Shown one piece after another: positions 1 through 64,000 of a stretch of 64,000 nt of DNA. Below the pieces are notes generated by a model, which had not been told where the DNA came from, did not search any database, and saw only the letters and a program-made list of their open reading frames with translations. Both the position numbers and the translations under genes were made by a program. The stretch comes from an uncultured Eubacteriales bacterium (lineage in GTDB: Bacteria; Bacillota; Clostridia; Lachnospirales; Lachnospiraceae), in NCBI GenBank assembly GCA_949292785.1, contig CASFBK010000003.1, positions 181,164 to 245,163 of the forward strand, in the 5' to 3' direction. Each line of letters opens with the position of its first letter. Within the stretch, counting starts at the first letter, position 1.

Positions 1-754
1 TTTCTACTAATGTCTGAACCGCCCGTTCCCGGTAATAAGATATTGCATACACATCCAGGAACCGAAATAGACGGATATACTGCACCAGCTGTTCCTCTGT
101 TACCACTATCTTATGTTCCCTGAAGTAACATTCTATGGCAGTTTCCAACGTAAGGTTTGTATTGATAATCAGCTCTGTCAACACTTTATCGCACAGTTCT
201 TCACTATCCAATCCGCTGACAGCATCCAGTTCCTTTGGAATATAGCCTGCCGCTACATCTCTCGGAAGTCCTCCGGCATATAAAACATCTATCTCTCTAT
301 CCTGCCATGGAACGCTCTCTTTCTCCCATAGTGTGCCGCCATGTGGAACGAAATGAGCCGCCATAATATTAGGAAAGTATCTTTTGATAAAATCTACATG
401 ATTTTTATCTACGCAGATTGCAACTGTTTTTCGCGGCGCCATCTGCAGCTCCTGTAAGTAACAGACCGGATGGTCCACCAGAATATTAATACATAAAATT
501 CCAAGCTGTTCCCACAGCTTTTCTCCCGGCGACAGCTCCATATTTAATCCAACATTATTAAAGGTAATAACAGCATCTACCGGCTTTTGAATAAAGTTAT
601 AGAGTTGTCCAAAACTTTCCAAAAGCTGATTAGTAGCTAAAACAAAAACTTCTGCTTCGTGTTCTCTAAAATACTGTTCTATTCCTCTTGAAAATGCATC
701 CAACGTATCCCATGTACCCTGAATAAAAATAATTCTTCTTCTTTTCTTCATCAT
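1..754 (-). CDS. glycosyltransferase-like protein (DUF3880/CgeB-like), 3' end outside window
   Basis: The minus strand is open from ATG at 752-754 to the window edge, giving at least 251 residues with the C-terminus missing. The product starts MMKKRRRIIFIQGTWDTL and contains NILVDHPV and AHFVPHGG, which resemble the N-terminal DUF3880 half of CgeB-like family 1 glycosyltransferases. A catalytic GT1 half would be expected beyond the edge. In Lachnospiraceae such genes often lie beside flagellin, so flagellin or surface glycosylation is a reasonable inference. AGGAG lies about 20 bases before the ATG, which is far, so the start is uncertain (ATG at 749-751 is also possible). The gene is downstream of flagellin, separated by the flagellin terminator and a palindromic spacer. 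Confidence 0.6.
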   Translation of the reverse strand, partial: MMKKRRRIIFIQGTWDTLDAFSRGIEQYFREHEAEVFVLATNQLLESFGQLYNFIQKPVDAVITFNNVGLNMELSPGEKLWEQLGILCINILVDHPVCYLQELQMAPRKTVAICVDKNHVDFIKRYFPNIMAAHFVPHGGTLWEKESVPWQDREIDVLYAGGLPRDVAAGYIPKELDAVSGLDSEELCDKVLTELIINTNLTLETAIECYFREHKIVVTEEQLVQYIRLFRFLDVYAISYYRERAVQTLVE

Positions 755-793
755 ACTTTCTATCGTAAAGCTACTTCTCCTTTATGGGTTAAA

Positions 794-853
794 CAAAGTG
801 TGCTCCGCGCACTTTCGCGAATATACATTACCTATCAAGCGGAACACACTTTG
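794..853. repeat. imperfect inverted repeat, 15-bp arms
   Basis: The arms CAAAGTGTGCTCCGC (794-808) and GCGGAACACACTTTG (839-853) are inverted copies with one mismatch and a 30-base spacer. They lie in the noncoding gap between flagellin and the glycosyltransferase-like gene. Together with the second inverted repeat at 920-985 they make almost the whole gap palindromic, as in a small mobile or REP-like element. No coding potential is seen. Confidence 0.6.
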
Positions 854-919
854 CCGCGCCGAGCACAGTCGCTTGCGACATCATTCCACTTGTGCGAGTG
901 CGCATCCTGCACGCAGTGC

Positions 920-985
920 TTTTTACTCTATAGAAGTCACATTTTTACACTTTAACGCAATATGATATTTCCTATAGAGTAAAAA
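920..985. repeat. perfect 14-bp inverted repeat, MITE-like
   Basis: TTTTTACTCTATAG (920-933) and CTATAGAGTAAAAA (972-985) are perfect inverted copies flanking a 38-base A+T-rich spacer. The right arm abuts the flagellin terminator and supplies part of its T-tract on the minus strand. It could be a miniature inverted-repeat element or simply a second terminator arm. Copy number in the genome would decide. Confidence 0.5.
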
Positions 986-1010
986 AAGGAACCGGAAAAC
1001 CGGTTCCTTT
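981..1010 (-). terminator. intrinsic terminator of flagellin gene
   Basis: An 11-bp perfect stem (AAAGGAACCGG at 985-995, CCGGTTCCTTT at 1000-1010) has an AAAA loop. It is followed on the minus strand by a run of T, 16 bases beyond the flagellin stop codon. Confidence 0.9.
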
Positions 1011-1025
1011 TCGGTAGTCTTCAAA

Positions 1026-1850
1026 TTACTGAAGTAAGGATAATACACCCTGAGTACTCTGGTTAGCCTGAGCCAGCATAGACTGTCCAGCCTGAGCAAG
1101 AATGTTGTTCTTGCTGTATTCAACCATTTCTTCTGCCATATCAACGTCACGGATACGAGATTCAGCAGACTGAGTATTTTCAGAAATGTTGTCCAAGTTA
1201 GCAATGGTATGCTCTAATCTGTTCTGTAATGCACCTAAGTAAGAACGCTGTTTAGATACATTATCAATAGCGCTCTGAATCTTTGTCATAGCAGATCCTG
1301 CTGCATCAAAGGAAGATACAGATAATGCACTTGCACCATTTCTTACTCCAATTGCAGAAGATTCCATGTTGCTTATGCTAATAACAATGTTCTGTTTCTC
1401 AAGAGCACCAATCTGAAGGTTCTTTCCGGAGAAGTTACCATCCAATAAGTTCTGTGTATTGAACTGTGTAGTAGAACGGATTCTGTCAATTTCATCTGTT
1501 AAAGCATTGATTTCTTCCTGAATTGCATTTCTATCAATTGTGGTATTGGTATCGTTAGCAGCCTGAGTTGCTAATTCGTTCATTCTCTGTAAGATAGAAT
1601 GAGTTTCATTTAATGCACCTTCAGCTACCTGAATAGCGGAAATACCATCCTGAGCATTGTCAGAAGCTTTGTTTAATCCTCTGATCTGGCTTCTCATTTT
1701 TTCAGAAATAGACAATCCAGCAGCATCATCACCTGCACGGTTGATTCTGTATCCAGAAGATAATTTTTCTGTGGACTTAGCCTGTGCGTTTGTTGTGATG
1801 CCTAACATTCTGTTTGCGTTCATTGCCTGCATGTTGTGTTGTACTACCAT
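1026..1850 (-). CDS. fliC: flagellin, short form (274 aa)
   Basis: Filament subunit exported by the flagellar type III apparatus. The N-terminal D0/D1 region (MVVQHNMQAMNANRML, then the conserved KLSSGYRINRAGDDAAGL) and the C-terminal helix ending QANQSTQGVLSLLQ are intact. The central variable part is only about 50 residues, so this is a minimal flagellin without large D2/D3 domains. The start at 1850 is chosen because it gives the canonical N-terminus and has AAGGAGG nine bases upstream; the longer open frame to 2009 runs through the promoter. The gene has its own sigma-28-type promoter and a leader with a CsrA-type hairpin. It is the last gene of the flagellar run and is followed by a strong terminator. 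Confidence 0.97.
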   Translation of the reverse strand: MVVQHNMQAMNANRMLGITTNAQAKSTEKLSSGYRINRAGDDAAGLSISEKMRSQIRGLNKASDNAQDGISAIQVAEGALNETHSILQRMNELATQAANDTNTTIDRNAIQEEINALTDEIDRIRSTTQFNTQNLLDGNFSGKNLQIGALEKQNIVISISNMESSAIGVRNGASALSVSSFDAAGSAMTKIQSAIDNVSKQRSYLGALQNRLEHTIANLDNISENTQSAESRIRDVDMAEEMVEYSKNNILAQAGQSMLAQANQSTQGVLSLLQ

Positions 1851-1856
1851 AATATT

Positions 1857-1892
1857 ATTCCTCCTTGAATATGCTGCAGCTTCCATGCTGCA
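1857..1892 (-). promoter_or_regulatory. flagellin leader hairpin and SD: probable CsrA-binding sites
   Basis: In the flagellin mRNA leader a 6-bp stem (UGCAGC/GCUGCA, 1875-1892) displays AUGGAA in its loop, that is, an A-N-GGA motif in a hairpin loop. The Shine-Dalgarno CAAGGAGGA (1859-1867) offers a second GGA site. This two-site layout matches CsrA control of hag in Bacillus subtilis, where FliW antagonises CsrA. Both csrA and fliW lie about 4 kb upstream in the same gene cluster. CsrA binding here is inferred from sequence. Confidence 0.65.
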
Positions 1893-1978
1893 AAAAATTA
1901 GTTTGTGAGTTCCCTTCCGGCCGTACGCTCCATCGGGTACTATCACTGAAGCTTTAGTAATCTTGCTTACTTGTATTT

Positions 1979-2006
1979 TATATCGGAAAGTTTTTCCGAT
2001 ACTTAA
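1979..2006 (-). promoter_or_regulatory. sigma-28 (SigD/FliA) promoter of flagellin
   Basis: On the minus strand TTAAGTAT (1999-2006), a 12-base gap and CCGATATA (1979-1986) match the flagellar sigma factor consensus TAAAGTTT-N11-GCCGATAA in both boxes and spacing. The implied leader is about 120 bases. Confidence 0.88.
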
Positions 2007-2039
2007 CACCTAATTTAAATTTTTTTTATTTTTTTCTAT

Positions 2040-2519
2040 TTATTTTTTCTTATCCACAAATTGTGAATCTACTACATTGGTTCTGGTCATATTTTTATAA
2101 TACTGGCTCGCCGCCTTGGTAGTGGTACGTGCTTTGCGAATCTCTTTCTTTACGGTAGAAAATTTTTGGACTGCCAGTTCACGATTTCGCTGCTCCTGCG
2201 CCTGTATGGTGGCGCTTTTATCCGTAACCTCGCGTATTAATTCCTGCATTTTCTTTATCTCATCCCGATAAGTCTCTTTTTCTTTTCCAAGAACTTCTCT
2301 TACCCGGTTGTAAACTTGTTCAAATCCATCATCCAACTGGTTCAGCTGGTCAATCAAATCACCTTTTTCTTTTAGATTTTCTTCTAATCGTTCCGGTGGC
2401 TGGCTCTCATCTGTAAAAATGATTCTTTGTTCCTTATTTTTTTCAATAATCAAATCCAATATCTGATTCTTTTTTTCAAGACTCTGCCTTAAAACTGCTA
2501 TATATTCCTTATCCTGCAT
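2040..2519 (-). CDS. FliT/FlgN-like flagellar export chaperone (159 aa)
   Basis: A small, highly charged, helical protein starting MQDKEYIAVLRQSLEKKN, with long amphipathic heptad-like stretches and a basic C-terminus ending VDKKK. Position directly after fliS and before flagellin is where FliT-type chaperones for FliD or other filament-tip proteins are usually encoded. Sequence similarity to FliT or FlgN is weak by eye, so the role rests largely on context. The start at 2519 is preferred over the longer frame (2633) because GGGAGG lies five bases upstream and the longer frame would overlap fliS and the stem-loop between the two genes. Confidence 0.65.
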   Translation of the reverse strand: MQDKEYIAVLRQSLEKKNQILDLIIEKNKEQRIIFTDESQPPERLEENLKEKGDLIDQLNQLDDGFEQVYNRVREVLGKEKETYRDEIKKMQELIREVTDKSATIQAQEQRNRELAVQKFSTVKKEIRKARTTTKAASQYYKNMTRTNVVDSQFVDKKK

Positions 2520-2549
2520 GGCAACCTCCCATATACGTCCGTAAATGCA

Positions 2550-2585
2550 GTAAGGGGCTACTGCTGTTCCTGCAATAGCCCCTAC
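2550..2585 (-). promoter_or_regulatory. intercistronic stem-loop between fliS and fliT-like gene
   Basis: On the minus strand GTAGGGGCTATTGC pairs with GCAGTAGCCCCTTAC around a short loop, giving a stable G+C-rich stem. No T-run follows on that strand, so it may be an mRNA processing or stabilising element or a leaky terminator. Confidence 0.55.
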
Positions 2586-2592
2586 TTTAAGT

Positions 2593-2967
2593 CTATTGTT
2601 TTGCACGAACCATAACTTCTTTCCATGTATCACGCATGGTACGAAGATGCTTCAATACCTCTTCTAGTATATCCTTATCTTTTTTCATATTGGCTTCTAC
2701 CAAACGATCATAAATGTACACATAAACTTTTTCAAAATCCTCTGCTACCGGATATTTGTGATCTAAGGTAGCACGGAATTCTTCTATGATATTTTCTACT
2801 TTTACAATATTGATATGGGCCTTTTGGATATCGTTACGTTCAATTGCTGCAATGGCAATATTACAAAACTTGATTGCTCCTTCATACAACATGAGAGTCA
2901 ATTCCCCTGGTGAAGCTGTCATAAGTTTACTGTTGTTATAAGCTGCATATCCCTGGTTTGCAATCAT
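2593..2967 (-). CDS. fliS: flagellin chaperone FliS (124 aa)
   Basis: Cytoplasmic chaperone that caps the C-terminal helix of unpolymerised flagellin before export. The N-terminus (GYAAYNNSKLMTASPGEL, then LMLYEGAIKF) and the YDRLVEAN segment are typical of FliS, and the length matches the family. AAGGAGG is placed ten bases before the ATG. It follows fliD by 24 bases, as in other Firmicutes. A second, divergent FliS is encoded at 49379-49855 beside another flagellin. Confidence 0.96.
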   Translation of the reverse strand: MIANQGYAAYNNSKLMTASPGELTLMLYEGAIKFCNIAIAAIERNDIQKAHINIVKVENIIEEFRATLDHKYPVAEDFEKVYVYIYDRLVEANMKKDKDILEEVLKHLRTMRDTWKEVMVRAKQ

Positions 2968-2991
2968 CCGTTATTATCCTCCTTGATTCTT

Positions 2992-5244
2992 TTAGGATGT
3001 TCCTAATAAGCCACTTAACGCGCTTGTCTGACTTTGCAGCTTTGATAGCGCTGTTTCCATTGCAGAGAATTTATTATAGTAATACTCCTCCATAGAGGAT
3101 ACTTTTTCTTCCCATTTCTTAATGGTTTTTGTGTATTCATCATACTCACTCTGCATGCTCTTGTCATTGTAAATGGTATAAATACTGTGATTGGTGGTAC
3201 TTGTTCCCATCTTATCATTCAATGCATCATAGAAATTACTGGTCAACTGCTGGAAGAATTCCTGTACGGAATCCGGGTCTTCCTGAAGCGCCTTCAGCAG
3301 TTTATCTGTATTTCCTGAAGTCAGCTCATCATCCGGGTCTCCATCAATATGGAAACAGGAGCCTTCATTTTCCTCTGCTGCAAAATATCCCTGTGTCTTA
3401 ATACCAAAGCTGGAAAGGCTGTATGTCTTACCATTGCTGAGTGTAAAGCTCTTGGACATTGCAGTGGTCATGAGGTTCATAACAGAAGACAGAGTATCAT
3501 CTCTTCTGAGAAGAGCGTCCTTAATCTTCTTCTCCCATTTCTCAATCTCTGTATCTGTCATCGCATCCTTCTCATCATCTGTGAGAGGCTCGTATCCCTT
3601 AGAAGACTCCGCATTATAAAGCGTATCCATCTCTTTAATCAACTCGTTGTACTGTGTCAGGAAGTCCTTGATAGTATCATACATTCCCTGAACGTTGGCA
3701 GAGGTTGTGATGCTGATTTCTTCTCCGTTGGTTTCCTGCAATGCCGTAATCGTCAGACCATTTACCGTAATGCTGTTGCTGGCTGATGTGTATATTGCAC
3801 CATTTAATTCAATCTCTGCATCCTGAGCTGCTACCTGCACTGCACTACTATAAGCCGCAGGATTGTTAATCTGGTCTACTGCAAAGTTAATCTTATCCCT
3901 AAGGGCAGCTACACTTTCTGCTGTAGTGGTATCCTCACTAGCCGGTGCTGCTCCTGTAAGAAGTGCATACTCCTGTATATAGGCATTTTTCTCTGCAATG
4001 GCTTCTGTATTGGCTGTAATCTGATTGTTGTTTTCTTCCATCTGAGCTGTCCAACCATCTGTTACATGCTGAATGTCCGCTGCGCCTCCCTGAACATATG
4101 CCATACGAACTAAATCTCTATCACTTGCATTATCATCTTCCGCTTCAAATTTCTTTACGGTAGAAGCATAACCTTCTATTTTTTTCCAGGTTTCATCATC
4201 TGCGCCAAGCTGTCCCTTTAACTCATCCAGGCGGGTTTTTTCATCATCTGTCAAGTCATCCTGCTTCGTCAACAAATTTGCCAGTTCCTGCTGTTCTGCT
4301 GCGGTCAGGTTCTGGTCTACGATTTCATTGCCATCTGCATCCAGAACAGGATTACCGTCTGCATCTACTCTGGTGGTTCCTGCTTTCAACGCCTCTTTTA
4401 ATTCACGGTAATTATTAGCATAACTGATTTTACTTAACAGGTTGGTATTCTCTGTCTTTCTGTTGGCAGAATCCTGTTGCAGCTCCTTAATACTTCCTGC
4501 AGTGGAAGCATCTCCCTGATATGTATTGATGGTCTCCAAAATGTTTGCCAATTCATCATCTGTTGTATTTTCATAAGCTGCCCACGCTGCATAAGCATCT
4601 GAATTGGAAGACTTATTTACATAGATACCTAATCCCTGCAATGCTGCAATACCATTTGCATCCGTTGCCGTCAACGCAAAGTCATTTTCAACTCCACTGT
4701 CCTTTGCACTTACGAACATTCTCTTATTCGTCGCATCATAGTTAGCAGAGATTCCCGCACTATTTAACTTATTTACCACATCATTGACAGTCATATCAGC
4801 TGTCAGTGTAATATTTGTAGTTCCTGACTTAGTAGTAACCGCAATAGACGCATCTCCTGTTACGCCCAGTTCACTTAACTTGGTAGAGCTGCTGACACTA
4901 CTGTCGAGCTTAGCTCCGGTAATATATCCGGTCTTTGCAACCTTATTAATCTTAAGGCTCTGGGTTCCATTGATTGCACTATTTGATGCCGATACTGTTG
5001 CCTTGGTGGTATCAGAACAGGTCGTTGTCTTTTTGTTATAAGAAGTGGACAACCTCAGGTTACCCAGCTTCTTGTAAAGGCTGTTTACCTTCTTGTTCAA
5101 CTCTTTCCAGGCATCCATCTTCCATTCCAGTGTTGTCTGTGACTTTACATATTTATCTTTTTTGGTACTGTAAGCCGATACCAGTTCCTGTACAAGGGAA
5201 TCTGTGTCTAATCCCGAAATGAGACCTGATACTCTAATTGCCAT
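2992..5244 (-). CDS. fliD: flagellar filament cap protein FliD (750 aa)
   Basis: Forms the distal cap under which flagellin monomers are inserted. The conserved N-terminus (MAIRVSGLISGLDTDSLVQ) and the C-terminal coiled segment with YYNKFSAMETALSKLQSQTS are present. At 750 residues it is longer than the roughly 450-600 usual in Bacilli. The extra length is in the central surface-exposed part (about residues 230-420), which is rich in Asp, Gln and Ala and contains a small internal repeat, VDADGNPVLDADGNEIVD. It is preceded by flaG and followed by fliS. AGGAGG lies before the ATG. Confidence 0.95.
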   Translation of the reverse strand: MAIRVSGLISGLDTDSLVQELVSAYSTKKDKYVKSQTTLEWKMDAWKELNKKVNSLYKKLGNLRLSTSYNKKTTTCSDTTKATVSASNSAINGTQSLKINKVAKTGYITGAKLDSSVSSSTKLSELGVTGDASIAVTTKSGTTNITLTADMTVNDVVNKLNSAGISANYDATNKRMFVSAKDSGVENDFALTATDANGIAALQGLGIYVNKSSNSDAYAAWAAYENTTDDELANILETINTYQGDASTAGSIKELQQDSANRKTENTNLLSKISYANNYRELKEALKAGTTRVDADGNPVLDADGNEIVDQNLTAAEQQELANLLTKQDDLTDDEKTRLDELKGQLGADDETWKKIEGYASTVKKFEAEDDNASDRDLVRMAYVQGGAADIQHVTDGWTAQMEENNNQITANTEAIAEKNAYIQEYALLTGAAPASEDTTTAESVAALRDKINFAVDQINNPAAYSSAVQVAAQDAEIELNGAIYTSASNSITVNGLTITALQETNGEEISITTSANVQGMYDTIKDFLTQYNELIKEMDTLYNAESSKGYEPLTDDEKDAMTDTEIEKWEKKIKDALLRRDDTLSSVMNLMTTAMSKSFTLSNGKTYSLSSFGIKTQGYFAAEENEGSCFHIDGDPDDELTSGNTDKLLKALQEDPDSVQEFFQQLTSNFYDALNDKMGTSTTNHSIYTIYNDKSMQSEYDEYTKTIKKWEEKVSSMEEYYYNKFSAMETALSKLQSQTSALSGLLGTS

Positions 5245-5255
5245 ATGTATTCCTC

Positions 5256-5672
5256 CTATCTTTTTTCATCCACCAGAAGTCCCGCCAATTCCCAGACCTT
5301 GGCTATCATGTCAAGTGTCTTCTCCGGCGGATACTCTTTTATCACTTCTTTGGAATCCTTATCCACAATCTTAATGGTAACACGATTTGTCTCCTCATGG
5401 ATTCCAAATACCGCTTCTGAATTAGGTACTCTTTTGTTAATCTCTTCTACAGCCTTCTTCAATGCCTCGGTTGGTAACTGCAGCTTATTCTCTGCTGCAT
5501 CGTTTCCACCGTCTATATTAAGCTCCACATTCTGCCAATTCACATTACTGTTATTCTTCCATTCACTGGCTCCTGCTCCACTTCCTGCTTCGACATTGGC
5601 TGTCTCTGCTACCGATTTCTGGCTACTTCCCTGATATGCCATTCCGGTGCTTTTCACTGCTTCTATTGCCAT
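5256..5672 (-). CDS. flaG: FlaG family protein (138 aa)
   Basis: FlaG proteins affect filament length and are commonly encoded just before fliD. The C-terminal two thirds (LPTEALKKAVEEINKRVP, then VFGIHEETNRVTIKIVDKDS and VIKEYPPEKTLDMIAKV) carry the family pattern. The N-terminal 50 residues are polar and low in complexity. GGAGGTG precedes the ATG. The gap to fliD is 11 bases, so the two are co-transcribed. Confidence 0.93.
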   Translation of the reverse strand: MAIEAVKSTGMAYQGSSQKSVAETANVEAGSGAGASEWKNNSNVNWQNVELNIDGGNDAAENKLQLPTEALKKAVEEINKRVPNSEAVFGIHEETNRVTIKIVDKDSKEVIKEYPPEKTLDMIAKVWELAGLLVDEKR

Positions 5673-5782
5673 CTTAACCCACCTCCGTGTGATGTACGAA
5701 ACAGCCGAATCGGCAATATCCGGCTGTATCCATATGTTTTCCTATTTTAGTTATCGGTATTTTTCTTTAAAAATTAATGATT

Positions 5783-5998
5783 TTATAATATATTTTTTAA
5801 TGCCTCCAGGCTCTCTGAAGTAATTGCCGCTTTATTTTCTTCCTCTATCTGCAGATATACTTCTTTCCGGTAAACAGGAACTTCCTTTGGTGCACTGATT
5901 CCAATCTTCACCTGGTCGCCACGCATTTCCAGAATACTGATTTCAATGTTATTGTTAATAATAATAGATTCGCCTTTTTTTCTGGTTAATGCCAGCAT
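5783..5998 (-). CDS. csrA: carbon storage regulator CsrA (71 aa)
   Basis: RNA-binding dimer that recognises A-N-GGA in hairpin loops. In Firmicutes it represses flagellin translation until FliW is freed by flagellin export. The sequence begins MLALTRKKGESIIINNN, the signature beta strand, and continues with VKIGISAPKEVPVYRKEVY. The ATG at 5998 is chosen over an in-frame GTG nine bases upstream because it gives the canonical N-terminus. The fliW stop codon ends two bases before this ATG, so the pair is likely translationally coupled. Confidence 0.97.
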   Translation of the reverse strand: MLALTRKKGESIIINNNIEISILEMRGDQVKIGISAPKEVPVYRKEVYLQIEEENKAAITSESLEALKNIL

Positions 5999-5999
5999 C

Positions 6000-6464
6000 C
6001 TATTCACCTGCCTTTGTTTTTTTGTTCTGCAAAATATCGTATATCATGTATTTTACAGGAAAACTATCATCTATAATTAACTGCTCTGCTTTTAATTCAT
6101 CTACATTGATAACGATAGGTGCTTTTAAATTGACACTTAACTTCTTGATATCAGACGGTACCGTGACCGTTACCAGCACATACGTGTTTTCCTCCGTGAG
6201 ATTTCCGAGACTTTTTAGCATTTCATGCTCCACTTGAGGATTATAGTCTTCTTTTACTAACAACGGGTCCATGACCGGAAGCGCAAAGGAAGGTTCATCC
6301 AAAGACTGTAACCAGGAAATGTTTTTCCGCTCTCCATCTTCTGCCTCGTCAAAAATCAATGTAAACTGTTTGCAATCCGGAAAACCAATAATTCCATTTT
6401 CAAAACAGATTATCTTATCTTTTTCAATCTCAATTTCCCCAAAAAGTCTTGTATTTACCTTCAT
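6000..6464 (-). CDS. fliW: flagellar assembly factor FliW (154 aa)
   Basis: FliW binds either flagellin or CsrA; when flagellin is exported, FliW sequesters CsrA and frees flagellin mRNA for translation. The N-terminus TRLFGEIEIEKDKIICFENG followed by GIIGFP, and the later VTVTVPSDIKKLSVNLKAPI, are diagnostic. It sits between flgL and csrA in the order common to Firmicutes. GGAGG precedes the ATG. Stop and csrA start are almost adjacent, which favours a fixed protein ratio. Confidence 0.96.
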   Translation of the reverse strand: MKVNTRLFGEIEIEKDKIICFENGIIGFPDCKQFTLIFDEAEDGERKNISWLQSLDEPSFALPVMDPLLVKEDYNPQVEHEMLKSLGNLTEENTYVLVTVTVPSDIKKLSVNLKAPIVINVDELKAEQLIIDDSFPVKYMIYDILQNKKTKAGE

Positions 6465-6482
6465 CTGTTCTCCTCCAACTTA

Positions 6483-8018
6483 TTATAAGTAATTTAACAA
6501 GGTCTGTCCGTTTGCCTTTGCAGAAGCCTGTAAAGATGCCTGATATGCAGTATAGGCTGATGTGAATTCAATAATGATATCTGATAAATCCTTATCTTCA
6601 TTATTGGATTTCAATTCTTCATAAGTTGCCTGCTGATTGGACATTCTGTTTTTTGTCAGTGCCAGACGGTCTGCACGGCTTCCCAAATCCGTGGTTGCCA
6701 ATACCACATCACTCAGATAACCGTCAAACTTACCAATGCCCTGTGAATAGAGCTTTTGCATATTGTCATCGGCATAATCGGCTTCCTTCTGTGCAGCTTC
6801 TAACCACTGGCTTAAGCCTTCCTGAGATGCTGCATCTGCATACTGGGTCTCTTCCATCATGCTCTTAATCTTATCTACCTTGTCATGCGCCGCAATGGCT
6901 GCCTGCACTGCATCGGTCAAATCATCAATATCTCGTCCAATGGAGGAATTGAATACATCAGAGCCCTGTGTATTTACTACCAGTGTCTGGTTAAATGCAA
7001 TGGTATAGGAGATCTCCTGATTTTCTTTGGTATAGGTTATCACATTCGCCGGGTCGGTAATATTCTGACAGTCAAAATACTGTTCCGGTCTCAGTTCTCC
7101 GTTCTTAAATCCTTCTTTTGTATAAGTAGCGGTCAACTGCATCCGATTACTGTTTATCTGATTTGCCACATCTTTTCCAAGAATCAGCTCACCGGTCTCT
7201 TTTAAGTAAATCACTTCGTTATCTGCTACCTGATAGCCGCCAGCTGCCCAATCATCGTAGCTCAGGTCGGTGGTTACGTCAACCGTCTGTGTTGCTCCGT
7301 TCTCATCGGTATAAGTATAAGTATTTAATGCTGTTTCTGTTCCGTCTGCCGCAATGTATTTCAAATCATCTGCATTCATGTCTCCCAGATTATCATAAGA
7401 CAAACGAATTCTTTTGTTATTTACCTGCTGTGGCAAATCTGCTACAGCAACTCCGCCCTGAATATCAAGGCTTGACGTAGGTACTGTGACCAAATTGCTG
7501 TAATATGACTTTTCTTCAATATTTTCGTAGGATATCGGTTCTTTAATACTGTATTTTATCTCAGAATCATCCTTCAAAAAGGTCATAGTGGAGTTGGTCT
7601 TATATCCGGTAAATACAGTTCTTCCTGCATAATCTGCATTACTTTCTGCATAAACCTGTTTCCGCAGGGATTGAAGATTCTTTAAAATCGCATTTCTGTC
7701 TTCTGCTGTAAGCGAGTCATTTGCGCCGGCATCACACTGGGTACGCACCGTAGTCAGAATGTCTTTCATATTCTTTAGTGCACTTTCTGTAATCTCCATC
7801 CAGGATTCTGCATCGGGAATATTTTTCTCGTAATACTGATTCAACTCGTTCAGATTACTTCTTAAACGCAAAGCACGAATTGCAACCACCGGGTCTTCCG
7901 AAGGTCTGGAAATCTTCTTCTGACTGGACATCTGATTATTCAGCGTATTCACCATGAGCTTATTGGTATTCATGTTGCTCATGCTGTTTTTGCTAATCAT
8001 ACTATTAGTAATTCTCAT
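6483..8018 (-). CDS. flgL: flagellar hook-filament junction protein FlgL (511 aa)
   Basis: Second junction protein joining hook (via FlgK) to filament. The N-terminus MRITNSMISKNSMSNMN and the KKISRPSEDPVVAIRALRLR helix are typical, as is the C-terminal helix QASLQASAKANGQTLLNYL. It is longer than the roughly 300 residues usual in Bacillus; the extra sequence is a central variable domain (about residues 140-370). AAGGAGG lies upstream, and it follows the second flgK by 12 bases. Confidence 0.93.
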   Translation of the reverse strand: MRITNSMISKNSMSNMNTNKLMVNTLNNQMSSQKKISRPSEDPVVAIRALRLRSNLNELNQYYEKNIPDAESWMEITESALKNMKDILTTVRTQCDAGANDSLTAEDRNAILKNLQSLRKQVYAESNADYAGRTVFTGYKTNSTMTFLKDDSEIKYSIKEPISYENIEEKSYYSNLVTVPTSSLDIQGGVAVADLPQQVNNKRIRLSYDNLGDMNADDLKYIAADGTETALNTYTYTDENGATQTVDVTTDLSYDDWAAGGYQVADNEVIYLKETGELILGKDVANQINSNRMQLTATYTKEGFKNGELRPEQYFDCQNITDPANVITYTKENQEISYTIAFNQTLVVNTQGSDVFNSSIGRDIDDLTDAVQAAIAAHDKVDKIKSMMEETQYADAASQEGLSQWLEAAQKEADYADDNMQKLYSQGIGKFDGYLSDVVLATTDLGSRADRLALTKNRMSNQQATYEELKSNNEDKDLSDIIIEFTSAYTAYQASLQASAKANGQTLLNYL

Positions 8019-8030
8019 TTAAGTTCCTCC

Positions 8031-9866
8031 TTATACACCCGTTTCCAGAATCAACCGGTCATACATTTCACTCATGGTCTGTATCATTCTGGATGCCAAA
8101 TTGTAAGCATTCTGGAATTTCAACATATCAAGCGCCTCTTCATCTTCGTCTACGCCGGAAATGGACATTCTCTTCTGTACAATCGTTTCTGATATATTGC
8201 TGTAATTCTTAAGAAAAATCTCTGCTTTTTCTGTATCTACAGAGTTATCACTAATCAAGCAACGTAAAAATTCATTTGCTCCGGCTCCGCGGAACATCTT
8301 TACATCCTTATACAGTAATGCCATTTCATTGACCAGAGACGGATTATCTGTACCATTTGCCAGTTCATCTGCAGTAAGAGTCACCAAATCAGAAGGATTT
8401 TTTACTACATTATTGGCTACTCCTACGTTGGCACCTGTCAGCAGGTAATAGTAATTACCTGAACTGCTCATGGTGTTGCCCGTTCCATCTGTATAGTCTC
8501 CAAAGTTCCACTCTGCTCCGTCTGACGGTCTCTCTGCTACAAAGAAAGCTTCTCCGGCTACTCCGTCTAAGGTAACACCTTTCTTTTGAATCTCATTAAA
8601 CTGTTTTGCGAATTCTCGCAAAAATGCGTTTGCCTGTGCCTGATAATAAGGAATTCCCATGGCATCAATGTTTTCTCCAATCGCCACTTTCTTTCCTATG
8701 ATACGGCTTTTTTCTTCCACAGTAATGGACTGGTCTAACTGGAACTTATAAGTCTGCGTTGCCTCGTCATAAGAAAATCCGGTATATTTATATTCCTTAT
8801 TGTTCATTGTGATAATACCTTCCGAAGGCATTGTCATATAGTTAATATCTGTAATACTTGGATTCTTCAGCGTAACAATATCACCACCGATACCTGATGT
8901 GATTTCCTGTATTGTTCCGCTAAAGCCCTCTGCATTATTACCATCCCGGATTTCAAATAATGCTCTCAATCTTCCATCCGACGCCTTACTTGCTGCGTTA
9001 TACTGAAGATTACTGTCTGACCAATAGATATCATAAAGTCCTTCTACATCAGACTGGTTAATCTTTTCTTCTCTTGCAACACAATTCAGGGTTCTATATT
9101 CAAAATTATTTACCAGGGTCTGTCCATTGATTTTTAACACATAATCAGTAGCGCCGGTATACATATCCGGATAATTACTGTTTGCAACCTTGGTCTCTAC
9201 TACTTCTACCGGAACCAGTTCGGAAAGCTCATCCACCAAAAGTGCACGCTGGTCTCTTAATTCGTTGGCATTGGTTCCCTGCAGCTCGATAACATTTATC
9301 TGCTTATTCAGTAATGCTATTTTCTGTGCAATAGAGTTAATGTTCTCTACCTGGGTCGCGATTTCTTTATTACAATCTTCCTGAATCTTGCTAAGTCCGG
9401 TACTTAAACTGTTAAAGAAAGTTGCAAAGCTCTGAGCTTTACTGATGAACTGCTGGCGCTTATCTAAATCGTTCGGATTGCTGTTTAAGGTATTCAATGC
9501 ATTAAACATCTCATCTAATATGGTAGAAAATCCCTTGGCGCTGTCATCGTCAATCAGATAATCCTCAATCTGCTGCATGTAATACAGCTTGGAATCATAC
9601 AGTCCGACCTTCGCACTGTTTTCCCAATATTTTACATCATAGTAAAAATCGCGAATCTGCTTAATCTCTGTGGTATCAACACCACTTCCTGCCATACCAT
9701 ACTTCTGGTTGACTCTAAGTGCCTCTGCTGCCACACGAATCGCCTGCTGTCTGGTATATCCCTTTGTATTTACATTTGAAATATTATTTGCTACGGTATT
9801 GGTCGCTGCCTGAAAAGATGTCAGGGCAGAACTTGAAATTGTTAATCCAAAAAATGTTGATGGCAT
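8031..9866 (-). CDS. flgK: flagellar hook-associated protein FlgK, second copy (611 aa)
   Basis: The N-terminus MPSTFFGLTISSSALTSFQA with NNISNVNTKGYTRQQ is the rod/hook-type helix of FlgK, and the C-terminus (LDMLKFQNAYNLASRMIQTM) is the matching FlgE/FlgK C-terminal helix. This is the second of two adjacent, complete FlgK-family genes with a 17-base gap. They differ throughout the middle and are alike only in the terminal helices and a few core motifs (such as ELRDQRALLVDELSEL here versus MRDERDNALDELSKY in the other). One may be a specialised junction protein. Confidence 0.9.
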   Translation of the reverse strand: MPSTFFGLTISSSALTSFQAATNTVANNISNVNTKGYTRQQAIRVAAEALRVNQKYGMAGSGVDTTEIKQIRDFYYDVKYWENSAKVGLYDSKLYYMQQIEDYLIDDDSAKGFSTILDEMFNALNTLNSNPNDLDKRQQFISKAQSFATFFNSLSTGLSKIQEDCNKEIATQVENINSIAQKIALLNKQINVIELQGTNANELRDQRALLVDELSELVPVEVVETKVANSNYPDMYTGATDYVLKINGQTLVNNFEYRTLNCVAREEKINQSDVEGLYDIYWSDSNLQYNAASKASDGRLRALFEIRDGNNAEGFSGTIQEITSGIGGDIVTLKNPSITDINYMTMPSEGIITMNNKEYKYTGFSYDEATQTYKFQLDQSITVEEKSRIIGKKVAIGENIDAMGIPYYQAQANAFLREFAKQFNEIQKKGVTLDGVAGEAFFVAERPSDGAEWNFGDYTDGTGNTMSSSGNYYYLLTGANVGVANNVVKNPSDLVTLTADELANGTDNPSLVNEMALLYKDVKMFRGAGANEFLRCLISDNSVDTEKAEIFLKNYSNISETIVQKRMSISGVDEDEEALDMLKFQNAYNLASRMIQTMSEMYDRLILETGV

Positions 9867-9883
9867 GTTTTCACCTCTTTTTC

Positions 9884-11584
9884 TTATCCAAGCTGAGTTA
9901 TAATGTGTTCTAACATCTCTGAAATCACATTGATATATCGGCTGGCTGCATTGTATGCGTTCTGATATTTAATCATGTTCGTCAGTTCTTCATCTGAAGA
10001 AACTCCGATGACCTGCTGTCTCTGGTTTTCGATACTCGCTACAGAACCGGAAAGGCTCTCTGCAACACTTTCGTATACATTTCCTTTTGTTGCAAGTCCA
10101 TTCATGAATTTCTCGTAGTATCCTTCAAAGGTACAAGGATCGGTATCGTTTGGATTTAAAATCAATCCCTTTTTCTCCCATGCTGCTGCAAGCTCTTCCG
10201 CCATTGCCTGCGCAACATCACCATTCTGCATTAAATACGGAAGATTGGATTCTGATTCCAATAAGTCCTGATTGATAGATACTCCATATGTGGTATACAT
10301 CTTAGAGGTATCCGTGGTATCCTCCTCATTGTATACATAATATACGGTTCCGTCATCTGCTGTTACTTCTGTATAACGCTCCATGCCGCGTCTTACAAAC
10401 AATTCACGTCCCGGCTTTTGTCCATCATTACCAACACAGCCTTTTTCTTCATCCCAGACCTTTACATTATCGTATACCGTTCCATCTGCTCCGGTAAAGC
10501 TTGCAGTAGTCAGCGGACTTAATACGTCATTGATTGCTGTTATAATTCCATGCACCAGCTGGTCAAATTCTGCTTCTGCGGAAAGCATAACAGACATTCC
10601 TGCGCCATCGTTATACTGGTCTGCAGTAAGTCCTGCCACATCCGTATAGTTGGCAATGCGGTCTCCTCTTGCCAGTACCAGCGCCTTTAAAGAACCGATA
10701 TCTGTATTCATTTCTGAACTGATATCTACACTATAGTCGAACACTTCCGTATACTGTCCCTGACTTTCATCTGACAAATGCGGCCAGGTCGGAGTGATAA
10801 AACCAGTCAACCGGTCCGTCTTCTGTCCCATTTCAAATACATGAACTTCGTCTACAAATGTAACGCCTTCCACCTTCACCTTTACAATGCCATTTGATGT
10901 TTCTTCAAAGGTTATTTCCGCATACTTGGAAAGCTCATCCAATGCATTATCTCTTTCATCCCGCATGGTCATCGCCGTCTCAATATTGCCGGCTTCCACT
11001 TTCTGAATCTGCGTGTTCAGCTTCTGAATCGTACGTCCTAATTCATTGATACGGTCAATGGCATCAGAGACTTTCAGATTAATCTGATTCTGATATGCCT
11101 TCATATTATCGTAAATTCCCTGAGAACGTTCAATAAATAATGTTGCCTTCTGAATCACCAGATTTTGATTTACTGTATCATCCGGAATCTTTGCAAATTC
11201 CTGAAATGCTGTCCAGAAATCATACATTCCATCCTGAAATGCTTCTCCCTCTAATTCCTGAAAGGAAGTAATTACTTCCTGTACCGCTTCATTGGTAGCA
11301 TCATAAAATGCCTGTCTTCCTGTTTCGGTACGATAATATTTATCCAAAAAATAATCTCTGGTATGTACTACGTCTGCAATATTTACACCAAGTCCTGCCT
11401 GCTGTTTACTGATTGCCGCCGTTACATCAAAGGTATTATAATTTCTGTCTGAAAATAGCACCTGCTGTCTGACATATCCGGTTGTTTCCACGTTTGCCAG
11501 ATTGTTGGCAGTAGTATTTAATGCGTTTTGACTGTTCTGTAATCCGGATGCTCCGATATACAGACTTCCCATTCCGTTTGCCAT
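9884..11584 (-). CDS. flgK: flagellar hook-associated protein FlgK, first copy (566 aa)
   Basis: First hook-filament junction protein. The N-terminus MANGMGSLYIGASGLQNSQN with TTANNLANVETTGYVRQQ and the C-terminal NMIKYQNAYNAASRYINVIS are diagnostic for FlgK. It lies directly after flgN, whose product is its export chaperone. AGGAGG precedes the ATG. A second FlgK-family gene follows immediately, so this operon encodes two candidate junction proteins plus FlgL. Confidence 0.93.
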   Translation of the reverse strand: MANGMGSLYIGASGLQNSQNALNTTANNLANVETTGYVRQQVLFSDRNYNTFDVTAAISKQQAGLGVNIADVVHTRDYFLDKYYRTETGRQAFYDATNEAVQEVITSFQELEGEAFQDGMYDFWTAFQEFAKIPDDTVNQNLVIQKATLFIERSQGIYDNMKAYQNQINLKVSDAIDRINELGRTIQKLNTQIQKVEAGNIETAMTMRDERDNALDELSKYAEITFEETSNGIVKVKVEGVTFVDEVHVFEMGQKTDRLTGFITPTWPHLSDESQGQYTEVFDYSVDISSEMNTDIGSLKALVLARGDRIANYTDVAGLTADQYNDGAGMSVMLSAEAEFDQLVHGIITAINDVLSPLTTASFTGADGTVYDNVKVWDEEKGCVGNDGQKPGRELFVRRGMERYTEVTADDGTVYYVYNEEDTTDTSKMYTTYGVSINQDLLESESNLPYLMQNGDVAQAMAEELAAAWEKKGLILNPNDTDPCTFEGYYEKFMNGLATKGNVYESVAESLSGSVASIENQRQQVIGVSSDEELTNMIKYQNAYNAASRYINVISEMLEHIITQLG

Positions 11585-11598
11585 ATCTACCTTTCCTC

Positions 11599-12111
11599 CT
11601 ACTGTTTGGCATCAAATCCCCGGCTGCCCAATACCTCTCCGGTGTTATTTGCCCTTTTATCGTAATTTGCTGTGGTGGGCGCCTGACGCATACTTTTAAA
11701 AAGCGTCAAATCAAACTCTACCATTTCCATCGCCTGAGTCAGCAAAATTTCATTCTGTGTATTTATATCTGCCATCTTGGTAAGCGTACTTTTCAGTCTT
11801 TCTCGAATCGACTGAAGCTTCTGCTGTTCTTCCGGCTGTTTATTTAAAAACGCTATCATATTAGTAATCGTCAACTCTTCAGGATCTTTACTAAGTACGA
11901 TAGCCATATCTTTCACAACCTGTTCTCTTTTATTTTCCAGATTCTTCAGATTACTGGTTATTTCCTGTTCTCTTCCTGTCATATCCTCAAGAGCGGGAAC
12001 ATCTCCGTCTATGATAATCTGTCTCTTCTGGATAGACAATTCCGTAAGACGTTCATATTCCCCATTCTCTTTTTCAAGGATATCCATGAAATCTTCCATT
12101 AAGCTAGCCAC
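11599..12111 (-). CDS. flgN: flagellar export chaperone FlgN (170 aa)
   Basis: FlgN binds FlgK and FlgL before export. The protein is helical and charged (LMEDFMDILEKENGEYERL, then KRQIIIDGDVPALEDMTGRE), as in the FlgN family, and lies between flgM and flgK as expected. The start is a GTG at 12111 with GAGG seven bases upstream; the first internal ATG (12099) has no properly spaced SD. Confidence 0.9.
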   Translation of the reverse strand: MASLMEDFMDILEKENGEYERLTELSIQKRQIIIDGDVPALEDMTGREQEITSNLKNLENKREQVVKDMAIVLSKDPEELTITNMIAFLNKQPEEQQKLQSIRERLKSTLTKMADINTQNEILLTQAMEMVEFDLTLFKSMRQAPTTANYDKRANNTGEVLGSRGFDAKQ

Positions 12112-12126
12112 GTCTGAACCTCATTT

Positions 12127-12411
12127 CTACAAATATACATTGTATGCATTGTATTTCTCAATTAATTTTGCTGCAAAATCTCCTGCTTCTACTTTGTAGT
12201 TACCAGAGCCAATCTCTGCCTTTAACTGTGCAACTTTATCTTCTCTGATATCGGAGGCTTCCGCTACTGCCTGCTTTGCCACCTGATAATCACGACCAGT
12301 CTGGGAAATCTGCACTTCGTCACGTTTTCCGGATGCCTGTGCCCCTTTTAGCTTAGAAGCTTTTGCTGAATTGTAAACCTTGTTAATCTGATTATATGCT
12401 TCTATACGCAT
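12127..12411 (-). CDS. flgM: anti-sigma-28 factor FlgM (94 aa)
   Basis: FlgM holds the flagellar sigma factor inactive until it is exported through the finished hook. The N-terminal half is disordered and basic; the C-terminal half (RDYQVAKQAVAEASDIRE, then KVAQLKAEIGSGNYKVEA and AAKLIEKY) is the FlgM sigma-binding region. AAAGGAG precedes the ATG. It is the first gene of the operon that runs to fliS and is itself preceded by a near-perfect sigma-28 promoter, so the anti-sigma factor is under autogenous feedback. Confidence 0.95.
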   Translation of the reverse strand: MRIEAYNQINKVYNSAKASKLKGAQASGKRDEVQISQTGRDYQVAKQAVAEASDIREDKVAQLKAEIGSGNYKVEAGDFAAKLIEKYNAYNVYL

Positions 12412-12469
12412 AACAGCATCTCCTTTCTATTTCTAGTATTATTTATATATTTATCATGATTCTAATCTA

Positions 12470-12497
12470 TTTATCGGTTGTTCCCTAAAAAACTTTA
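12470..12497 (-). promoter_or_regulatory. sigma-28 promoter of flgM operon
   Basis: Minus strand TAAAGTTT (12490-12497), 12 bases, then CCGATAAA (12470-12477). The -35 box is identical to the consensus TAAAGTTT and the -10 box differs from CCGATAA only by the base before it. Leader of about 50 bases to flgM. Confidence 0.92.
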
Positions 12498-12506
12498 GAA
12501 AGAAAT

Positions 12507-12538
12507 AAAAAAAGAATTCCGCAGAGCCTGCGGAATTC
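12507..12538 (-). terminator. intrinsic terminator after zinc-ribbon membrane protein gene
   Basis: Perfect 11-bp stem GAATTCCGCAG/CTGCGGAATTC (12514-12524, 12528-12538) with a 3-base loop and a T-run on the minus strand. A T-run also follows on the plus strand, so it could work in both directions. Confidence 0.88.
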
Positions 12539-12556
12539 CGTTTTTTACATTTTATT

Positions 12557-13456
12557 TTAGTCCCACCAACTGCTATCATAGCTCACTTCTTCAGATGGTA
12601 CATAGAGGTTTGCGCCCTTGTTCATGCTGAATACTGTGATACCTGCAAAAATCAAAAATACTAATGCGATTGTCAGTGGAAGCTTATTTCTTATTTTCTC
12701 ATTGCTAAGCGGCATTGCCAAAAGGATAATAAAGAATCCCCATACTGTTCCTGTTACGAATACCAGAGCGCCGGTCAGTGGATGAATCAGGAACACAATC
12801 ATTGCAACAACGGTTGCAAGACTGGCTACGCAGCTTCTGATTGCAGCTGCAGCCATCATCTGCTTAAAGTTCAGACTATTTTTGATAATCAGGTTGCCTG
12901 CAAGCAGTAATGCTGCCAGTACAAATGACAGAATGATAGAAATCAGTAATGTTCCGAAAATAATCTTTGCATAAGGCATTTTCACGCCGCCATAAGCGCC
13001 AAATAAGGAGCTAAGACCGCCCATGAACACGCCGATAAGAGAATACAATTTCTTTGCTACAACCGCCCCGAAAATGGCAGTAATAATTCCCTGCAGCACA
13101 ATCAGAGTAATTGCAGATGCACAATCTCCTGTGAGAATCATCTCTCTTCCGGCAGTTACCGGATGCTTGATAATATTTAAAAATTGTCCAAAGGTTCTGC
13201 CTAAAAATCCAGCCACTGCCTGCTGTGTCTGCTGGAACTGCTGTGTGTTCTGCTGCTGTGTCTGCTGGAACTGCTGTGCGTTCTGCTGCTGTGCTGCTGC
13301 CTGTGCAGTTTCCTGCTGTGGTGCTGCTGCCTGTGCGGTTTCCTGCTGTGGCGCTGCTGCCTGTGCGGTTTCCTGCTGTGGCGCTGCTGCCTGTGTACAA
13401 CTGCAAACTTCTCCTTCTTCTAATGGTTTTCCACATTTTGTACAAAATCTTGCCAT
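12557..13456 (-). CDS. zinc-ribbon membrane protein with Gln-rich repeat linker (299 aa)
   Basis: Function not known. The N-terminus MARFCTKCGKPLEEGEVCSC has the CxxC...CxC of a zinc ribbon. Residues 21-80 are tandem decapeptides (QAAAPQQET type, then QQFQQTQQ type). From about residue 90 the chain is a multi-pass membrane domain with about five or six hydrophobic segments (for example IIFGTLLISIILSFVLAALL), resembling YIP1-like domains. It is the last gene of a three-gene set with another zinc-ribbon membrane protein and a YARHG protein, so an envelope or stress-sensing role is inferred. AGGAGG precedes the ATG; the terminator follows within 20 bases. Confidence 0.8.
   Translation of the reverse strand: MARFCTKCGKPLEEGEVCSCTQAAAPQQETAQAAAPQQETAQAAAPQQETAQAAAQQQNAQQFQQTQQQNTQQFQQTQQAVAGFLGRTFGQFLNIIKHPVTAGREMILTGDCASAITLIVLQGIITAIFGAVVAKKLYSLIGVFMGGLSSLFGAYGGVKMPYAKIIFGTLLISIILSFVLAALLLAGNLIIKNSLNFKQMMAAAAIRSCVASLATVVAMIVFLIHPLTGALVFVTGTVWGFFIILLAMPLSNEKIRNKLPLTIALVFLIFAGITVFSMNKGANLYVPSEEVSYDSSWWD
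13217..13396. repeat. in-frame 30-bp tandem repeats in Gln-rich linker
   Basis: Six consecutive 30-base units encode residues 21-80 of the zinc-ribbon membrane protein: three nearly identical QAAAPQQET-type units, one hybrid and two QQFQQTQQ-type units. Such repeats change copy number by slippage while keeping frame. Confidence 0.8.
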
Positions 13457-13487
13457 CTTTATTCCTCCTAAGAAAAACTAATAATCA

Positions 13488-14816
13488 TTAATAATAAATA
13501 TATCCTCCGCCAACTTCTGCCAGCATCCATTTTCCATCTTCATATACAAAATCCATGTACATATAACTGTTATCATCATATGTTTCATTGGTAATATCCC
13601 CAAACCAGTCTTCTGTATAATCCACGTTATAATCAAACTCAACATATACGGTTACGCAAGTCTCGTCTGTATCAATATAGCCTTCACTTGCAGTAGCCTC
13701 CACATTAGAGAATGATATTTTATTAAGGGTCTTATAGCTGCTTCCTGTAAGGTCATATACGATATCTTCATAATCATCTTTTCCCTCGTCCTTACGACCT
13801 TCCACATTTGAAAACAGATTTGCTACCGCATCAAACTCTTTTCCCTCTGCCGCTGCTTTATAAATTGCCTCAAAGTTCTTTACACCGGTATCGGCAGCTT
13901 CTTTTAACAGCTCTTCATCCATCTGCATGCTATACAGACTATATCCATAATCCCAATCTGTATCCACCAGTTTTCTGACCTCTGCCATACCTTCCTTGGT
14001 TACAACAATCTGATGTTCTCCTGCAAACAGTTCCGGAATTACATAATATTGCTGATACTCATCTGATTTTGACTTTTTCAGATAATCTTCTCCCAGCTTC
14101 ACACCATCTACAGTCACTTCAGCTCCATTCGGAACAGCAACATAAAAGTCTTTTACAATCATAGCATCCGGGCTGACTTCCCACTTATCAAAGAACAACA
14201 TGTTTTTGCTGTCCTGCTTATTTACAGAAATATCATAACTACGCTTAGAAGAACTACCCTTTGTCTTATAGGCAATCTCTATTTCTCTTTCTTCATCATC
14301 CTCTTCGCCACGTGTATCTTTTATCTTGTACTCTGTAACCTTACTTAATTCTACATTACATCTTGCATTCTCAAATGCCTTTTGATTAATAAAGTCATTT
14401 TCCTCTACATCTAATACTTTATACGCTTCCTCAAAGTTCTGGTTCGCAACTTCTACGAAGAACTTCTCTGCTACTTTCTCCGGTCCGTATACCGATTTTC
14501 CAACATTAAAAAATACAAGAACTAATGCTACCAGAACAACTGCTTCTGCAATAACAGCAATTACTAATTTAGGAACCGGCTTTTTCGGTTTTACCGGCTG
14601 CTGAATGGGCTGTGTCTGCTGTACTGGCTGCTGCACAAACTGTTCCTGCTGTACTGGCTGTTCCTGTTGTACCGCCTGTTCCTGTTGTACTGGCTGTTCC
14701 TGTGCCGCCTGTTCTTGTTGTACTACCGCATCAACTGGTTTTTCCAGCTTCGCTCCGCAGTTTTCACAGAATATTGACACATCATTATTTTTTGTTCCAC
14801 AATTTTGACAAAACAT
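13488..14816 (-). CDS. zinc-ribbon, single-pass membrane protein, TcaA-like (442 aa)
   Basis: The N-terminus MFCQNCGTKNNDVSIFCENC holds two CxxC knuckles of a zinc ribbon. A Gln/Pro/Val linker with repeated PVQQEQ units (residues about 30-75) follows. One transmembrane helix (VIAVIAEAVVLVALVLVFF, about 83-103) leads to a large extracellular part. That part holds an NTF2-like segment (EKVAEKFFVEVANQNFEEAY), then a PEGA/TcaA-like segment around VAVPNGAEVTVDGVKLGE, then a second NTF2-like region ending GGGYIYY. The order resembles TcaA/YvbJ-type envelope proteins. The substrate is unknown. It is 31 bases upstream of the other zinc-ribbon gene. Confidence 0.78.
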   Translation of the reverse strand: MFCQNCGTKNNDVSIFCENCGAKLEKPVDAVVQQEQAAQEQPVQQEQAVQQEQPVQQEQFVQQPVQQTQPIQQPVKPKKPVPKLVIAVIAEAVVLVALVLVFFNVGKSVYGPEKVAEKFFVEVANQNFEEAYKVLDVEENDFINQKAFENARCNVELSKVTEYKIKDTRGEEDDEEREIEIAYKTKGSSSKRSYDISVNKQDSKNMLFFDKWEVSPDAMIVKDFYVAVPNGAEVTVDGVKLGEDYLKKSKSDEYQQYYVIPELFAGEHQIVVTKEGMAEVRKLVDTDWDYGYSLYSMQMDEELLKEAADTGVKNFEAIYKAAAEGKEFDAVANLFSNVEGRKDEGKDDYEDIVYDLTGSSYKTLNKISFSNVEATASEGYIDTDETCVTVYVEFDYNVDYTEDWFGDITNETYDDNSYMYMDFVYEDGKWMLAEVGGGYIYY

Positions 14817-14830
14817 TCTTTTTCTCCTCC

Positions 14831-15424
14831 CTACTGTACATATGTGCTCAGAAAATCAATATTAGTCTTTTCTACTTCACTCATACTTGCCAGAATCGCA
14901 TCCATATCGTCTGTGCGCTCCGTGATTTCCTGATACCATTCCTTGGAGTCGAAGTAAGCCTGAATCGCCTCATCACCGAACTGGTAACCTCTTCTTGCGT
15001 ACATTTCATTAATTACCATTTGTATGATATCTTTACCTTCCGGCAATCCCTCTACTGTCAGATTCTGTAATGCTGTCACATCATCTTCTGTCAGTTCTCT
15101 CTGGTCGCTTTCTGCGCAAAGATAATCGGTACTTTCTGCCTGTCCTTCTTCCGGTGTATCCTGTCCTTCTTCCGGTGTATCTTCTTCCGCTGTGGTTTCT
15201 GTAATCACAATTTCAAAATCTTCTCCGCTGCCGGAATATTCAGCAGTGTCATATGATTCTTCTGTTTCCTCGAAATCACTCTTTTTCGCATTGCTTGACT
15301 TCTGGCTCAGCTTTCCTACCGAACCATTGATACCCAACATGATACATCCCGCAATCATTGCTACACAGAGTATGCCCAGTACCACTGCTGCAATAACAAT
15401 ACCTGCCTTATTTTCCTTTTTCAT
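14831..15424 (-). CDS. membrane-anchored YARHG domain protein (197 aa)
   Basis: A single N-terminal transmembrane segment (GIVIAAVVLGILCVAMIAG) is followed by an acidic, Thr/Glu-rich linker with the repeat EEGQDTPEEGQ. The C-terminal domain contains INEMYARRGYQFGD and a later FDSKEWYQ, the signature of the extracellular YARHG domain. The domain occurs in cell-surface proteins of Firmicutes, with no defined reaction. It is the first gene of the three-gene envelope set and has GGAGATG upstream. A strong promoter-like site and a tiny open frame lie in its 5' region. Confidence 0.82.
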   Translation of the reverse strand: MKKENKAGIVIAAVVLGILCVAMIAGCIMLGINGSVGKLSQKSSNAKKSDFEETEESYDTAEYSGSGEDFEIVITETTAEEDTPEEGQDTPEEGQAESTDYLCAESDQRELTEDDVTALQNLTVEGLPEGKDIIQMVINEMYARRGYQFGDEAIQAYFDSKEWYQEITERTDDMDAILASMSEVEKTNIDFLSTYVQ

Positions 15425-15443
15425 ATTTTACATCTCCATAAAT

Positions 15444-15476
15444 TTACTTATTATCCCGTACCTTTTCATAACCCAT
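15444..15476 (-). CDS. possible 10-codon leader peptide
   Basis: ATG at 15474-15476 opens MGYEKVRDNK and a TAA stop, 19 bases before the YARHG gene. AAAGGAGG lies 11 bases upstream of this ATG, the best Shine-Dalgarno in the region. It may be a translated leader or only a ribosome standby site. Too short for any homology argument. Confidence 0.3.
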   Translation of the reverse strand: MGYEKVRDNK

Positions 15477-15527
15477 TTTTTTGGCACCCTCCTTTTTCTT
15501 TTGTCGAAAAATGTACGTGATAGTAAG

Positions 15528-15556
15528 ATTTTGTCATTTTTACGGTTGTTTGTCAA
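15528..15556 (-). promoter_or_regulatory. sigma-A-type promoter of the zinc-ribbon/YARHG gene set
   Basis: Minus strand TTGACA (15551-15556), 17 bases, CAAAAT (15528-15533). The -35 box is perfect and the -10 box matches four of six positions. Leader of about 100 bases. Confidence 0.65.
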
Positions 15557-15680
15557 CTATTTCCACTATAAAAATGGACTAGTGCCAAAAATTTCCCCTT
15601 TTTTATGTATACTTATTATACAGATTTTTTATAAATGAAGATTTTTGTTTTTGATTGAAATACAGTTTCCGTTATTGGAA

Positions 15681-15711
15681 AAAAATTAGGGATAGACCGA
15701 AGTCTATCCCT
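15681..15711 (-). terminator. intrinsic terminator of merR-type gene
   Basis: Perfect 10-bp stem AGGGATAGAC/GTCTATCCCT (15688-15697, 15702-15711) with a 4-base loop, followed on the minus strand by AATTTTTTT. Confidence 0.9.
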
Positions 15712-15715
15712 CTTT

Positions 15716-16441
15716 TTAACCCTGACAAAACACCGCTATCGCTTTTGACATAAATTCTGCGGTACCTTCGCCGTTCTTATCTATGTTTTTGGCAAATCGT
15801 TCATCTGCGGCATACATAATCCCCAGACCGGACAGTATCTCTTTGGTGCAGTGATAAAAGTTTCCTGTTATATAATCCTTCCACTTTTCCACCAATTCCT
15901 GTACTTCCCCACTTTCCGGTGCAAGATGCCGCTTCTTGGCAAATTCTTTTAAAAGCACATTCATTCCTAACATTTTTTGCTGGTATTCTTCATCAGAAAC
16001 TGCCTTGTTTTCGTATTCGGCATAGGCTTTTGTAGTGCCCCAGCGCTCCTTTACTTCCTCTGCATATTTTTTCTTATTTTCTTCTATTTCTGTCATATCA
16101 AATTCTTTAAAACTCATCTCTCGCTCTCCTTTCAACGTGCCTTCTACAAGTGTAATCAGTTCATCTAATCTGGCTCTTTTTTGCATCAGAAGTTCTTTTT
16201 GCTTTTCTAATGCTTCTGTTTTATCATAGAGTGGATTTTGAATCATTTCTTTTATCTCGTTAAGAGAAAAGTCAAGTTCCCGGAAAAATAATATCTGCTG
16301 CAAGGTTTCTAAGTCATTCTCGCTATAGATGCGGTATCCTGCTTCTGTAATTTCCTCGGGCTTTAACAGACCAATCTTATCATAATAATGCAGGGCACGC
16401 ACCGTAACTCCAGTCAACTTTGCAACTTCATTAATTTTCAT
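15716..16441 (-). CDS. MerR family regulator with TipAS domain (241 aa)
   Basis: The N-terminus MKINEVAKLTGVTVRALHYY is a MerR winged helix (residues 1-70), followed by a dimerisation coiled coil (about 75-105). Residues about 115-241 (YAEEVKERWGTTKAYAEYE, then FYHCTKEILSGLGIMYAADE) match the TipAS antibiotic-recognition domain of TipAL/Mta-type regulators, which bind thiopeptides and other drugs. The upstream promoter has the 19-base spacer and half-palindrome on which MerR proteins act, so autoregulation is likely. AAAGGAGG precedes the ATG. The gene upstream encodes a MutS-like ATPase rather than a drug pump, so the target is unclear. Confidence 0.92.
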   Translation of the reverse strand: MKINEVAKLTGVTVRALHYYDKIGLLKPEEITEAGYRIYSENDLETLQQILFFRELDFSLNEIKEMIQNPLYDKTEALEKQKELLMQKRARLDELITLVEGTLKGEREMSFKEFDMTEIEENKKKYAEEVKERWGTTKAYAEYENKAVSDEEYQQKMLGMNVLLKEFAKKRHLAPESGEVQELVEKWKDYITGNFYHCTKEILSGLGIMYAADERFAKNIDKNGEGTAEFMSKAIAVFCQG

Positions 16442-16489
16442 TCCTCCTTCCTCCTTTCTTATTTTTTATAAGTTGCAACTTCAATGATA

Positions 16490-16520
16490 ACCATACACTA
16501 TGACGTAAGGTCAGAGTCAA
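16490..16520 (-). promoter_or_regulatory. MerR-type promoter with 19-base spacer
   Basis: Minus strand TTGACT (16515-16520), 19 bases, TATGGT (16490-16495). The over-long spacer contains the dyad TGACcttacGTCA, the layout that MerR regulators distort to activate transcription. The site lies between the end of the MutS-like gene and the merR-type gene. Confidence 0.78.
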
Positions 16521-16539
16521 GAGAAAAGAGTAAAATTTT

Positions 16540-18153
16540 TTACGCTTTGTCGTCTTCATATTTCCCAAGGATACCTTCTAAGTCAAGCCCATAACGCTTT
16601 GCAATATCCTTGGCATAGCTTAATCCGTCCGGTGTCGTCCGAATCACTTTGTAGCTTCTGGTTCCTTCTTCTTTGCTTTCCATCATTGCTACAAGGTTAT
16701 CTATTTTTCCTTTATTCCGGGGATGTGCATTGTAGGTATCTACCTGCTGTGTAAGGTCATGGATATGGGTAACGAACAGTCCGCAGCATCCTATAATACC
16801 AATTCCGGTCAATACCTCCGACGCAATATAGCCTGCCTCCAATCCGCTGGTGCTGGAAAAGGATTCATCCATTAAAAGCATGTCCGTATCCGACAGTTTT
16901 CCCATAATCTCACTAAGTCTGGCACATTCACTTTCCAATCTGCCCTTTCCATAGTTATTCTCATCCGAGGACGGGAAATGCGTATAAATGCCAGATACAG
17001 GACTCATCAGGGCACGCTCCGCCGGAACGAACAGCCCCAGTTGAAAAAGCGCCTGCGCCATCCCTATGGAATAAGCAAAAATAGATTTTCCACCATGGTT
17101 TGGTCCTGTTATCAGATAGAAACGCCCCTTTTCATCCAAGGTAAAGGCATTCGATACAATGGTATTTTCCACTGCTTTGATTGCCAGCATAGGATTATAT
17201 ACCTGGGTAAGCTCACACCTTTTTTCTTTCATGGGCGCTATTTGGGGTCTGCACATCACAAAGCCTTTTTCCTTCATAGACAAAATGAACTTTACTCCCG
17301 CTGTTAAAAAGCGAATATCATCCAGAAGCGATACAAACATTGTTGTATTCACGTGATAATAATTCTGAACTAATGGTTCAAATTCGCGCAGAGACTTCGC
17401 AAAAATAGTTTGCAGGGCAGCATTCAGAGAATAATTCAACGCTTTTAATTCTTCTCCGTGAAGTCCTTTGGTCAGTGGATAAAGCGCAGACATTAGTACC
17501 TTGTCATCCGTTTTATCTCTTTTTAACAGCCTATCCATAATATTTCCGGGACGAAAATAATCCGTATTTACCGAAACCAGACCTGCCTCTTTTGGACGAA
17601 GATTTCCATCTAAATTAATCCCTACCGTAACACTTTTAATATATCCAAAGTTCATTTCCATTTTTGACAGCTCTGTATTAAGGCTCTGATACTCACTGCT
17701 TTCTGTAATGTTTTCTATTTCTTTTTTGAAGTTTTTCATTCCCTCCGAATGAATATCTGCTTTCTCCAATGCATCTGCAAATAGATTTACAATCTCCTGA
17801 TACATCTCTAAGTATCTTACACAGCGCAACGCGGAATCAACGGTAAACTCGTTATCCATCGCATGACGCATGTCATGGATATTGTAAATAATAGAGACCG
17901 CCTTACAGAATGTTTCATACAAGGATGGATTTTCCACCAAATCTTCTACCACTCCAAGGCGATACTCTAACACCCGCTCATCTGTGGAAAAAAATTTCTC
18001 CAATGATAAATCTGCAAATCCCCGATAGCTTTCTTTTATCAAAATAATCATAGCGTCCAACTGCAAGGATTCTATAAACTTAAAATCTTTCATGGGGATT
18101 TCTGATGTCCTGTCATAATTTGGGGGATATAGTAAATGAAAATCTGTCTGCAT
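16540..18153 (-). CDS. MutS domain V family ATPase (537 aa)
   Basis: The C-terminal part is a MutS-type ABC ATPase: Walker A ITGPNHGGKSIF (about residues 348-359), then DMLLMDESFSSTSGLEAG (Walker B and D-loop) and FVTHIHDL (switch His). The N-terminal 330 residues are helical core and clamp regions. There is no MutS mismatch-binding N-terminal domain and no Smr nuclease, so this is a MutS-like protein of unknown specificity, not MutS1 or MutS2. The start at 18153 is chosen because AAGGAAG lies eight bases upstream; the open frame extends to 18225 but without an SD. Confidence 0.83.
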   Translation of the reverse strand: MQTDFHLLYPPNYDRTSEIPMKDFKFIESLQLDAMIILIKESYRGFADLSLEKFFSTDERVLEYRLGVVEDLVENPSLYETFCKAVSIIYNIHDMRHAMDNEFTVDSALRCVRYLEMYQEIVNLFADALEKADIHSEGMKNFKKEIENITESSEYQSLNTELSKMEMNFGYIKSVTVGINLDGNLRPKEAGLVSVNTDYFRPGNIMDRLLKRDKTDDKVLMSALYPLTKGLHGEELKALNYSLNAALQTIFAKSLREFEPLVQNYYHVNTTMFVSLLDDIRFLTAGVKFILSMKEKGFVMCRPQIAPMKEKRCELTQVYNPMLAIKAVENTIVSNAFTLDEKGRFYLITGPNHGGKSIFAYSIGMAQALFQLGLFVPAERALMSPVSGIYTHFPSSDENNYGKGRLESECARLSEIMGKLSDTDMLLMDESFSSTSGLEAGYIASEVLTGIGIIGCCGLFVTHIHDLTQQVDTYNAHPRNKGKIDNLVAMMESKEEGTRSYKVIRTTPDGLSYAKDIAKRYGLDLEGILGKYEDDKA

Positions 18154-18268
18154 TTTTAGTGCTTCCTTTCTTTCTGATTTTCTTGCTTCTTTTAATCTTT
18201 TTACCATGTTATATATGCAACACATATTTTTTGATTAATCCTAATATTAACAGACATGATTTGTCAAT

Positions 18269-18296
18269 GAAAAAAGAGTCCACCCCGGGACTCTTT
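18269..18296 (-). terminator. intrinsic terminator of lipoprotein gene
   Basis: 9-bp stem AAAGAGTCC/GGACTCTTT (18273-18281, 18288-18296), loop of six, T-run on the minus strand, just after the lipoprotein stop codon. Confidence 0.88.
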
Positions 18297-18301
18297 CGCA
18301 T

Positions 18302-18973
18302 TTATAAACTCATGAATGTAATATCAGCTTCCTCATAATACATATATTCCTCCAATGTCTCCATCCATTCTTCCATCGTTATGTCTTCGCCGTCAATCTC
18401 ATAGTAGTCATCTTCATCATAAATTTCATCTCCAACTGTTTCGTTGTCATACCAGGCAAAGCTTATTTCTTCCAGATACTCGTCACCTATTAACACATAA
18501 AAAGCATAGTTTTCATGTTCCGGAGCTGTTCCCGGACGATAATATCTTACCATTCCGTTTTCCAACAAATCCGAATATACTCCCTCCTGATAAACATTTA
18601 CCAATTCGCCATCCCTATACTGGATAATATATAGATACCCCGGTTCTCTTAAAATGAGTTCATCTACATCATCCCCATCTACATCATAAAAACCGTATTC
18701 TCCCTGCTCATAATCGCTTAACAGCAGTGGTGCTTCTTCTTCCAGATATTGGTCATAAAGTGCATAAAGGTCAGATTCTTCCTGTTCTTCATATTCTTCT
18801 TCCCATTCTTCTGATTCTTCTTCCTGTTCTTCTTTCTTATTTGTCTTTTCTACTTTAGCAGATGTGGTTCTTTTCTGTTCCTGGTCATTGTCCCTTTTTT
18901 CACAACCAATCAGGCTCATTACCGCCATCATTGCCATTAACATCATAAGTATTCTTAGTTTCACTTTTTTCAT
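18302..18973 (-). CDS. acidic lipoprotein of unknown function (223 aa)
   Basis: A type II signal peptide with lipobox LIGC (Cys24) predicts an outer-leaflet lipoprotein. A basic and then strongly acidic linker (EEEESEEWEEEYEEQEE-like, residues about 45-70) follows. The C-terminal domain contains YGFYDVDGDDVDELIL, an EF-hand-like Asp-rich turn seen in secreted FG-GAP-like or calcium-binding repeats. It has a strong SD (GAAGGAGAG) and its own terminator, so it seems monocistronic. I do not recognise the family. Confidence 0.8.
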   Translation of the reverse strand: MKKVKLRILMMLMAMMAVMSLIGCEKRDNDQEQKRTTSAKVEKTNKKEEQEEESEEWEEEYEEQEESDLYALYDQYLEEEAPLLLSDYEQGEYGFYDVDGDDVDELILREPGYLYIIQYRDGELVNVYQEGVYSDLLENGMVRYYRPGTAPEHENYAFYVLIGDEYLEEISFAWYDNETVGDEIYDEDDYYEIDGEDITMEEWMETLEEYMYYEEADITFMSL

Positions 18974-19303
18974 TCTGATACTCTCCTTCTGGTCTTATAC
19001 TTTATAGTTTCTTGTCTTCTGGTAATAACACTTTTCTTATTTGGAAAATGTTGCAGTCTTAGCATTTACAATTTTTTCTGTCACACTAGACTTAAAACTA
19101 TCATTATAACTATTATTACTAGCAAAAAACGCCGTCCTCTGCATTTAAGCAATATATCAGCGATTTTATTACTTCCTCCGGTCAGCAACAATTTGTTGAC
19201 CTCCAGAATACCGAACCGCACCACCGCGTCATTGCATATCTGTCGTCCTTACATCATAAGAGCCCCTATGTATCATTAGCGTATAAATATATTTCTTATA
19301 ACT
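18974..19303. other. noncoding stretch before the restriction-modification island
   Basis: No convincing open frame is seen. It holds the promoter region of the lipoprotein gene and, at 19180-19201, a 9-bp hairpin (GGTCAGCAA...TTGTTGACC, with one G-T pair) without a T-run. Base composition becomes more A+T rich toward the island. No integrase or att-like repeat was recognised. Confidence 0.5.
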
Positions 19304-19330
19304 AAGAAAAAGACTACCCATTAGGTAGTC
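19304..19330 (-). terminator. intrinsic terminator of specificity-subunit gene
   Basis: 7-bp stem GACTACC/GGTAGTC (19312-19318, 19324-19330) with a 5-base loop, followed on the minus strand by CTTTTTCTTAG. Confidence 0.82.
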
Positions 19331-19365
19331 CCTTTATCACATTACCACTAATAATCCTTTTTCAT

Positions 19366-20466
19366 TTATACTCTATCACCATAAGGCAATGCTTTGATAT
19401 AATTCTCCATAAACTTCCAGTCTGGAACATATCCCTCATCAGAATATTTTTTAGTATCATCTATGTACGGTGTTCCATCTAGATTGCGTTGAATAGGAAG
19501 CTTAATAATCTCTTTTTCAAGCTTGCTCTTTACCCTAGCTCTACCATATGAATATCGATAATCTTCAAGATTCAATATACTACACAAAAACAGCGCTACA
19601 TATTTATTCATCAAAGAACATCTCAAAGTATATACTTTATTGCCAGTCGCAAATCTATCTTCTTGATAAAAACTATATATTCCTTCTGCTCCAATAGTAA
19701 TACAATTTCCTTTAGTTATTTTTTCACAAGAAACATTAACATACCCATCACACCCATTATTTTCAGCAGTTCTGGAAATGAATGGAATATCACCTTCATC
19801 CAATTCATCTTTAATAGATAATGCTGTAGTAGAACACTCAAAGACTTTCCCAACTATAAATTCTTCCCACTTATTAACATCCAAATTTGGTACTTGACCA
19901 GATTTATTGTGAGTAATTAGTGGTTTATAATGTAAAGATTCAATATAGTTTTCCATCCATTTCCAGTCTGGAACATATCCCTCATCAGAATACTTATTGG
20001 AATCATCAATAAGCGGTGTTCCATCATCATTATGCTGTATTGGTAACTTAATGCTAAAATCCCTATTTATATGAGTATTCAATTCTCGTCCAAAGGCATA
20101 ATATTTCATTTTACTCTCATATCTAACAAGACCAGATATAAATATATTTACTCCAAAAGTCATTTGATCAGAAACTGATTTCAACACTGCAACATTCTGA
20201 CCAGTATAAAATGGTTCTTCTTGAACAAAGCATGACCCCAAGTAGCTGCCCCCTAAAGCAACTGTGACTAAACCAGCATCAAAAGGATCAACATCCTCCA
20301 CATAATCAACTTTTGTATCTACTCCATTATTATAACTCACACGAGAGACAAAATTAACAGAAGGATCATCTTCTGTCATTTTATTTTTATCAAATTTATT
20401 CCCCATAACTATTTTATACAAGTTCTTGAGGTAAAATTCTTTCCAATCATCTATATTAAGCTTCAT
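19366..20466 (-). CDS. restriction-modification DNA specificity subunit, BcgI B-like (366 aa)
   Basis: Two tandem target-recognition halves are visible. Each ends in a nearly identical tail, LPIQ.N.DGTP.IDD..KYS then DEGYVPDWK.MENYI (residues about 141-175 and 323-357), so each half reads one part of a bipartite site. Such two-repeat subunits of about 340-370 residues pair with fused nuclease-methylase subunits in BcgI-type systems. The start overlaps the end of the methylase gene by 11 bases, with AAGGAGG inside the methylase 3' end, so the two are coupled. The gene is more A+T rich than its neighbours, suggesting transfer. Confidence 0.87.
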   Translation of the reverse strand: MKLNIDDWKEFYLKNLYKIVMGNKFDKNKMTEDDPSVNFVSRVSYNNGVDTKVDYVEDVDPFDAGLVTVALGGSYLGSCFVQEEPFYTGQNVAVLKSVSDQMTFGVNIFISGLVRYESKMKYYAFGRELNTHINRDFSIKLPIQHNDDGTPLIDDSNKYSDEGYVPDWKWMENYIESLHYKPLITHNKSGQVPNLDVNKWEEFIVGKVFECSTTALSIKDELDEGDIPFISRTAENNGCDGYVNVSCEKITKGNCITIGAEGIYSFYQEDRFATGNKVYTLRCSLMNKYVALFLCSILNLEDYRYSYGRARVKSKLEKEIIKLPIQRNLDGTPYIDDTKKYSDEGYVPDWKFMENYIKALPYGDRV

Positions 20467-22381
20467 AGATTTTACCCTCCTTCATCAAATAAGCAAGGTA
20501 ATTATTAAGTGTCTGTTGAAAATCTGTTTCAGAAAGTTTACTATAATCAGTCTTCATATACGCTTCACAAAGCCACTCATCATCTCCATCAACGACGGCT
20601 ACAGATGACATACCGTCAACAACTTTCTTTGCTTCAAACAAACTCAACCATTCTTTTTCAATAGCTTTCCACTTTGAATCACCATTAGAATCAAACTGTT
20701 CTACACGACCAAGATTCTTTTTCTTTTTAAATCCATCTTCTTTACAGTAACCAAAGAAACTCGTTCTTGCTGTTCCATCCGTTTTAACATGCGGTTGCCC
20801 TAATGTAAATAACATACAACAAGCCGATACAGCAGCTCCAGGATAAAACACCTCTGCTGGCAATGTAAAAACAGCTTCTAAGGTATTATTTTCAAGCATC
20901 ACCTTCTTCTCTTCAGTTACAAGACCACTTGTTCCAATCGCAGCCGATACTGGAAGAAGAACTGCTAATTTTACAGTTTTACGAGGCTTATTATTCCGTT
21001 CTCTTTCATCATTTATCTCTTTGACCACATCTGAAAGATAATGAATAAATACCATGCCTTTTGTAGGATCTTCTTTACCATCAGCCGCCTTACCCCAATT
21101 TACTTTGTATGAAGAAGGAATTCCAATAGGTTTTGCATTATATGGAGGATTCATTAAAATAATATCTGGATCTGCATTTTTTATAAAATTCTTACATTCA
21201 AAACAACTACCAAACTTAATATTCGAATTTCCATCTCCATGAATTAACATATTAGTGGTTGCAAGACCATATGCTTTTTCTTCAACTTCAATACCAAAAA
21301 TATGCCGTTCTTTAACCGTCTTCATCAATTCTTCTGCTTCAGCTTCTGTTTTATTCTTACGACAATCAGCAAGTTCCTTAACCATCGCTTGAACCAAAAA
21401 TGATCCACTACCACATGTCGCATCCAAAACAACCTTTGTTCTATCAACCTCTGTCAACCGACACATAAAATCAGTGATGTGATCCGGAGTAAATGCTTGA
21501 TTCTTATCAGCCTTACCTGTGTACTTATTAAAAGCAATAAAAAAAAGATTAAGAATGTCCTGACCTTCAGAACTATCAGCATCAATATATCTATAAATAT
21601 CTAAAATAATTGTATCAAGAATTTTAATCCAATTAGTTTTTGTAAGCTTCTTTACCTTCTGGTCATTAAGAACATTCTTTTGAAGCAATTCAATCTTCTT
21701 AGATTTATTATTAGAACCATCGAGCAAACTATTAAGAGTTGCTTCAATTCCTGCCCGAATCTGCTTCTCATCCATCATAGACCAAACGCCATTCAATCTT
21801 TCAACAAGAGCTTCATCAATTTTCGATGCTCCATCTCTTTTTATCATATCCTTGATATGTAACAGAGTTGTTCCCACAAACTGGCTACGCAAGTTCTCAC
21901 TAATATCCAATTTATGAAGAAGTTCATTCAAATCATATGTATTCTTCATAACCTTTTCACGGTCATTCTGCTTATTTGTATTGAACAACTTAACATAGTG
22001 TTCCATTTTATCAAGAACTGTCTCATCTTCAAGAACATGCTTATCGTCTATAATAGATTTCCAGACCTTAATCTTATTATTATGAGTATTAGCAAGAATG
22101 GCAATGATCTTTCGTCCATAATGTAATGCTTGTTCCTCTTGGAGATATTCATCTAATTGTCGTTCATCTCTCTTTGTAAAGTTTTGTTTTGTTTCAACCA
22201 AGACTACAACGTCATCTAATTCAAATCTAATATCAAGTTTATAATGCGAAACAGGACGACCAAGTTTTTTTTCAAGTTCTACTTTTGAACCCGCTTCCAA
22301 AACATAACTGTATTCGCCTGCCTCAATATTCGGCGTATGGTATTCAATTCCTATTGTATTAATTATCGCAGTTCTGTTCAT
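20456..22381 (-). CDS. fused nuclease / N6-adenine DNA methyltransferase, BcgI A-like (641 aa)
   Basis: Residues about 48-66 (YKLDIRF, then VVVLVETKQN) show a PD-(D/E)xK nuclease pattern: Asp50 and Glu63-Thr-Lys65. A helical linker is followed by a gamma-class N6-adenine methylase: AFTPDHITDFM, motif I LDATCGSGSF (319-328) and motif IV NPPY (411-414). A separate HsdR translocase is absent from the neighbourhood. Size (641 aa) and pairing with a two-repeat specificity subunit fit type IIB enzymes such as BcgI, which cut on both sides of a split site. A type I methylase remnant is the main alternative, but the N-terminal nuclease pattern argues against it. Confidence 0.82.
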   Translation of the reverse strand: MNRTAIINTIGIEYHTPNIEAGEYSYVLEAGSKVELEKKLGRPVSHYKLDIRFELDDVVVLVETKQNFTKRDERQLDEYLQEEQALHYGRKIIAILANTHNNKIKVWKSIIDDKHVLEDETVLDKMEHYVKLFNTNKQNDREKVMKNTYDLNELLHKLDISENLRSQFVGTTLLHIKDMIKRDGASKIDEALVERLNGVWSMMDEKQIRAGIEATLNSLLDGSNNKSKKIELLQKNVLNDQKVKKLTKTNWIKILDTIILDIYRYIDADSSEGQDILNLFFIAFNKYTGKADKNQAFTPDHITDFMCRLTEVDRTKVVLDATCGSGSFLVQAMVKELADCRKNKTEAEAEELMKTVKERHIFGIEVEEKAYGLATTNMLIHGDGNSNIKFGSCFECKNFIKNADPDIILMNPPYNAKPIGIPSSYKVNWGKAADGKEDPTKGMVFIHYLSDVVKEINDERERNNKPRKTVKLAVLLPVSAAIGTSGLVTEEKKVMLENNTLEAVFTLPAEVFYPGAAVSACCMLFTLGQPHVKTDGTARTSFFGYCKEDGFKKKKNLGRVEQFDSNGDSKWKAIEKEWLSLFEAKKVVDGMSSVAVVDGDDEWLCEAYMKTDYSKLSETDFQQTLNNYLAYLMKEGKIYEA

Positions 22382-22989
22382 TCCTATCTACCACCCTTTT
22401 TCTGTTCTGTGTCTTTTTCTCAAATTGCATCTTTTATATATTGCAACTTGCTTTTATGTGCGCTACATACTCCTACACTTCTTAACAGTACCTCCATCTA
22501 ACGATATATTTATTCGTTTCTTCATAAAGCACCTACTTTCCACAAAACATACACACATTATACATATTTCGGATATATATTTCAACTAAAATCAGAACCA
22601 TCGACTTAACTGCTGTTTACTCAAGCCTTAAGAACTCATTACAATTTTTAATGTCTAAAAAGCAATATGATATTTACAACTTTTGTATGTAATAAATTAT
22701 TATCTACACGAAAACCTCTTTTATTCTTAATATGATTAACGAACTAGCATTATTTTAGCATTAGGATTTTTATATTGTAAACTAAAGCAACTTTAACCAT
22801 CCATATAATATGTGCTTTATTTATTTCTCAAAGTTCTACAACAAGAAACAATCTACACCCTAACACGAAAGGCAGAGCAAACAAAATATTTGCTCTGCCT
22901 TTCGCAGCAATTATTCTTTTTTAACAATCCTTTTTCATTAATCGTAACTTCTGACTTACAACCTCTAAAGCCCCGTGTTCTCACTATCT
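22382..22989. other. A+T-rich noncoding stretch between RM system and lysS
   Basis: About 600 bases with no open frame that has a ribosome site. Close to the methylase start, repeats TTGCAAT and ATGCAA (around 22421-22446) could be a promoter or operator. The lysS-proximal end holds the long hairpin listed separately. The composition matches the RM genes, so it is probably part of the acquired segment. Confidence 0.5.
22866..22904 (-). terminator. long hairpin downstream of lysS, probable terminator
   Basis: A 16-bp perfect stem (22866-22881 with 22889-22904; core GGCAGAGCAAA/TTTGCTCTGCC) and a 7-base loop. No clean T-run follows on the minus strand, and it lies 86 bases after the lysS stop, so it may be a processed 3' end rather than a classical terminator. 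Confidence 0.6.
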
Positions 22990-24480
22990 TTATTTATCCA
23001 ATGACTTCATCGTCGGGAACAACAACACATCCCTAATTGCCGGGCTGTTCGTCATCATCATCACCATTCTGTCAATTCCGAATCCGATTCCTCCTGTGGG
23101 CGGCATACCAATGCTCAATGCATTCAGGAAGTCTTCGTCCGTATGGTTCGCCTCATCATTTCCGGCAGCGAACTGCGCCTCCTGCGCCTCAAAACGTTCT
23201 CTCTGGTCAATCGGGTCATTCAGCTCAGAATAAGCATTCGCCATTTCCCACCCATTCATGAAGAACTCAAAACGTTCCACATATTCCGGATTCTCCGGTT
23301 TCTTCTTCGTCAGCGGAGAAATCTCAATCGGATGGTCCATTACAAAGGTAGGCTGAATCAAGTGCTCTTCTACATATTCCTCAAAGAACAGATTCAGAAT
23401 ATCACCCTTCTGATGTCTTTCCTCGAACTCTACGTGCTTTTCTTTTGCAATCGCTCTTGCTTCTTCTAAGGTATGAATCTCGTTGAAATCTACACCGGCA
23501 TACTTCTTTACCGCATCTACCATAGTGATACGTTCAAATGGCTTAGATAAGTCTAACTCCTTATCTCCATAGGTCAAAATCTCAGAACCGGTTACTTCCT
23601 TTGCCACATAGCGGTACAGGTTCTCGGTCAAATCCATCATGCCATGGTAATCTGTATATGCCTGATATAATTCCATCAGCGTAAATTCCGGATTATGTCT
23701 GGTATCAAGTCCTTCATTACGGAAAACTCGTCCAATTTCATAGACTCTTTCCATTCCGCCTACAATCAGTCTCTTTAAGTATAACTCTAAGGAAATTCTT
23801 AACTTCAAATCTTCGTCTAAGGCATTAAAATGTGTCTCAAATGGTCTCGCCGCAGCACCACCTGCATTGGATACCAGCATCGGGGTCTCTACTTCCATAA
23901 AGCCCTGTCCATCTAAAAATCTACGAATCGTACTCAATACTTTAGAACGCTTGATAAAGGTGTCTTTTACATCTGCGTTCATAATCAGGTCCACATATCT
24001 CTGACGATATCTGATATCCGTATCCGTCAGTCCGTGGAACTTCTCAGGCAAAATCTGAAGACTTTTTGACAGCAGAGTTACTTCTGTTGCATGGATAGAC
24101 TTCTCTCCTGTCTTTGTGGTAAATACTTCACCCTTGATTCCTAAAATATCACCTACATCATATTTCTTAAAGTCCTTGTAGGAATCTTCTCCGATATTAT
24201 CTCTTGCAACATACGCCTGAATATTGCCCTGTAAATCCTGAACATTACAAAAGGATGCCTTTCCCATAACGCGCTTGAACATCATTCTTCCTGCGATGGA
24301 AACTGTTTTTCCTTCTAACTCGTCATAGTTGTCCTTGATTTCCTGGCTGTGATGTGTCACATCATATTTTGTAATCTGGAACGGATCCTTTCCGTTCTCC
24401 TGCAAGTCCTGCAGTTTTTCACGACGTACCTTTAATAACTGGTTAATATCCTGCTCTAGTGCATTGTTATTCTGAGCCAT
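22990..24480 (-). CDS. lysS: lysyl-tRNA synthetase, class II (496 aa)
   Basis: Charges tRNA-Lys. An N-terminal OB-fold anticodon-binding domain ([20 protein letters not shown]) is followed by the class II core: motif 1 around [20 protein letters not shown], motif 2 [17 protein letters not shown] and motif 3 [11 protein letters not shown]. Length and domains are complete. GAGGAGG precedes the ATG. It lies 14 bases downstream of greA, a gene pair common in Firmicutes. Confidence 0.98.
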
Positions 24481-24493
24481 TTGTATCCTCCTC

Positions 24494-24973
24494 TTAATTG
24501 GAACGCTGGATTTCCAATACCTTGTATTCTATCTCGCCTGCCTGGGTCTCTACCTTTACCACATCGCCCACTTTCGCTCCGATTAAAGCCTTTCCTACCG
24601 GTGATTCATTAGAAATCTTGCCCTGAAGGCTGCTTGCTTCAGTAGAACCTACAATCTTATAATCCAATTCTTCATCAAATTCGCAATCATAGATTTTTAC
24701 ACGACATCCGACGCTGATTTTATCTAAATCGACTTCCTCTTCTACTACTACTTCTGCATTCTTTAAAATCTTCTCGATTTCTTCGATTCGTGCTTCAATA
24801 TCACGCTGTTCATCCTTTGCAGCATCATATTCTGCATTTTCAGAAAGGTCGCCCTGCTCTCTTGCTTCTTTAATCTTCTGGGAAACTTCCTTTCTTTTTA
24901 CTACCTTCAAATCCTGTAATTCATTCTCTAATTTCTGTAAGCCTTCATACGTCAATAAATTTTTCTTTTCCAT
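24494..24973 (-). CDS. greA: transcription elongation factor GreA (159 aa)
   Basis: Stimulates RNA polymerase to cleave backtracked transcripts. The N-terminal antiparallel coiled coil carries the tip acidic pair in [15 protein letters not shown] (Asp and Glu). The C-terminal FKBP-like domain ends [28 protein letters not shown] precedes the ATG. A TATAAT-like box about 35 bases upstream may give greA-lysS an additional promoter. Confidence 0.98.
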
Positions 24974-25020
24974 AAAACGCTACACCTTTCCTCTATCTAT
25001 TATACTTTCTTATTAATCTT

Positions 25021-25551
25021 TCACATTCTTTTAACAATCACAGTATTATACCCGATAGGTACCAAAATGTCAAGGTTTTGGGCTTGATTCCAAGGTTTTT
25101 TATATATAGGAATATAATGAATATTTTCCTGTATGCACTCCCGATGGACGCCTCCCTTTTGCTCCATATCCAGAACCACATTAATTCCTTCTAAAGAAAA
25201 TGCGCCGTTTTCTTCTAATTGCACCACAAGTCCGTTTTCTTCATACATTTTTTCTATATAACAGGAAAAATATGCAGGACGTTCTGTCGCTATCCGCAGA
25301 AAGTTCAAATCGTCGGATATCTGTTCTAACACCAACTCCACGTCATCCTCGGAAAGCATGGATTCCGGCGGTGTATCCCTATCCAATAGCAGTGGGCGAA
25401 AGTTCTGATAAGGGATTTTGTATTGCTCTAAAATCTGCTCCATAATGTTTCTAAAATGTGGAAGGAACGGATTTTCTTTGACTGTCTCCTGGGGCTTCAT
25501 CTCCTGTTCCGGCTTTTTCTTTCCGAAGAATCGTTTCCACCATTTCCTCAT
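25021..25551 (-). CDS. conserved hypothetical protein between dusB and greA (176 aa)
   Basis: Not recognised. A basic, Trp-rich N-terminus (MRKWWKRFFGKKK) is followed by a soluble domain with conserved-looking segments SEDDVELVLEQISDDLNFL and RPAYFSCYIEKMYEENG, ending in VPIGYNTVIVKRM. No signal peptide or metal motif is seen. The start is the ATG at 25551, after an in-frame TTG at 25557; neither has a strong SD, so translation may be coupled to dusB, whose stop is 15 bases upstream. Confidence 0.7.
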   Translation of the reverse strand: MRKWWKRFFGKKKPEQEMKPQETVKENPFLPHFRNIMEQILEQYKIPYQNFRPLLLDRDTPPESMLSEDDVELVLEQISDDLNFLRIATERPAYFSCYIEKMYEENGLVVQLEENGAFSLEGINVVLDMEQKGGVHRECIQENIHYIPIYKKPWNQAQNLDILVPIGYNTVIVKRM

Positions 25552-25565
25552 AAACAAATACCAGA

Positions 25566-26549
25566 CTACTGTTTTTCTCTAGTATATGACACCACGCTCC
25601 GAAATAATGCTTCTAAATCCTCATAAGTCTCCACTTCATTTATTTTTCCACGAAGTTTTGCAGAATTTTTATAACCACTGGTATACCACGCGGCATGTTT
25701 ACGCATTTCCCGAATTCCAACCACTTCACCCTTAAACGCAATCTGCGCCCTTGCATGGCGCAGCAGCATGTCCGTTACTTCCTCCATGGAGGGCTTAGGA
25801 AGTTCTTCTCCGGTCTCCAGAGAATGAAGAATCTGACGGAAAATCCATGGATTTCCCTGTGCTCCTCTGCCAATCATAAATCCATCACAATTCGTCTGTT
25901 GCTTCATGGCTAAAGCATCCTGTGCCGTAAGAATATCCCCATTTCCAATAACCGGTATGGAAACTGCCTCTTTGACCTGCCGGATAATATCCCAATCTGC
26001 CTTTCCGGAGTAATACTGCTCTCTGGTTCTGCCATGAACCGCAACGGCTGATGCTCCTGCACTTTCTACAATCTTTGCAATCTCTACTGCATTGACATGT
26101 TCATCATCAAAGCCCTTGCGGATTTTGACGGTAACAGGTTTTTGAATGGCTTTTACAATCTGAGATACGATTTTCTCCACCAATTTAGGATTTTTCATCA
26201 ACGCAGAGCCTTCTCCGTTATTTACTACCTTTGGCACAGGACAGCCCATGTTAATATCTAAAATATCAAAGGGGCGTTCTTCTATTTTTTTCGCCATTTC
26301 ACTCATAATCTGCGGGTCAGAACCAAACAACTGAAGAGAAACAGGCCGTTCCTCTTCAGCGGTAGTCAATAGGATTTCCGTATTTTTATTGTTATAGTAA
26401 ATGCCTTTGGCGCTCACCATTTCCATGCAGATAAGGCCTGCACCCTGCTCTTTACACAACACACGAAATGGCAGGTCCGTTACTCCTGCCATGGGCGCTA
26501 ATACCAAATTATTTTCTAATGTTACATTACCTATTTTCAGTTTTTCCAT
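25566..26549 (-). CDS. dusB: tRNA-dihydrouridine synthase DusB (327 aa)
   Basis: FMN enzyme that reduces uridine to dihydrouridine in tRNA. An (alpha/beta)8 barrel with LAPMAGVTDLPFR at the start, the catalytic Cys in DINMGCPVPKV, the FMN-binding VKIRKGFDDEH, AVHGRTREQYYSG and GNGDI, and the C-terminal helical domain ending in YKNSAKLRGKIN. Length is typical. It starts five bases after coaX. The same order (coaX-dusB-greA-lysS) occurs in related Clostridia. Confidence 0.97.
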   Translation of the reverse strand: MEKLKIGNVTLENNLVLAPMAGVTDLPFRVLCKEQGAGLICMEMVSAKGIYYNNKNTEILLTTAEEERPVSLQLFGSDPQIMSEMAKKIEERPFDILDINMGCPVPKVVNNGEGSALMKNPKLVEKIVSQIVKAIQKPVTVKIRKGFDDEHVNAVEIAKIVESAGASAVAVHGRTREQYYSGKADWDIIRQVKEAVSIPVIGNGDILTAQDALAMKQQTNCDGFMIGRGAQGNPWIFRQILHSLETGEELPKPSMEEVTDMLLRHARAQIAFKGEVVGIREMRKHAAWYTSGYKNSAKLRGKINEVETYEDLEALFRSVVSYTREKQ

Positions 26550-26554
26550 ATATA

Positions 26555-27331
26555 CTATTTTCCCCGGTTCTGCTTATTATATATCAGCCGCAGTCCCTGC
26601 AATGTCAGATTGGGGTCATAAATATCAATCGCTTTCGTTTCACTGGCGATAATCTTTCCAAGACCACCGGTTGCGATTACTTTCATATGATGCCAGCCGG
26701 TTTCCTCCTTGGTTTTATTGATAATATATTCCGTCTGACCAATCTGTCCGTAAATTAATCCTGCCTGCATACTGCTAATGGTTTCTTTGGCAAGAATACT
26801 TGAGGGCTTTCGGATTTCGATTTCCGGAAGCTTCGCAGCATCTTCCCACAAGGCTTTTGCAGAAGTCCGTATGCCCGGTGCGGTCACTCCGGAAAGAAAG
26901 GCTCCGTTCTCATCCACTAAATCATAGGTGGTTCCTGTTCCAAAGTCAATCACAAACACAGGACCGCCGTATAATTCATATGCCGCAGCTGCATCCACAA
27001 TACGGTCTGCTCCTATCTGTCTTGGATTCTCTGTCGCAATGCGGATTCCTGTTTTGATTCCTGTTTCCACCACCACAGGCTGAATTCCAAAATATTTGAT
27101 AAAAGAGCTTAACAGTGAATGCATGACATTTGGCACTACGGAAGCAACGATGACATCCTGAATCTTTTCATAGTCAATACCGTTATGTTTCAACAAATCA
27201 CGAATACAGATTCCATATTCATCCGAAGTACGAAGCAGCTTTGTGGTCATACGAAAGGTTGCTTCTATTTCTTCTCCATCAAATACGCCAAATGTAATAT
27301 TGGTATTTCCAACATCTACTCCTAATAACAT
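26555..27331 (-). CDS. coaX: type III pantothenate kinase (258 aa)
   Basis: First step of coenzyme A synthesis, phosphorylating pantothenate. ASKHA-fold motifs: [18 protein letters not shown] at the N-terminus, the [19 protein letters not shown] region, [18 protein letters not shown] and [13 protein letters not shown]. Length is standard. GGAGG precedes the ATG. It follows the DUF6145 gene by four bases, in the same operon as birA. Confidence 0.97.
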
Positions 27332-27335
27332 AGAC

Positions 27336-27686
27336 TTAATCCTCCAATTCCTCTTCTGTCAGTTCTTTTCCCAGAAAAAATACTTTAAAATACAGTTCCA
27401 GGGATTCTAACAGTTCCTGTTTCGTCTGTTGAAACTGCTTTATCTTCAATACGCTTCCGATATCATCATACAAAAGGTCTCCTTCATCTGCCGCCGTCTG
27501 AAAGTTCAGATTGCCTTCTTCGTCAAATACCAGAGTCAGCACACCGCCGATATCTTCCGTGTACAATACACACATAATCTTTAACTCATCCTTGATACTC
27601 TGAGGCAGCCCCTCAAACGCTTCGTTCAGATAATATTTCTGGGTATATGCGCTGGAACCGCACAATACAACTTCTTCCTGTTCCAT
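27336..27686 (-). CDS. DUF6145 family protein (116 aa)
   Basis: A small acidic cytoplasmic protein. [20 protein letters not shown], then [20 protein letters not shown] and [14 protein letters not shown] are what I remember as the DUF6145 pattern of Lachnospiraceae, where the gene also lies between birA and coaX. Function is unknown. GGAG lies seven bases before the ATG. Its constant company with cofactor genes suggests a housekeeping role, but nothing in the sequence says which. Confidence 0.75.
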
Positions 27687-27697
27687 AAAATTCTCCT

Positions 27698-28693
27698 TTA
27701 TACATATCCATAAATTCCACGAACTGATACTTCGCCGGAGGAAACCTCTGTTACTTCCCCGTCTTCCCGTTCTACCAAAAGACTGCCATGCTTGTTAATT
27801 CCCAGGGCACGCCCCTCAAATTCTCCTAATGGGTCTAAGACCTTCACTCTGCGTCCGATATTCACAAGCGTATGGTTATACTCCTCTATCAGCCCGGACA
27901 AATCCTGGGTTCGGATATATGTTTCGTAACATTCTTCAAACTGCTCTAATATCTCTTCTAATAACTGCGCTCTGGAAACCGTTCCTGTCTTTCCTGCATT
28001 CTTTAACTCTAAATCAATGGAGGTTGCTTTATCTGCCAGTTCTTCCGGGAAGGAAGTCTGATGCACATTGATTCCGGTTCCAACCACAATATGGTTGACA
28101 TAATCTATCTGCGCACTCATCTCTGTCAGTATCCCTACTACTTTTTTTCCATTTATTACAACATCATTCGGCCACTTAATCTGTGCCTTTAGTCCGGTGA
28201 TTTTGGAAATTCCTCTTGCCACCGCGATTGCCTTTACCAATGTAAGCATGGGGGCATTGGCAGGTTCAATCTCCGGTCTCAGCAGTATGGTGAAAAAAAT
28301 CCCCTGATTGTGAGGCGAGCTCCAGCTCCTTCCTCTTCTTCCTCGTCCTGCCTTCTGCATATCTGCCACTACCAAGGTTCCATGAGGCGCCCCCTCTTCT
28401 GCCTTACGCTTTGCTTCGGTATTCGTGGAATCAATTTCTTCATAATAAAAGACCTCATGCCCCAGCCATTTTGTGCGAATAAGACTTTCAATTTCCTGCT
28501 GGGACAGGACATCGGGAACGGCAGCCAGCCGATAACCCCTGTTTTGGACCGCTTCGATTTCATATCCCTTTTCCCGCAGTTGCTTTATGGCTTTCCACAC
28601 CGCAGTTCTGGAAACGCCAAGACTGTCACACAATTCCTGACCGGATACATAATCTCCGCTTTGACGTAATATTTGTAATATCTTTGTCTTCAT
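27698..28693 (-). CDS. birA: bifunctional biotin operon repressor / biotin-protein ligase (331 aa)
   Basis: Attaches biotin to carboxylase carrier proteins and, through its DNA-binding domain, can repress biotin genes. The N-terminal winged helix (LRQSGDYVSGQELCDSLGVS then RTAVWKAIKQLREKGYEI) precedes the ligase core with IDSTNTEAKRKAEEG, the adenylation loop AGRGRRGRSWSSP, IKWPNDVVINGKKVVGIL and GTGINVHQ. The small C-terminal beta domain is present. It follows argF upstream by nine bases. Confidence 0.97.
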   Translation of the reverse strand: MKTKILQILRQSGDYVSGQELCDSLGVSRTAVWKAIKQLREKGYEIEAVQNRGYRLAAVPDVLSQQEIESLIRTKWLGHEVFYYEEIDSTNTEAKRKAEEGAPHGTLVVADMQKAGRGRRGRSWSSPHNQGIFFTILLRPEIEPANAPMLTLVKAIAVARGISKITGLKAQIKWPNDVVINGKKVVGILTEMSAQIDYVNHIVVGTGINVHQTSFPEELADKATSIDLELKNAGKTGTVSRAQLLEEILEQFEECYETYIRTQDLSGLIEEYNHTLVNIGRRVKVLDPLGEFEGRALGINKHGSLLVEREDGEVTEVSSGEVSVRGIYGYV

Positions 28694-28702
28694 GCTTCTA
28701 TC

Positions 28703-29689
28703 CTATTTTAAAGTTGCATACATAATTGCCTTGATGCTATGCATACGATTTTCTGCTTCATCAAATACAACAGACTGACTGCTTTCAAATACTTCATCCG
28801 TCACTTCCATCTCTGTCAGTCCGAACTTTTCATGAATCTTTTGTCCAATACCGGTATTCAAATCATGAAATGCCGGCAGACAGTGCATAAAAATTGCCTT
28901 TTCTCCTGCATTTTCCATTACATTTTTATTTACCTGATATGGCATCAGCTCTTTGATTCGGGATTCCCATACGTCTTCCGGTTCTCCCATGGATACCCAT
29001 ACGTCTGTATAGATAACATCTGCGTCCTTCGTTCCCTCTGCCACATCTTCTGTCAGTGTAATGGTAGCGCCTGTCTCCTTTGCCACAGATTCACAATACG
29101 CTACCAGCTCTTTATCGGGAAAATAATTCTTACTGGTACAAGCCACAAAATGCATTCCCAGCTTTGCACAGGTTACCATCAGAGAATTTCCCATGTTATA
29201 ACGGGCATCTCCCATATAAACGAGCTTAATGCCCTTAAGACGTCCCAGATGCTCCCGCACGGTCAGCATATCGGCTATCATCTGGGTGGGATGGAATTCG
29301 TTGGTCAGACCGTTCCAGACCGGAACGCCTGCATACGCTGCCAGTTCTTCTACGATTTCCTGTCCAAATCCACGATATTCAATTCCATCAAACATTCTTC
29401 CTAAGACCCTTGCGGTATCTTCAATACTTTCTTTTTTTCCAATCTGAGAACCGGATGGGTCTAAATATGTCACATGCATTCCCAGATCATGAGCTGCAAC
29501 TTCAAAAGAACAGCGGGTTCTGGTGCTTGTCTTTTCAAAAATCAGCGCAATATTTTTTCCTTTTAATTCATCATGAGGAATTCCCTTTTTCTTCTTTTCC
29601 TTTAATTCTGCTGATAAATCAATCAGATATGTAATCTCTTCCGGTGTATAATCCTTTAATTTCAAAAAATGACGTCCTTTTAAGTTCAT
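28703..29689 (-). CDS. argF: ornithine carbamoyltransferase (328 aa)
   Basis: Converts ornithine and carbamoyl phosphate to citrulline. The carbamoyl-phosphate loop STRTR (residues 55-59), [12 protein letters not shown] and HCLPAFHD are all intact. The start at 29689 is preferred to the longer frame because GGAGTG lies six bases upstream and the N-terminus [19 protein letters not shown] is canonical. No other arginine genes are nearby, so it could serve biosynthesis or the deiminase pathway. A hairpin lies just upstream of its leader. Confidence 0.96.
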
Positions 29690-29716
29690 GTCTTTCACTC
29701 CTGTTCTATGCATATG

Positions 29717-29753
29717 AGAGCGGGCTGCCCTATCTGACCCGACACCCCGCTCT
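29717..29753 (-). promoter_or_regulatory. hairpin between SPFH gene and argF
   Basis: 8-bp stem AGAGCGGG/CCCGCTCT (29717-29724, 29746-29753) enclosing 21 bases. No T-run follows on the minus strand. It may be a weak terminator for the SPFH gene or a leader structure for argF. Confidence 0.5.
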
Positions 29754-29780
29754 GTTCTTACTGAATTAATATTATCTCTT

Positions 29781-30710
29781 TTATTTATCCTCTTTGGCAA
29801 CCTCTGTAATGGATTTTACCAAGCCTGCCATTCCCTGAATCTCAGACGGTACAATAATCTTGGTTGCTTTTCCATCTGCCGCCTTTGCAAATGCCTCTAA
29901 GCTCTTTAACTGAAGCACTGCGCTGTCCGGCTCTGCTTCTTTCAGGTAACGAAGTCCATCTGCATTTGCCTGCTGAATCTTTAAGATTGCTTCTGCCTGA
30001 CCTTCTGCCTCGCGGACTGTTGCCTCTTTCTTTGCCTCTGCGCGAAGGATTGCTGCCTGCTTCTCTGCTTCTGCATCTAAGATGGCAGACTCTTTCTTAC
30101 CCTGTGCCACAAGAATGGTGGCTGTCTTCTCACCTTCGGCTCTTGTTACTGCCTCACGACGTTCACGCTCAGCCTTCATCTGCTTCTCCATGGCATCCTG
30201 GATTGCCTGTGGCGGAATGATATTCTTCAATTCCACACGGTTTACCTTAATTCCCCATGGGTCTGTTGCAACGTCTAAGGACGCTCTCATCTTGGTATTA
30301 ATCGTCTCTCTGGACGTAAGTGTTTCGTCCAATTCCATGTCACCGATAATGTTACGAAGCGTGGTGGCTGTTAAGTTCTCGATTGCCATAATCGGATTCT
30401 CTACACCGTAAGCAAACAGCTTCGGGTCTGTAATCTGGAAAAATACTACCGTATCAATCCGCATGGTTACGTTATCCTTAGTGATAACCGGCTGTGGTGC
30501 GAAGTCTACTACCTGTTCCTTTAAAAGCACGCGCTTTGCTACACGGTCAATAAATGGAACTTTAAAATGAATTCCAACGCCCCAGGTTCCTAAATATCCG
30601 CCCAGACGCTCAATAACCAGCGCATGTGCCTGTGGTACTACCTTGATACAGGATGCTATCAGCACCAATATCAGCACCACTAAAATAATAAGTCCAATGA
30701 TTAATTCCAT
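29781..30710 (-). CDS. SPFH/Band 7 membrane protein, slipin type (309 aa)
   Basis: A single N-terminal membrane anchor ([18 protein letters not shown]) is followed by an SPFH domain ([20 protein letters not shown] to about residue 180) and an Ala/Glu-rich coiled coil ([20 protein letters not shown] onwards). This matches stomatin/QmcA-like scaffold proteins of membrane microdomains. The partner NfeD protein is encoded 21 bases upstream, the classic pairing. GGAGG precedes the ATG. Confidence 0.93.
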
Positions 30711-30731
30711 ATTAAAATCCTCCGTTTTATA

Positions 30732-31190
30732 TTATTCTTGTTCCTTTGTTACGGTTTTTTCTTCTTTTTTCGCCTTTACAATCAGCTTTACTCCCTTGAT
30801 GTCTACAATCTCTACTACTGTGCCCTTTGCAATGACAGTGTCATCTGCCGACCTTGCGGTCCACTCCTGACCGTTTACGCTCGCCATCCCCTCTGCCTTT
30901 AAATTATTAATATCCTCAAGCACGATAGCACTCTTTCCAATCAGACTCTCTGCATTGGTACGAATCCGGTCCTTATTTACAAATTTCACCGCAAAAGGTC
31001 TTGTAAATGCAAGAAGCAGGAATGATACTACGAAAAATAATACAATCTGAACCGGCAGTCCTGCACCGAAAAGACTGGCAAAAAAAGCAACCAGCGCTCC
31101 ACCTGCAAACCAGATTGTAGTAAGCCCTAAAGTTATAATCTCAATAATTGCCATTACAACGACAATCACCAGCCAGAAAAGCCCTTCCAT
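30732..31190 (-). CDS. NfeD family membrane protein (152 aa)
   Basis: Two to three transmembrane segments (LFWLVIVVVMAIIEIITLGL, then VQIVLFFVVSFLLLAF) precede a C-terminal OB-fold domain (LIGKSAIVLEDINNLKAEGM, VNGQEWTARS, then IVDIKGVKLIVK). This is the short NfeD form without a protease domain. It works with the SPFH protein encoded next, in membrane organisation. AAAGGAGG lies before the ATG and a sigma-A-like promoter upstream. Confidence 0.93.
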   Translation of the reverse strand: MEGLFWLVIVVVMAIIEIITLGLTTIWFAGGALVAFFASLFGAGLPVQIVLFFVVSFLLLAFTRPFAVKFVNKDRIRTNAESLIGKSAIVLEDINNLKAEGMASVNGQEWTARSADDTVIAKGTVVEIVDIKGVKLIVKAKKEEKTVTKEQE

Positions 31191-31225
31191 AACTTGCCCC
31201 TCCTTTGAATTTTTTTATTTCTTCC

Positions 31226-31254
31226 ATATTACTATACTTTTTCCAAGATTACAA
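31226..31254 (-). promoter_or_regulatory. sigma-A-type promoter of nfeD-SPFH genes
   Basis: Minus strand TTGTAA (31249-31254), 17 bases, TAATAT (31226-31231). Reasonable matches and correct spacing about 35 bases before the nfeD ATG. Confidence 0.5.
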
Positions 31255-31278
31255 TATTTAATACAGAACAAAAAACGT

Positions 31279-31313
31279 AAAAAAGCAGCCCTATCCAAGA
31301 TAGAACTGCTTTT
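31279..31313 (-). terminator. intrinsic terminator of SleB-type hydrolase gene
   Basis: AAAAGCAG/CTGCTTTT outer stem with an inner TATC/GATA stem; T-run on the minus strand. It lies 17 bases after the hydrolase stop codon. Confidence 0.8.
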
Positions 31314-31329
31314 GATTCTTTTTTCTTTC

Positions 31330-32532
31330 CTAGAAAAATACATGATTTCCGATTACAATTCCTGCCTGTCCGGAAGCGGCATTTTTGAAGTTCTTTGCTC
31401 CATTAACATTATCTGCTCCATTAATGGCCTCCTGCGCTGCCTGAAGACAACTGCTGCGAACTCCACTGCTTAATACACGTTCCAGTTTGCCATTGCCTGC
31501 CGGAGAGAATTGTCCCCGCTGATAAATAACACCGGAAATACTTCCTGCATAGCCTGCGCGCAAACGATTCATTACAACTGCACCTACTGCCAGCTGTCCT
31601 TCGTATCCTTCGCTTCCGGCTTCGCACTGAATTAACGCTCCAAGAAGTGTCACATCATCATAAGATGCTGCAACTGCATCTCTCTGCTGTACTCCTGCGG
31701 ATGCCTGCTGCTGTGCTGCTTTTTCCTTTGCAGCCTTTTCTGCTTCTGCTGCCGCAATGGCTGCTCTTTCTTCTTCTATAGATATTGCTTTGCCAAGCTC
31801 TAACTCTACGTTTACAAATTCTGCACTGACATAGCCTGTCTTATCATTACATTTTACTGCCACCCAGCCTTCTACCGGCTGCGCTTCTTTGTCTACCTTT
31901 AACTTGCCGCCTTCTTCCATTACGGTTAAAATTTCAACACCGTCTGCTGCGGATGCTTCTGCACGTACTCTTACGCCGCCGCTTGCTGCAATGGCATATG
32001 TGGTGCCCTGCTGATTGGCAAGATTTTCTGCATCAAATCCTGTTACACAAAATTCATTCTTTACATATCCTTCCACGCTTCCGGAACTAATCTTTGTCCA
32101 GACATCGCCGCGTTCTACGATATCGGCAACTGCTCCCTTGTGAATCTTTCCTACCAATTCTGCATCATCCGATGCTTCTGCACGAATATTTAAGTAGTCA
32201 TCTACATTCGGCATAAGCTTTGCTGCCCACGGAGATACCTCCTGGCTTACCATCTTCGTCGGACTTTCCACGCCTATATTGTTCTGTTCGTCTGTCACCG
32301 CTTCTGCTGCTTCTCCTGTTTCGAGCGCTTCTGCCGCTTCCGCTACCAGACCAACCTCTGTTCTTTCTTTGGTTGCTACTTCTGTTTCCTCATTGGTTTC
32401 TTCTGTAAATTCTATTTCCGGTCTCTGGTCAGCTGCCTGCGCAGATACATTTGTACCAGCCACCGCTGAAAAAGCAACGGTAAGCGCAAATGCCACAACG
32501 ATTCCGCTTTCTATAACCTTCTTGAATTTCAT
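31330..32532 (-). CDS. secreted cell wall hydrolase: two SH3 domains plus SleB-type hydrolase (400 aa)
   Basis: A Sec signal peptide (VVAFALTVAFSAVAGTNVSA) is followed by an acidic linker, SH3-like domain 1 (about 110-165, YLNIRAEASDDAELVGKIHK), SH3-like domain 2 (about 180-245, GVRVRAEASAADGVEILT) and an Ala/Lys coiled linker. A C-terminal hydrolase_2 domain (about 290-400) follows, with LLGALIQCEAGSEGYEGQLA, VGAVVMNRLRAGY and QFSPAGNGKLE. This domain is the lytic transglycosylase of SleB/CwlJ. The SH3 domains suggest a vegetative wall enzyme rather than a germination enzyme. A WalR-like box lies upstream. AGGAGG precedes the ATG. Confidence 0.92.
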   Translation of the reverse strand: MKFKKVIESGIVVAFALTVAFSAVAGTNVSAQAADQRPEIEFTEETNEETEVATKERTEVGLVAEAAEALETGEAAEAVTDEQNNIGVESPTKMVSQEVSPWAAKLMPNVDDYLNIRAEASDDAELVGKIHKGAVADIVERGDVWTKISSGSVEGYVKNEFCVTGFDAENLANQQGTTYAIAASGGVRVRAEASAADGVEILTVMEEGGKLKVDKEAQPVEGWVAVKCNDKTGYVSAEFVNVELELGKAISIEEERAAIAAAEAEKAAKEKAAQQQASAGVQQRDAVAASYDDVTLLGALIQCEAGSEGYEGQLAVGAVVMNRLRAGYAGSISGVIYQRGQFSPAGNGKLERVLSSGVRSSCLQAAQEAINGADNVNGAKNFKNAASGQAGIVIGNHVFF

Positions 32533-32609
32533 ATTAACCTCCTGAATTGCAGTAACAAATTTTATTACATTTTTTATTATATTATTTTATGCAAATTTGT
32601 TACAATTAT

Positions 32610-32626
32610 TACAAACCTGTTACAAT
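32610..32626 (-). promoter_or_regulatory. WalR (YycF)-like binding box
   Basis: On the minus strand TGTAAC-N5-TGTAAT (32621-32626 and 32610-32615) fits the WalR consensus TGTWAH-N5-TGTWAH exactly. A third TGTAAC follows at 32601-32606. It lies about 80 bases before a cell wall hydrolase gene, the usual WalR target type. Binding is inferred. Confidence 0.6.
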
Positions 32627-32747
32627 ATAGCAAAATTTTTGTAATCTGTCAAGTTTTTGAAAATGTTCACTACTTTCTTTTTTTTATTTTACCCATTTCT
32701 TTTGTTACTTTTCACCATTTTATTCGTTTTTATTTCAATCCTTTTTA

Positions 32748-32776
32748 TTGCATTCAACGAAATATAATGATATAAT
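32748..32776 (+). promoter_or_regulatory. sigma-A promoter of chemoreceptor gene
   Basis: TTGCAT (32748-32753), 17 bases, TATAAT (32771-32776). The -10 box is perfect. It overlaps the first ATG of the long open frame, which therefore cannot be the translation start. This chemoreceptor is not under the sigma-28-type promoter seen elsewhere in the window. Confidence 0.82.
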
Positions 32777-32810
32777 ATCTGAAAAGCATGTGTACGAAGG
32801 AGGAATTCTT

Positions 32811-34559
32811 GTGAGTAATATAAAAAAACCGAAAGAAAAGAAAGAGAAAAAGGAGAAAAAAAGCCAGCAGCGTAATAAGGCAGGATTTTTTTCTTCTATT
32901 AAATCAAAAATCGGAATGCTTTTAATGGGATGCACACTTCTTGGCATTGTACTGAGTCTTTCCATTGTTATTCCGTCTGTTAGTTCTAATACCAGTACCT
33001 TGACTCAGAATTATATGAAAGATATGACTTCTGCTTATGGTAATATTCTGGATCAGAACATTAACATCTCTGTCATGTATTTGTATGCAGACCGTTTAGA
33101 GAATCTGCTTGGCGGTGTCGGAATCGAGGGAATGGATAGCAGTTATTTCTATGTAGTAGCTTCGGACGGAACGATGCTCTACCATCCCACTACAGAAAAA
33201 ATCGGCAAACCGGTAGAAAATGATATTATTCTGGGTGTTGTTGATGAGATTGCAGCGGGCAATATCCCGGAACTTACCTTAGAAGAATATGATTATCATG
33301 GTGTAAAAAAATATTCCTCTTATTACGTGGCCGGAGAAGGAAAGGCTATTCTTGTTCTTACCGTGGACAGGGATGAAATCATGGAAACTGTAAATAAAGC
33401 CTTTTATATTGCTGTAGGTGCCGGTATCATTATTATTATATTACTTGGAATTATCGGATATATCATTACCGCAAGATTGACACATCCTATTTTACAGATT
33501 ACTACCATTATTAATCATTTGGCAGATATGGACTTCCGCGAGGATTCTAAAACCAAAAAAATCAGCAAGAGAAAAGATGAATGTGGTATTATGGCAAGAT
33601 CCATTATAACGCTCCGCCAATCTTTGGTAGATGTTATAACGGATATTAAGAACCAAAGCGCTTTACTTTATGAAACTTCTGCCCAATTAACCGGAAGCGC
33701 TTCCACCACAAGCGGAACCGTACAGAATGTAGAACAGGCTGTTTCTGAAATTGCCTCCGGCGCTACCAGTCAGGCACAGGAAACTCAGAAGGCAACAGAA
33801 GATATCGTGCTGATGGGCACCATGGTGGAAGACACCAACAGTCAGGTGTCTGCACTTCATAATGCCGCTGATGCCATCAAGGTGTCAAGTGATACTGCTA
33901 ACACCACACTTCAGGAGTTGGATTCTATTAATAAGAAAGCCATTGATTCTATCAATGTTATTTACGAACAGACACATACTACCAACGAATCGGCTATGAA
34001 GATTAAAGAAGCAACCACATTGATTTCCTCTATTGCTGATGAAACGAATCTGCTTTCCTTAAATGCTTCTATTGAAGCAGCAAGAGCCGGAGAAGCCGGA
34101 CGCGGATTTGCAGTTGTCGCTTCTCAGATTCAGAAGCTTGCAGAACAATCCAATGACTCTGCAAGACAGATTGATGAAATTATCTATACTTTATTAGATG
34201 ATTCCGAAAAGGCCGTAAAGACCATGGAAGAAGTAAAAAGCATTATGGAACAGCAAAGCGAAAATGTTTCCAAAGCCGGCATGGTATTCTCTCAGGTAGA
34301 AATCGGAATTACCGACTCTATTGCCGGTATCGGAGAAATTGCTGACCGCACCGACAGATTGAATTCTACCAGAACAAATATCGTAGATGTAGTTCAAAAT
34401 CTTACTGCGATTGCACAGGAAAATGCAGCAAGCACAGAAGAGACTTCTGCCGCTGTAATTGAAGTAGCAAATGTAATGCAGGAAATTTCGGACCACGCTG
34501 TGGAATTACAGGACATTGCTTCCACCCTGGAAAAGAATATCAATATCTTCAAGATTTAA
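32811..34559 (+). CDS. methyl-accepting chemotaxis protein (582 aa)
   Basis: Membrane chemoreceptor. TM1 about residues 34-56, an extracellular Cache-like sensor of about 140 residues ([20 protein letters not shown]), TM2 about 198-219, HAMP about 220-275, then the coiled-coil signalling domain. The CheA/CheW-binding tip [20 protein letters not shown] and [14 protein letters not shown] are intact. The N-terminus is unusually basic ([19 protein letters not shown]). The GTG at 32811 is the start: AAGGAGG lies seven bases upstream and the earlier ATG sits in the promoter. The ligand cannot be read from the sequence. Confidence 0.95.
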
Positions 34560-34571
34560 TCTTCAAATACA

Positions 34572-34611
34572 AAATAGAAGCTGTACATGATATCATGTAC
34601 AGCTTCTATTT
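34572..34611. terminator. convergent terminator, 40-base perfect palindrome
   Basis: Two 20-base arms (34572-34591 and 34592-34611, core GCTGTACATGAT) are perfect inverted copies with no spacer. The site sits between the chemoreceptor stop and the converging small membrane protein gene. T-rich sequence follows on both strands. Confidence 0.85.
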
Positions 34612-34617
34612 GCTTAT

Positions 34618-34932
34618 TTAAGAGAAATATTCCTGTAATACTGCATTGAAAATCTGCTCATCCTCTTCCTGTTTTTTCAATGCTTCTATCTTCGCTCTTA
34701 TTTCCTCTTCCTTTTCCATATGCTGCTCGTTATCTGATTCCTCTTCTTCCGTAAGAATCACATCGAAATACGCCTGCATATTCGCCGTAATACTTTTCAA
34801 GCTTGTGTTTAATTTCTTTATCTGTTTTAAAATCCCTATCAGCAGACACAGCATCGCTATTCCAAGCACTGCCTCTAAACCGATTATCGCTATCTCTCCG
34901 TAATTTTGCAGTATCTCTGTTACTGTATTCAT
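34618..34932 (-). CDS. small membrane protein of unknown function (104 aa)
   Basis: Not recognised. An N-terminal transmembrane helix (AIIGLEAVLGIAMLCLLIGI) is followed by a cytoplasmic charged coiled coil (LKKQEEDEQIFNAVLQEYFS at the end). AAAGGAGG lies before the ATG, so it is well expressed by signal. It converges on the chemoreceptor gene and is divergent from murG. Confidence 0.75.
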   Translation of the reverse strand: MNTVTEILQNYGEIAIIGLEAVLGIAMLCLLIGILKQIKKLNTSLKSITANMQAYFDVILTEEEESDNEQHMEKEEEIRAKIEALKKQEEDEQIFNAVLQEYFS

Positions 34933-35042
34933 AATCCTGCCTCCTTTTCTTCTTTTATTATAATGAAGTTTTCAACATTTGGAAAGTAGGACAACCCCAC
35001 TTTTCATCGCATGTTTCGGGCTTTTTCGACGACATGTTTCCC

Positions 35043-35070
35043 TTGACTTTTTTATATAGGAGTATAAAAT
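35043..35070 (+). promoter_or_regulatory. sigma-A promoter of murG
   Basis: TTGACT (35043-35048), 16 bases, TAAAAT (35065-35070), about 40 bases before the murG ATG. Confidence 0.65.
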
Positions 35071-35111
35071 AATGAGTAATGATACTTTGAAAAATAACTT
35101 TGGAGGTTCTA

Positions 35112-36179
35112 ATGAAACGAATCGTACTTACCGGTGGTGGAACTGCCGGACATGTTACTCCTAACATTGCATTGCTTCCCCGTTTAAAGGAACTGGGATA
35201 TGACATTCACTACATCGGCTCCTACGAAGGAATGGAAAAGAAGCTGATTGAAGATTGTGGGATTCCTTATTATGGTATCTCTTCCGGAAAACTTCGCCGT
35301 TACTTTGATGTAAAAAACTTTTCCGACCCTATTAAGGTATTAAAAGGCTACAGTCAGGCTCGCAAACTCTTGAAAAAATTAAAACCGGATGTGGTCTTTT
35401 CTAAAGGCGGATTTGTATCTGTTCCGGTTGTCTTTGCAGCAAAGCGCTGTCACATTCCGGCCATTATCCACGAATCCGATATTACACCGGGACTTGCCAA
35501 CAAACTTGCTATTCCTAATGCTTATAAGGTTTGTTGTAATTTTCCGGAAACCTTGAAATATTTACCGTCAGACAAAGCAATTCTGACCGGTTCTCCCATT
35601 CGAAGCGAGTTATTAAACGGCAATCGCCAGCATGCTTTGAACTACTGCCATTTGACCGATGGCAAACCGGTCATTCTTGTGGTAGGCGGCAGCAGCGGTT
35701 CCCAATTCATTAACGAAATTGTCCGCGGCATCCTGCCGGAGCTTTTAAAGAACTATCAGGTTATCCATCTGTGCGGAAAAGGAAATCTGGACAAATCCCT
35801 GCACGCTACCGCAGGTTATGCCCAATTTGAATATGCTAATCAGGAATTAAGCGATATGTTTGCTCTTGCAGATATTGTAATTTCCCGTGCCGGAGCAAAT
35901 TCCATCTGCGAATTACTTGCATTACATAAACCAAATATCCTGATTCCCCTTTCTGCCAATGCCAGCCGTGGTGACCAGATATTAAACGCTCATTCTTTTG
36001 AACAGCAGGGATTTAGTATGGTCATTGAAGAGGAGAACTTAAGCAATGTGGTTCTTTTAGATGCAGTACAAAAACTTTACGAAAATCGAGGTCAGTACAT
36101 CACTGCTATGAAAGAGAGTAAGCAGATGAACTCTGTAGAAACTGTGGTTCAGATTATCGAAGAGGCCGCTAAGAAGTAA
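35112..36179 (+). CDS. murG: UDP-GlcNAc:lipid I GlcNAc transferase MurG (355 aa)
   Basis: Makes lipid II on the inner face of the membrane. The N-terminal GT-B half begins MKRIVLTGGGTAGHVTPN. FSKGGFVSVPVVFAAKRCHI and the acceptor-site HESDITPGLANKLA follow, and the C-terminal UDP-GlcNAc half has VVGGSSGSQFINEIV and SRAGANSICELLAL. The ATG at 35112 has TGGAGG six bases upstream. The gene stands alone rather than in a division/cell wall cluster, behind its own promoter. Confidence 0.96.
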   Translation: MKRIVLTGGGTAGHVTPNIALLPRLKELGYDIHYIGSYEGMEKKLIEDCGIPYYGISSGKLRRYFDVKNFSDPIKVLKGYSQARKLLKKLKPDVVFSKGGFVSVPVVFAAKRCHIPAIIHESDITPGLANKLAIPNAYKVCCNFPETLKYLPSDKAILTGSPIRSELLNGNRQHALNYCHLTDGKPVILVVGGSSGSQFINEIVRGILPELLKNYQVIHLCGKGNLDKSLHATAGYAQFEYANQELSDMFALADIVISRAGANSICELLALHKPNILIPLSANASRGDQILNAHSFEQQGFSMVIEEENLSNVVLLDAVQKLYENRGQYITAMKESKQMNSVETVVQIIEEAAKK

Positions 36180-36191
36180 TAACAGAAACAA

Positions 36192-36226
36192 ACAATAGAA
36201 AGCACGCTTCGCGAACTTTCTATTGT
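36192..36226 (+). terminator. hairpin after murG, possible terminator
   Basis: 11-bp perfect stem ACAATAGAAAG/CTTTCTATTGT (36192-36202, 36216-36226). The loop contains ACGCTTCGCG. It lies 12 bases after the murG stop but has no clear T-run on the plus strand. Confidence 0.5.
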
Positions 36227-36238
36227 CATGAATAAAAT

Positions 36239-36276
36239 AATAGCCAAGCCGGAATATACCTCCATGCTTGGCTATT
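36239..36276 (-). terminator. intrinsic terminator of pgi
   Basis: 11-bp perfect stem AATAGCCAAGC/GCTTGGCTATT (36239-36249, 36266-36276) followed on the minus strand by ATTTTATT, just beyond the pgi stop. Confidence 0.8.
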
Positions 36277-36293
36277 ATCTATCTACTATCTGA

Positions 36294-37874
36294 TTAAATA
36301 TTTAACAAATCACTATATTCTTTCAGTGCTCCATCTGTTTCATGTGCCAATACACGCTTTGCTAATACCTTGCCAAGCTGTACGCCTTCCTGGTCGAAGC
36401 TGTTGATATTCCATACAAATCCCTGGAACATAACTTTATTCTCAAAGTGCGCCAAAAGTGCTCCAAGAGTCTTAGGATTTACCTGGTCTCCGATGATAAT
36501 ACTTGATGGACGTCCGCCTTCAAAGCTCTTGTTACGGTCTTCATCCGCTTTACCACACGCAAAAGCAACAATCTGCGCAACTACGTTTGCACACAATTTC
36601 TGCTGGCTTGTGCTGTCCTGAATCAGAACATCTCTGCCCATCTGATTATTCTTGAATCCAACAAACTGAAGCGGCACAATATCAGTACCCTGATGAAGCA
36701 ACTGATAGAAGGAATGCTGACCATTCGTTCCCGGCTCTCCGAAAATAACAGGACCTGTCTGATAATTTACCGGCTCACCAAAACGGTTCACGGATTTTCC
36801 GTTTGATTCCATATCAAGCTGCTGTAAATGAGCAGGGAAACGATTCAATGCCTGTGAATACGGAAGAACTGCGGTATTCTGATATCCCAGCACATTACGC
36901 TCATAAACACCAATCAATGCATCTAACATTGCAGGATTTTCAAGTAAGTCCTTATTCTTAGCTAATTTGTCTTCTTCCGCTGCACCATCTAAGAACTGTG
37001 CAAATACCTCCGGTCCAAATGCCAGTGATAAAACTGCACCACCTACTGCAGAAGTAGAAGAGAAACGTCCTCCGATATAATCATCCATATAGAAAGCAGC
37101 AAGATAGTCATCGCTCTTTGCCAATGGGGATGTCTCGCTTGTAACCGCAATCATGTGCTTAGAAGCATCTAATCCTGCGTTCTTTAATGCATCTTTTACA
37201 AAAGATTCATTCGTCAATGTCTCAAGGGTTGTACCGGATTTTGAAACCAGCACAAAAAGTGAGTGTGCTACGTCAATGGTATTTAACACTGCTGCAGCAT
37301 CATCCGGGTCCACATTACTGATAAATTTTGCTTCCATTTTAAAGGTATTATTTACTTTCGCCCAATTCTCAAGCGCTAAATACATTGCGCGAGGTCCAAG
37401 GTCACTACCTCCAATACCAATCTGAACAACCGTTGTGAATTTCTCACCTGCTGCGTTTGTAATCTCACCGCTATGTACTTTGTTTGCCAGCTCTGCAATT
37501 CTCTGCTGCTGCTCTACATAAAATGTACGCTTATCCACTCCATCGGCTACAACAGCTTCTCCTAACTGTCCACGGGTCATATGGTGAAGTACACGACGTT
37601 TTTCTCCGGTATTTACAACTTCTCCGTTGTAAAGAGCCTCAAACTTCTCTGCCAGTTGAGTCTCTTCTGCCAATTTTGCAAGTGCTGTAAGCACATTGTC
37701 ATCCACTTGTTTTGCAGCATAATTATAAACAAGTCCTTCTGCCATAGGTACGCTGTATTTCTTTACACGCTCTGTTCCATTTTCTCCAGTCATAGCCTCT
37801 GCCAGATTTACACGCGCTACCTTGGAAAGTTCCTGATAGGAATCAACGGTATCCAAATTGTTCCAATTAATCAT
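36294..37874 (-). CDS. pgi: glucose-6-phosphate isomerase (526 aa)
   Basis: Interconverts glucose-6-phosphate and fructose-6-phosphate. GIGGSDLGPRAMYLALENWA, then VSKSGTTLETLTN and the phosphate/base region RFSSTSAVGGAVLSLAFGPE, and C-terminal FVWNINSFDQEGVQLGKVLA are family signatures. Its length is that of the long (E. coli-type) form. AAGGAGG precedes the ATG and a good sigma-A promoter lies upstream, so it is monocistronic. Confidence 0.98.
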   Translation of the reverse strand: MINWNNLDTVDSYQELSKVARVNLAEAMTGENGTERVKKYSVPMAEGLVYNYAAKQVDDNVLTALAKLAEETQLAEKFEALYNGEVVNTGEKRRVLHHMTRGQLGEAVVADGVDKRTFYVEQQQRIAELANKVHSGEITNAAGEKFTTVVQIGIGGSDLGPRAMYLALENWAKVNNTFKMEAKFISNVDPDDAAAVLNTIDVAHSLFVLVSKSGTTLETLTNESFVKDALKNAGLDASKHMIAVTSETSPLAKSDDYLAAFYMDDYIGGRFSSTSAVGGAVLSLAFGPEVFAQFLDGAAEEDKLAKNKDLLENPAMLDALIGVYERNVLGYQNTAVLPYSQALNRFPAHLQQLDMESNGKSVNRFGEPVNYQTGPVIFGEPGTNGQHSFYQLLHQGTDIVPLQFVGFKNNQMGRDVLIQDSTSQQKLCANVVAQIVAFACGKADEDRNKSFEGGRPSSIIIGDQVNPKTLGALLAHFENKVMFQGFVWNINSFDQEGVQLGKVLAKRVLAHETDGALKEYSDLLNI

Positions 37875-37921
37875 GATTTGTGCCTCCTTAAATCAATATC
37901 TCATAACTTCTCATCGCAGAA

Positions 37922-37950
37922 ATTATACTATTAAATCATTTTTAATTCAA
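37922..37950 (-). promoter_or_regulatory. sigma-A promoter of pgi
   Basis: Minus strand TTGAAT (37945-37950), 17 bases, TATAAT (37922-37927). Leader of about 40 bases. Confidence 0.78.
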
Positions 37951-38005
37951 GCATAACAGAAAAGTAGTTTTAACCTACCCATCTCTATTGCTGTTAGAAT
38001 TTTCT

Positions 38006-38422
38006 CTATTTTGTTAATTTCTGATAAATCTCTTCCACTTCATCTTCACTCAGTTCCAGATGATTCCACGCAAACTTCTCCTGATTTCCATCTTCCTTAT
38101 AACGTGGTAACAGATGCATATGGAAGTGAAATACGGTCTGTCCTGCCGCTTCTCCATTGTTCTGTGCAAGATTAAATCCATCGCACTCTAGTCTCTGTGT
38201 CATTTCTGACGCCATCTTTTTTGCCAGTTTCATGGCATCAGCGGCAACTTCTTCCGGAATCTCATAAAGGTTTGCATAATGCTCCTTTGGCAGAATCAAT
38301 GCATGACCTTTGGTTGCCGGACTGATATCCATAATAACTCGAAACTGTTCATCTTCATAAATCGTTCTTGATGGAATCTCACCCGCTGCAATTTTACAAA
38401 AAATACAATTTGTGTCTTTCAT
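38006..38422 (-). CDS. HIT family protein (138 aa)
   Basis: Histidine-triad nucleotide hydrolase/transferase. CIFCKIAAGEIPSRTIYEDE, then PATKGHALILPKEHYANL and the catalytic triad motif VFHFHMHLLPRY are present. The N-terminal CxxC of zinc-binding HIT proteins is retained (CIFC). The physiological substrate is likely an AMP-linked amine. AGGAGG lies before the ATG. It is separate from pgi. Confidence 0.95.
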   Translation of the reverse strand: MKDTNCIFCKIAAGEIPSRTIYEDEQFRVIMDISPATKGHALILPKEHYANLYEIPEEVAADAMKLAKKMASEMTQRLECDGFNLAQNNGEAAGQTVFHFHMHLLPRYKEDGNQEKFAWNHLELSEDEVEEIYQKLTK

Positions 38423-38465
38423 CTATGTTACCTCCTGTTTCTGCTATATACTTATCATGCTATGC

Positions 38466-39458
38466 TTATCCAAATAAAAATATTTGATCTAACATCTTTA
38501 ACGTCTTAAAATTACCCTTTGCCGTCATAGCTCCCGTCATAAATGCTCTCTGGAAGGTCATTCTTCCCTGAATAATTTCTTCCATCACATTGCTAGACAG
38601 CTTTGCCAATACATCTACCGTATCCTCCTCACCATAATGAACATTCAGTTCTTCATTATGGACATTCAGCGTCAGCGGCTTCTTCTTTCCTTCTATCATA
38701 AAGGTATACACAGCAGAAAAATCCTCCTGTGGCACGAAATCATCCTTTAACTCCCGGATATATGCCACATCTTCCTCCGCTTCACTCTTCCCCATCATAT
38801 CCTTAAACATACTGGTCAGCTCTTCAATGTCTTCCTTTTGTTTCTTTACATAATTATCATTCGATACGAACTTGGAAAGCTGTTCACTTTCCTGGGGAGT
38901 CAATTCCAACTGCTGTGTCCTGAGTACGGACTGCTTCACCGCCTGATTACTGGTAGGAAGATTCTTAATCTTCTGTGAGATTGTTCGATACAGATTTTCT
39001 GCCTTTTTCTCTATAATAAGGGTATAGTCATGATTCATTTCAAAGGAAACCAAATCGTCCACATATCCGCATAATCCGTCACAAGGAAGTCCGCCCAAAA
39101 TCTCCCAGGCATTAGAAAGGGTAAGTTCTCCCTCCCGTTCTCCATATGTAGTAGACATTACGATTGGCTGCATATAAGTTGTTGCTATCTTCTCTTTATC
39201 CGCATACAGCCAGCAGGCATCCAGAAACTGCTGCATATATCCGCCAATCCCTAACCATTCTACCGTAGTCGCCAGAATAATTCCATCTGCATCTTTAATA
39301 GTCTGCGGCAAAGTGGAAATGCTGTTCTTATGCTCAAATATATTGTAACGCTCTACATTTACTCTTAATTCTGTCAATACTTCCTGCATTTTATTAATGA
39401 CGTACAAAGTAGGATCATCCATCAATCCTCTTCCGCCATAATAGATATTTACCTTCAT
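38466..39458 (-). CDS. flavodoxin-like reductase fused to SCP2 sterol-binding-like domain (330 aa)
   Basis: The N-terminal half (MKVNIYYGGRGLMDDPTLYV, then DADGIILATTVEWLGIGGYM) has the flavodoxin/NADPH-dependent FMN reductase fold pattern. The C-terminal 100 residues (AVYTFMIEGKKKPLTLNVHN to MTAKGNFKTLKMLDQIF) match an SCP2-type lipid-binding domain, with the GAMTAKGN signature. The fusion suggests a flavoprotein acting on a hydrophobic compound, but the substrate is not known. TTTGGAGG precedes the ATG. Confidence 0.82.
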   Translation of the reverse strand: MKVNIYYGGRGLMDDPTLYVINKMQEVLTELRVNVERYNIFEHKNSISTLPQTIKDADGIILATTVEWLGIGGYMQQFLDACWLYADKEKIATTYMQPIVMSTTYGEREGELTLSNAWEILGGLPCDGLCGYVDDLVSFEMNHDYTLIIEKKAENLYRTISQKIKNLPTSNQAVKQSVLRTQQLELTPQESEQLSKFVSNDNYVKKQKEDIEELTSMFKDMMGKSEAEEDVAYIRELKDDFVPQEDFSAVYTFMIEGKKKPLTLNVHNEELNVHYGEEDTVDVLAKLSSNVMEEIIQGRMTFQRAFMTGAMTAKGNFKTLKMLDQIFLFG

Positions 39459-39522
39459 ATACTGCCTCCAAATTTTTCACTATCCTTAGTATATAAATTT
39501 TCCCGGATAAAATCAATCTTTT

Positions 39523-40647
39523 TCAGCAAAATAGATATTCCTCTATTCCGAATCTTACCCAATCATTTGCGTTGAGTTTTCTGATTCGATGGTGTTCTAA
39601 CAACTCTCCATTCACATATGTTCCATTGGTGGAGTTTAAGTCTTCGATATAATATTCTCCCGCTCTTTTGGTAATTCGTGCGTGTACCCGGCTGATTCCA
39701 TCTGTTTCTATCTTTCCATCTACCTCATCAGAGTTACGTCCAAGAAAATATTCTTCTGTTTCAATCTGAAAGTCTGCACACCCATGTTCTCCCTGATAAA
39801 TCAATTTCCCCTCTGGTTTTTCCGGCTTTTTTCTCAACAATCCTGTGTGACAATCCTTTGATTGCAAGTTTTGACGCTTTTTGGGTATCTTACTTTTTAC
39901 ATATTCTTTTACCTCTAACCGGATAGCCTCTATGATAGCTGTGCATTTATCTCCCTGTATCTTCCGTATCCCGTTCCACTTTTCCTTCGTCTCGTTTTCC
40001 TTTGTTGCTTTCTCCCTTGCTCTTTTTTCCCTTTTTTCTTGCGGCAGATTCTCCTCTTCTTCCGGCTCTGTCATTTTTCTTTCAAATGCTTTCGGAAAAA
40101 TAGTTTCTTCTCTCCGGGAAACTTCCATTAATATTTCTTGAATACTGACATTTTCCTGACGAGACTTTTCGTAAACATTGTATGCCAGCTCTACACATTC
40201 TCTGTCCTGATGGTCTATCTTTCTCAATGTCTCTTCCATCCATCTTCGGAATTCTTCCGGAAAACTTCCACTCCAAAAGGGCAGATAGGTAAAATAGACT
40301 GTTTTATCCATCAAATCCACATACAGTAGTTCCTGCAACAGACAAATTCGTTCTTCCTTTAACAGAAATTCCGGTATTTTCTCACAGAGACGTTCCAGAG
40401 AAAACAAAATCTTTTTTAATTGCTCCGTTCCCATTTGTCTTCCCGCAAGATAATCCGTCAGCTGTTGTTTTCCTGTAATTTCAAACCAATACTGCACTTT
40501 TCCGTCTTGTATCATGACTTGCAGCGGCAAAAGCTGAGGTACTTTATATTTTTGAAGTATTATTAATTCATGTTCTTCTATCATGTCCTTTGTTGTTTCT
40601 ATGCACATATAGCTTTTATGAAGATTTTTTTGATATGTTATTTCCAT
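39523..40647 (-). CDS. DUF6382 and FHA domain protein of the Tad locus (374 aa)
   Basis: Residues 1-170 (MEITYQKNLHKSYMCIETTK, then VYFTYLPFW) resemble DUF6382. A long basic linker rich in Lys/Glu follows (about 190-270). The C-terminal FHA domain (about 295-370) has FLGRNSDEVD, the pThr-binding GISRVHARI and EDLNSTNGTYVNG. FHA domains bind phosphothreonine, so the pilus machine may be linked to a Ser/Thr kinase. It is the last gene of the Tad locus, two bases after the small pseudopilin gene. Confidence 0.85.
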   Translation of the reverse strand: MEITYQKNLHKSYMCIETTKDMIEEHELIILQKYKVPQLLPLQVMIQDGKVQYWFEITGKQQLTDYLAGRQMGTEQLKKILFSLERLCEKIPEFLLKEERICLLQELLYVDLMDKTVYFTYLPFWSGSFPEEFRRWMEETLRKIDHQDRECVELAYNVYEKSRQENVSIQEILMEVSRREETIFPKAFERKMTEPEEEENLPQEKREKRAREKATKENETKEKWNGIRKIQGDKCTAIIEAIRLEVKEYVKSKIPKKRQNLQSKDCHTGLLRKKPEKPEGKLIYQGEHGCADFQIETEEYFLGRNSDEVDGKIETDGISRVHARITKRAGEYYIEDLNSTNGTYVNGELLEHHRIRKLNANDWVRFGIEEYLFC

Positions 40648-40649
40648 TC

Positions 40650-40865
40650 CTATTTCTCTCCACCTTTTTCTGTCATATGTCTTAAAAATTCTATGTTCCG
40701 AAAGGAATCTGCCGGTTCAAGCTCCTGCCACCAGCTGCTGCATGTGGTACGCTCTTTTACCTCCGAATAAAGCAGGATGGTCTGATTCAGAACAAGCAGT
40801 AAACAGCCCAGTACCATCGGCATAATCAACGCTGCCTCTACGGTATAACTTCCTCTTGCCCTCAT
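40650..40865 (-). CDS. small TadE-like pseudopilin (71 aa)
   Basis: The N-terminus MRARGSYTVEAALIMPMVLG has the G-S-Y-T-V-E-A class of TadE/prepilin processing sequence directly before a hydrophobic helix (PMVLGCLLLVLNQTILLY). The remaining 40 residues are soluble. It begins one base after the second prepilin peptidase stop codon. It is probably processed by one of the two A24 peptidases encoded in the locus. Confidence 0.8.
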   Translation of the reverse strand: MRARGSYTVEAALIMPMVLGCLLLVLNQTILLYSEVKERTTCSSWWQELEPADSFRNIEFLRHMTEKGGEK

Positions 40866-40866
40866 A

Positions 40867-41280
40867 TTACCCTACCAGCATGAATGCATAAGCCGCCAGC
40901 AAAAACGGGATAAATGCAATCCGTTCCTTTCTTTTTTTCTTCTTCAGCACCAAAAGTCCCAAAGACCAGACTCCCGCAAAAAATACCCCAAGCAAAAACA
41001 ACTCCAGATTCTCATATCCGCCAAGATATACCCCTGTCACGGTCAACAAAATTCCATCTCCCATTCCTATACTGCCACGGCTAAGGAGACTCACTGCCAT
41101 GATACCGATTCCCAACAGCAATCCCCAAAGCATACTATAGACAGAGCAATTTGGGTAGAACAGATGCAGCACCACACCTACGGTGCCAAACAACAATATA
41201 TAGGTCACGGTTACTTCCTTTCGCCTGAAATCTTCTACCGCACATATAATAAGTAATAGTAATAATATAACATTCTGCAT
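40867..41280 (-). CDS. A24 family prepilin peptidase, second copy (137 aa)
   Basis: Membrane aspartyl protease that trims prepilin leaders. Asp17 (AVEDFRRKE) and Asp75 (GSIGMGDGILLT) are placed like the two catalytic aspartates of TadV/CpaA; the first segment has ED instead of the usual D-x-R context. Four to five hydrophobic segments. The ATG at 41280 is chosen: GGAGG lies eight bases upstream and the start is one base after the TadE-like stop codon. With the gene at 48031-48531 this makes two prepilin peptidases in one locus. Confidence 0.83.
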   Translation of the reverse strand: MQNVILLLLLIICAVEDFRRKEVTVTYILLFGTVGVVLHLFYPNCSVYSMLWGLLLGIGIMAVSLLSRGSIGMGDGILLTVTGVYLGGYENLELFLLGVFFAGVWSLGLLVLKKKKRKERIAFIPFLLAAYAFMLVG

Positions 41281-41281
41281 T

Positions 41282-42079
41282 TTATCTTCCTCCACATCTT
41301 GAACAGGGACTTCGTCCCTCTGCCTGCACCAACGGTATCATGTAAACGGTACGTTTTAATCCGCTGCAATTTAATTTGGCATGATAGCATTCCCCTTGAT
41401 TCGTAATATAAACAAACGGATTTGCTGTTTTCCCCTCTACACACAATTCACATGGCCGATATCCACTTGCCGCTTCCGCAGTCACGCTTTGAATGGACAA
41501 TTTTAGATGCGTACACTCCCTGCTCTTATGATAAACACTTCCCTCTGGTGTAATATATACCCATTCTCCACCACTGCCATTCATTCCTGCTCCCGACATT
41601 CCTGTCCATCTTCGGCTCCTGCTGCATTCGGTTACTGCTAACATTCTGTTCTGTAATATCCATCCCGGCAGCTTTACCTGATATGCCACTTTCATATCAA
41701 TATATGTTTCATCAATTCCAGAATCCTCCCAGGAAAACCCAGCCCATTCCAGATTTATCATAGAAATCATTCCGTCTTCCTGCGCCAATTCTTTATAAAA
41801 CAGCACTTTTACTGTATTTTCTATTTCCTGAGGTGACGTCTCTTTCTGTAATGCCGCTTCTGCTACCGCTTTATCCAACGCTTCTCCTACTATATATTGA
41901 AGCTCTAATACGCGAAATAAGAACAGAACCGTTACCATGACAAACAAAAACAATGGCAATATCAGCGCTGTTTCCACCGTCAGGCTTCCCCTCGAAAGGA
42001 AACAAAACAGTGCCCCATTTTTTAATCCGTTGCGTTTGAGAGAGCTGTTTTTATATTCCTTTCCTTTTATTTGAGGCAC
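41282..42079 (-). CDS. TadE-like pseudopilin with C-terminal Cys/His repeats (265 aa)
   Basis: A positively charged leader and GSLTVETALILPLFLFVM (residues 31-48) form a TadE-type processing site and helix. The extracellular part ends in two metal-site-like repeats: YHKSRECTHL...GYRPCELC and CYHAKLNCSGL...SPCSRC. The Y-H-x4-C...C-x-x-C pattern is seen in other secreted Firmicute proteins. The GTG at 42079 is chosen because AAAGGAGG lies ten bases upstream; the open frame to 42142 lacks an SD and would overlap the DUF5702 gene. Confidence 0.83.
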   Translation of the reverse strand: MPQIKGKEYKNSSLKRNGLKNGALFCFLSRGSLTVETALILPLFLFVMVTVLFLFRVLELQYIVGEALDKAVAEAALQKETSPQEIENTVKVLFYKELAQEDGMISMINLEWAGFSWEDSGIDETYIDMKVAYQVKLPGWILQNRMLAVTECSRSRRWTGMSGAGMNGSGGEWVYITPEGSVYHKSRECTHLKLSIQSVTAEAASGYRPCELCVEGKTANPFVYITNQGECYHAKLNCSGLKRTVYMIPLVQAEGRSPCSRCGGR

Positions 42080-42098
42080 TCTTTTCTTTCCTCCTTTT

Positions 42099-43667
42099 TT
42101 AATACGCAATTTTTCGTGTTTCGCAAAAGTAATAATTTCCATCTATTTTCTGTGCCATGGGAATTACATTAAGAAATAGCGGCGTGGCGGTATATACCGT
42201 CTGCACCTGAACCGCTGATACCATGGCATCCATACGCATTGCTTCATTTCCGGAAAACACTCTGATATTCTGTTCTACTACATCCATTGCTCGATACGTC
42301 AGTTGTCGCTCTTCTGTTGTATATAGCAGCATTTGCAAATACTCCTTGTAGTCCATTCCCTCTTCCACTTCTGCATAAGCGCTTTCGGAGACCGTTTCCT
42401 GAAGGTGGAACAAATCACTTTTCCATTGGGTACTCTCCTTGATAAGCGGCACTTTTCCACCTGATAAAAGACATCGCAGGTCCAGAATACTTTCTATATA
42501 ACACCATGCTAACAGAATTCCAATCTGTACCGCTTTTATCAAAGGGACGAAACCGGTAAATCCGACTGCCGCAACTGCCATTTTCATTGCCATTGACTGC
42601 TTCTGACTGTCCTGCATAATCGTTACAAAGTTTGCGCTTTCCCGTATTTGCAACAGCTTTTTTGCCACCGCTTCTAAATTCTGTGCATCTGAATCCTTTC
42701 CAACAATGCAGTATTCCAATTCATAATCCAGTACGTGTTCCTGCTCCTTACTATCTGTTTTGCAGGAAAAATACTGATTCAGGTATTGCACCAACCACAG
42801 CTTATCCACATCCTTTCCTTGCTCTGCTGCCATATTTCCACAGAAAAGCTCCCGGTTATCCAGACTTGTTGACGTATCTATGCTTTTTGCAGATAATTCG
42901 GCAGGGTCTTCCATTACCACAGCCAGAAGAGATGATTTCTTTAACTGTGCTACATAACCCAGAGGATTTTCCGGTAGAACCTCTCCCTTCTTGTCCTCCT
43001 CTATTTCGACACCTTCCGCTTCACCTCCGCTTTCTTCCCCTTCACCTCCGCTTTCTTCTGCTTCCTGCATTTCCACTTCCGTTCTTTCAGCCTCCGCATA
43101 TTCTCCTGCCTCTTCTTCTGCCGCAAGTGCTTCCTTCCATTTTTCCTCTAAGTCGCTGCCTTGACTCTCCAGTTCGTTCCAGACCTCTATCCGGCTTTCC
43201 ATATCTTTTACCGCACTTTGCGCCAGTTGATTCTTTGCCGCTTCGCATGCCTGCCGCCGGAATTCTGCTCCCTCTTTATCCGTCGCAAGCGTAAAGGCTT
43301 CTACCTGTGCATCCTTTAATGCCATCTGGTAGAAATGCCTTTCGTTCCCTTCTCTATAATCTTCTTCCATGAGTTGTTCTTCCAACAGTCTGACGTCCGG
43401 TTCTCCTGTTCCATAACTCATATCCAGAAACAAAAGTCCATAATATTCCCAAAGCTCCTGATTATACGCACCGAATAATGACTGCGTCTCTAATGCCAGC
43501 TTCCGCTTTGCCAGCTCCGCTAATCCATTTACTCTTGCTGCTTCTACCATACTAAATAAAAACGCCAGAATCAGCACCAGCGTCAATGCCAGAAAAATAG
43601 TGATACTTCCATTTTGCTTTTCACTATATTTTCCCTGCCTGTTCTGTGATTTTTTCAAATATATCAT
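42099..43667 (-). CDS. DUF5702 Tad-associated surface protein (522 aa)
   Basis: NGSITIFLALTLVLILAFLF at residues about 20-39 is a TadG-like anchor, followed by EAARVNGLAELAKRKLALET as in DUF5702 proteins. A low-complexity Glu/Gly-rich insert (about 185-240, EESGGEGEESGGEAEG) breaks the ectodomain. A hydrophobic helix near 360-385 (MKMAVAAVGFTGFVPLIKAV) may be a second membrane segment. The role is probably as a minor pilin or assembly protein. The ATG at 43667 lies inside the Flp pilin gene (44-base overlap); AAGGAG is 16 bases upstream, so coupling to the pilin is likely. Confidence 0.82.
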   Translation of the reverse strand: MIYLKKSQNRQGKYSEKQNGSITIFLALTLVLILAFLFSMVEAARVNGLAELAKRKLALETQSLFGAYNQELWEYYGLLFLDMSYGTGEPDVRLLEEQLMEEDYREGNERHFYQMALKDAQVEAFTLATDKEGAEFRRQACEAAKNQLAQSAVKDMESRIEVWNELESQGSDLEEKWKEALAAEEEAGEYAEAERTEVEMQEAEESGGEGEESGGEAEGVEIEEDKKGEVLPENPLGYVAQLKKSSLLAVVMEDPAELSAKSIDTSTSLDNRELFCGNMAAEQGKDVDKLWLVQYLNQYFSCKTDSKEQEHVLDYELEYCIVGKDSDAQNLEAVAKKLLQIRESANFVTIMQDSQKQSMAMKMAVAAVGFTGFVPLIKAVQIGILLAWCYIESILDLRCLLSGGKVPLIKESTQWKSDLFHLQETVSESAYAEVEEGMDYKEYLQMLLYTTEERQLTYRAMDVVEQNIRVFSGNEAMRMDAMVSAVQVQTVYTATPLFLNVIPMAQKIDGNYYFCETRKIAY

Positions 43668-43806
43668 TGATTAATGCCGTCAGCTCCTTCTTAAAGATAA
43701 TAACCAATCCAATTAATACCACCAGTATCAGAATTACTTCCACTACACCGATTCCCTCTTCTTCCGTAAGAAAGCTTTTCCATTCCTTTGCCATATACAT
43801 TTTCAT
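43624..43806 (-). CDS. Flp-type (class IVb) pilin (60 aa)
   Basis: Probably the major subunit of the Tad pilus. The short leader MKMYMAKEWKSFLTEEEG is followed by IGVVEVILILVVLIGLVIIF, a Gly then +5 Glu and a long hydrophobic helix, as in Flp1-like prepilins. The mature protein would be about 43 residues. AAAGGA lies ten bases before the ATG. The position after tadC and before DUF5702 is typical. Confidence 0.87.
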   Translation of the reverse strand: MKMYMAKEWKSFLTEEEGIGVVEVILILVVLIGLVIIFKKELTALINDIFEKITEQAGKI

Positions 43807-43842
43807 ATACTTTTTATCCTTTCTTCCTATCTTTAATAAATT

Positions 43843-45057
43843 TTATAGATTCATTGACATTCCAGCCGGAACCATAATGATTACCAGCACCACCAAAAGC
43901 ATTAGCAGCATAGGAAACAGGAGCTTTGTACCAGCCTCTTCTCCCGCTTTTTTCACTCGCGCTTTGTGCTTTTCATAGACTTCTATTTTTTCTTCTTCTA
44001 AGATTCTTTGAATTTGTACATTCCCCTTTTTTACATTCTGTGCCAATATTGCTGCCAGCTTCCGATATTCTGCAATCCGACATCGCTCGCCAAAATTTTT
44101 ATATGACTGTACCTCGCCGATTCCGTCCTGCATCTCATAGACTGTTGTCAGCATTTCTTCATAGGCGGGTTTTATGGGAATGTTTCTTTCTTCTCTGCGT
44201 TTTCGATATGCCTCCGCAATTCGTTTCCACGCCATTGCTGCATTCATACCTGCTCCCATAAGCAAAATGAGCTTTCCTAAAATCTCGGGATAATCCATTT
44301 GCAGCTGCCGCTCCCGCTCCTTTTTCACTTTTTTCTCTTTTTCCTTTTCAGATGCCAGAATACAGACTGCTGCGACAATTCCAAGCACCGCCACCGGAAG
44401 GCTACGATTTTCCGTCTTTTCTTTCCATAAAAGTTTTACATCACCGATTTCCTTTGGAAGTGTCAGCTTGTTTTCCCCGGTCTTTTCATTTTCCTGCTCC
44501 AATGCTGCTTTCACCTTTTCTATCAGCAGTTCTTTGGACCCCTTTTCGAAAGGAACTACCTGTATTGCAAACTCATAAATGGAAGTCTCTTTCTGACATT
44601 CCATTTCGGCAAAAACGGTTATCACTTCCGCCTTTTGGGGCAGCTGTCGTATAGTGCCATCGGGATAAAAAATCCTATAATCCGAAAAACTATATTCCAC
44701 TTTTACCATTCCGTCCTGAAGGGTATCCGGCAAATACAAATCTTTGTTGATTTCTTCCAGACTTTGATTGGCTCCTAAGATTTGCTGTTCCAGCTCTTTC
44801 TGTGCCTTAGAAAACGTTTCTTTCTTTTCTTCCATAGTCAGCTTACGTTCCTCTGCAGTTACAGTCCATGCATCATCCGTAAAGAGCCCCTCTGCTTCCA
44901 GAATATATTCCTTTTCTATGCTGCCCTCTCCCGGTTCCCCACGCATTACAAAATCAGAATCCGTGTTTTTCCCATCCTTTACCCACAACAAAACGGCCAG
45001 CAAACATCCCGCTATTACTGCCAATACTGCCTGTTTTTGACTTTTTCTTAATGCCAA
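43843..45057 (-). CDS. tadC: TadC-like protein with large N-terminal ectodomain (404 aa)
   Basis: The C-terminal half is a type II secretion F (GspF) domain (about 245-380: MDYPEILGKLILLMGAGMNA, then ILAQNVKKGNVQIQRILEEE) with a final helix FPMLLMLLVVLVIIMVP. The N-terminal half is unusual: TM1 (QAVLAVIAGCLLAVLLWV), about 185 extracellular or periplasm-equivalent residues, then TM2 (LPVAVLGIVAAVCIL). The start is TTG at 45057 with AAGGGAG just upstream; no ATG or GTG is available. Works with TadB and TadA to assemble the pilus. Confidence 0.85.
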   Translation of the reverse strand: MALRKSQKQAVLAVIAGCLLAVLLWVKDGKNTDSDFVMRGEPGEGSIEKEYILEAEGLFTDDAWTVTAEERKLTMEEKKETFSKAQKELEQQILGANQSLEEINKDLYLPDTLQDGMVKVEYSFSDYRIFYPDGTIRQLPQKAEVITVFAEMECQKETSIYEFAIQVVPFEKGSKELLIEKVKAALEQENEKTGENKLTLPKEIGDVKLLWKEKTENRSLPVAVLGIVAAVCILASEKEKEKKVKKERERQLQMDYPEILGKLILLMGAGMNAAMAWKRIAEAYRKRREERNIPIKPAYEEMLTTVYEMQDGIGEVQSYKNFGERCRIAEYRKLAAILAQNVKKGNVQIQRILEEEKIEVYEKHKARVKKAGEEAGTKLLFPMLLMLLVVLVIIMVPAGMSMNL

Positions 45058-45071
45058 ATGCTCCCTTCTTT

Positions 45072-45812
45072 CTATCTATGTACTTCTACGATTTTTTGTG
45101 CCAGCAGACAGGAAGCTCCATAAACGGTAAGACACAGGCTCATAATCAACACACCCGGAAGATTCCCATATAAGGGTTCTAAAAATTCCGGCATTCCCAC
45201 TCCTATGTAAATCAGGATTCCACAAGGCACCAGCGCCATAATTTTTTGTTCCAGCTTCTTTCCTGAGATTAAGGTCTCAATTTCCCTTTGTACCTCTATC
45301 TGTTCTGCAATTCTTTCTGTGCTGTCCCGAAAAATCTTAACTACATCGCCACCGCCTCGCTTTGCAAATCCAAACACCTGGGAAAAGCTTTCGATTTCTT
45401 CTATTCCACTTCTCTCTGCAAAATCTTCTAACAATTTTTCTATGGGTATGTTCATTCTAAGCTGATGATTAATGACTGCAAATTCCCGCGCCATAACACA
45501 TTCTTTTCCATATAATTGAACAAAATCCCGTTCTCCCTCGCGAAAAGCATTTTCCATGGAATAGCCTGCTTTGAGTAGTCCTGCAATTATCTGAAGCATC
45601 TCCTGAAACTGATAAAGCATTTCCTGCTCCCGCTTTTCCTTCCGATACCTTCGCAGCTGCCTTTTGGAGATTTCTAAACAAAGTGGAAATAATAGCACGG
45701 CATAAACACTTCGATAGAAAAGCCATGCGACCATTCCGGTTCCCGCTGCCGCAATGCTGAAACACACCAGCCATTCTTTCCGGGAAAAATAATATTTACT
45801 GTAATCCGGCAT
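45072..45812 (-). CDS. tadB: TadB-like pilus assembly membrane protein (246 aa)
   Basis: Two N-terminal hydrophobic segments (LVCFSIAAAGTGMVAWLFYR), a GspF domain (about 60-195: LYQFQEMLQIIAGLLKAGYS, then SFSQVFGFAKRGGGDVVKIF) and C-terminal helices. It is the usual partner of TadC on the ATPase TadA. It overlaps the tadA 3' end by 17 bases, with GGAGG six bases before the ATG, so translation is coupled. Confidence 0.9.
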   Translation of the reverse strand: MPDYSKYYFSRKEWLVCFSIAAAGTGMVAWLFYRSVYAVLLFPLCLEISKRQLRRYRKEKREQEMLYQFQEMLQIIAGLLKAGYSMENAFREGERDFVQLYGKECVMAREFAVINHQLRMNIPIEKLLEDFAERSGIEEIESFSQVFGFAKRGGGDVVKIFRDSTERIAEQIEVQREIETLISGKKLEQKIMALVPCGILIYIGVGMPEFLEPLYGNLPGVLIMSLCLTVYGASCLLAQKIVEVHR

Positions 45813-47040
45813 TTATTTCCTCCATTCCTGCCGCTATCAGCTTTTCCCGATGCTGCATTTCTCCCTTTTTCTCCCAAAAACCCATGATTCTTCCAGATTG
45901 CATTCCCCTTTCTACAAATTCATACAATGGATTCAACTGAATCTCTCCCTCTTTTACTCCATCTAATTCCATGATAGATAGCACTCTGCGACTTTTATCC
46001 CGCAGTCTGCCCAGATGTACCATAATGTCAATTCCAGAAGCTATCTGAGCGCGAATTGCCGATAGCGGCAGCTCCATCCCCATCAAAACCATGGTCTCCA
46101 TGCGGCTTAACATGTCCTGACAGCTATTGGCATGTCCGGTACTTAAGGAACCGTCGTGTCCGGTATTCATTGCCTGAAGCATGTCCAGACACTCTGCGCC
46201 TCGAATTTCCCCAACAATAATACGAGTCGGGCGCATTCTTAGTGCGGTGCGAATCAAATTCCGTATGCTAATTTCCAGTGTTCCTTCTACTCCGGCATTT
46301 CGCGTTTCCAGCCGCACCAGATTGGGAATTCCCTGTAACTGCAATTCTGCCGAATCTTCAATGGTAATCACTCGCTCTGTTTCCGGTATAAATGCTGATA
46401 ATGCATTGAGAAAAGTGGTCTTTCCTGAGCCTGTCCCTCCGGAAATAAAGATGTTGTATCCTGACTTTACCAGGCGTTCCAGCAGTGCCGCACATTCTGC
46501 ACCAATACTTTCTCCCGCTATCAGCTCCTCCATTCCCAGAGGATGCTTTGGAAACTTTCGTATGGTTACTGCCGGGCCGTCTATGGCAATCGGGTCGAGC
46601 ACCACATTTACTCTTGAGCCGTCTGCCAGCCTGGTATCTGCAATGGGCTGAGCTGTATTTATCATACGGTTATGATTTCCCACCATTTGTTGAATGATAT
46701 CTTCCAACCGCTCCTTCGAGGAAAAAAACTGGTTCCACAAAAACATACTGCCATTTTTTTCATAGAAAATCTTTCCGGCGCCATTTACCATAATCTCTGT
46801 AATATCCTCCCGCTCTAAAAGCTCCTGCAGCACATCCAGTCTGCGCAGGGAATGAAACACTTGAGTACGAAGCCTGCGCCTCTGACTTAGGGAAATTACC
46901 TTTTCTTTTGTATAGTCAAATATTTCTCCGTCAATTACTTCCAACAGTCGTTCCTCTTCATTTTCCCTGGTAACATCTAACCGCCTCAGTACCCGTTTCT
47001 TAATCTCTTCTGCTTCTTCCATCCAATAATTCTCTGACAT
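45796..47040 (-). CDS. tadA: Tad pilus assembly ATPase TadA/CpaF (414 aa)
   Basis: Hexameric secretion ATPase that drives Flp pilus assembly. Walker A ISGGTGSGKTTF (residues 199-210), the Asp box region IEDSAELQLQGIPNLVRLET, Walker B RPTRIIVGEIRGAECLDMLQ and the His box DGSLSTGHANSCQDMLSRME are all intact. The N-terminal domain (to about 165) matches CpaF. It overlaps the upstream CpaE-like gene by 41 bases. Confidence 0.96.
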   Translation of the reverse strand: MSENYWMEEAEEIKKRVLRRLDVTRENEEERLLEVIDGEIFDYTKEKVISLSQRRRLRTQVFHSLRRLDVLQELLEREDITEIMVNGAGKIFYEKNGSMFLWNQFFSSKERLEDIIQQMVGNHNRMINTAQPIADTRLADGSRVNVVLDPIAIDGPAVTIRKFPKHPLGMEELIAGESIGAECAALLERLVKSGYNIFISGGTGSGKTTFLNALSAFIPETERVITIEDSAELQLQGIPNLVRLETRNAGVEGTLEISIRNLIRTALRMRPTRIIVGEIRGAECLDMLQAMNTGHDGSLSTGHANSCQDMLSRMETMVLMGMELPLSAIRAQIASGIDIMVHLGRLRDKSRRVLSIMELDGVKEGEIQLNPLYEFVERGMQSGRIMGFWEKKGEMQHREKLIAAGMEEINAGLQ

Positions 47041-48034
47041 AATCCCCCTGCTCTCCCCATAGCCATTGCTGCATCAAGCATCCCGGCATGAAGCTTTCCC
47101 GGCTCCACTCCGGCAGCGTAAGCCATGATATTTTTTCTTCTAATTCCGGATTCCGCTGACGTCTTACCATCCCTTCAAACTCCTTAGCAATTCCCCTTGC
47201 TAACACGTTTTGTTCCCGAGGAATATAAATGTGTCTGCACTGATTCCATATGCGAAAAAATCCCGGAAACATACTGCCCATATCTAACATAATGACGTCG
47301 TAGGATGTTCTTTTTAGTAATTCCATTAATGCACTGTAGTCTTCTTTTTCCAACTCACCCAGCAGAGTACCATCCCGTACAGGCGCAAGATAATCCAACT
47401 GCTCCATAGCATGTACGAAGCCACCCAGCTCTATGGACGTCTTTTGCTCTCTTTCCCGGCAAAAATACATCATATCCAGCAAATCTTTCTCGTATTCCTC
47501 CTGAAACCATTGCTCCAGACCACTACACTCTTTTAAACTAACATACAGCACCTTTTCTTTTTCTGCCAAAAGAGCAGCCATAGTCATAGCTAACGGCGTC
47601 TGCCAGATACTCTGCTCCGGGGAATACCACCCCAGAAATCTGACATCTTCCCCTAATATCCCAATGTCCTCTTTACGATATTCCTCATAATATCGGTAAA
47701 TACTTCGTATCATCACAGAAACCGGCTGATACTTTTCCACAGCGGGAAGTTTTTCCGGGAAAATATTCACATCTGTCTCTCCCTCTTCTCTTAAATAAAT
47801 CCAAAGAATATCTTTCCTCTGCTTTATTTCCTTCTGAATCCATGCTTCACTTAAAAGCGCCCTGCCTAATAAGACCACCTGAAAGCTCTGCTTTTCATAC
47901 TGTTCTTTAAATATTTCTGAGGACGAAAAGAAGCCGCCGCAAAAGTCTGTTCCCCGCTCCACAAAAAGCCAGGTACCCACACGTTCTCCATAGGACTGAT
48001 TTTCGTCGCATACTGCCACCGACAATTTACTCAA
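47000..48034 (-). CDS. CpaE/TadZ-like protein with degenerate P-loop (344 aa)
   Basis: An N-terminal receiver-like region (LSVAVCDENQSYGERVGTWL) precedes a MinD/ParA-like fold (FLGWYSPEQSIWQTPLAMTM, then VLYVSLKECSGLEQWF, YDVIMLDMGSMFPGFFRIWN). The Walker A Lys/Thr motif GKT is absent: the loop reads SPEQSIWQTPLA, so ATP hydrolysis is unlikely. TadZ proteins place the pilus machine at the pole. The TTG start at 48034 overlaps the previous stop (TTGA) and has GAGG upstream. Confidence 0.78.
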   Translation of the reverse strand: MSKLSVAVCDENQSYGERVGTWLFVERGTDFCGGFFSSSEIFKEQYEKQSFQVVLLGRALLSEAWIQKEIKQRKDILWIYLREEGETDVNIFPEKLPAVEKYQPVSVMIRSIYRYYEEYRKEDIGILGEDVRFLGWYSPEQSIWQTPLAMTMAALLAEKEKVLYVSLKECSGLEQWFQEEYEKDLLDMMYFCREREQKTSIELGGFVHAMEQLDYLAPVRDGTLLGELEKEDYSALMELLKRTSYDVIMLDMGSMFPGFFRIWNQCRHIYIPREQNVLARGIAKEFEGMVRRQRNPELEEKISWLTLPEWSRESFMPGCLMQQWLWGEQGDYVRELLDGRSRRD

Positions 48035-48531
48035 CCAACCACCTCACAAGCTATGAAAAAACCAATTAATATTGCAACTGAAAAATGAATGAAATTTTGT
48101 TTTCCCCCAGACTCTCTCGGGTATTTTAGAATCTTTCCTGTTGCCATCACCTGACATACATAATCCCGAAAGACACACAGACGTGAAAAAAGATTGCGTT
48201 CAAGAATAAGCTTACAGAATGATATTACTGCTCCAATGAAAAAACTTGCCATGATTGTAATACATGCTATTTTCAGATTCCAAATACTGCTAATTACGGA
48301 AAACAATTTGATGTCGCCTGCCCCAAGGGCACGCATAAGAAATAATAGATATAATAAGATAACCGGTATAGATACATTTACGATGAATATTCCCACTCCT
48401 CTGATTCCATATTGCCAGACTTGAATAAGGAGTCCTATAAGCAGTCCGCTTACAATCAGCCGGTTACTGATTCGACAGGACCTTATATCCATCCACACTG
48501 CCACGCTTAACAATAGCAGTGTCAAAATCAC
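48031..48531 (-). CDS. A24 family prepilin peptidase TadV/CpaA (166 aa)
   Basis: Cleaves the Flp and pseudopilin leaders in the membrane. Catalytic Asp15 (VWMDIRSCRISN) and Asp73 (GAGDIKLF) are in the canonical contexts. Five or six transmembrane segments. The GTG at 48531 is the start, although the SD is weak (GGAAA). It is the first gene of the Tad locus, 47 bases after the -10 box of a good promoter. Confidence 0.92.
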   Translation of the reverse strand: MILTLLLLSVAVWMDIRSCRISNRLIVSGLLIGLLIQVWQYGIRGVGIFIVNVSIPVILLYLLFLMRALGAGDIKLFSVISSIWNLKIACITIMASFFIGAVISFCKLILERNLFSRLCVFRDYVCQVMATGKILKYPRESGGKQNFIHFSVAILIGFFIACEVVG

Positions 48532-48577
48532 TCTCGTATTTCCAACTCATCACCTCACCTTTTTGTTTGTAATAGGG

Positions 48578-48606
48578 ATTATATATCAGAATATTTTTTC
48601 TGTAAA
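48578..48606 (-). promoter_or_regulatory. sigma-A promoter of the Tad pilus locus
   Basis: Minus strand TTTACA (48601-48606), 17 bases, TATAAT (48578-48583). The genes that follow, from the prepilin peptidase to the FHA protein, overlap or have short gaps, so one transcript could cover 9 kb. Confidence 0.78.
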
Positions 48607-48642
48607 GAGTAACAAAAAAACTTTTTTATTTTTGTAAAATAG

Positions 48643-48927
48643 TTACAAAAAACGATAGAGCATAATTCCATACAACAGCGCAAACCCGCTGATACCAAGG
48701 CTTCCGATTGTCAATGCGCTGACCGGATTAACCCCTACTGCTACGGCAATCCCCTGGGACTCAAGTATCTTATTTACAATGCTGATTCCCACAACTCCTA
48801 CCGCGGCACGGCTGAAAAAGACCGCTGCCACTCTTGCTTTCTGCTTCATAATTCCCATAAAAATCACTACCAGACAGATTCCGGCAATTGCTATCATTCC
48901 ATATTCCTGTTCCATATGCTGTTCCAT
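48643..48927 (-). CDS. BofA-like membrane protein (94 aa)
   Basis: The C-terminal part VGVNPVSALTIGSLGISGFA carries the V-N-P-x-(S/T)-A-L-x-x-G-x-L-G-x-x-G signature of the pro-sigma-K processing inhibitor BofA. Two N-terminal hydrophobic segments precede it. In Bacillus BofA restrains the SpoIVFB protease during sporulation. The SD is weak for either ATG (48927 or four codons in). It is divergent from the DUF2508 gene, a partnership seen in other Firmicutes. Confidence 0.82.
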   Translation of the reverse strand: MEQHMEQEYGMIAIAGICLVVIFMGIMKQKARVAAVFFSRAAVGVVGISIVNKILESQGIAVAVGVNPVSALTIGSLGISGFALLYGIMLYRFL

Positions 48928-49059
48928 CTATTTCTTTTTCTAAAATATATACATTTTGGAAAATTTTATGACTTTTTTGTATAGAGTTGGAATTTTTTGC
49001 TTATACTTAGTAAAAGAAGCTTTTGATTTGTCTCTATTTAGGAAAGGAAAGGGATTCAC

Positions 49060-49320
49060 ATGTTTCAGAGTTCAAAAAAGCAGCTGCCACATTCTACTGC
49101 TTACTCTTTACTTTTAGATGACTTAGAAAAGGCCAGATATGATCTGGCACTTGCTTATGATAATTTTCAAAATGCCATGGATCCGGACATGATAGACTCT
49201 TGTATTTATCAGGTAAATGCTTTGCAAATGCGGTATAAATTTCTGCTTACCCGGGTAAAGCAGCTCGCTCCTGTGGAAGAGGTTTCTACGGAAGAAGAAC
49301 TTTTTCTCCAAAAAGTTTAA
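49060..49320 (+). CDS. DUF2508 (YaaL-like) family protein (86 aa)
   Basis: A small helical cytoplasmic protein. LLLDDLEKARYDLALAYDNF, then DPDMIDSCIYQVNALQMRYK and FLLTRVKQ fit DUF2508, to which B. subtilis YaaL, encoded beside bofA, belongs. The BofA-like gene is again adjacent here, though divergent. GGAAAGGG precedes the ATG. Function is unknown, with sporulation inferred only from company. Confidence 0.82.
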   Translation: MFQSSKKQLPHSTAYSLLLDDLEKARYDLALAYDNFQNAMDPDMIDSCIYQVNALQMRYKFLLTRVKQLAPVEEVSTEEELFLQKV

Positions 49321-49322
49321 AT

Positions 49323-49372
49323 AAAAAGGGTTATGCTAAAACTTTTACTAATAAGTTTACATAACCCTTTTT
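49323..49372. terminator. bidirectional terminator between DUF2508 and second fliS
   Basis: A 13-bp outer stem (core AAAGGGTTATG/CATAACCCTTT, 49323-49335 and 49360-49372) encloses an inner AAACTT/AAGTTT stem. T-runs follow on both strands. Confidence 0.9.
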
Positions 49373-49378
49373 TCTATT

Positions 49379-49855
49379 TTATGCCAAAAATCCTCTGGTA
49401 CTTTCCGAGCCTTGAAGCGTTTCTGTCAAAGCTCCCTTTTGATAAGTCATACCAACCACTACCTGCTGGGTATGCTGCATCAACGGTTCCGAGGTATCGT
49501 GCTGTGCCGCTTCCCAGAAACCATCATAGAGATTGCGCAATACCTTTTTGGCATCCACAATGTTCTGTGATGAATTTTTTACGATAGCAAGCGCTAACAA
49601 TTCATTGATAAAACGATAAAGTGCATGAAGGTCCTTAGAAACCGGATAATTAAAATCCAATGTTCCCATAAGCCTTCTTACTACCTGCTGTGCCTTATGA
49701 ATGGAATCCTTAAACCCTTTGTAGTCCTCGGATTTTTCCGCCTCTAAGGCATCTTCCAGATAGGAAAACAGGATATCGTAAATAATAATCATCATTTCAC
49801 CGCGATTACAACAACTGAGTCTTCGGGTAAAATCCTGTTTTTTTTCATCTTTCAT
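49379..49855 (-). CDS. divergent FliS-like flagellin chaperone (158 aa)
   Basis: The middle (EMMIIIYDILFSYLEDALEA, then VVRRLMGTLDFNYPVSKDLH, ALYRFINELLALA) is FliS-like. The normal N-terminal Tyr-rich segment is replaced by MKDEKKQDFTRRLSCCNRGE, and a 25-residue C-terminal tail is added. It starts 14 bases after the second flagellin stop codon, so it is probably the chaperone dedicated to that flagellin. The bidirectional terminator follows. Confidence 0.85.
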   Translation of the reverse strand: MKDEKKQDFTRRLSCCNRGEMMIIIYDILFSYLEDALEAEKSEDYKGFKDSIHKAQQVVRRLMGTLDFNYPVSKDLHALYRFINELLALAIVKNSSQNIVDAKKVLRNLYDGFWEAAQHDTSEPLMQHTQQVVVGMTYQKGALTETLQGSESTRGFLA

Positions 49856-49868
49856 AGCTCAAAGCCCC

Positions 49869-51317
49869 CTACTGTAACAACTGAAGTACCTGCTGAGGAA
49901 TATCATTTGCCTGGGCAAGTACAGAGGTTGCCGCCTGGGATAATACGTTATATTTGGTATATTCGGACATCTCTTCTGCCATATCTACGTCTTCAATACG
50001 GGAAAGAGCTGCGGTCATATTCTCTTCTGTTCCTTCCAGACTGTTTACTGCTGAATCCAGACGATTCTGATATGCACCAATTTTGGAGCGCGCTTCACTT
50101 ACCTTACTGATAGCATAGTCAAAGCTGGTAATCGCTCTTCCGCCGCCTTCTACGGTACGCACATCTACATCATCAATATAAAGGCTCTTAGCAGAAATCT
50201 CCGGAATACGAACATCCATGGTCTGATTTTCGTTTGCACCAATCTGAAATGTCATAGTTCCTATATCCGTAACCTCCAGTGATACATCTCCTGTCACTCC
50301 CGGCAATACTTCAAAGCTTATTTCAAATCCACTTCTGTCTGTTATTTTCACACGTGTTCCTTCGGTAGACAAGGTTGCCTGTGGGGTAAATCCATTATCC
50401 CCTGTTCCAAAGGATACATCTGCGTCTGCGCCATGCTCTGTATATCCAGCGGCAGGAATTCCAAGATATGCTGCAAGGTCTGCATTGCTGCAGGTAATAT
50501 TGATTTCCTCAGAAGAACCATAACGATTAGATACAAATACCAATGTTCCGCCTGCTGCTACATCTGTCGGTACATATCCTGCATTTTCTGCCGTTCCTCC
50601 GGTAGCCGTAGTATCTGCTACTACCAAAAGATTGACATTTCCGGTCTCTGCGCCGGCACGAAGCTTTTCGTATACCTGTTCAAAGGTATCTCCTTCTTTA
50701 ATCTCTACTTCAACACCATTAATTACGACCTTACCTTCCTGTGCCGCAGTTACGGGTGCGGTTGAAGCTGCCGCTATTCCCTCACCAACTGCATGTTCTG
50801 CCTCTGCATTCACGGTCACGGAGTAAACTCCCTTTTCCACATTGTCAGAAATATCAATCCGGTCTATTCCCCTGACACTTGGGTATACTCTGATATCCTG
50901 GGTTCCATCTAACAGATTCATTGTATTATATTCCGTATCTCTGGAAACACGGTCAATTTCATCGGTAAGGGATGAAATCTCTGCCTGAATTGCCTCTAAA
51001 TCATCCGGTGTATTGGTCTCATTTGCTGCCTGTACGGAAAGCTCACGCATTCTTTGCAGCATATCTGCCACTTCATTCAATGCTCCGTCTGCCACCTCTA
51101 ATACAGAAACTCCATCAGAAGCATTTCTGGATGCCTGATTCAGACCCTTAATCTGAGCATTCATTTTGCTGGCAATCGCCATTCCTGCTGCATCATCTGA
51201 TGCATGATTGATACGAAGACCGGAAGATAAACGCTCTAAGGAAGCGGTCAATCCGTTTTCTGTTCTTAATAACTGTTTATTGGCAATAACTGCCGACATA
51301 TTGTGATTAATTTTCAT
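49869..51317 (-). CDS. flagellin, long form (482 aa)
   Basis: The N-terminal D0/D1 (MKINHNMSAVIANKQLLRTE, then LERLSSGLRINHASDDAAG) and the C-terminal helix (VLSQAATSVLAQANDIPQQV) are complete. Residues about 140-385 form an inserted outer domain not present in the short flagellin, with GKVVINGVEVEIKEGDTFEQ as in flagellin/hook accessory folds. The ATG at 51317 has AGAGGTG six bases upstream; the open frame starts three codons earlier at a GTG that overlaps this SD. It has its own sigma-28 promoter and is followed by its FliS-like partner. Confidence 0.95.
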   Translation of the reverse strand: MKINHNMSAVIANKQLLRTENGLTASLERLSSGLRINHASDDAAGMAIASKMNAQIKGLNQASRNASDGVSVLEVADGALNEVADMLQRMRELSVQAANETNTPDDLEAIQAEISSLTDEIDRVSRDTEYNTMNLLDGTQDIRVYPSVRGIDRIDISDNVEKGVYSVTVNAEAEHAVGEGIAAASTAPVTAAQEGKVVINGVEVEIKEGDTFEQVYEKLRAGAETGNVNLLVVADTTATGGTAENAGYVPTDVAAGGTLVFVSNRYGSSEEINITCSNADLAAYLGIPAAGYTEHGADADVSFGTGDNGFTPQATLSTEGTRVKITDRSGFEISFEVLPGVTGDVSLEVTDIGTMTFQIGANENQTMDVRIPEISAKSLYIDDVDVRTVEGGGRAITSFDYAISKVSEARSKIGAYQNRLDSAVNSLEGTEENMTAALSRIEDVDMAEEMSEYTKYNVLSQAATSVLAQANDIPQQVLQLLQ

Positions 51318-51366
51318 ATTCTGCACCTCTCTTATTTTTCAAGAATGTCAAGAATCTCCTGACTGA

Positions 51367-51394
51367 TATATCGGCTTCCCTGCCTGAAATATTA
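51367..51394 (-). promoter_or_regulatory. sigma-28 promoter of long flagellin
   Basis: Minus strand TAATATTT (51387-51394), 12 bases, CCGATATA (51367-51374). The -10 box is identical to that of the short flagellin. The leader of about 45 bases contains CAGGAGA, a possible but weaker CsrA site. Confidence 0.83.
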
Positions 51395-51429
51395 AGCCGT
51401 CTCTTCCATTTTCCGGCTATGAAGTTCTT

Positions 51430-54400
51430 TTACTCTGCTTTTGCAAGCTGCTTTACTGCTCCAATAAATTCCTTTGCCATACCATACAAGGTCTTGGTCT
51501 GCACCTCATATTCTTCCTGAGGCTGCCCGCTAATATCACCATAGGTTCTGTTGTCTAAGGTAAACTGATTAATATCCAGACTTTCACTTTGAATCATATC
51601 CAGATTCGGAGACAAGGTTCCCTCCATACTTAATTGCTCCTGAAGCATATCCTTCTGGTCTTTTAATTTATTTATGGTATCTGTGGAATCCGATGCAATG
51701 TATCCCTTTACCTTTTCTCCCTGTACCTGGAATCTGGCTGCTACTTTACCAAGCTTTGGTGAATCAAAAACAACATCTAATCTTCCGCGTTTTTCGGTTC
51801 CTCTTACAATCTTAAGCTGGATATTGGTGTATTCATCTGCTACCAGAACCGGGATTGCATAATTTTCTTCCTTTGCCATCTTCGTTCCCAGTTCGATTTC
51901 CTGACGCAGTATCTTTAAATCCCGAACCTGAAAGCTTTGTACATCCGTAGACTCTGCCATGGTCTTCATCACATTTTCTGCTACATCTGCCAGCTTCTTC
52001 TGTGCCTTTGCCATGTCCTCCGGTGTCTTTACTGCTTCTGCAAAGTCTTCGAGTATGCCCTGTTTTACTTCTTCTAAGTCAATATCCGTTTCTTCGCCAT
52101 CGCGTTCAAACAACGTCTTGAACATTCCGTTCCGGTTATGTAGCATCTGCTCTGCAGCCAATACATTGTAAGCAGTTACCGGCATATCATATCCGGTAAG
52201 TAATTTTAACACCTGCTCTTCCGCTCCCCTTGCTCTGGAAAATTCCTCTAACTGCTCCTTATAGTATGCCTCTTCCAAAGTCTGGTCTGCTTCCGTCTGC
52301 TTTAACTGCCACAACAGCTCTTCCGGCGTCATTTCATCGACACTTCCCTGGGCTGCCGTCTGTTCCAAGCCTTCCGGTGTCATCATGCCAAATGCTTCTT
52401 TGGCGCAATCGGTCTGATATGCTGCCTCTATCTGTTGAGATATGCTTAATTCCTGTGTATTTACCGTATCGGCTTCTCCAAAGCTGTCATCTACCGACAC
52501 ATTGATTCCCGGATTCCGGTTGGTTCTTACTGCGGTCAGCAGGTTTTTCATGCTAAGCTCTGCGCCTTGATTGAGCAATGCTCCAATCACAGCACCGTCC
52601 GTCTTATCAATCTGATTCAGCAAACGGTATATTCCAATATAGCTGTCCCGCTCTTCCGGTGTGATTTCCTGCTTCTGCTCCATTTTCCAGAGATATTTGC
52701 TGAACTTCTCCTCACCGCCTGCATCAATCTGAGTCTTAATCTCTTCTGCCTTAGCATTTAACTGATTGATGTCCATCTCCAATGGATTGATTCCTTCTCT
52801 TATCATTTCCATTACCACAGACGGAGAAAGATTCTGGAACAACACCTGAACCTTCTGGTCTGCTGCCTTCATCTGCTGAGTGGAATCTGCTGTAATCTCT
52901 AACTGGTTATATGCCAGGATTCTTACGGCTCTTTGATTGGCTTCTGTTGTTTCCATTCCAAGGTCTTTTAAAATATCATCTACATTCTGAAATGCTTTTT
53001 GAATGGAATCTCCCATATCCGCTCTTGGCGCGGTCATTAAAGTCTCATACGCTTCTCCTGCCTTCTGCATTTCTGCCTTTAAGGCTGTTCCATTTTCATG
53101 CAGCGTGTTGACCGTATGATGTTCCGGCGCTGTGGTTCCTAATACATATGCCGGAACACCCTTTAATTCTTCTGTCTTACCTACTGTTTCTGCAAGAAGC
53201 GCCGCATTTTCCTGGGTAGGCGCAATCCCATTATTTTCTAACAGATTCTTATAATAATCGTTTTCCAGAGACTTTAACTGTTCTACCAGTTCTTCTAACG
53301 GCTGGGTCTCTATACTGATTCCCTTTTTCAACAGAGCATAATTAGCTTGTGTTGTCATCATCAGACGTATTTCTTCTAACTGGCGGCGTGCAGTAATGTA
53401 TTTGATGTCATCCTGTGCATATTCCGGAATCTGAGTTATTGCCGCTTTTGTATCAGCACTGTCAGTCTCTTTTGTATCACCGCCAGCATTTGCCACATTA
53501 CTGTTATGGGCTGCTGCAAGGCTCTCAATAGTTACCTGCTGTCCTCTTTCTACTACTGTCCAGATATCTGCATCTGTGATATTTTCCACCACTTCTGCTG
53601 CCTGCTGTGCTCTGTCTGCCATACTGTAGCCATCAAGCACCATAGCATCGCCTGGGCGTTTTCCCTCGGAAACAGCCGTCATCATGCTGTCCATTATCTT
53701 TGCCACATCCAGTGGGAATTCCATTTCATACAGGTCTGCTGCATACTTGAGATTCTCTGCTGTAAGTGGAATGTCGTTTTCTAACATCCACTGGCTATAT
53801 CCCAATGTGGTCTCGTTGACTTCTAATCCGGCTTCTTTGATGACCTGTTCAATCTGCTTCTTGAAGTTCTCATCCATAACCGGCTCCTGCTGCATCGGCG
53901 CTGTCATTCCTGCTGACGTGCTATGCTGCGCCTTGTAGAGATTTTCTACCGTTGGAGGCAGTTCGTTTTCTACCATATATTTTACGGTCTGCTCGTTGCA
54001 TTTCGTTAAATCTGCCGCTTGCTTTAAGGTCTCTTCACAGTCCGAAATATTTTCCTCAGTAGCAGGCAAATCTGCTGACGTAATTGCCTGCTCCATCTGG
54101 TATGCCATGCCGGTGCTTCCCAACATTTCTGCCAGCTGGTCCATGCTTAAATCATCACCAAAAATACTGATATCCACACCTGCTTTGGCAAGCTCCATCT
54201 TAATCTTGTCCATCTCTGTTACGACGGTCTTTACTTCTGTATTATTTAAGGAAAAACCATCCTCATCCATCTTGGCACAATCATCGGCAGAAGCAGTATT
54301 GGTTACAGCCGCCATCTGGTCTTTATAGTGCTTTACCTCCATGTTCTCTGCTTCCTGACGGATTTTGTCCATTTCCGACTGGGAATCTCCACCAAAAAAG

Positions 54401-54561
54401 GGCTTGTCTACCGTGGTCTGCTGCACAGAACGCACCTCGCCGGTTGTCTTATCAATCTGCTGTGTTGTGGTCTGCTGAGTCTGAACGGTAACATTCCCTT
54501 TTATTTCTACACTGTTATTTGATTTTGTAATTTCCAATATATTACTATTATCTACTCTCAT
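51430..54561 (-). CDS. giant flagellar-regulon protein, DUF6240-like, FliK-like C-terminal segment (1043 aa)
   Basis: A cytoplasmic or exported protein without signal peptide or membrane segment. It holds scattered short repeats of the form E-N-x-(L/I)-P-x-T-x-E-N-L, for example ENELPPTVENL, ENDIPLTAENL and NNGIAPTQEN, and weaker copies such as GYDMPVTAYNV. Residues about 897-981 (LDVVFDSPKLGKVAARFQVQ, then GEKVKGYIASDS) resemble the C-terminal domain of FliK hook-length proteins. I recall such proteins as DUF6240. The ATG at 54561 has GGAG eight bases upstream. A sigma-28-type promoter precedes it and the long flagellin follows, so a flagellar role is inferred. Confidence 0.75.
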   Translation of the reverse strand: MRVDNSNILEITKSNNSVEIKGNVTVQTQQTTTQQIDKTTGEVRSVQQTTVDKPFFGGDSQSEMDKIRQEAENMEVKHYKDQMAAVTNTASADDCAKMDEDGFSLNNTEVKTVVTEMDKIKMELAKAGVDISIFGDDLSMDQLAEMLGSTGMAYQMEQAITSADLPATEENISDCEETLKQAADLTKCNEQTVKYMVENELPPTVENLYKAQHSTSAGMTAPMQQEPVMDENFKKQIEQVIKEAGLEVNETTLGYSQWMLENDIPLTAENLKYAADLYEMEFPLDVAKIMDSMMTAVSEGKRPGDAMVLDGYSMADRAQQAAEVVENITDADIWTVVERGQQVTIESLAAAHNSNVANAGGDTKETDSADTKAAITQIPEYAQDDIKYITARRQLEEIRLMMTTQANYALLKKGISIETQPLEELVEQLKSLENDYYKNLLENNGIAPTQENAALLAETVGKTEELKGVPAYVLGTTAPEHHTVNTLHENGTALKAEMQKAGEAYETLMTAPRADMGDSIQKAFQNVDDILKDLGMETTEANQRAVRILAYNQLEITADSTQQMKAADQKVQVLFQNLSPSVVMEMIREGINPLEMDINQLNAKAEEIKTQIDAGGEEKFSKYLWKMEQKQEITPEERDSYIGIYRLLNQIDKTDGAVIGALLNQGAELSMKNLLTAVRTNRNPGINVSVDDSFGEADTVNTQELSISQQIEAAYQTDCAKEAFGMMTPEGLEQTAAQGSVDEMTPEELLWQLKQTEADQTLEEAYYKEQLEEFSRARGAEEQVLKLLTGYDMPVTAYNVLAAEQMLHNRNGMFKTLFERDGEETDIDLEEVKQGILEDFAEAVKTPEDMAKAQKKLADVAENVMKTMAESTDVQSFQVRDLKILRQEIELGTKMAKEENYAIPVLVADEYTNIQLKIVRGTEKRGRLDVVFDSPKLGKVAARFQVQGEKVKGYIASDSTDTINKLKDQKDMLQEQLSMEGTLSPNLDMIQSESLDINQFTLDNRTYGDISGQPQEEYEVQTKTLYGMAKEFIGAVKQLAKAE

Positions 54562-54618
54562 GTTCCGCACTCCATATCCTCTATACTCATCGTTATGTTA
54601 ATTCGTATTCACAATTAG

Positions 54619-54647
54619 TATTTCGGTAATAAGTGCGGGAAACTTTA
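54619..54647 (-). promoter_or_regulatory. sigma-28-like promoter of the giant protein gene
   Basis: Minus strand TAAAGTTT (54640-54647), 13 bases, CCGAAATA (54619-54626). The -35 box is perfect; the spacer is one base longer than in the other three and the -10 box has one change (CCGAAAT). Confidence 0.7.
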
Positions 54648-54656
54648 GAGATTCTT

Positions 54657-57179
54657 TTACTTTATATACCCCAGAAAAACGTTTCCGGCAGCATCAAACA
54701 TTGTCTTGCTGTCCTGAAGTCCCATTTTGTAAGTAGTATTTGTTTCCGGATTGTAAAGAATGGTGTTATGCTCATCATATCCCACAATCAGTAATGCTTC
54801 ATTGTTTACTACTGCAAATACCGGAGTTTTGAGATTTACATAATATAAAACCTGTTCTACATTGCATCCGGTCAGATCAATGACCTTATAATCCGTCAAG
54901 GCTTCTGTCAGTATCTGCTTTGGAGTTTCTCCCTGTGTCAGAAGTCCCTCTACGTCCATACTGATTCCTTCTGTCTGAAGAATCGCTGTCAGACATCTTG
55001 CGGCAGAACTTTCTCCTGTCTGGCTTAAATCAACACTGACAGCTCCCACTACCGGCTGAGAAGACTTTCTTCCTCTGCGCCAGATATATTTCTGCTGGTC
55101 GCCAATTACAACTCCCATATTACTATCCGCTGTAGTAACTGCTTCTGATACAAATGGTGTCGCCTTTACAATCTTTCCGGCACTATACACATAATATATC
55201 TCCTGCTCTGTACTGGTATCCAAAGTAACGCTGCGGTCTTCCTTGACCAGAATCTCCTTTGGCACTACAACCTGAGGCGCCTTTTTCAGTTCTTCTCTAT
55301 CACCTGCAAATGCAAATCGTACAATACTCTGTTTTTGTCCTGACTGAACGGTTTCTATTGTAATATTTCTTCCTGCTTCCAACTGCTGATTTTTAATGGT
55401 ATCCTGCTCCGCAGGCACATATCCGGCTCCATTTTGATATACCCGGTTCAAAAAGATGGTTTCGTTTTCTACATATGCCTTTGTAATATAATATCCATCC
55501 TTTTGATAGTCCTTTACCACCTCTCCCTTTTCGTCTACAATCTGTACCCGATACATAGGAAACTGTGTATTTCCGGCACTGTCAATTACCACATCAGATT
55601 GTCTTGCTGCCCCATATACAAAGTCATCCTGCACAAATCCAATTGGTAATAAATATTCTCCTTCACTGGCTTGAATTTCTCGAATTTCTTCTCCTTCTAA
55701 ATCCATAATTTTCAGGCTATCCGCATTATAACGATTGTCAGAATCCTGCCATGCAATATATCTTCCCGTATCTGATACCGCATACTGCCCTGCTTCTAAA
55801 CCAGTCAAAACCTTTTTGCTTTCTCTGCTATACAAATTAATACTGTAAAGATTATCTCCTGCCAGTAAATAGAATACATTTCCGTCACTGACATAGAAAA
55901 TATTGCCCCACTCTATCTTTAACATCTCATAAGACTTATCTGACGGAATAAACAACTCTTCTTCTGTGGTATTTCCCACTCCATCATAATGGTACACCGC
56001 AATTCCGGTATTTCCCTCATGGTCACCGCGATTCATATAGCCATAGACTACAAAATCCATACTTCCCACTTCGTCTATTTTTATAATCTTAATCTGATGC
56101 TGGGGATTATTTTCTCTCTCGTCAATTCCCTCTGCGCCCCGAAAACTGAATATCTTAGTGAGCCGATTATCGTCACTGCTATAGCTCCACAGCTCTCCTT
56201 CCTGTACAAATGCAATAACACTTCCTTTTTCATTGGTCATGTACTCCACATTGCCGGAACGAATACCAAGAGAGATACTGTCTGCCGCGACTCTGTCACT
56301 TTCTCCCCGGAAAATCTCATTCATGGTACGCTCATAATTCAAAAGATACATACGCGCGTTTCCATAACGCACCCGATAATATTCTTCTACATTATAGTAC
56401 TCAACTTCTCCATTCTCTCCGGTTGCCGTCATCACATAATTTAAAACAATGGTATTATAGGAGCTTCCGATTTCCTTTATGGATGGCACCGGTTTTCCTA
56501 CCCGCTCCCCTTCAAAATCTGCCCATGTCACCTGTTTTAAACTGGAATTAATCGTTACTTTTTGAAGAGATGTGTTATCTGCCTGGGCATTGGGCTCTAA
56601 GTAAGTCGCCAGACTGTCTGCTCCCTCTTCCTGAAAGGTCTGCTCATGGAAGTTCATGACAAAATCTACCGATTCCTTTACATAATACCCGCTTTCCCGA
56701 ATAATTCTGGTATAGTAATAAACCTCTCTTCCGTCACATTGCAGCGTTAAAATCAGAAGGTATTCGTTGCCTTCTTCCAATATATTTTGAAATTGGAGTT
56801 CCAAATTGATTTCCCCATCTTTCTGGGAAAAACTCTTTATATTCCCTTCCTCCATCAGTCGTTCCATATCCATGGTACGCACCTGATAGGAAATTTCTTC
56901 AATCTGGCTCTGATATACCTTAATATTAACAGGCAGCGTCAGGTCTTCCTCAAGAGGCGCGATGGCATCACGTACCCCTGTTCCATCCATTTCCCGGGTG
57001 TATCCATATAATTCATTAATCTCTGTCCCGTTTTCCATCAAAGAAACGGTCGGCAGAGAAGCCTCCGACATTTTGGTTGTAAGATCTATATTATTCTGAT
57101 GGGTCAACAAACTGGTTACGATTACTGTTACTACAAAAACAGCCACCAATATAATTGCTTTTAAAACACCCTTACGCAT
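54657..57179 (-). CDS. membrane-anchored extracellular protein with degenerate C39-like domain (840 aa)
   Basis: One N-terminal transmembrane helix (AIILVAVFVVTVIVTSLLTH) and a large outside part with beta-propeller-like stretches (about 320-560: IAFVQEGELWSYSSDDNRLT, GNIFYVSDGNVFYLLAGDNL, ISLYSRE-like turns). The C-terminal 120 residues (SSAARCLTAILQTEGISMDV, PVFAVVNNEALLIVGYDEHN, TILYNPETN) match the C39 peptidase fold, but the catalytic Cys, His and Asp positions appear to be Ser, Ala and Asn. The ATG at 57179 overlaps the methyltransferase stop region; the open frame begins six codons earlier at 57197. Confidence 0.72.
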   Translation of the reverse strand: MRKGVLKAIILVAVFVVTVIVTSLLTHQNNIDLTTKMSEASLPTVSLMENGTEINELYGYTREMDGTGVRDAIAPLEEDLTLPVNIKVYQSQIEEISYQVRTMDMERLMEEGNIKSFSQKDGEINLELQFQNILEEGNEYLLILTLQCDGREVYYYTRIIRESGYYVKESVDFVMNFHEQTFQEEGADSLATYLEPNAQADNTSLQKVTINSSLKQVTWADFEGERVGKPVPSIKEIGSSYNTIVLNYVMTATGENGEVEYYNVEEYYRVRYGNARMYLLNYERTMNEIFRGESDRVAADSISLGIRSGNVEYMTNEKGSVIAFVQEGELWSYSSDDNRLTKIFSFRGAEGIDERENNPQHQIKIIKIDEVGSMDFVVYGYMNRGDHEGNTGIAVYHYDGVGNTTEEELFIPSDKSYEMLKIEWGNIFYVSDGNVFYLLAGDNLYSINLYSRESKKVLTGLEAGQYAVSDTGRYIAWQDSDNRYNADSLKIMDLEGEEIREIQASEGEYLLPIGFVQDDFVYGAARQSDVVIDSAGNTQFPMYRVQIVDEKGEVVKDYQKDGYYITKAYVENETIFLNRVYQNGAGYVPAEQDTIKNQQLEAGRNITIETVQSGQKQSIVRFAFAGDREELKKAPQVVVPKEILVKEDRSVTLDTSTEQEIYYVYSAGKIVKATPFVSEAVTTADSNMGVVIGDQQKYIWRRGRKSSQPVVGAVSVDLSQTGESSAARCLTAILQTEGISMDVEGLLTQGETPKQILTEALTDYKVIDLTGCNVEQVLYYVNLKTPVFAVVNNEALLIVGYDEHNTILYNPETNTTYKMGLQDSKTMFDAAGNVFLGYIK

Positions 57180-58326
57180 TTTGTCTGTCCTTTCCATTCT
57201 GTAATGTTTCTAATGTAGGAGCTACTCCAAAGAATTCCATCACCTTACGGTAATCTGCTCCATCCTTGCCGCCGTTCTTTTTTACTCCGCGAATCAGTAT
57301 ATTCTTAGGGGTATGTTCCATGTCAATAAATTCCAAAATCTGTACCTGATACCCCTTACTTTCTAATATCTCTGCACGCAAGGCATCCGTAAGCAATGCT
57401 GCCATTCTTTCTTTAATCAGTCCGTATTTTAACACAGGCTGTAGCAATTCATTCTCTATCTGCTGATTCAACTCATGCTGACAGCAGGGCACAGATAAAA
57501 TTACCTTTGCTCCCCATTTTACTGCCTTGTCCAATGCATAATCCGTAGCAGTATCACATGCATGAAGCGTCACCACCATATCTACTGCATCTACGCCTTC
57601 GTACTGAGCAATGTCTCCTACCAGAAACTGCAATCCGCTATACCCATATTTTTGTGCGAGCTCGTTGCAACGTGCAATCACATCAGCCTTTAAGTCCAGA
57701 CCGATAATTCGCACCGGATATCCCTTTAACTCCTTCAAATAATGATACATGGCAAAGGTTAAATAAGATTTGCCACATCCAAAATCGAGTATAGTCACTT
57801 CCCTGTCCTTCGGAAGTTCTGGTAAAATATCTTCGATAAATTCCAAAAAACGATTTATCTGCCGGAACTTATCATACTTTGCATGAACAATCTTTCCTTC
57901 TCTGGTCTGAACCCCAAGGTCTATCAAAAAGCCGACTGGTCTTTCCGGCTCCAGAATATATTTTTTCTTTCTGTTATGGGATAGGTCCACTTGCTTTGCA
58001 CAGACAGATGTCTTTTTTTCCTTGATGGTAATTTTTCCTTTTTTACTGATAAGAACCGTTGCTTGTCCTAACTGTGCGGAAATCTCTAACTGCCGATATT
58101 CTTCCATCCGGCTTAAGATTTGGCGGACAGCATCTTCTCTTGTCAGATTTTTATGATACACTTTTTTCTCTTTATATTCGCTTGCCTGAAACATCAGTTC
58201 TTCCTTGACCAGAACCGGGCGGAGATGGATTTTTCCAGCTGCCTCCCGGTTCCGCGGATTACTGATAATGATTTGTACAAGACTTTGATTCAGATATTTA
58301 TATAAGAGTTCTCGTAATTCTTCCAT
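57172..58326 (-). CDS. SAM-dependent methyltransferase (384 aa)
   Basis: A class I methyltransferase with motif I ILDFGCGKSYLTFAMYHYL (about residues 179-197), GLDLKADVIARCNEL and VVTLHACDTATDYAL. SVPCCQHELNQQ and a long C-terminal helical part follow. The CCQHE motif is typical of the METTL25/Methyltransf_32 group. The N-terminal 120 residues are a separate basic domain (LISKKGKITIKEKKT). The substrate is likely RNA or protein but not known. The start at 58326 (GAAAGG six bases upstream) is preferred to 58404, where the frame runs through a tandem repeat. Confidence 0.85.
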   Translation of the reverse strand: MEELRELLYKYLNQSLVQIIISNPRNREAAGKIHLRPVLVKEELMFQASEYKEKKVYHKNLTREDAVRQILSRMEEYRQLEISAQLGQATVLISKKGKITIKEKKTSVCAKQVDLSHNRKKKYILEPERPVGFLIDLGVQTREGKIVHAKYDKFRQINRFLEFIEDILPELPKDREVTILDFGCGKSYLTFAMYHYLKELKGYPVRIIGLDLKADVIARCNELAQKYGYSGLQFLVGDIAQYEGVDAVDMVVTLHACDTATDYALDKAVKWGAKVILSVPCCQHELNQQIENELLQPVLKYGLIKERMAALLTDALRAEILESKGYQVQILEFIDMEHTPKNILIRGVKKNGGKDGADYRKVMEFFGVAPTLETLQNGKDRQNA

Positions 58327-58359
58327 TTTGAACCTTTCTTTTGTTTTGTCTCTCCTCTT

Positions 58360-58393
58360 ACTTCGCAGTGCCGCTATACTTCGCAGTGCCGCT
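58360..58393. repeat. 16-base direct repeat, two copies
   Basis: ACTTCGCAGTGCCGCT occurs at 58360-58375 and 58378-58393 (18-base period), upstream of the methyltransferase start. The unit CGCAGTGC also appears at 60451-60458 and similar G+C-rich words border the palindromes near 0.9 kb. Noncoding if the start at 58326 is right. Confidence 0.7.
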
Positions 58394-58447
58394 CGATTTT
58401 GCACTGCTCATTGCTGACCTGCACATTTTACCACAACTACGTGAATT

Positions 58448-58987
58448 TTACCACCATCTACGGCAACGTTTGTGTCGACATCTGCGCTGATGCATCTCAT
58501 TAAATAAAAGAACCTGTATCAGATTCTCTAATCCCTGATCTTTCGGCGGGCGCATTCCTGGTCTGTGAGACGGTCTTGGCGGGCGCATTCCCTGTCTTCG
58601 GTCCGCTACCAGAGTTCCTTCTAAAGGCAGTTCCTCTGCCTGCATATTCTCTTCGTATTGTTCCATTTCAAAATCTCTGATGTTCATATTTGTATTTTTG
58701 CCAGAAACCGCATCATATATCCGGTCTGTAATCTGGCGCAGCATCAGTCGGTCCGGCGTTTCATCAAACATCAAACTGCCGTCGTATTCCATTTTGTCAC
58801 ATTCCTCTTCTACCATATCCTGAATTTCCCGCACTTCCTTCGGATACATATCTTTCAATTTCTGCATATCTCTGGCATAATCCATCTCTTCCATATAGAC
58901 AGTCTGCATTGGATATGCCATATAAAAAGGCATTTTGTTCATATTGGAGTCCCATGCTCCGTATAAAGATTCCTGTTTATAATCCAC
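58448..58987 (-). CDS. conserved hypothetical protein with Arg/Pro-rich tail (179 aa)
   Basis: Not recognised. The N-terminal part is rich in Met and Tyr (MNKMPFYMAYPMQTVYMEEM), followed by an acidic helical section (KLKDMYPKEVREIQDMVEEE, CDKMEYDG). Then come a Pro/Arg repeat (RRQGMRPPRPSHRPGMRPPK) and a strongly basic end (HQRRCRHKRCRRWW). The composition resembles small spore coat or cortex-associated proteins, but this is a guess. It is flanked by the methyltransferase and the phospholipase, both on the same strand with short gaps. Confidence 0.7.
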   Translation of the reverse strand: MDYKQESLYGAWDSNMNKMPFYMAYPMQTVYMEEMDYARDMQKLKDMYPKEVREIQDMVEEECDKMEYDGSLMFDETPDRLMLRQITDRIYDAVSGKNTNMNIRDFEMEQYEENMQAEELPLEGTLVADRRQGMRPPRPSHRPGMRPPKDQGLENLIQVLLFNEMHQRRCRHKRCRRWW

Positions 58988-59058
58988 AGTCTTTCTCCCA
59001 TTTCTTCTATCTCTATACTATATGCCTGGGAATTTTTTCTGACACCGAATCGGTACGC

Positions 59059-60360
59059 TTAATCTACTGCCAATAAAAATAATGCCGCCGCCAGCTCGTA
59101 GGGTAAAAAGGTCAGCAGCCCTAACTGCTCCGTTAAGTCTATTTTTCCGGCTTTGTACCCATAATAAATACAGCCTGTAATATAATCACTGTTTTCCCGC
59201 AGCTTTAATTCTGCAAGCCTTGAAGTGATTTCTCTTCCCGGCTTTCCGTCAAATACATCAATATCAGGATATGCCTCTTTTTCCTCCAGCTTTCCTAAAA
59301 GCTCCTTGATAAACGCCTTCAATTCCCATACCTCTTTGTCAGGAATGGAAAAAATTTCCCCGCAGATTTCTGCGGCTCCGGTAAAATAATCTTCCCGTGT
59401 ATAAACATTTCCTGTCTTTCTGATATGTTCCTCGATATTTCCGCAAAGACGTTTCCCATCTCCCGGTCTTACAAAGTAACTGAATGTGCCTTCTGTCAGA
59501 TAGGATTCCGTCCGCGCTACCTTACTGACAAAATCCTTAATTACTTCTTCATATTCTGCATAATCCTCACGCAAAAACTGATAATTTTTTCCCATCATGT
59601 ATCCAAAGGTCTTCATAGCATCATAATACCCCAACCGGATATTATCATCTAGTATCTGACGTTCAAAATTCAGCATGGTGCCCAAAGAACGGCTGGGTTT
59701 GATATATACGATATAAGGCTTATTCACATAATTAGGGTGGCTGGGATTGGTGTGTAAATCCACGGCAATTACTTCATCTGCTCCCATTTTCAGCGCCAAA
59801 TCAATGGGAAGATTGTCATAATAGCATCCGTCCAGATAAGTTTCCCCATCTATTTTATGCATGGGAAATACCGGAAAAATAGAAGCAGATGCCATGATAA
59901 AATCTTTCAATTTGCCAACAGGTATCTCTTCTTTGGTAAGCTCCAGTGCCTTTAAGGAGCTTACCTGCACCGTCACAAGACCAAAGTCAATATCTGATTG
60001 GCGCACCTTCTCTTCATCAATCATTCTATCTATAAATTCTAAAAATGGAGAAATATCTGCTCCTTTATTTTTTACATATTTTTTTAAAAAGGGGCGGATA
60101 AGTTCCCTTTGATTATACATGCCTTCAATGGTAGTGGTAAGGTTCATTCCGTCCTTCATTACATCTTCCATGCGAATAGTATTCCACAGTTCACATGCCA
60201 TATCGTAATCCCGGGTCACCATCAGAGCTCCAACAATAGAGCCAATGGATGTTCCTGTTACAATCTGGTAATCAATATCCAATTCTTTTAGTACCTGCCA
60301 AACTCCCAGTTCATAGGCTCCCTTTGTGCCGCCGCCACAAAGTGCGATTGCTCTCCTCAT
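59059..60360 (-). CDS. patatin-like phospholipase (433 aa)
   Basis: The N-terminal patatin domain has the oxyanion loop CGGGTKGAYELG (residues 8-19), the nucleophile elbow GTSIG (Ser38) and the catalytic Asp in YLDGCYYDN (Asp177; DGC instead of the common DGG/DGA). Residues 290-433 form a helical C-terminal domain found in Clostridial homologues. It acts on acyl chains of lipids at the inner membrane face; the substrate is not known. It is divergent from cbiK. Confidence 0.93.
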   Translation of the reverse strand: MRRAIALCGGGTKGAYELGVWQVLKELDIDYQIVTGTSIGSIVGALMVTRDYDMACELWNTIRMEDVMKDGMNLTTTIEGMYNQRELIRPFLKKYVKNKGADISPFLEFIDRMIDEEKVRQSDIDFGLVTVQVSSLKALELTKEEIPVGKLKDFIMASASIFPVFPMHKIDGETYLDGCYYDNLPIDLALKMGADEVIAVDLHTNPSHPNYVNKPYIVYIKPSRSLGTMLNFERQILDDNIRLGYYDAMKTFGYMMGKNYQFLREDYAEYEEVIKDFVSKVARTESYLTEGTFSYFVRPGDGKRLCGNIEEHIRKTGNVYTREDYFTGAAEICGEIFSIPDKEVWELKAFIKELLGKLEEKEAYPDIDVFDGKPGREITSRLAELKLRENSDYITGCIYYGYKAGKIDLTEQLGLLTFLPYELAAALFLLAVD

Positions 60361-60494
60361 ATTTATATTCGCCTCCCTTGTGATGTCTTGCTCATATCCT
60401 GCTCATTAAGTGATTCTTAAGTGATTAGGTATTTTGTTGCATACTCGTCCGCAGTGCATGCGCGATTACGCTTTGCTTTATAATTATACCATAT

Positions 60495-60523
60495 TTGACG
60501 TCTTTTTGTCACTCTGCTATACT
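60495..60523 (+). promoter_or_regulatory. sigma-A promoter of cbiK
   Basis: TTGACG (60495-60500), 17 bases, TATACT (60518-60523). Leader of about 27 bases. No cobalamin riboswitch-like structure fits in that space. Confidence 0.8.
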
Positions 60524-60555
60524 TGTGTTGATATTTAGCAAAGGCAGGTATTTCT

Positions 60556-61341
60556 ATGAATCAGCAAAAAGCAATTCTTCTGGTAAGTTTTGGGACGAGC
60601 TATGAAGATAGCAGAAGAAAAACAATAGATAAAATATTAGAGGAGGTAACAGAAGCCTTTCCGGATTACCGGATTTATCAGGCATGGACCAGTAAAATGA
60701 TTCTCCGCTCCATAAAAAAACGGGACAATATTCATATTTCTACGGTGGAGGAAGCCATGGAACAGATTCAGGCTGATGGAATTACAGAGCTGACGGTACA
60801 GCCAACGCATCTGATTAATGGAATTGAAAATGATATTATGAAGGAGACGATTCTTTCTATGGCATCCCCTGATATTCAGGTTCAGTTTGGCAATCCTCTT
60901 CTTACCACTACCGGAGACAATCATCAGGTATTAGAGGCTGCCATGGAGGAATTTTCTACCATTCCGACAGACGATGCTTTGGTTTTTATGGGGCACGGAA
61001 CAGAGCATTATGTGAACTCTGTCTATGCCGCACTGGACTATACGCTAAAGGATATGGGATATACCCATGCGTTTATGGGAACAGTGGAAGCTTATCCTGA
61101 CTTGAACGTGTTAATACGGCAGGTCAGCCGGGTCAATCCCCGGCGGGTTCACCTTGCTCCGTTTATGCTGGTAGCCGGAGACCACGCCAATAACGATATG
61201 GCCGGCGACGATGAGGACTCCTGGAAGTCCCGGTTTGAAGCTGCGGGATATGAAGTAATTTGTCACATCCGGGGACTGGGCGAATATGAAAGTATTCGTA
61301 ACATCTATTTGGAACATTTACAGGAAGCAATATCTTCATAA
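60556..61341 (+). CDS. cbiK: sirohydrochlorin cobaltochelatase CbiK (261 aa)
   Basis: Inserts Co(II) into sirohydrochlorin in the anaerobic cobalamin pathway. AILLVSFGTSYEDSRRKTID at the start, the metal His147 in FMGHGTEHY, Glu178 in GTVEAYPDL and His210 in LVAGDHANNDMAGDDEDSW match the family. No other cobalamin or siroheme gene is nearby and there is no riboswitch, so it may serve another tetrapyrrole or metal, or the rest of the pathway is elsewhere. AAGGCAGG precedes the ATG. Confidence 0.95.
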   Translation: MNQQKAILLVSFGTSYEDSRRKTIDKILEEVTEAFPDYRIYQAWTSKMILRSIKKRDNIHISTVEEAMEQIQADGITELTVQPTHLINGIENDIMKETILSMASPDIQVQFGNPLLTTTGDNHQVLEAAMEEFSTIPTDDALVFMGHGTEHYVNSVYAALDYTLKDMGYTHAFMGTVEAYPDLNVLIRQVSRVNPRRVHLAPFMLVAGDHANNDMAGDDEDSWKSRFEAAGYEVICHIRGLGEYESIRNIYLEHLQEAISS

Positions 61342-61361
61342 TAGAAAATAATAAAAAACAC

Positions 61362-61426
61362 TTGACGCCTCCATAAGACTGTAGTAGTATAACTTTAACG
61401 ATACTACTACAGTCTTATGGAGGCGT
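61362..61426 (+). promoter_or_regulatory. BlaI-type operator: perfect 26-bp inverted repeat over sigma-A promoter
   Basis: TTGACG (61362-61367), 17 bases, TAGTAT (61385-61390) form the promoter. Arms of 26 bases at 61365-61390 and 61401-61426 are perfect inverted copies around a 10-base spacer; each holds the BlaI/MecI-type half-site TGTAGTA or TACTACA. The left arm covers promoter -35 to -10, the right arm covers the start region and the SD GGAGG. Repressor binding is inferred. Confidence 0.85.
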
Positions 61427-61434
61427 ATTGATTT

Positions 61435-61794
61435 ATGAACATGAAACTACAGGATTCTGAACTGAAGGTGATGCATGTACTATGGCGCGAAGGCGATTGT
61501 CCTGCAAGGCATATTGCCGCTATTTTAAACGAAGACGTCGGTTGGAATGTAAACACCACCTACACCTTGATAAAGCGCTGTATCAAGAAAGGTGCGATTT
61601 TACGCACTGAACCAAACTTTATGTGCCATGCGCTGATTTTACAGGAAGAAGTACAGGAAGCAGAAACGGAAGAACTGATTAACAAAATGTACGACGGCTC
61701 TGCTGATAAGCTGTTTGCCGCCCTGCTGGGAAAAAAGAAAGTTTCTCCGGAACAGATACAGAAGCTAAAAGATATGGTAACGAAACTGGAATGA
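61435..61794 (+). CDS. BlaI/MecI/CopY family repressor (119 aa)
   Basis: Winged-helix repressor. MKLQDSELKVMHVLWREGDC, PARHIAAILNEDVGWNVNTT, YTLIKRCIKKGAI and the C-terminal dimerisation helices are family features. It lies directly behind the 26-bp inverted repeat, so it should repress itself and the following M56 peptidase. It ends 11 bases before the ATG of the peptidase gene. GGAGG precedes the ATG. Confidence 0.95.
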   Translation: MNMKLQDSELKVMHVLWREGDCPARHIAAILNEDVGWNVNTTYTLIKRCIKKGAILRTEPNFMCHALILQEEVQEAETEELINKMYDGSADKLFAALLGKKKVSPEQIQKLKDMVTKLE

Positions 61795-61804
61795 GGTGTT
61801 GCAT

Positions 61805-63160
61805 ATGAGCTTGCTGCAAATGAGCGTTTCTGCAAGTATGATGATTTTCTTTATCTTGCTGATTCGCCTGGTCACATTAAACAAACTACCCAAACGAACT
61901 TTTTTAATTTTGTGGGACATTGTACTGATACGTCTTATGCTGCCCCTTTCTCTCCCATCAACCTGGAGCGCATACACTTTTTTGCCGAAAAACGTTCTTC
62001 CATCTGACAGGACTTTTTTAGAGCAGACACCACTTATCGGTACAAACGCTGCTATGGACAGACTGGTTTCCCACATATCTTATGCCAAATTGCCGGAAGT
62101 CTCCGTCCATCATATTTCAATTCTTCCTATTCTCTGGGGGATTGGATGCGTTGGCTTTGCATTGTACTTTGTAATTTCATATCTCCGGTGTTATCGTGAG
62201 TTTGCCATGGCGTTGCCGATAGAGCAGGAATTTGTTACTACCTGGCAAAGGGAACACCAGCTGCGGCGAAGCTACCGCATTTTGCAGACGGACTGCATTA
62301 CTTCTCCTCTGACTTACGGTGTATTCCGCCCAGTGATTCTGCTCCCGAAGCATATCAACCGGAACGATACGGAACATCTGAATTATATGCTGCTGCATGA
62401 ATGGACCCACGTCCGTCATATGGATGCTTTGCGAAAAATGCTTTTCCTTGCAGCTGCCTGCATTCACTGGTGCAACCCTTTGGTTTGGCTTATGTTCCTG
62501 CAAGTCAACGCGGATATGGAGATGACCTGTGACGAAGGTGTGCTTCGTTACTTGAAAGGGGATTATCGTTCTGCTTATGCCATGACCTTGATTCACATGG
62601 AGGAACGGCGAAGTATCCCCTCTGCAATGTTTTTTGGCAAAACTACGACAAAAAAGCGGATATTCGCCATTATGAAAACGAGAAAACTATCTTTTTCCCG
62701 TATTGTAATCTCCGCTGTTCTGATTTTAGGAATGATATTGTGTTTTACTACATCTGCGGCTGCCGCTGAACAAAAGATTATTAGCCCGGAATATTTTACG
62801 CAGACCAATGCGGTGAAATCCCTTTCGGGCACATGGAAGCTGGATGGTGCGGAAACCGAACAGCATTTACAACATTATAACTCTTTACAGGAAATGTTTG
62901 GAACCGGAGTCGGCGCATATGGTGCAGAGCTGACCATACAGGACAATCTGGCGGTTGAATTTTGGATTGGCATCGGACCGGTATACAATGGAATATTAGA
63001 GGCTCAGACTTCCGAAACTTATTCTGCTACTGTGGAGGATTCCCAGCATTTAGTTGCAGACCCACAACCCATAACACTATATCTAACCGAAGAAGCCGGC
63101 ACTACCTGGCTTGTAATGGAATTTATGGGAGAACAGCTATATTGGACTTATACAAAATAG
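61805..63160 (+). CDS. BlaR1-like M56 family sensor peptidase (451 aa)
   Basis: Membrane metalloprotease that inactivates its BlaI partner when a signal is sensed. Transmembrane helices at about 8-22, 34-51 and 106-127, then the cytoplasmic zinc site HEWTHVRHMD (198-207) with the second Glu in MEMTCDEGVLRYL. A last helix (IVISAVLILGMILCFTTSAA) leads to an extracellular tail of about 130 residues. That tail is not a penicillin-binding domain, so the signal is probably not a beta-lactam. The ATG at 61805 has GAGG eight bases upstream, overlapping the blaI-type stop. Confidence 0.9.
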   Translation: MSLLQMSVSASMMIFFILLIRLVTLNKLPKRTFLILWDIVLIRLMLPLSLPSTWSAYTFLPKNVLPSDRTFLEQTPLIGTNAAMDRLVSHISYAKLPEVSVHHISILPILWGIGCVGFALYFVISYLRCYREFAMALPIEQEFVTTWQREHQLRRSYRILQTDCITSPLTYGVFRPVILLPKHINRNDTEHLNYMLLHEWTHVRHMDALRKMLFLAAACIHWCNPLVWLMFLQVNADMEMTCDEGVLRYLKGDYRSAYAMTLIHMEERRSIPSAMFFGKTTTKKRIFAIMKTRKLSFSRIVISAVLILGMILCFTTSAAAAEQKIISPEYFTQTNAVKSLSGTWKLDGAETEQHLQHYNSLQEMFGTGVGAYGAELTIQDNLAVEFWIGIGPVYNGILEAQTSETYSATVEDSQHLVADPQPITLYLTEEAGTTWLVMEFMGEQLYWTYTK

Positions 63161-63176
63161 AAAGGACTCAAAAATC

Positions 63177-63851
63177 ATGAAGAAAAAATATTTAAGCATC
63201 ATTGTAATACTATGCGCATTCCTGGTAACAGCATGCGGTACCAATAACAACGAAACTACTCCCGAAGAAAATACCGATACACAGCAAAATACTACAACAG
63301 AGAACGATACTGACACTGAAAACGACAATAAAGCCAAAAGCAACGCTAATACAGAAACATCATCTGCGAAGGAGAACTCTAGTCTAAAAACAGAGAATGA
63401 TTCTAAATCAGTTCCTTCAGATAACACCTCTGACGCTACATCAGAATCGCCAGCCCAGGAGAATTCCACCTTGCAATCCTCACAGCCAAGCAATACCCCC
63501 GAGGATTATTACCAAGTCTGCACTTCATTTACTGCTCAGAAAGTAGAAAGCTTCGCTTCCAATGTAAAAGCACAAATATTAGCCAGAGACTGGGAGGGGT
63601 TATCCGAAAACTTATCCTATCCAATCACGATTAACGGAAACACCTGTACAGACAGTGCGGATTTTCTGGCTTTAGATATTGACAGTAAGATTTCTCAGGA
63701 TTTTCTGGATGCAATCGAAGCAGAAACCTGTCAGCAAATGTTCTGTAACTACGAAGGCATTTCTATGGGTGCCGAAGGGCAGGTATGGATTAATGAACTA
63801 TCAGGAAGTTCTGAACTAAAGATAACGGCGATAAATGGAATGTTTGAATAA
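63177..63851 (+). CDS. Thr/Asn/Ser-rich lipoprotein (224 aa)
   Basis: The signal peptide ends in lipobox VTAC (Cys20). Residues 21-105 are low-complexity, rich in Asn, Thr, Ser, Glu and Asp, as in a flexible wall-spanning linker. The C-terminal domain (about 110-224, YYQVCTSFTAQKVESFASNV to the end) is globular and contains three Cys. It lies 16 bases after the M56 peptidase gene, so it is likely controlled by the same operator. Function is unknown; it could be part of the sensing or response module. Confidence 0.85.
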   Translation: MKKKYLSIIVILCAFLVTACGTNNNETTPEENTDTQQNTTTENDTDTENDNKAKSNANTETSSAKENSSLKTENDSKSVPSDNTSDATSESPAQENSTLQSSQPSNTPEDYYQVCTSFTAQKVESFASNVKAQILARDWEGLSENLSYPITINGNTCTDSADFLALDIDSKISQDFLDAIEAETCQQMFCNYEGISMGAEGQVWINELSGSSELKITAINGMFE

Positions 63852-63872
63852 ACTCCTGCTTAATGCAGATAT

Positions 63873-63902
63873 GGGCAGAACCAATAAAATTTGGCTCTGC
63901 CC
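63873..63902 (+). terminator. hairpin after lipoprotein gene
   Basis: 12-bp stem with one mismatch (GGGCAGAACCAA/TTGGCTCTGCCC, 63873-63884 and 63891-63902). No T-run follows, so termination may occur at the next hairpin. Confidence 0.5.
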
Positions 63903-63947
63903 GAGTGTGTGAATAAAAGTCTGTAAATACAGATCTTCTATGATAAT

Positions 63948-63990
63948 GACTGGGCTGAAGGCTCTCGGATGAGCTTCCAGTCCTTATTTT
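63948..63990 (+). terminator. probable intrinsic terminator at window end
   Basis: GACTGG pairs with CCAGTC (63948-63953, 63977-63982), with an inner AAGGCTC/GAGCTT pairing, followed by CTTATTTT. Confidence 0.7.
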
Positions 63991-64000
63991 ATATATAACA

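Follow-up and report, generated by a model that had tools for sequence, protein, structure and literature searches.

In the textbook account of the flagellum, hook growth is brought to an end by FliK, before the sigma-28 genes are turned on. A YlqG-like paralogue of FliK and its partner FlhB-CC, a free C-terminal fragment of FlhB, form a pair which we take to be that named YlqG and YlqH/FlhX; a search of the ylqG/ylqH literature returned no functional paper, a mention in a mutation table being all that the text examined contained. HP1575 of Helicobacter pylori, a homologue of the FlhB C-terminal part, is said to be a 'spare part', in the wording of a paper title, and we know of no FliK-like giant described as linked to it. 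The C-terminal part of FlhB is described as the target of FliK action (PMC7911332). HpaC of Xanthomonas, a T3S4 protein proposed to be cytoplasmic, is reported to act on an FlhB-family C-terminal domain and to favour late substrates (PMC3040844). It offers a possible model for a T3S4 protein working on such a domain, although it belongs to another kind of type III system and is likened to the protein below by analogy alone.

The window analysed here, a stretch of 64,000 nucleotides from an uncultured bacterium of the Lachnospiraceae, encodes a member of the family DUF6240 (PF19753), whose Pfam description line gives no function. A literature search, covering mostly papers outside subscription journals, found no publication on DUF6240 and no description of a late FliK-like/FlhB-CC system, including under the topics of FliK in Lachnospiraceae, filament length and FlhX. 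The window protein scores 461.5 bits against the family profile, where the Pfam gathering cut-off is 26.6 bits, and the profile matches it twice. Translation from the ATG gives 1043 amino acids, in agreement with the length and position proposed by the first-pass annotation; an alternative GTG start 9 bases upstream would give 1046. The features of the locus are as follows.

49379..49855, minus strand: FliS-family chaperone gene, downstream of the flagellin gene (PF02561, E 3e-18)
49869..51317, minus strand: flagellin gene directly downstream of the DUF6240 gene (PF00669, Flagellin_N, E 1.9e-45; PF00700, E 3.2e-28; searched with an open reading frame 9 bases longer)
51367..51395, minus strand: the flagellin gene's own sigma-28-type promoter motif, separate from that of the DUF6240 gene (motif pattern)
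51430..54561, minus strand: gene of the DUF6240 protein, a predicted late member of the FliK superfamily (translation; PF19753, E 1.2e-138)
51466..51489, minus strand: conserved C-terminal motif LYxxAKxF, residues 1025-1032 (alignments A1 and A2)
51619..51798, minus strand: Flg_hook (FliK C-terminal) domain, residues 922-981 (profile search)
52537..53379, minus strand: second DUF6240 unit, about residues 395-675, containing the most conserved stretch (profile match, conservation)
53644..54126, minus strand: first, N-terminal DUF6240 unit, about residues 146-306 (profile match E 2.8e-30, from G000:C3:234807-235289)
54619..54647, minus strand: predicted sigma-28-type promoter of the DUF6240 gene, TAAA-N17-CCGAAATA, 57 bases 5' of the ATG (motif pattern)

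The short repeats noted at first pass are real: P-x-T-x-E-N occurs three times (residues 166, 202 and 265), whereas 2000 shuffled sequences contained it 0.01 times on average and never more than once; a broader form of the motif occurs six times against 0.07, its copy at residue 9 lying outside the repeats. Across the family, the FliK-like domain is less conserved than the central repeat unit (residues 500-675) and about as conserved as the first unit; L1025 of the LYxxAKxF motif does not vary in either alignment. No signal peptide was seen when the window protein was judged by eye, and an NCBIfam search with it gave nothing beyond an IS110 row at chance level (E 0.1).

The FliK-like segment proposed near residues 897-981 was recovered by the Flg_hook profile at residues 922-981 with E 1.7e-6 and 28.2 bits, where the Pfam cut-off is 29.8. 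Across the family, Flg_hook was matched at E<=0.01 in 58 of 72 DUF6240 C-termini (71 loci and the window; 8 of 79 loci were left out, as was the truncated gene of L168 from the alignments), with no match at that threshold in the other 14. Among 33 DUF6240 carriers, 23 gave a match at E<=0.1 and 4 exceeded the cut-off. Alignment of the DUF6240 C-termini with Flg_hook by hhalign, a profile comparison of the kind that could have refuted the resemblance, gave E 9.3e-6 with probability 83, against 0.35 for the reversed control. In a tree of the C-terminal domain (86 rows), one branch each sets apart the DUF6240 rows (100/100), the YlqG-like rows (96/98) and the FliK rows (98/100), and the giant homologues of other families, discussed below, require two changes; DUF6240 stands on a long branch, and the tree does not fix its placement. 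By these profile comparisons, the window protein appears to have a Flg_hook-type C-terminal domain of the FliK superfamily (T3S4), with a score just under the Pfam cut-off.

A flagellar promoter ahead of the gene had also been proposed. The Lachnospiraceae sigma-28 consensus is given as TAAA N16-17 MCGATAa (PMC3720852). In the window, the pattern TWAA-N15-17-CCGAHATA occurs at three sites, one before the DUF6240 gene and two before flagellin genes, where 0.15 would be expected (20 shuffles), and TAAA-N15-17-HCGATA at two further sites, one before flgM and one within a flgL-like open reading frame. Among the best 80 of 579 DUF6240 loci, a set in which close relatives are consequently over-represented, the motif lies upstream of 48 of 78 DUF6240 genes and is missing from 30 (two loci with too little upstream sequence were left out), against 16 of 55 flagellin genes and 1 of 483 other genes; at loci without an adjoining flagellin gene it is still present in 13 of 22. 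Both this pattern and the one used below for other families were set after the sites had been viewed and were then run unchanged on the controls. Judged by sequence alone, the DUF6240 gene carries a conserved sigma-28-type promoter motif, which places it in the late flagellar class.

The gene is also associated with flagella. FlhA is present in 166 of 170 DUF6240 carriers, and 182 of 397 genomes have neither; occurrence independent of flagella, which had been named beforehand as refuting the first-pass reading, was not observed. DUF6240 is missing from 45 of the 211 FlhA-bearing genomes of the family and is therefore dispensable for flagella as such. Flagellin and FliS genes follow the DUF6240 gene in all 16 hand-picked loci, at least four of which (L042, L043, L044 and L052) are also within the best 80 of 579; in that larger set, flagellin lies just downstream in 54 of 77 loci and not in 23, three loci with too little room having been left out. 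By gene content and order, DUF6240 is closely tied to flagella, and usually to flagellin-FliS.

Since its promoter motif is of the same type as that of flagellin, the protein might be exported and form part of the filament's structure or surface, its FliK-like tail being a mere inheritance. However, searching solved structures by profile gave chance matches alone (best E 0.043 for the C-terminus and 0.12 for the whole protein) and hence no structural-protein relative, and flagellin preparations from two species not known as DUF6240 carriers are described with major bands of about 28-50 kDa (Neville et al., PMC3720852); this role seems very unlikely.

The resemblance to FliK likewise raises the question of a backup or hook-stage FliK, in which DUF6240 would share or replace the hook-length role. 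Its Flg_hook domain fits such a role, but the sigma-28-type motif ahead of the gene does not, and the carriers have a FliK of their own: a second, strong Flg_hook gene was found in 33 of the 33 DUF6240 carriers tested, and a separate one in 24 of 25 genomes of other families with a homologue, the exception, G1172, being 83% complete. The label 'ordinary FliK' depends on score and open reading frame size, and in the window genome on more than these: there, the FliK place near flgD in the fla/che operon is taken by L039:7785-9278, not by the DUF6240 gene, whose predicted promoter is also at odds with the pre-sigma-28 expression of FliK proper. Because an ordinary FliK is also in the genome, the DUF6240 gene is not the hook-length gene, and we consider the backup role highly improbable. 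The two proteins share the Flg_hook-type C-terminal domain and an association with flagella, and the C-terminus of DUF6240 would be expected to face the FlhB C-terminal part as that of FliK does; DUF6240 differs in its late-type motif, its position beside flagellin, its length, about twice that of FliK, and its well conserved central repeat unit.

In other clostridial families, a full-length DUF6240 homologue is followed by a free FlhB-CC gene at 23 of the 24 loci that offer room, and FlhB-CC by flagellin and FliS in 22 of 22 (the synteny count omits L202, whose gene is cut off by the contig edge, and G1178, whose gene lies at a contig end; two pairs of loci, L219/L222 and L197/L225, are near-copies). 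In four aligned flagellin-linked copies, FlhB-CC starts just past the NPTH cleavage site of FlhB; HP1575 is comparable as a free FlhB-CC-like protein. A different sigma-28-like motif, fitted afterwards, lies upstream of 20 of 24 of these giants, L218 being left out for its almost absent upstream sequence; a pattern near the Lachnospiraceae-type motif, the first one tried there, matched before none of the 24 giants and before 4 of the 123 other genes. Within the window, no FlhB-CC gene adjoins the DUF6240 gene. The FlhB-CC context beside the homologues of other families, which is the most telling observation, is not visible from the window sequence.

Profile comparison matched the N-termini of the giants to those of DUF6240 (E 2.9e-22), and their C-termini to those of YlqG (E 1.4e-18) and of DUF6240 (E 2.2e-7), so that, on profile evidence, the giants link DUF6240 with the YlqG-like proteins. 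Directly compared, the N-terminal repeats of DUF6240 and the YlqG-like proteins align over 55 columns (E 1.1e-5, probability 82), and the C-termini weakly (E 9.3e-4, probability 22.5). As judged from these alignments, the PxTxEN repeat region of DUF6240 is homologous to that of the flagellin-linked giants of other Clostridia and, over one stretch, to that of the YlqG-like FliK paralogue. Related repeats and a Flg_hook C-terminus are common to DUF6240 and YlqG-like proteins, and the latter are paired with a free FlhB-CC, as are the giants. In the window genome, the FlhB-CC gene lies elsewhere, paired with a YlqG-like gene; the product of that YlqG-like gene differs from DUF6240 in having 643 amino acids, and the YlqG-like gene stands among housekeeping genes, with no sigma-28-type motif in the 300 bases upstream.

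Taken as a late-class FliK-superfamily protein, DUF6240 probably acts, with odds somewhat in favour, on the FlhB C-terminal part of the export gate during filament growth. FliK would switch the gate, FlgM would leave, and the DUF6240 protein would then be made; its FliK-like domain would dock on the FlhB C-terminal domain or, in the other families, possibly on the free copy of FlhB-CC whose gene lies alongside. The docked protein would hold or tune the gate for flagellin-FliS export as the filament grows, and its repeat region may bind a partner of the late class, for instance flagellin, FliS or FlhA.

Conserved repeats and a frequently adjoining flagellin-FliS pair would also suit a protein that escorts flagellin and FliS in the cytoplasm or serves them as a chaperone platform, its FliK-like domain being merely a tag for docking at the gate. 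Flagellin is already served by FliS, however, and an escort role alone leaves the free FlhB-CC gene unexplained; we regard it as unlikely.

The first-pass annotation had further suggested a filament-length factor, and a late-exported DUF6240 could measure or end the filament as FliK does the hook. Its C-terminus is FliK-like, the N-terminal 60 residues of the window protein are polar and Leu-poor, and among 21 loci from other families the lengths of protein and flagellin are correlated (rho 0.58, p 0.006, kinship ignored). The correlation is weak in 54 Lachnospiraceae-type loci (rho 0.26, p 0.06), however, the central repeat unit is conserved beyond the needs of a ruler, and a chain of 1000 residues falls far below the micrometre length of a filament. 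The greater conservation of residues 500-675 is easier to reconcile with a binding surface than with a passive ruler. This reading was set aside because the length comparison gave a correlation in one group only, with kinship ignored, and it seems quite improbable; of the earlier interpretation, the resemblance to FliK, the promoter of sigma-28 type and the link with flagella are supported, the filament-length and exported structural roles are not.

For the preferred reading of action on the export gate, a wider form can be proposed tentatively. Clostridia may possess a second, filament-stage specificity switch beside and after the classical FliK-FlhB hook switch, in which a FliK-like giant made under sigma-28 and a free FlhB-CC would re-tune or replace the FlhB C-terminal part of the gate for flagellin; DUF6240 would be its Lachnospiraceae form, using the gate's own FlhB or an FlhB-CC encoded elsewhere. 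A FliK relative apparently made only after the hook stage, and in other families encoded in one block with FlhB-CC, flagellin and FliS, suggests a second control step in filament building. If so, some bacteria would control the export gate twice, the second time during filament growth. Flagellins of some motile Lachnospiraceae are reported to be pro-inflammatory (PMC3720852), and the proposed reading offers a testable role both for DUF6240, a domain of unknown function in motile members of this family, and for the YlqG/YlqH-type pair.

The family DUF6240 (PF19753) has a Pfam description line that gives no function, and a literature search, thin on subscription journals, found no paper on it. 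Its member in the window stands in a flagellar block:

51430-54561, minus strand: DUF6240 gene, 1043 residues from ATG; DUF6240 (Pfam) match, E 1.2e-138; Flg_hook match at residues 922-981, E 1.7e-6, 28.2 bits vs a cut-off of 29.8 (Pfam scan)
54619-54647, minus strand: sigma-28-type motif TAAAGTTTCCCGCACTTATTACCGAAATA, upstream of DUF6240
49869-51317, minus strand: flagellin, first gene after DUF6240, same strand
49379-49855, minus strand: FliS-family gene, after the flagellin, same strand

Two DUF6240 profile matches cover residues ~146-306 and 395-675, and P-x-T-x-E-N occurs three times, vs 0.01 in shuffles, confirming the short repeats described in the first-pass annotation. BofA (48643-48927, minus strand) and DUF2508 (49060-49320, plus strand) separate the flagellin-FliS block from pilus-type genes (an A24 leader peptidase at 48031-48531 and a T2SSE ATPase at 45796-47040), with a BofA-like gene kept in 11/16 and a DUF2508 gene in 10/16 hand-chosen DUF6240 loci. 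Upstream of DUF6240, an 846-aa protein (54657-57197) has no Pfam match over the cut-off; its relatives occur in 2 of the 16 hand-chosen loci and are one of the two nearest same-strand upstream ORFs in 12/80 (the best 80 among 579 loci). Some 40 kb from DUF6240, a further late flagellar cluster (1026-12411) comprises flagellin, FliS, FlaG, FliW, FlgN and FlgM by Pfam and, as identified by eye, FliD, FlgL and a pair of FlgK-like genes.

The FliK-like C-terminal segment proposed earlier was borne out by Flg_hook (PF02120, the FliK C-terminal domain), which matched at E<=0.01 in 58 of 72 family C-termini, a set that includes the window protein with a region of 172 residues; seven other Pfam families were each matched by just one of the 72 members. 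Whole-genome searches with Flg_hook hit the DUF6240 gene at its end in 23/33 carriers (E<=0.1), with the curated cut-off passed in 4/33. Profile-profile comparison of DUF6240 C-termini with FliK C-termini from the same family gave E 9.3e-6 (probability 83), set against controls of 0.35 for reversed columns and 0.22-0.36 for flagellin, FliS and the 846-aa neighbour family. Sequence searches of solved structures returned chance-level matches only. Judged on these profiles, the resemblance to FliK is real, and the protein probably belongs by domain to the FliK superfamily.

Flg_hook has three clear matches in the window's genome, and three further ones at E 0.6-9.7 are chance-level. The first is the ordinary FliK (L039:7785-9278), located before flgD in the fla/che operon, with neighbours judged by eye and operon position checked in this genome only; the second is a 643-aa YlqG-like protein (L040:11201-13132), adjoined by a free FlhB C-terminal fragment, FlhB-CC (L040:10844-11173); the third is the DUF6240 protein. 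The pair at L040:10844-13132 sits among housekeeping genes, and the YlqG-like N-terminus has a TOBE match under the cut-off. YlqG is a name for this type of FliK paralogue, and YlqH or FlhX for its FlhB-CC partner. Compared directly, DUF6240 and YlqG-like C-termini matched weakly (E 9.3e-4, probability 22.5). Each of the 33 DUF6240 carriers searched also has a strong Flg_hook match apart from the DUF6240 gene (E 4.3e-17 or better), the one in genome G235 being cut by a contig end. Identity with the hook-length FliK fails by promoter motif and gene place, and an ordinary FliK is also present.

Across the whole window, the pattern TWAA-N15-17-CCGAHATA occurs three times, once before DUF6240 and twice before flagellins, vs 0.15 expected, and it is absent from the 300 bases upstream of the genome's own FliK and YlqG-like genes. 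The flagellar promoter noted at first pass held among relatives, where this sigma-28-type motif precedes 48/78 DUF6240 genes with enough upstream sequence (34/53 with an adjacent flagellin, 13/22 without, 1/3 undecided), vs 16/55 flagellin genes and 1/483 other genes of the same loci; the pattern was fixed after the first site list had been viewed, a weakness, and controls were scored with the identical pattern. PMC3720852 reports a Lachnospiraceae sigma-28 consensus made up of TAAA, 16-17 bases and MCGATAa. We infer from the motif that DUF6240 expression depends on sigma-28.

Among 397 family genomes, DUF6240 was matched in 170 and FlhA in 211 (both 166, DUF6240 alone 4, FlhA alone 45, neither 182). 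Of the four with DUF6240 alone, G120 has a weak DUF6240 match (E 2.7e-5) and lacks any match to Flg_hook; Flg_hook matches are strong in G235 and G328; and G393, at 75% completeness, has a single one. G151, one of the 166, likewise has a weak DUF6240 match (E 7.2e-4). The order DUF6240, flagellin, FliS was found in 16/16 loci hand-picked from the match list. A named genome collection yielded 579 loci, the best 80 of which include Roseburia, Agathobacter, Eubacterium, Petralouisia and other Lachnospiraceae and share at least four loci with the 16. Among these 80, a same-strand flagellin begins no more than 800 bases downstream in 54/77 loci with room and not in 23/77, and FliS follows that flagellin in 51/52 with room.

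Large homologues, here called giants, occur in other clostridial families. A class draw of 391 genomes gave 53 with a DUF6240 match (36 over cut-off). Outside the window's family, six of these are large ORFs of 807-1242 aa and the others weaker matches in ORFs of 395-675 aa; of four such shorter ORFs checked, three are YlqG-like (window's genome, L203 and L204) and one, 594 aa long and from L205, fits none of the profiles used. A phylum draw of 398 genomes gave 12 matches, none of the six over cut-off lying outside the class. The six large genes were fetched, two of their families were searched (matches in 19/20 and 5/7 genomes) and 20 further loci were read. Five of the large genes were scanned, all scoring above the DUF6240 cut-off, and Flg_hook is matched at the C-terminal end in 25/25 giants read (E<=0.05; 10/25 over cut-off). 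The giant N-terminus matched that of DUF6240 at E 2.9e-22 over 612 columns, and the giant C-terminus matched those of YlqG-like proteins (1.4e-18), DUF6240 (2.2e-7) and FliK (2.6e-5), while no control scored better than 0.08; this comparison ties together giants, DUF6240, YlqG-like proteins and FliK at the profile level. A separate strong Flg_hook gene is present in 24/25 genomes with a giant read (that of G1173 cut by a contig end); the one without is G1172, 83% complete.

The giants are adjoined by a gene of 88-105 aa, and in three such genes scanned Pfam finds nothing but the last part of the FlhB family profile (E 1.5e-19 to 7.6e-19); of the other fragments, one was identified by eye (L199) and the rest with a profile built from five copies. 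Four aligned fragments start directly past the position of the FlhB NPTH cleavage motif, the motif itself missing. The gene order is giant, FlhB fragment, flagellin, FliS, with the fragment in 23/24 loci with room (missing in L200) and flagellin-FliS in 22/22, counts that include some near-copies and the L221 flagellin as two ORFs. That flagellin (L221:1327-2933) is a broken gene or an assembly error. HP1575, likewise a free FlhB-CC-like protein, reportedly serves the flagellar gate.

The Lachnospiraceae motif, slightly relaxed, precedes 0/24 giants (other genes 4/123). TAAA-N15-17-HCGATA, chosen after the site list, precedes 20/24 giants and 19/123 other genes of the loci, all 19 flagellins by their N-termini; for one Roseburia hominis flagellin, PMC3720852 lists a TAAA/TCGATAT pair at 17 bases. 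Giant and flagellin lengths correlate over 21 loci (rho 0.58, uncorrected for kinship), and the longest giant (1801 aa) stands with the longest flagellin (851 aa) among them at L223:3060-11471. A divergent DUF327 gene (L198:9275-9721) lies upstream of the giant in L198, and inspection by eye showed comparable divergent ORFs in L200 and L201.

Literature searches, judged mostly by titles and abstract starts and with few subscription journals, found no description of a late FliK paralogue or of a FliK-FlhB-CC-flagellin block. In the textbook order, as set out in PMC7911332, the FliK C-terminal domain meets FlhB-C once the hook has reached sufficient length; gate switching follows, then FlgM exit and the onset of sigma-28 gene expression. 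The DUF6240 protein would be made after gate switch and FlgM exit, and its sequence and setting suggest that it works at a late step, apart from the hook-length FliK. The central repeat unit (residues 500-675) is the most conserved stretch, exceeding the FliK-like domain, so a specific partner is expected there, which might be flagellin, FliS or FlhA. HpaC offers an analogy, as PMC3040844 proposes that it acts on an FlhB-family C-terminal domain from the cytoplasm. Since the late block of other families joins a FliK-like domain, a free FlhB-CC and flagellin-FliS, the DUF6240 protein would most likely act on the FlhB C-terminal part of the gate during filament growth.
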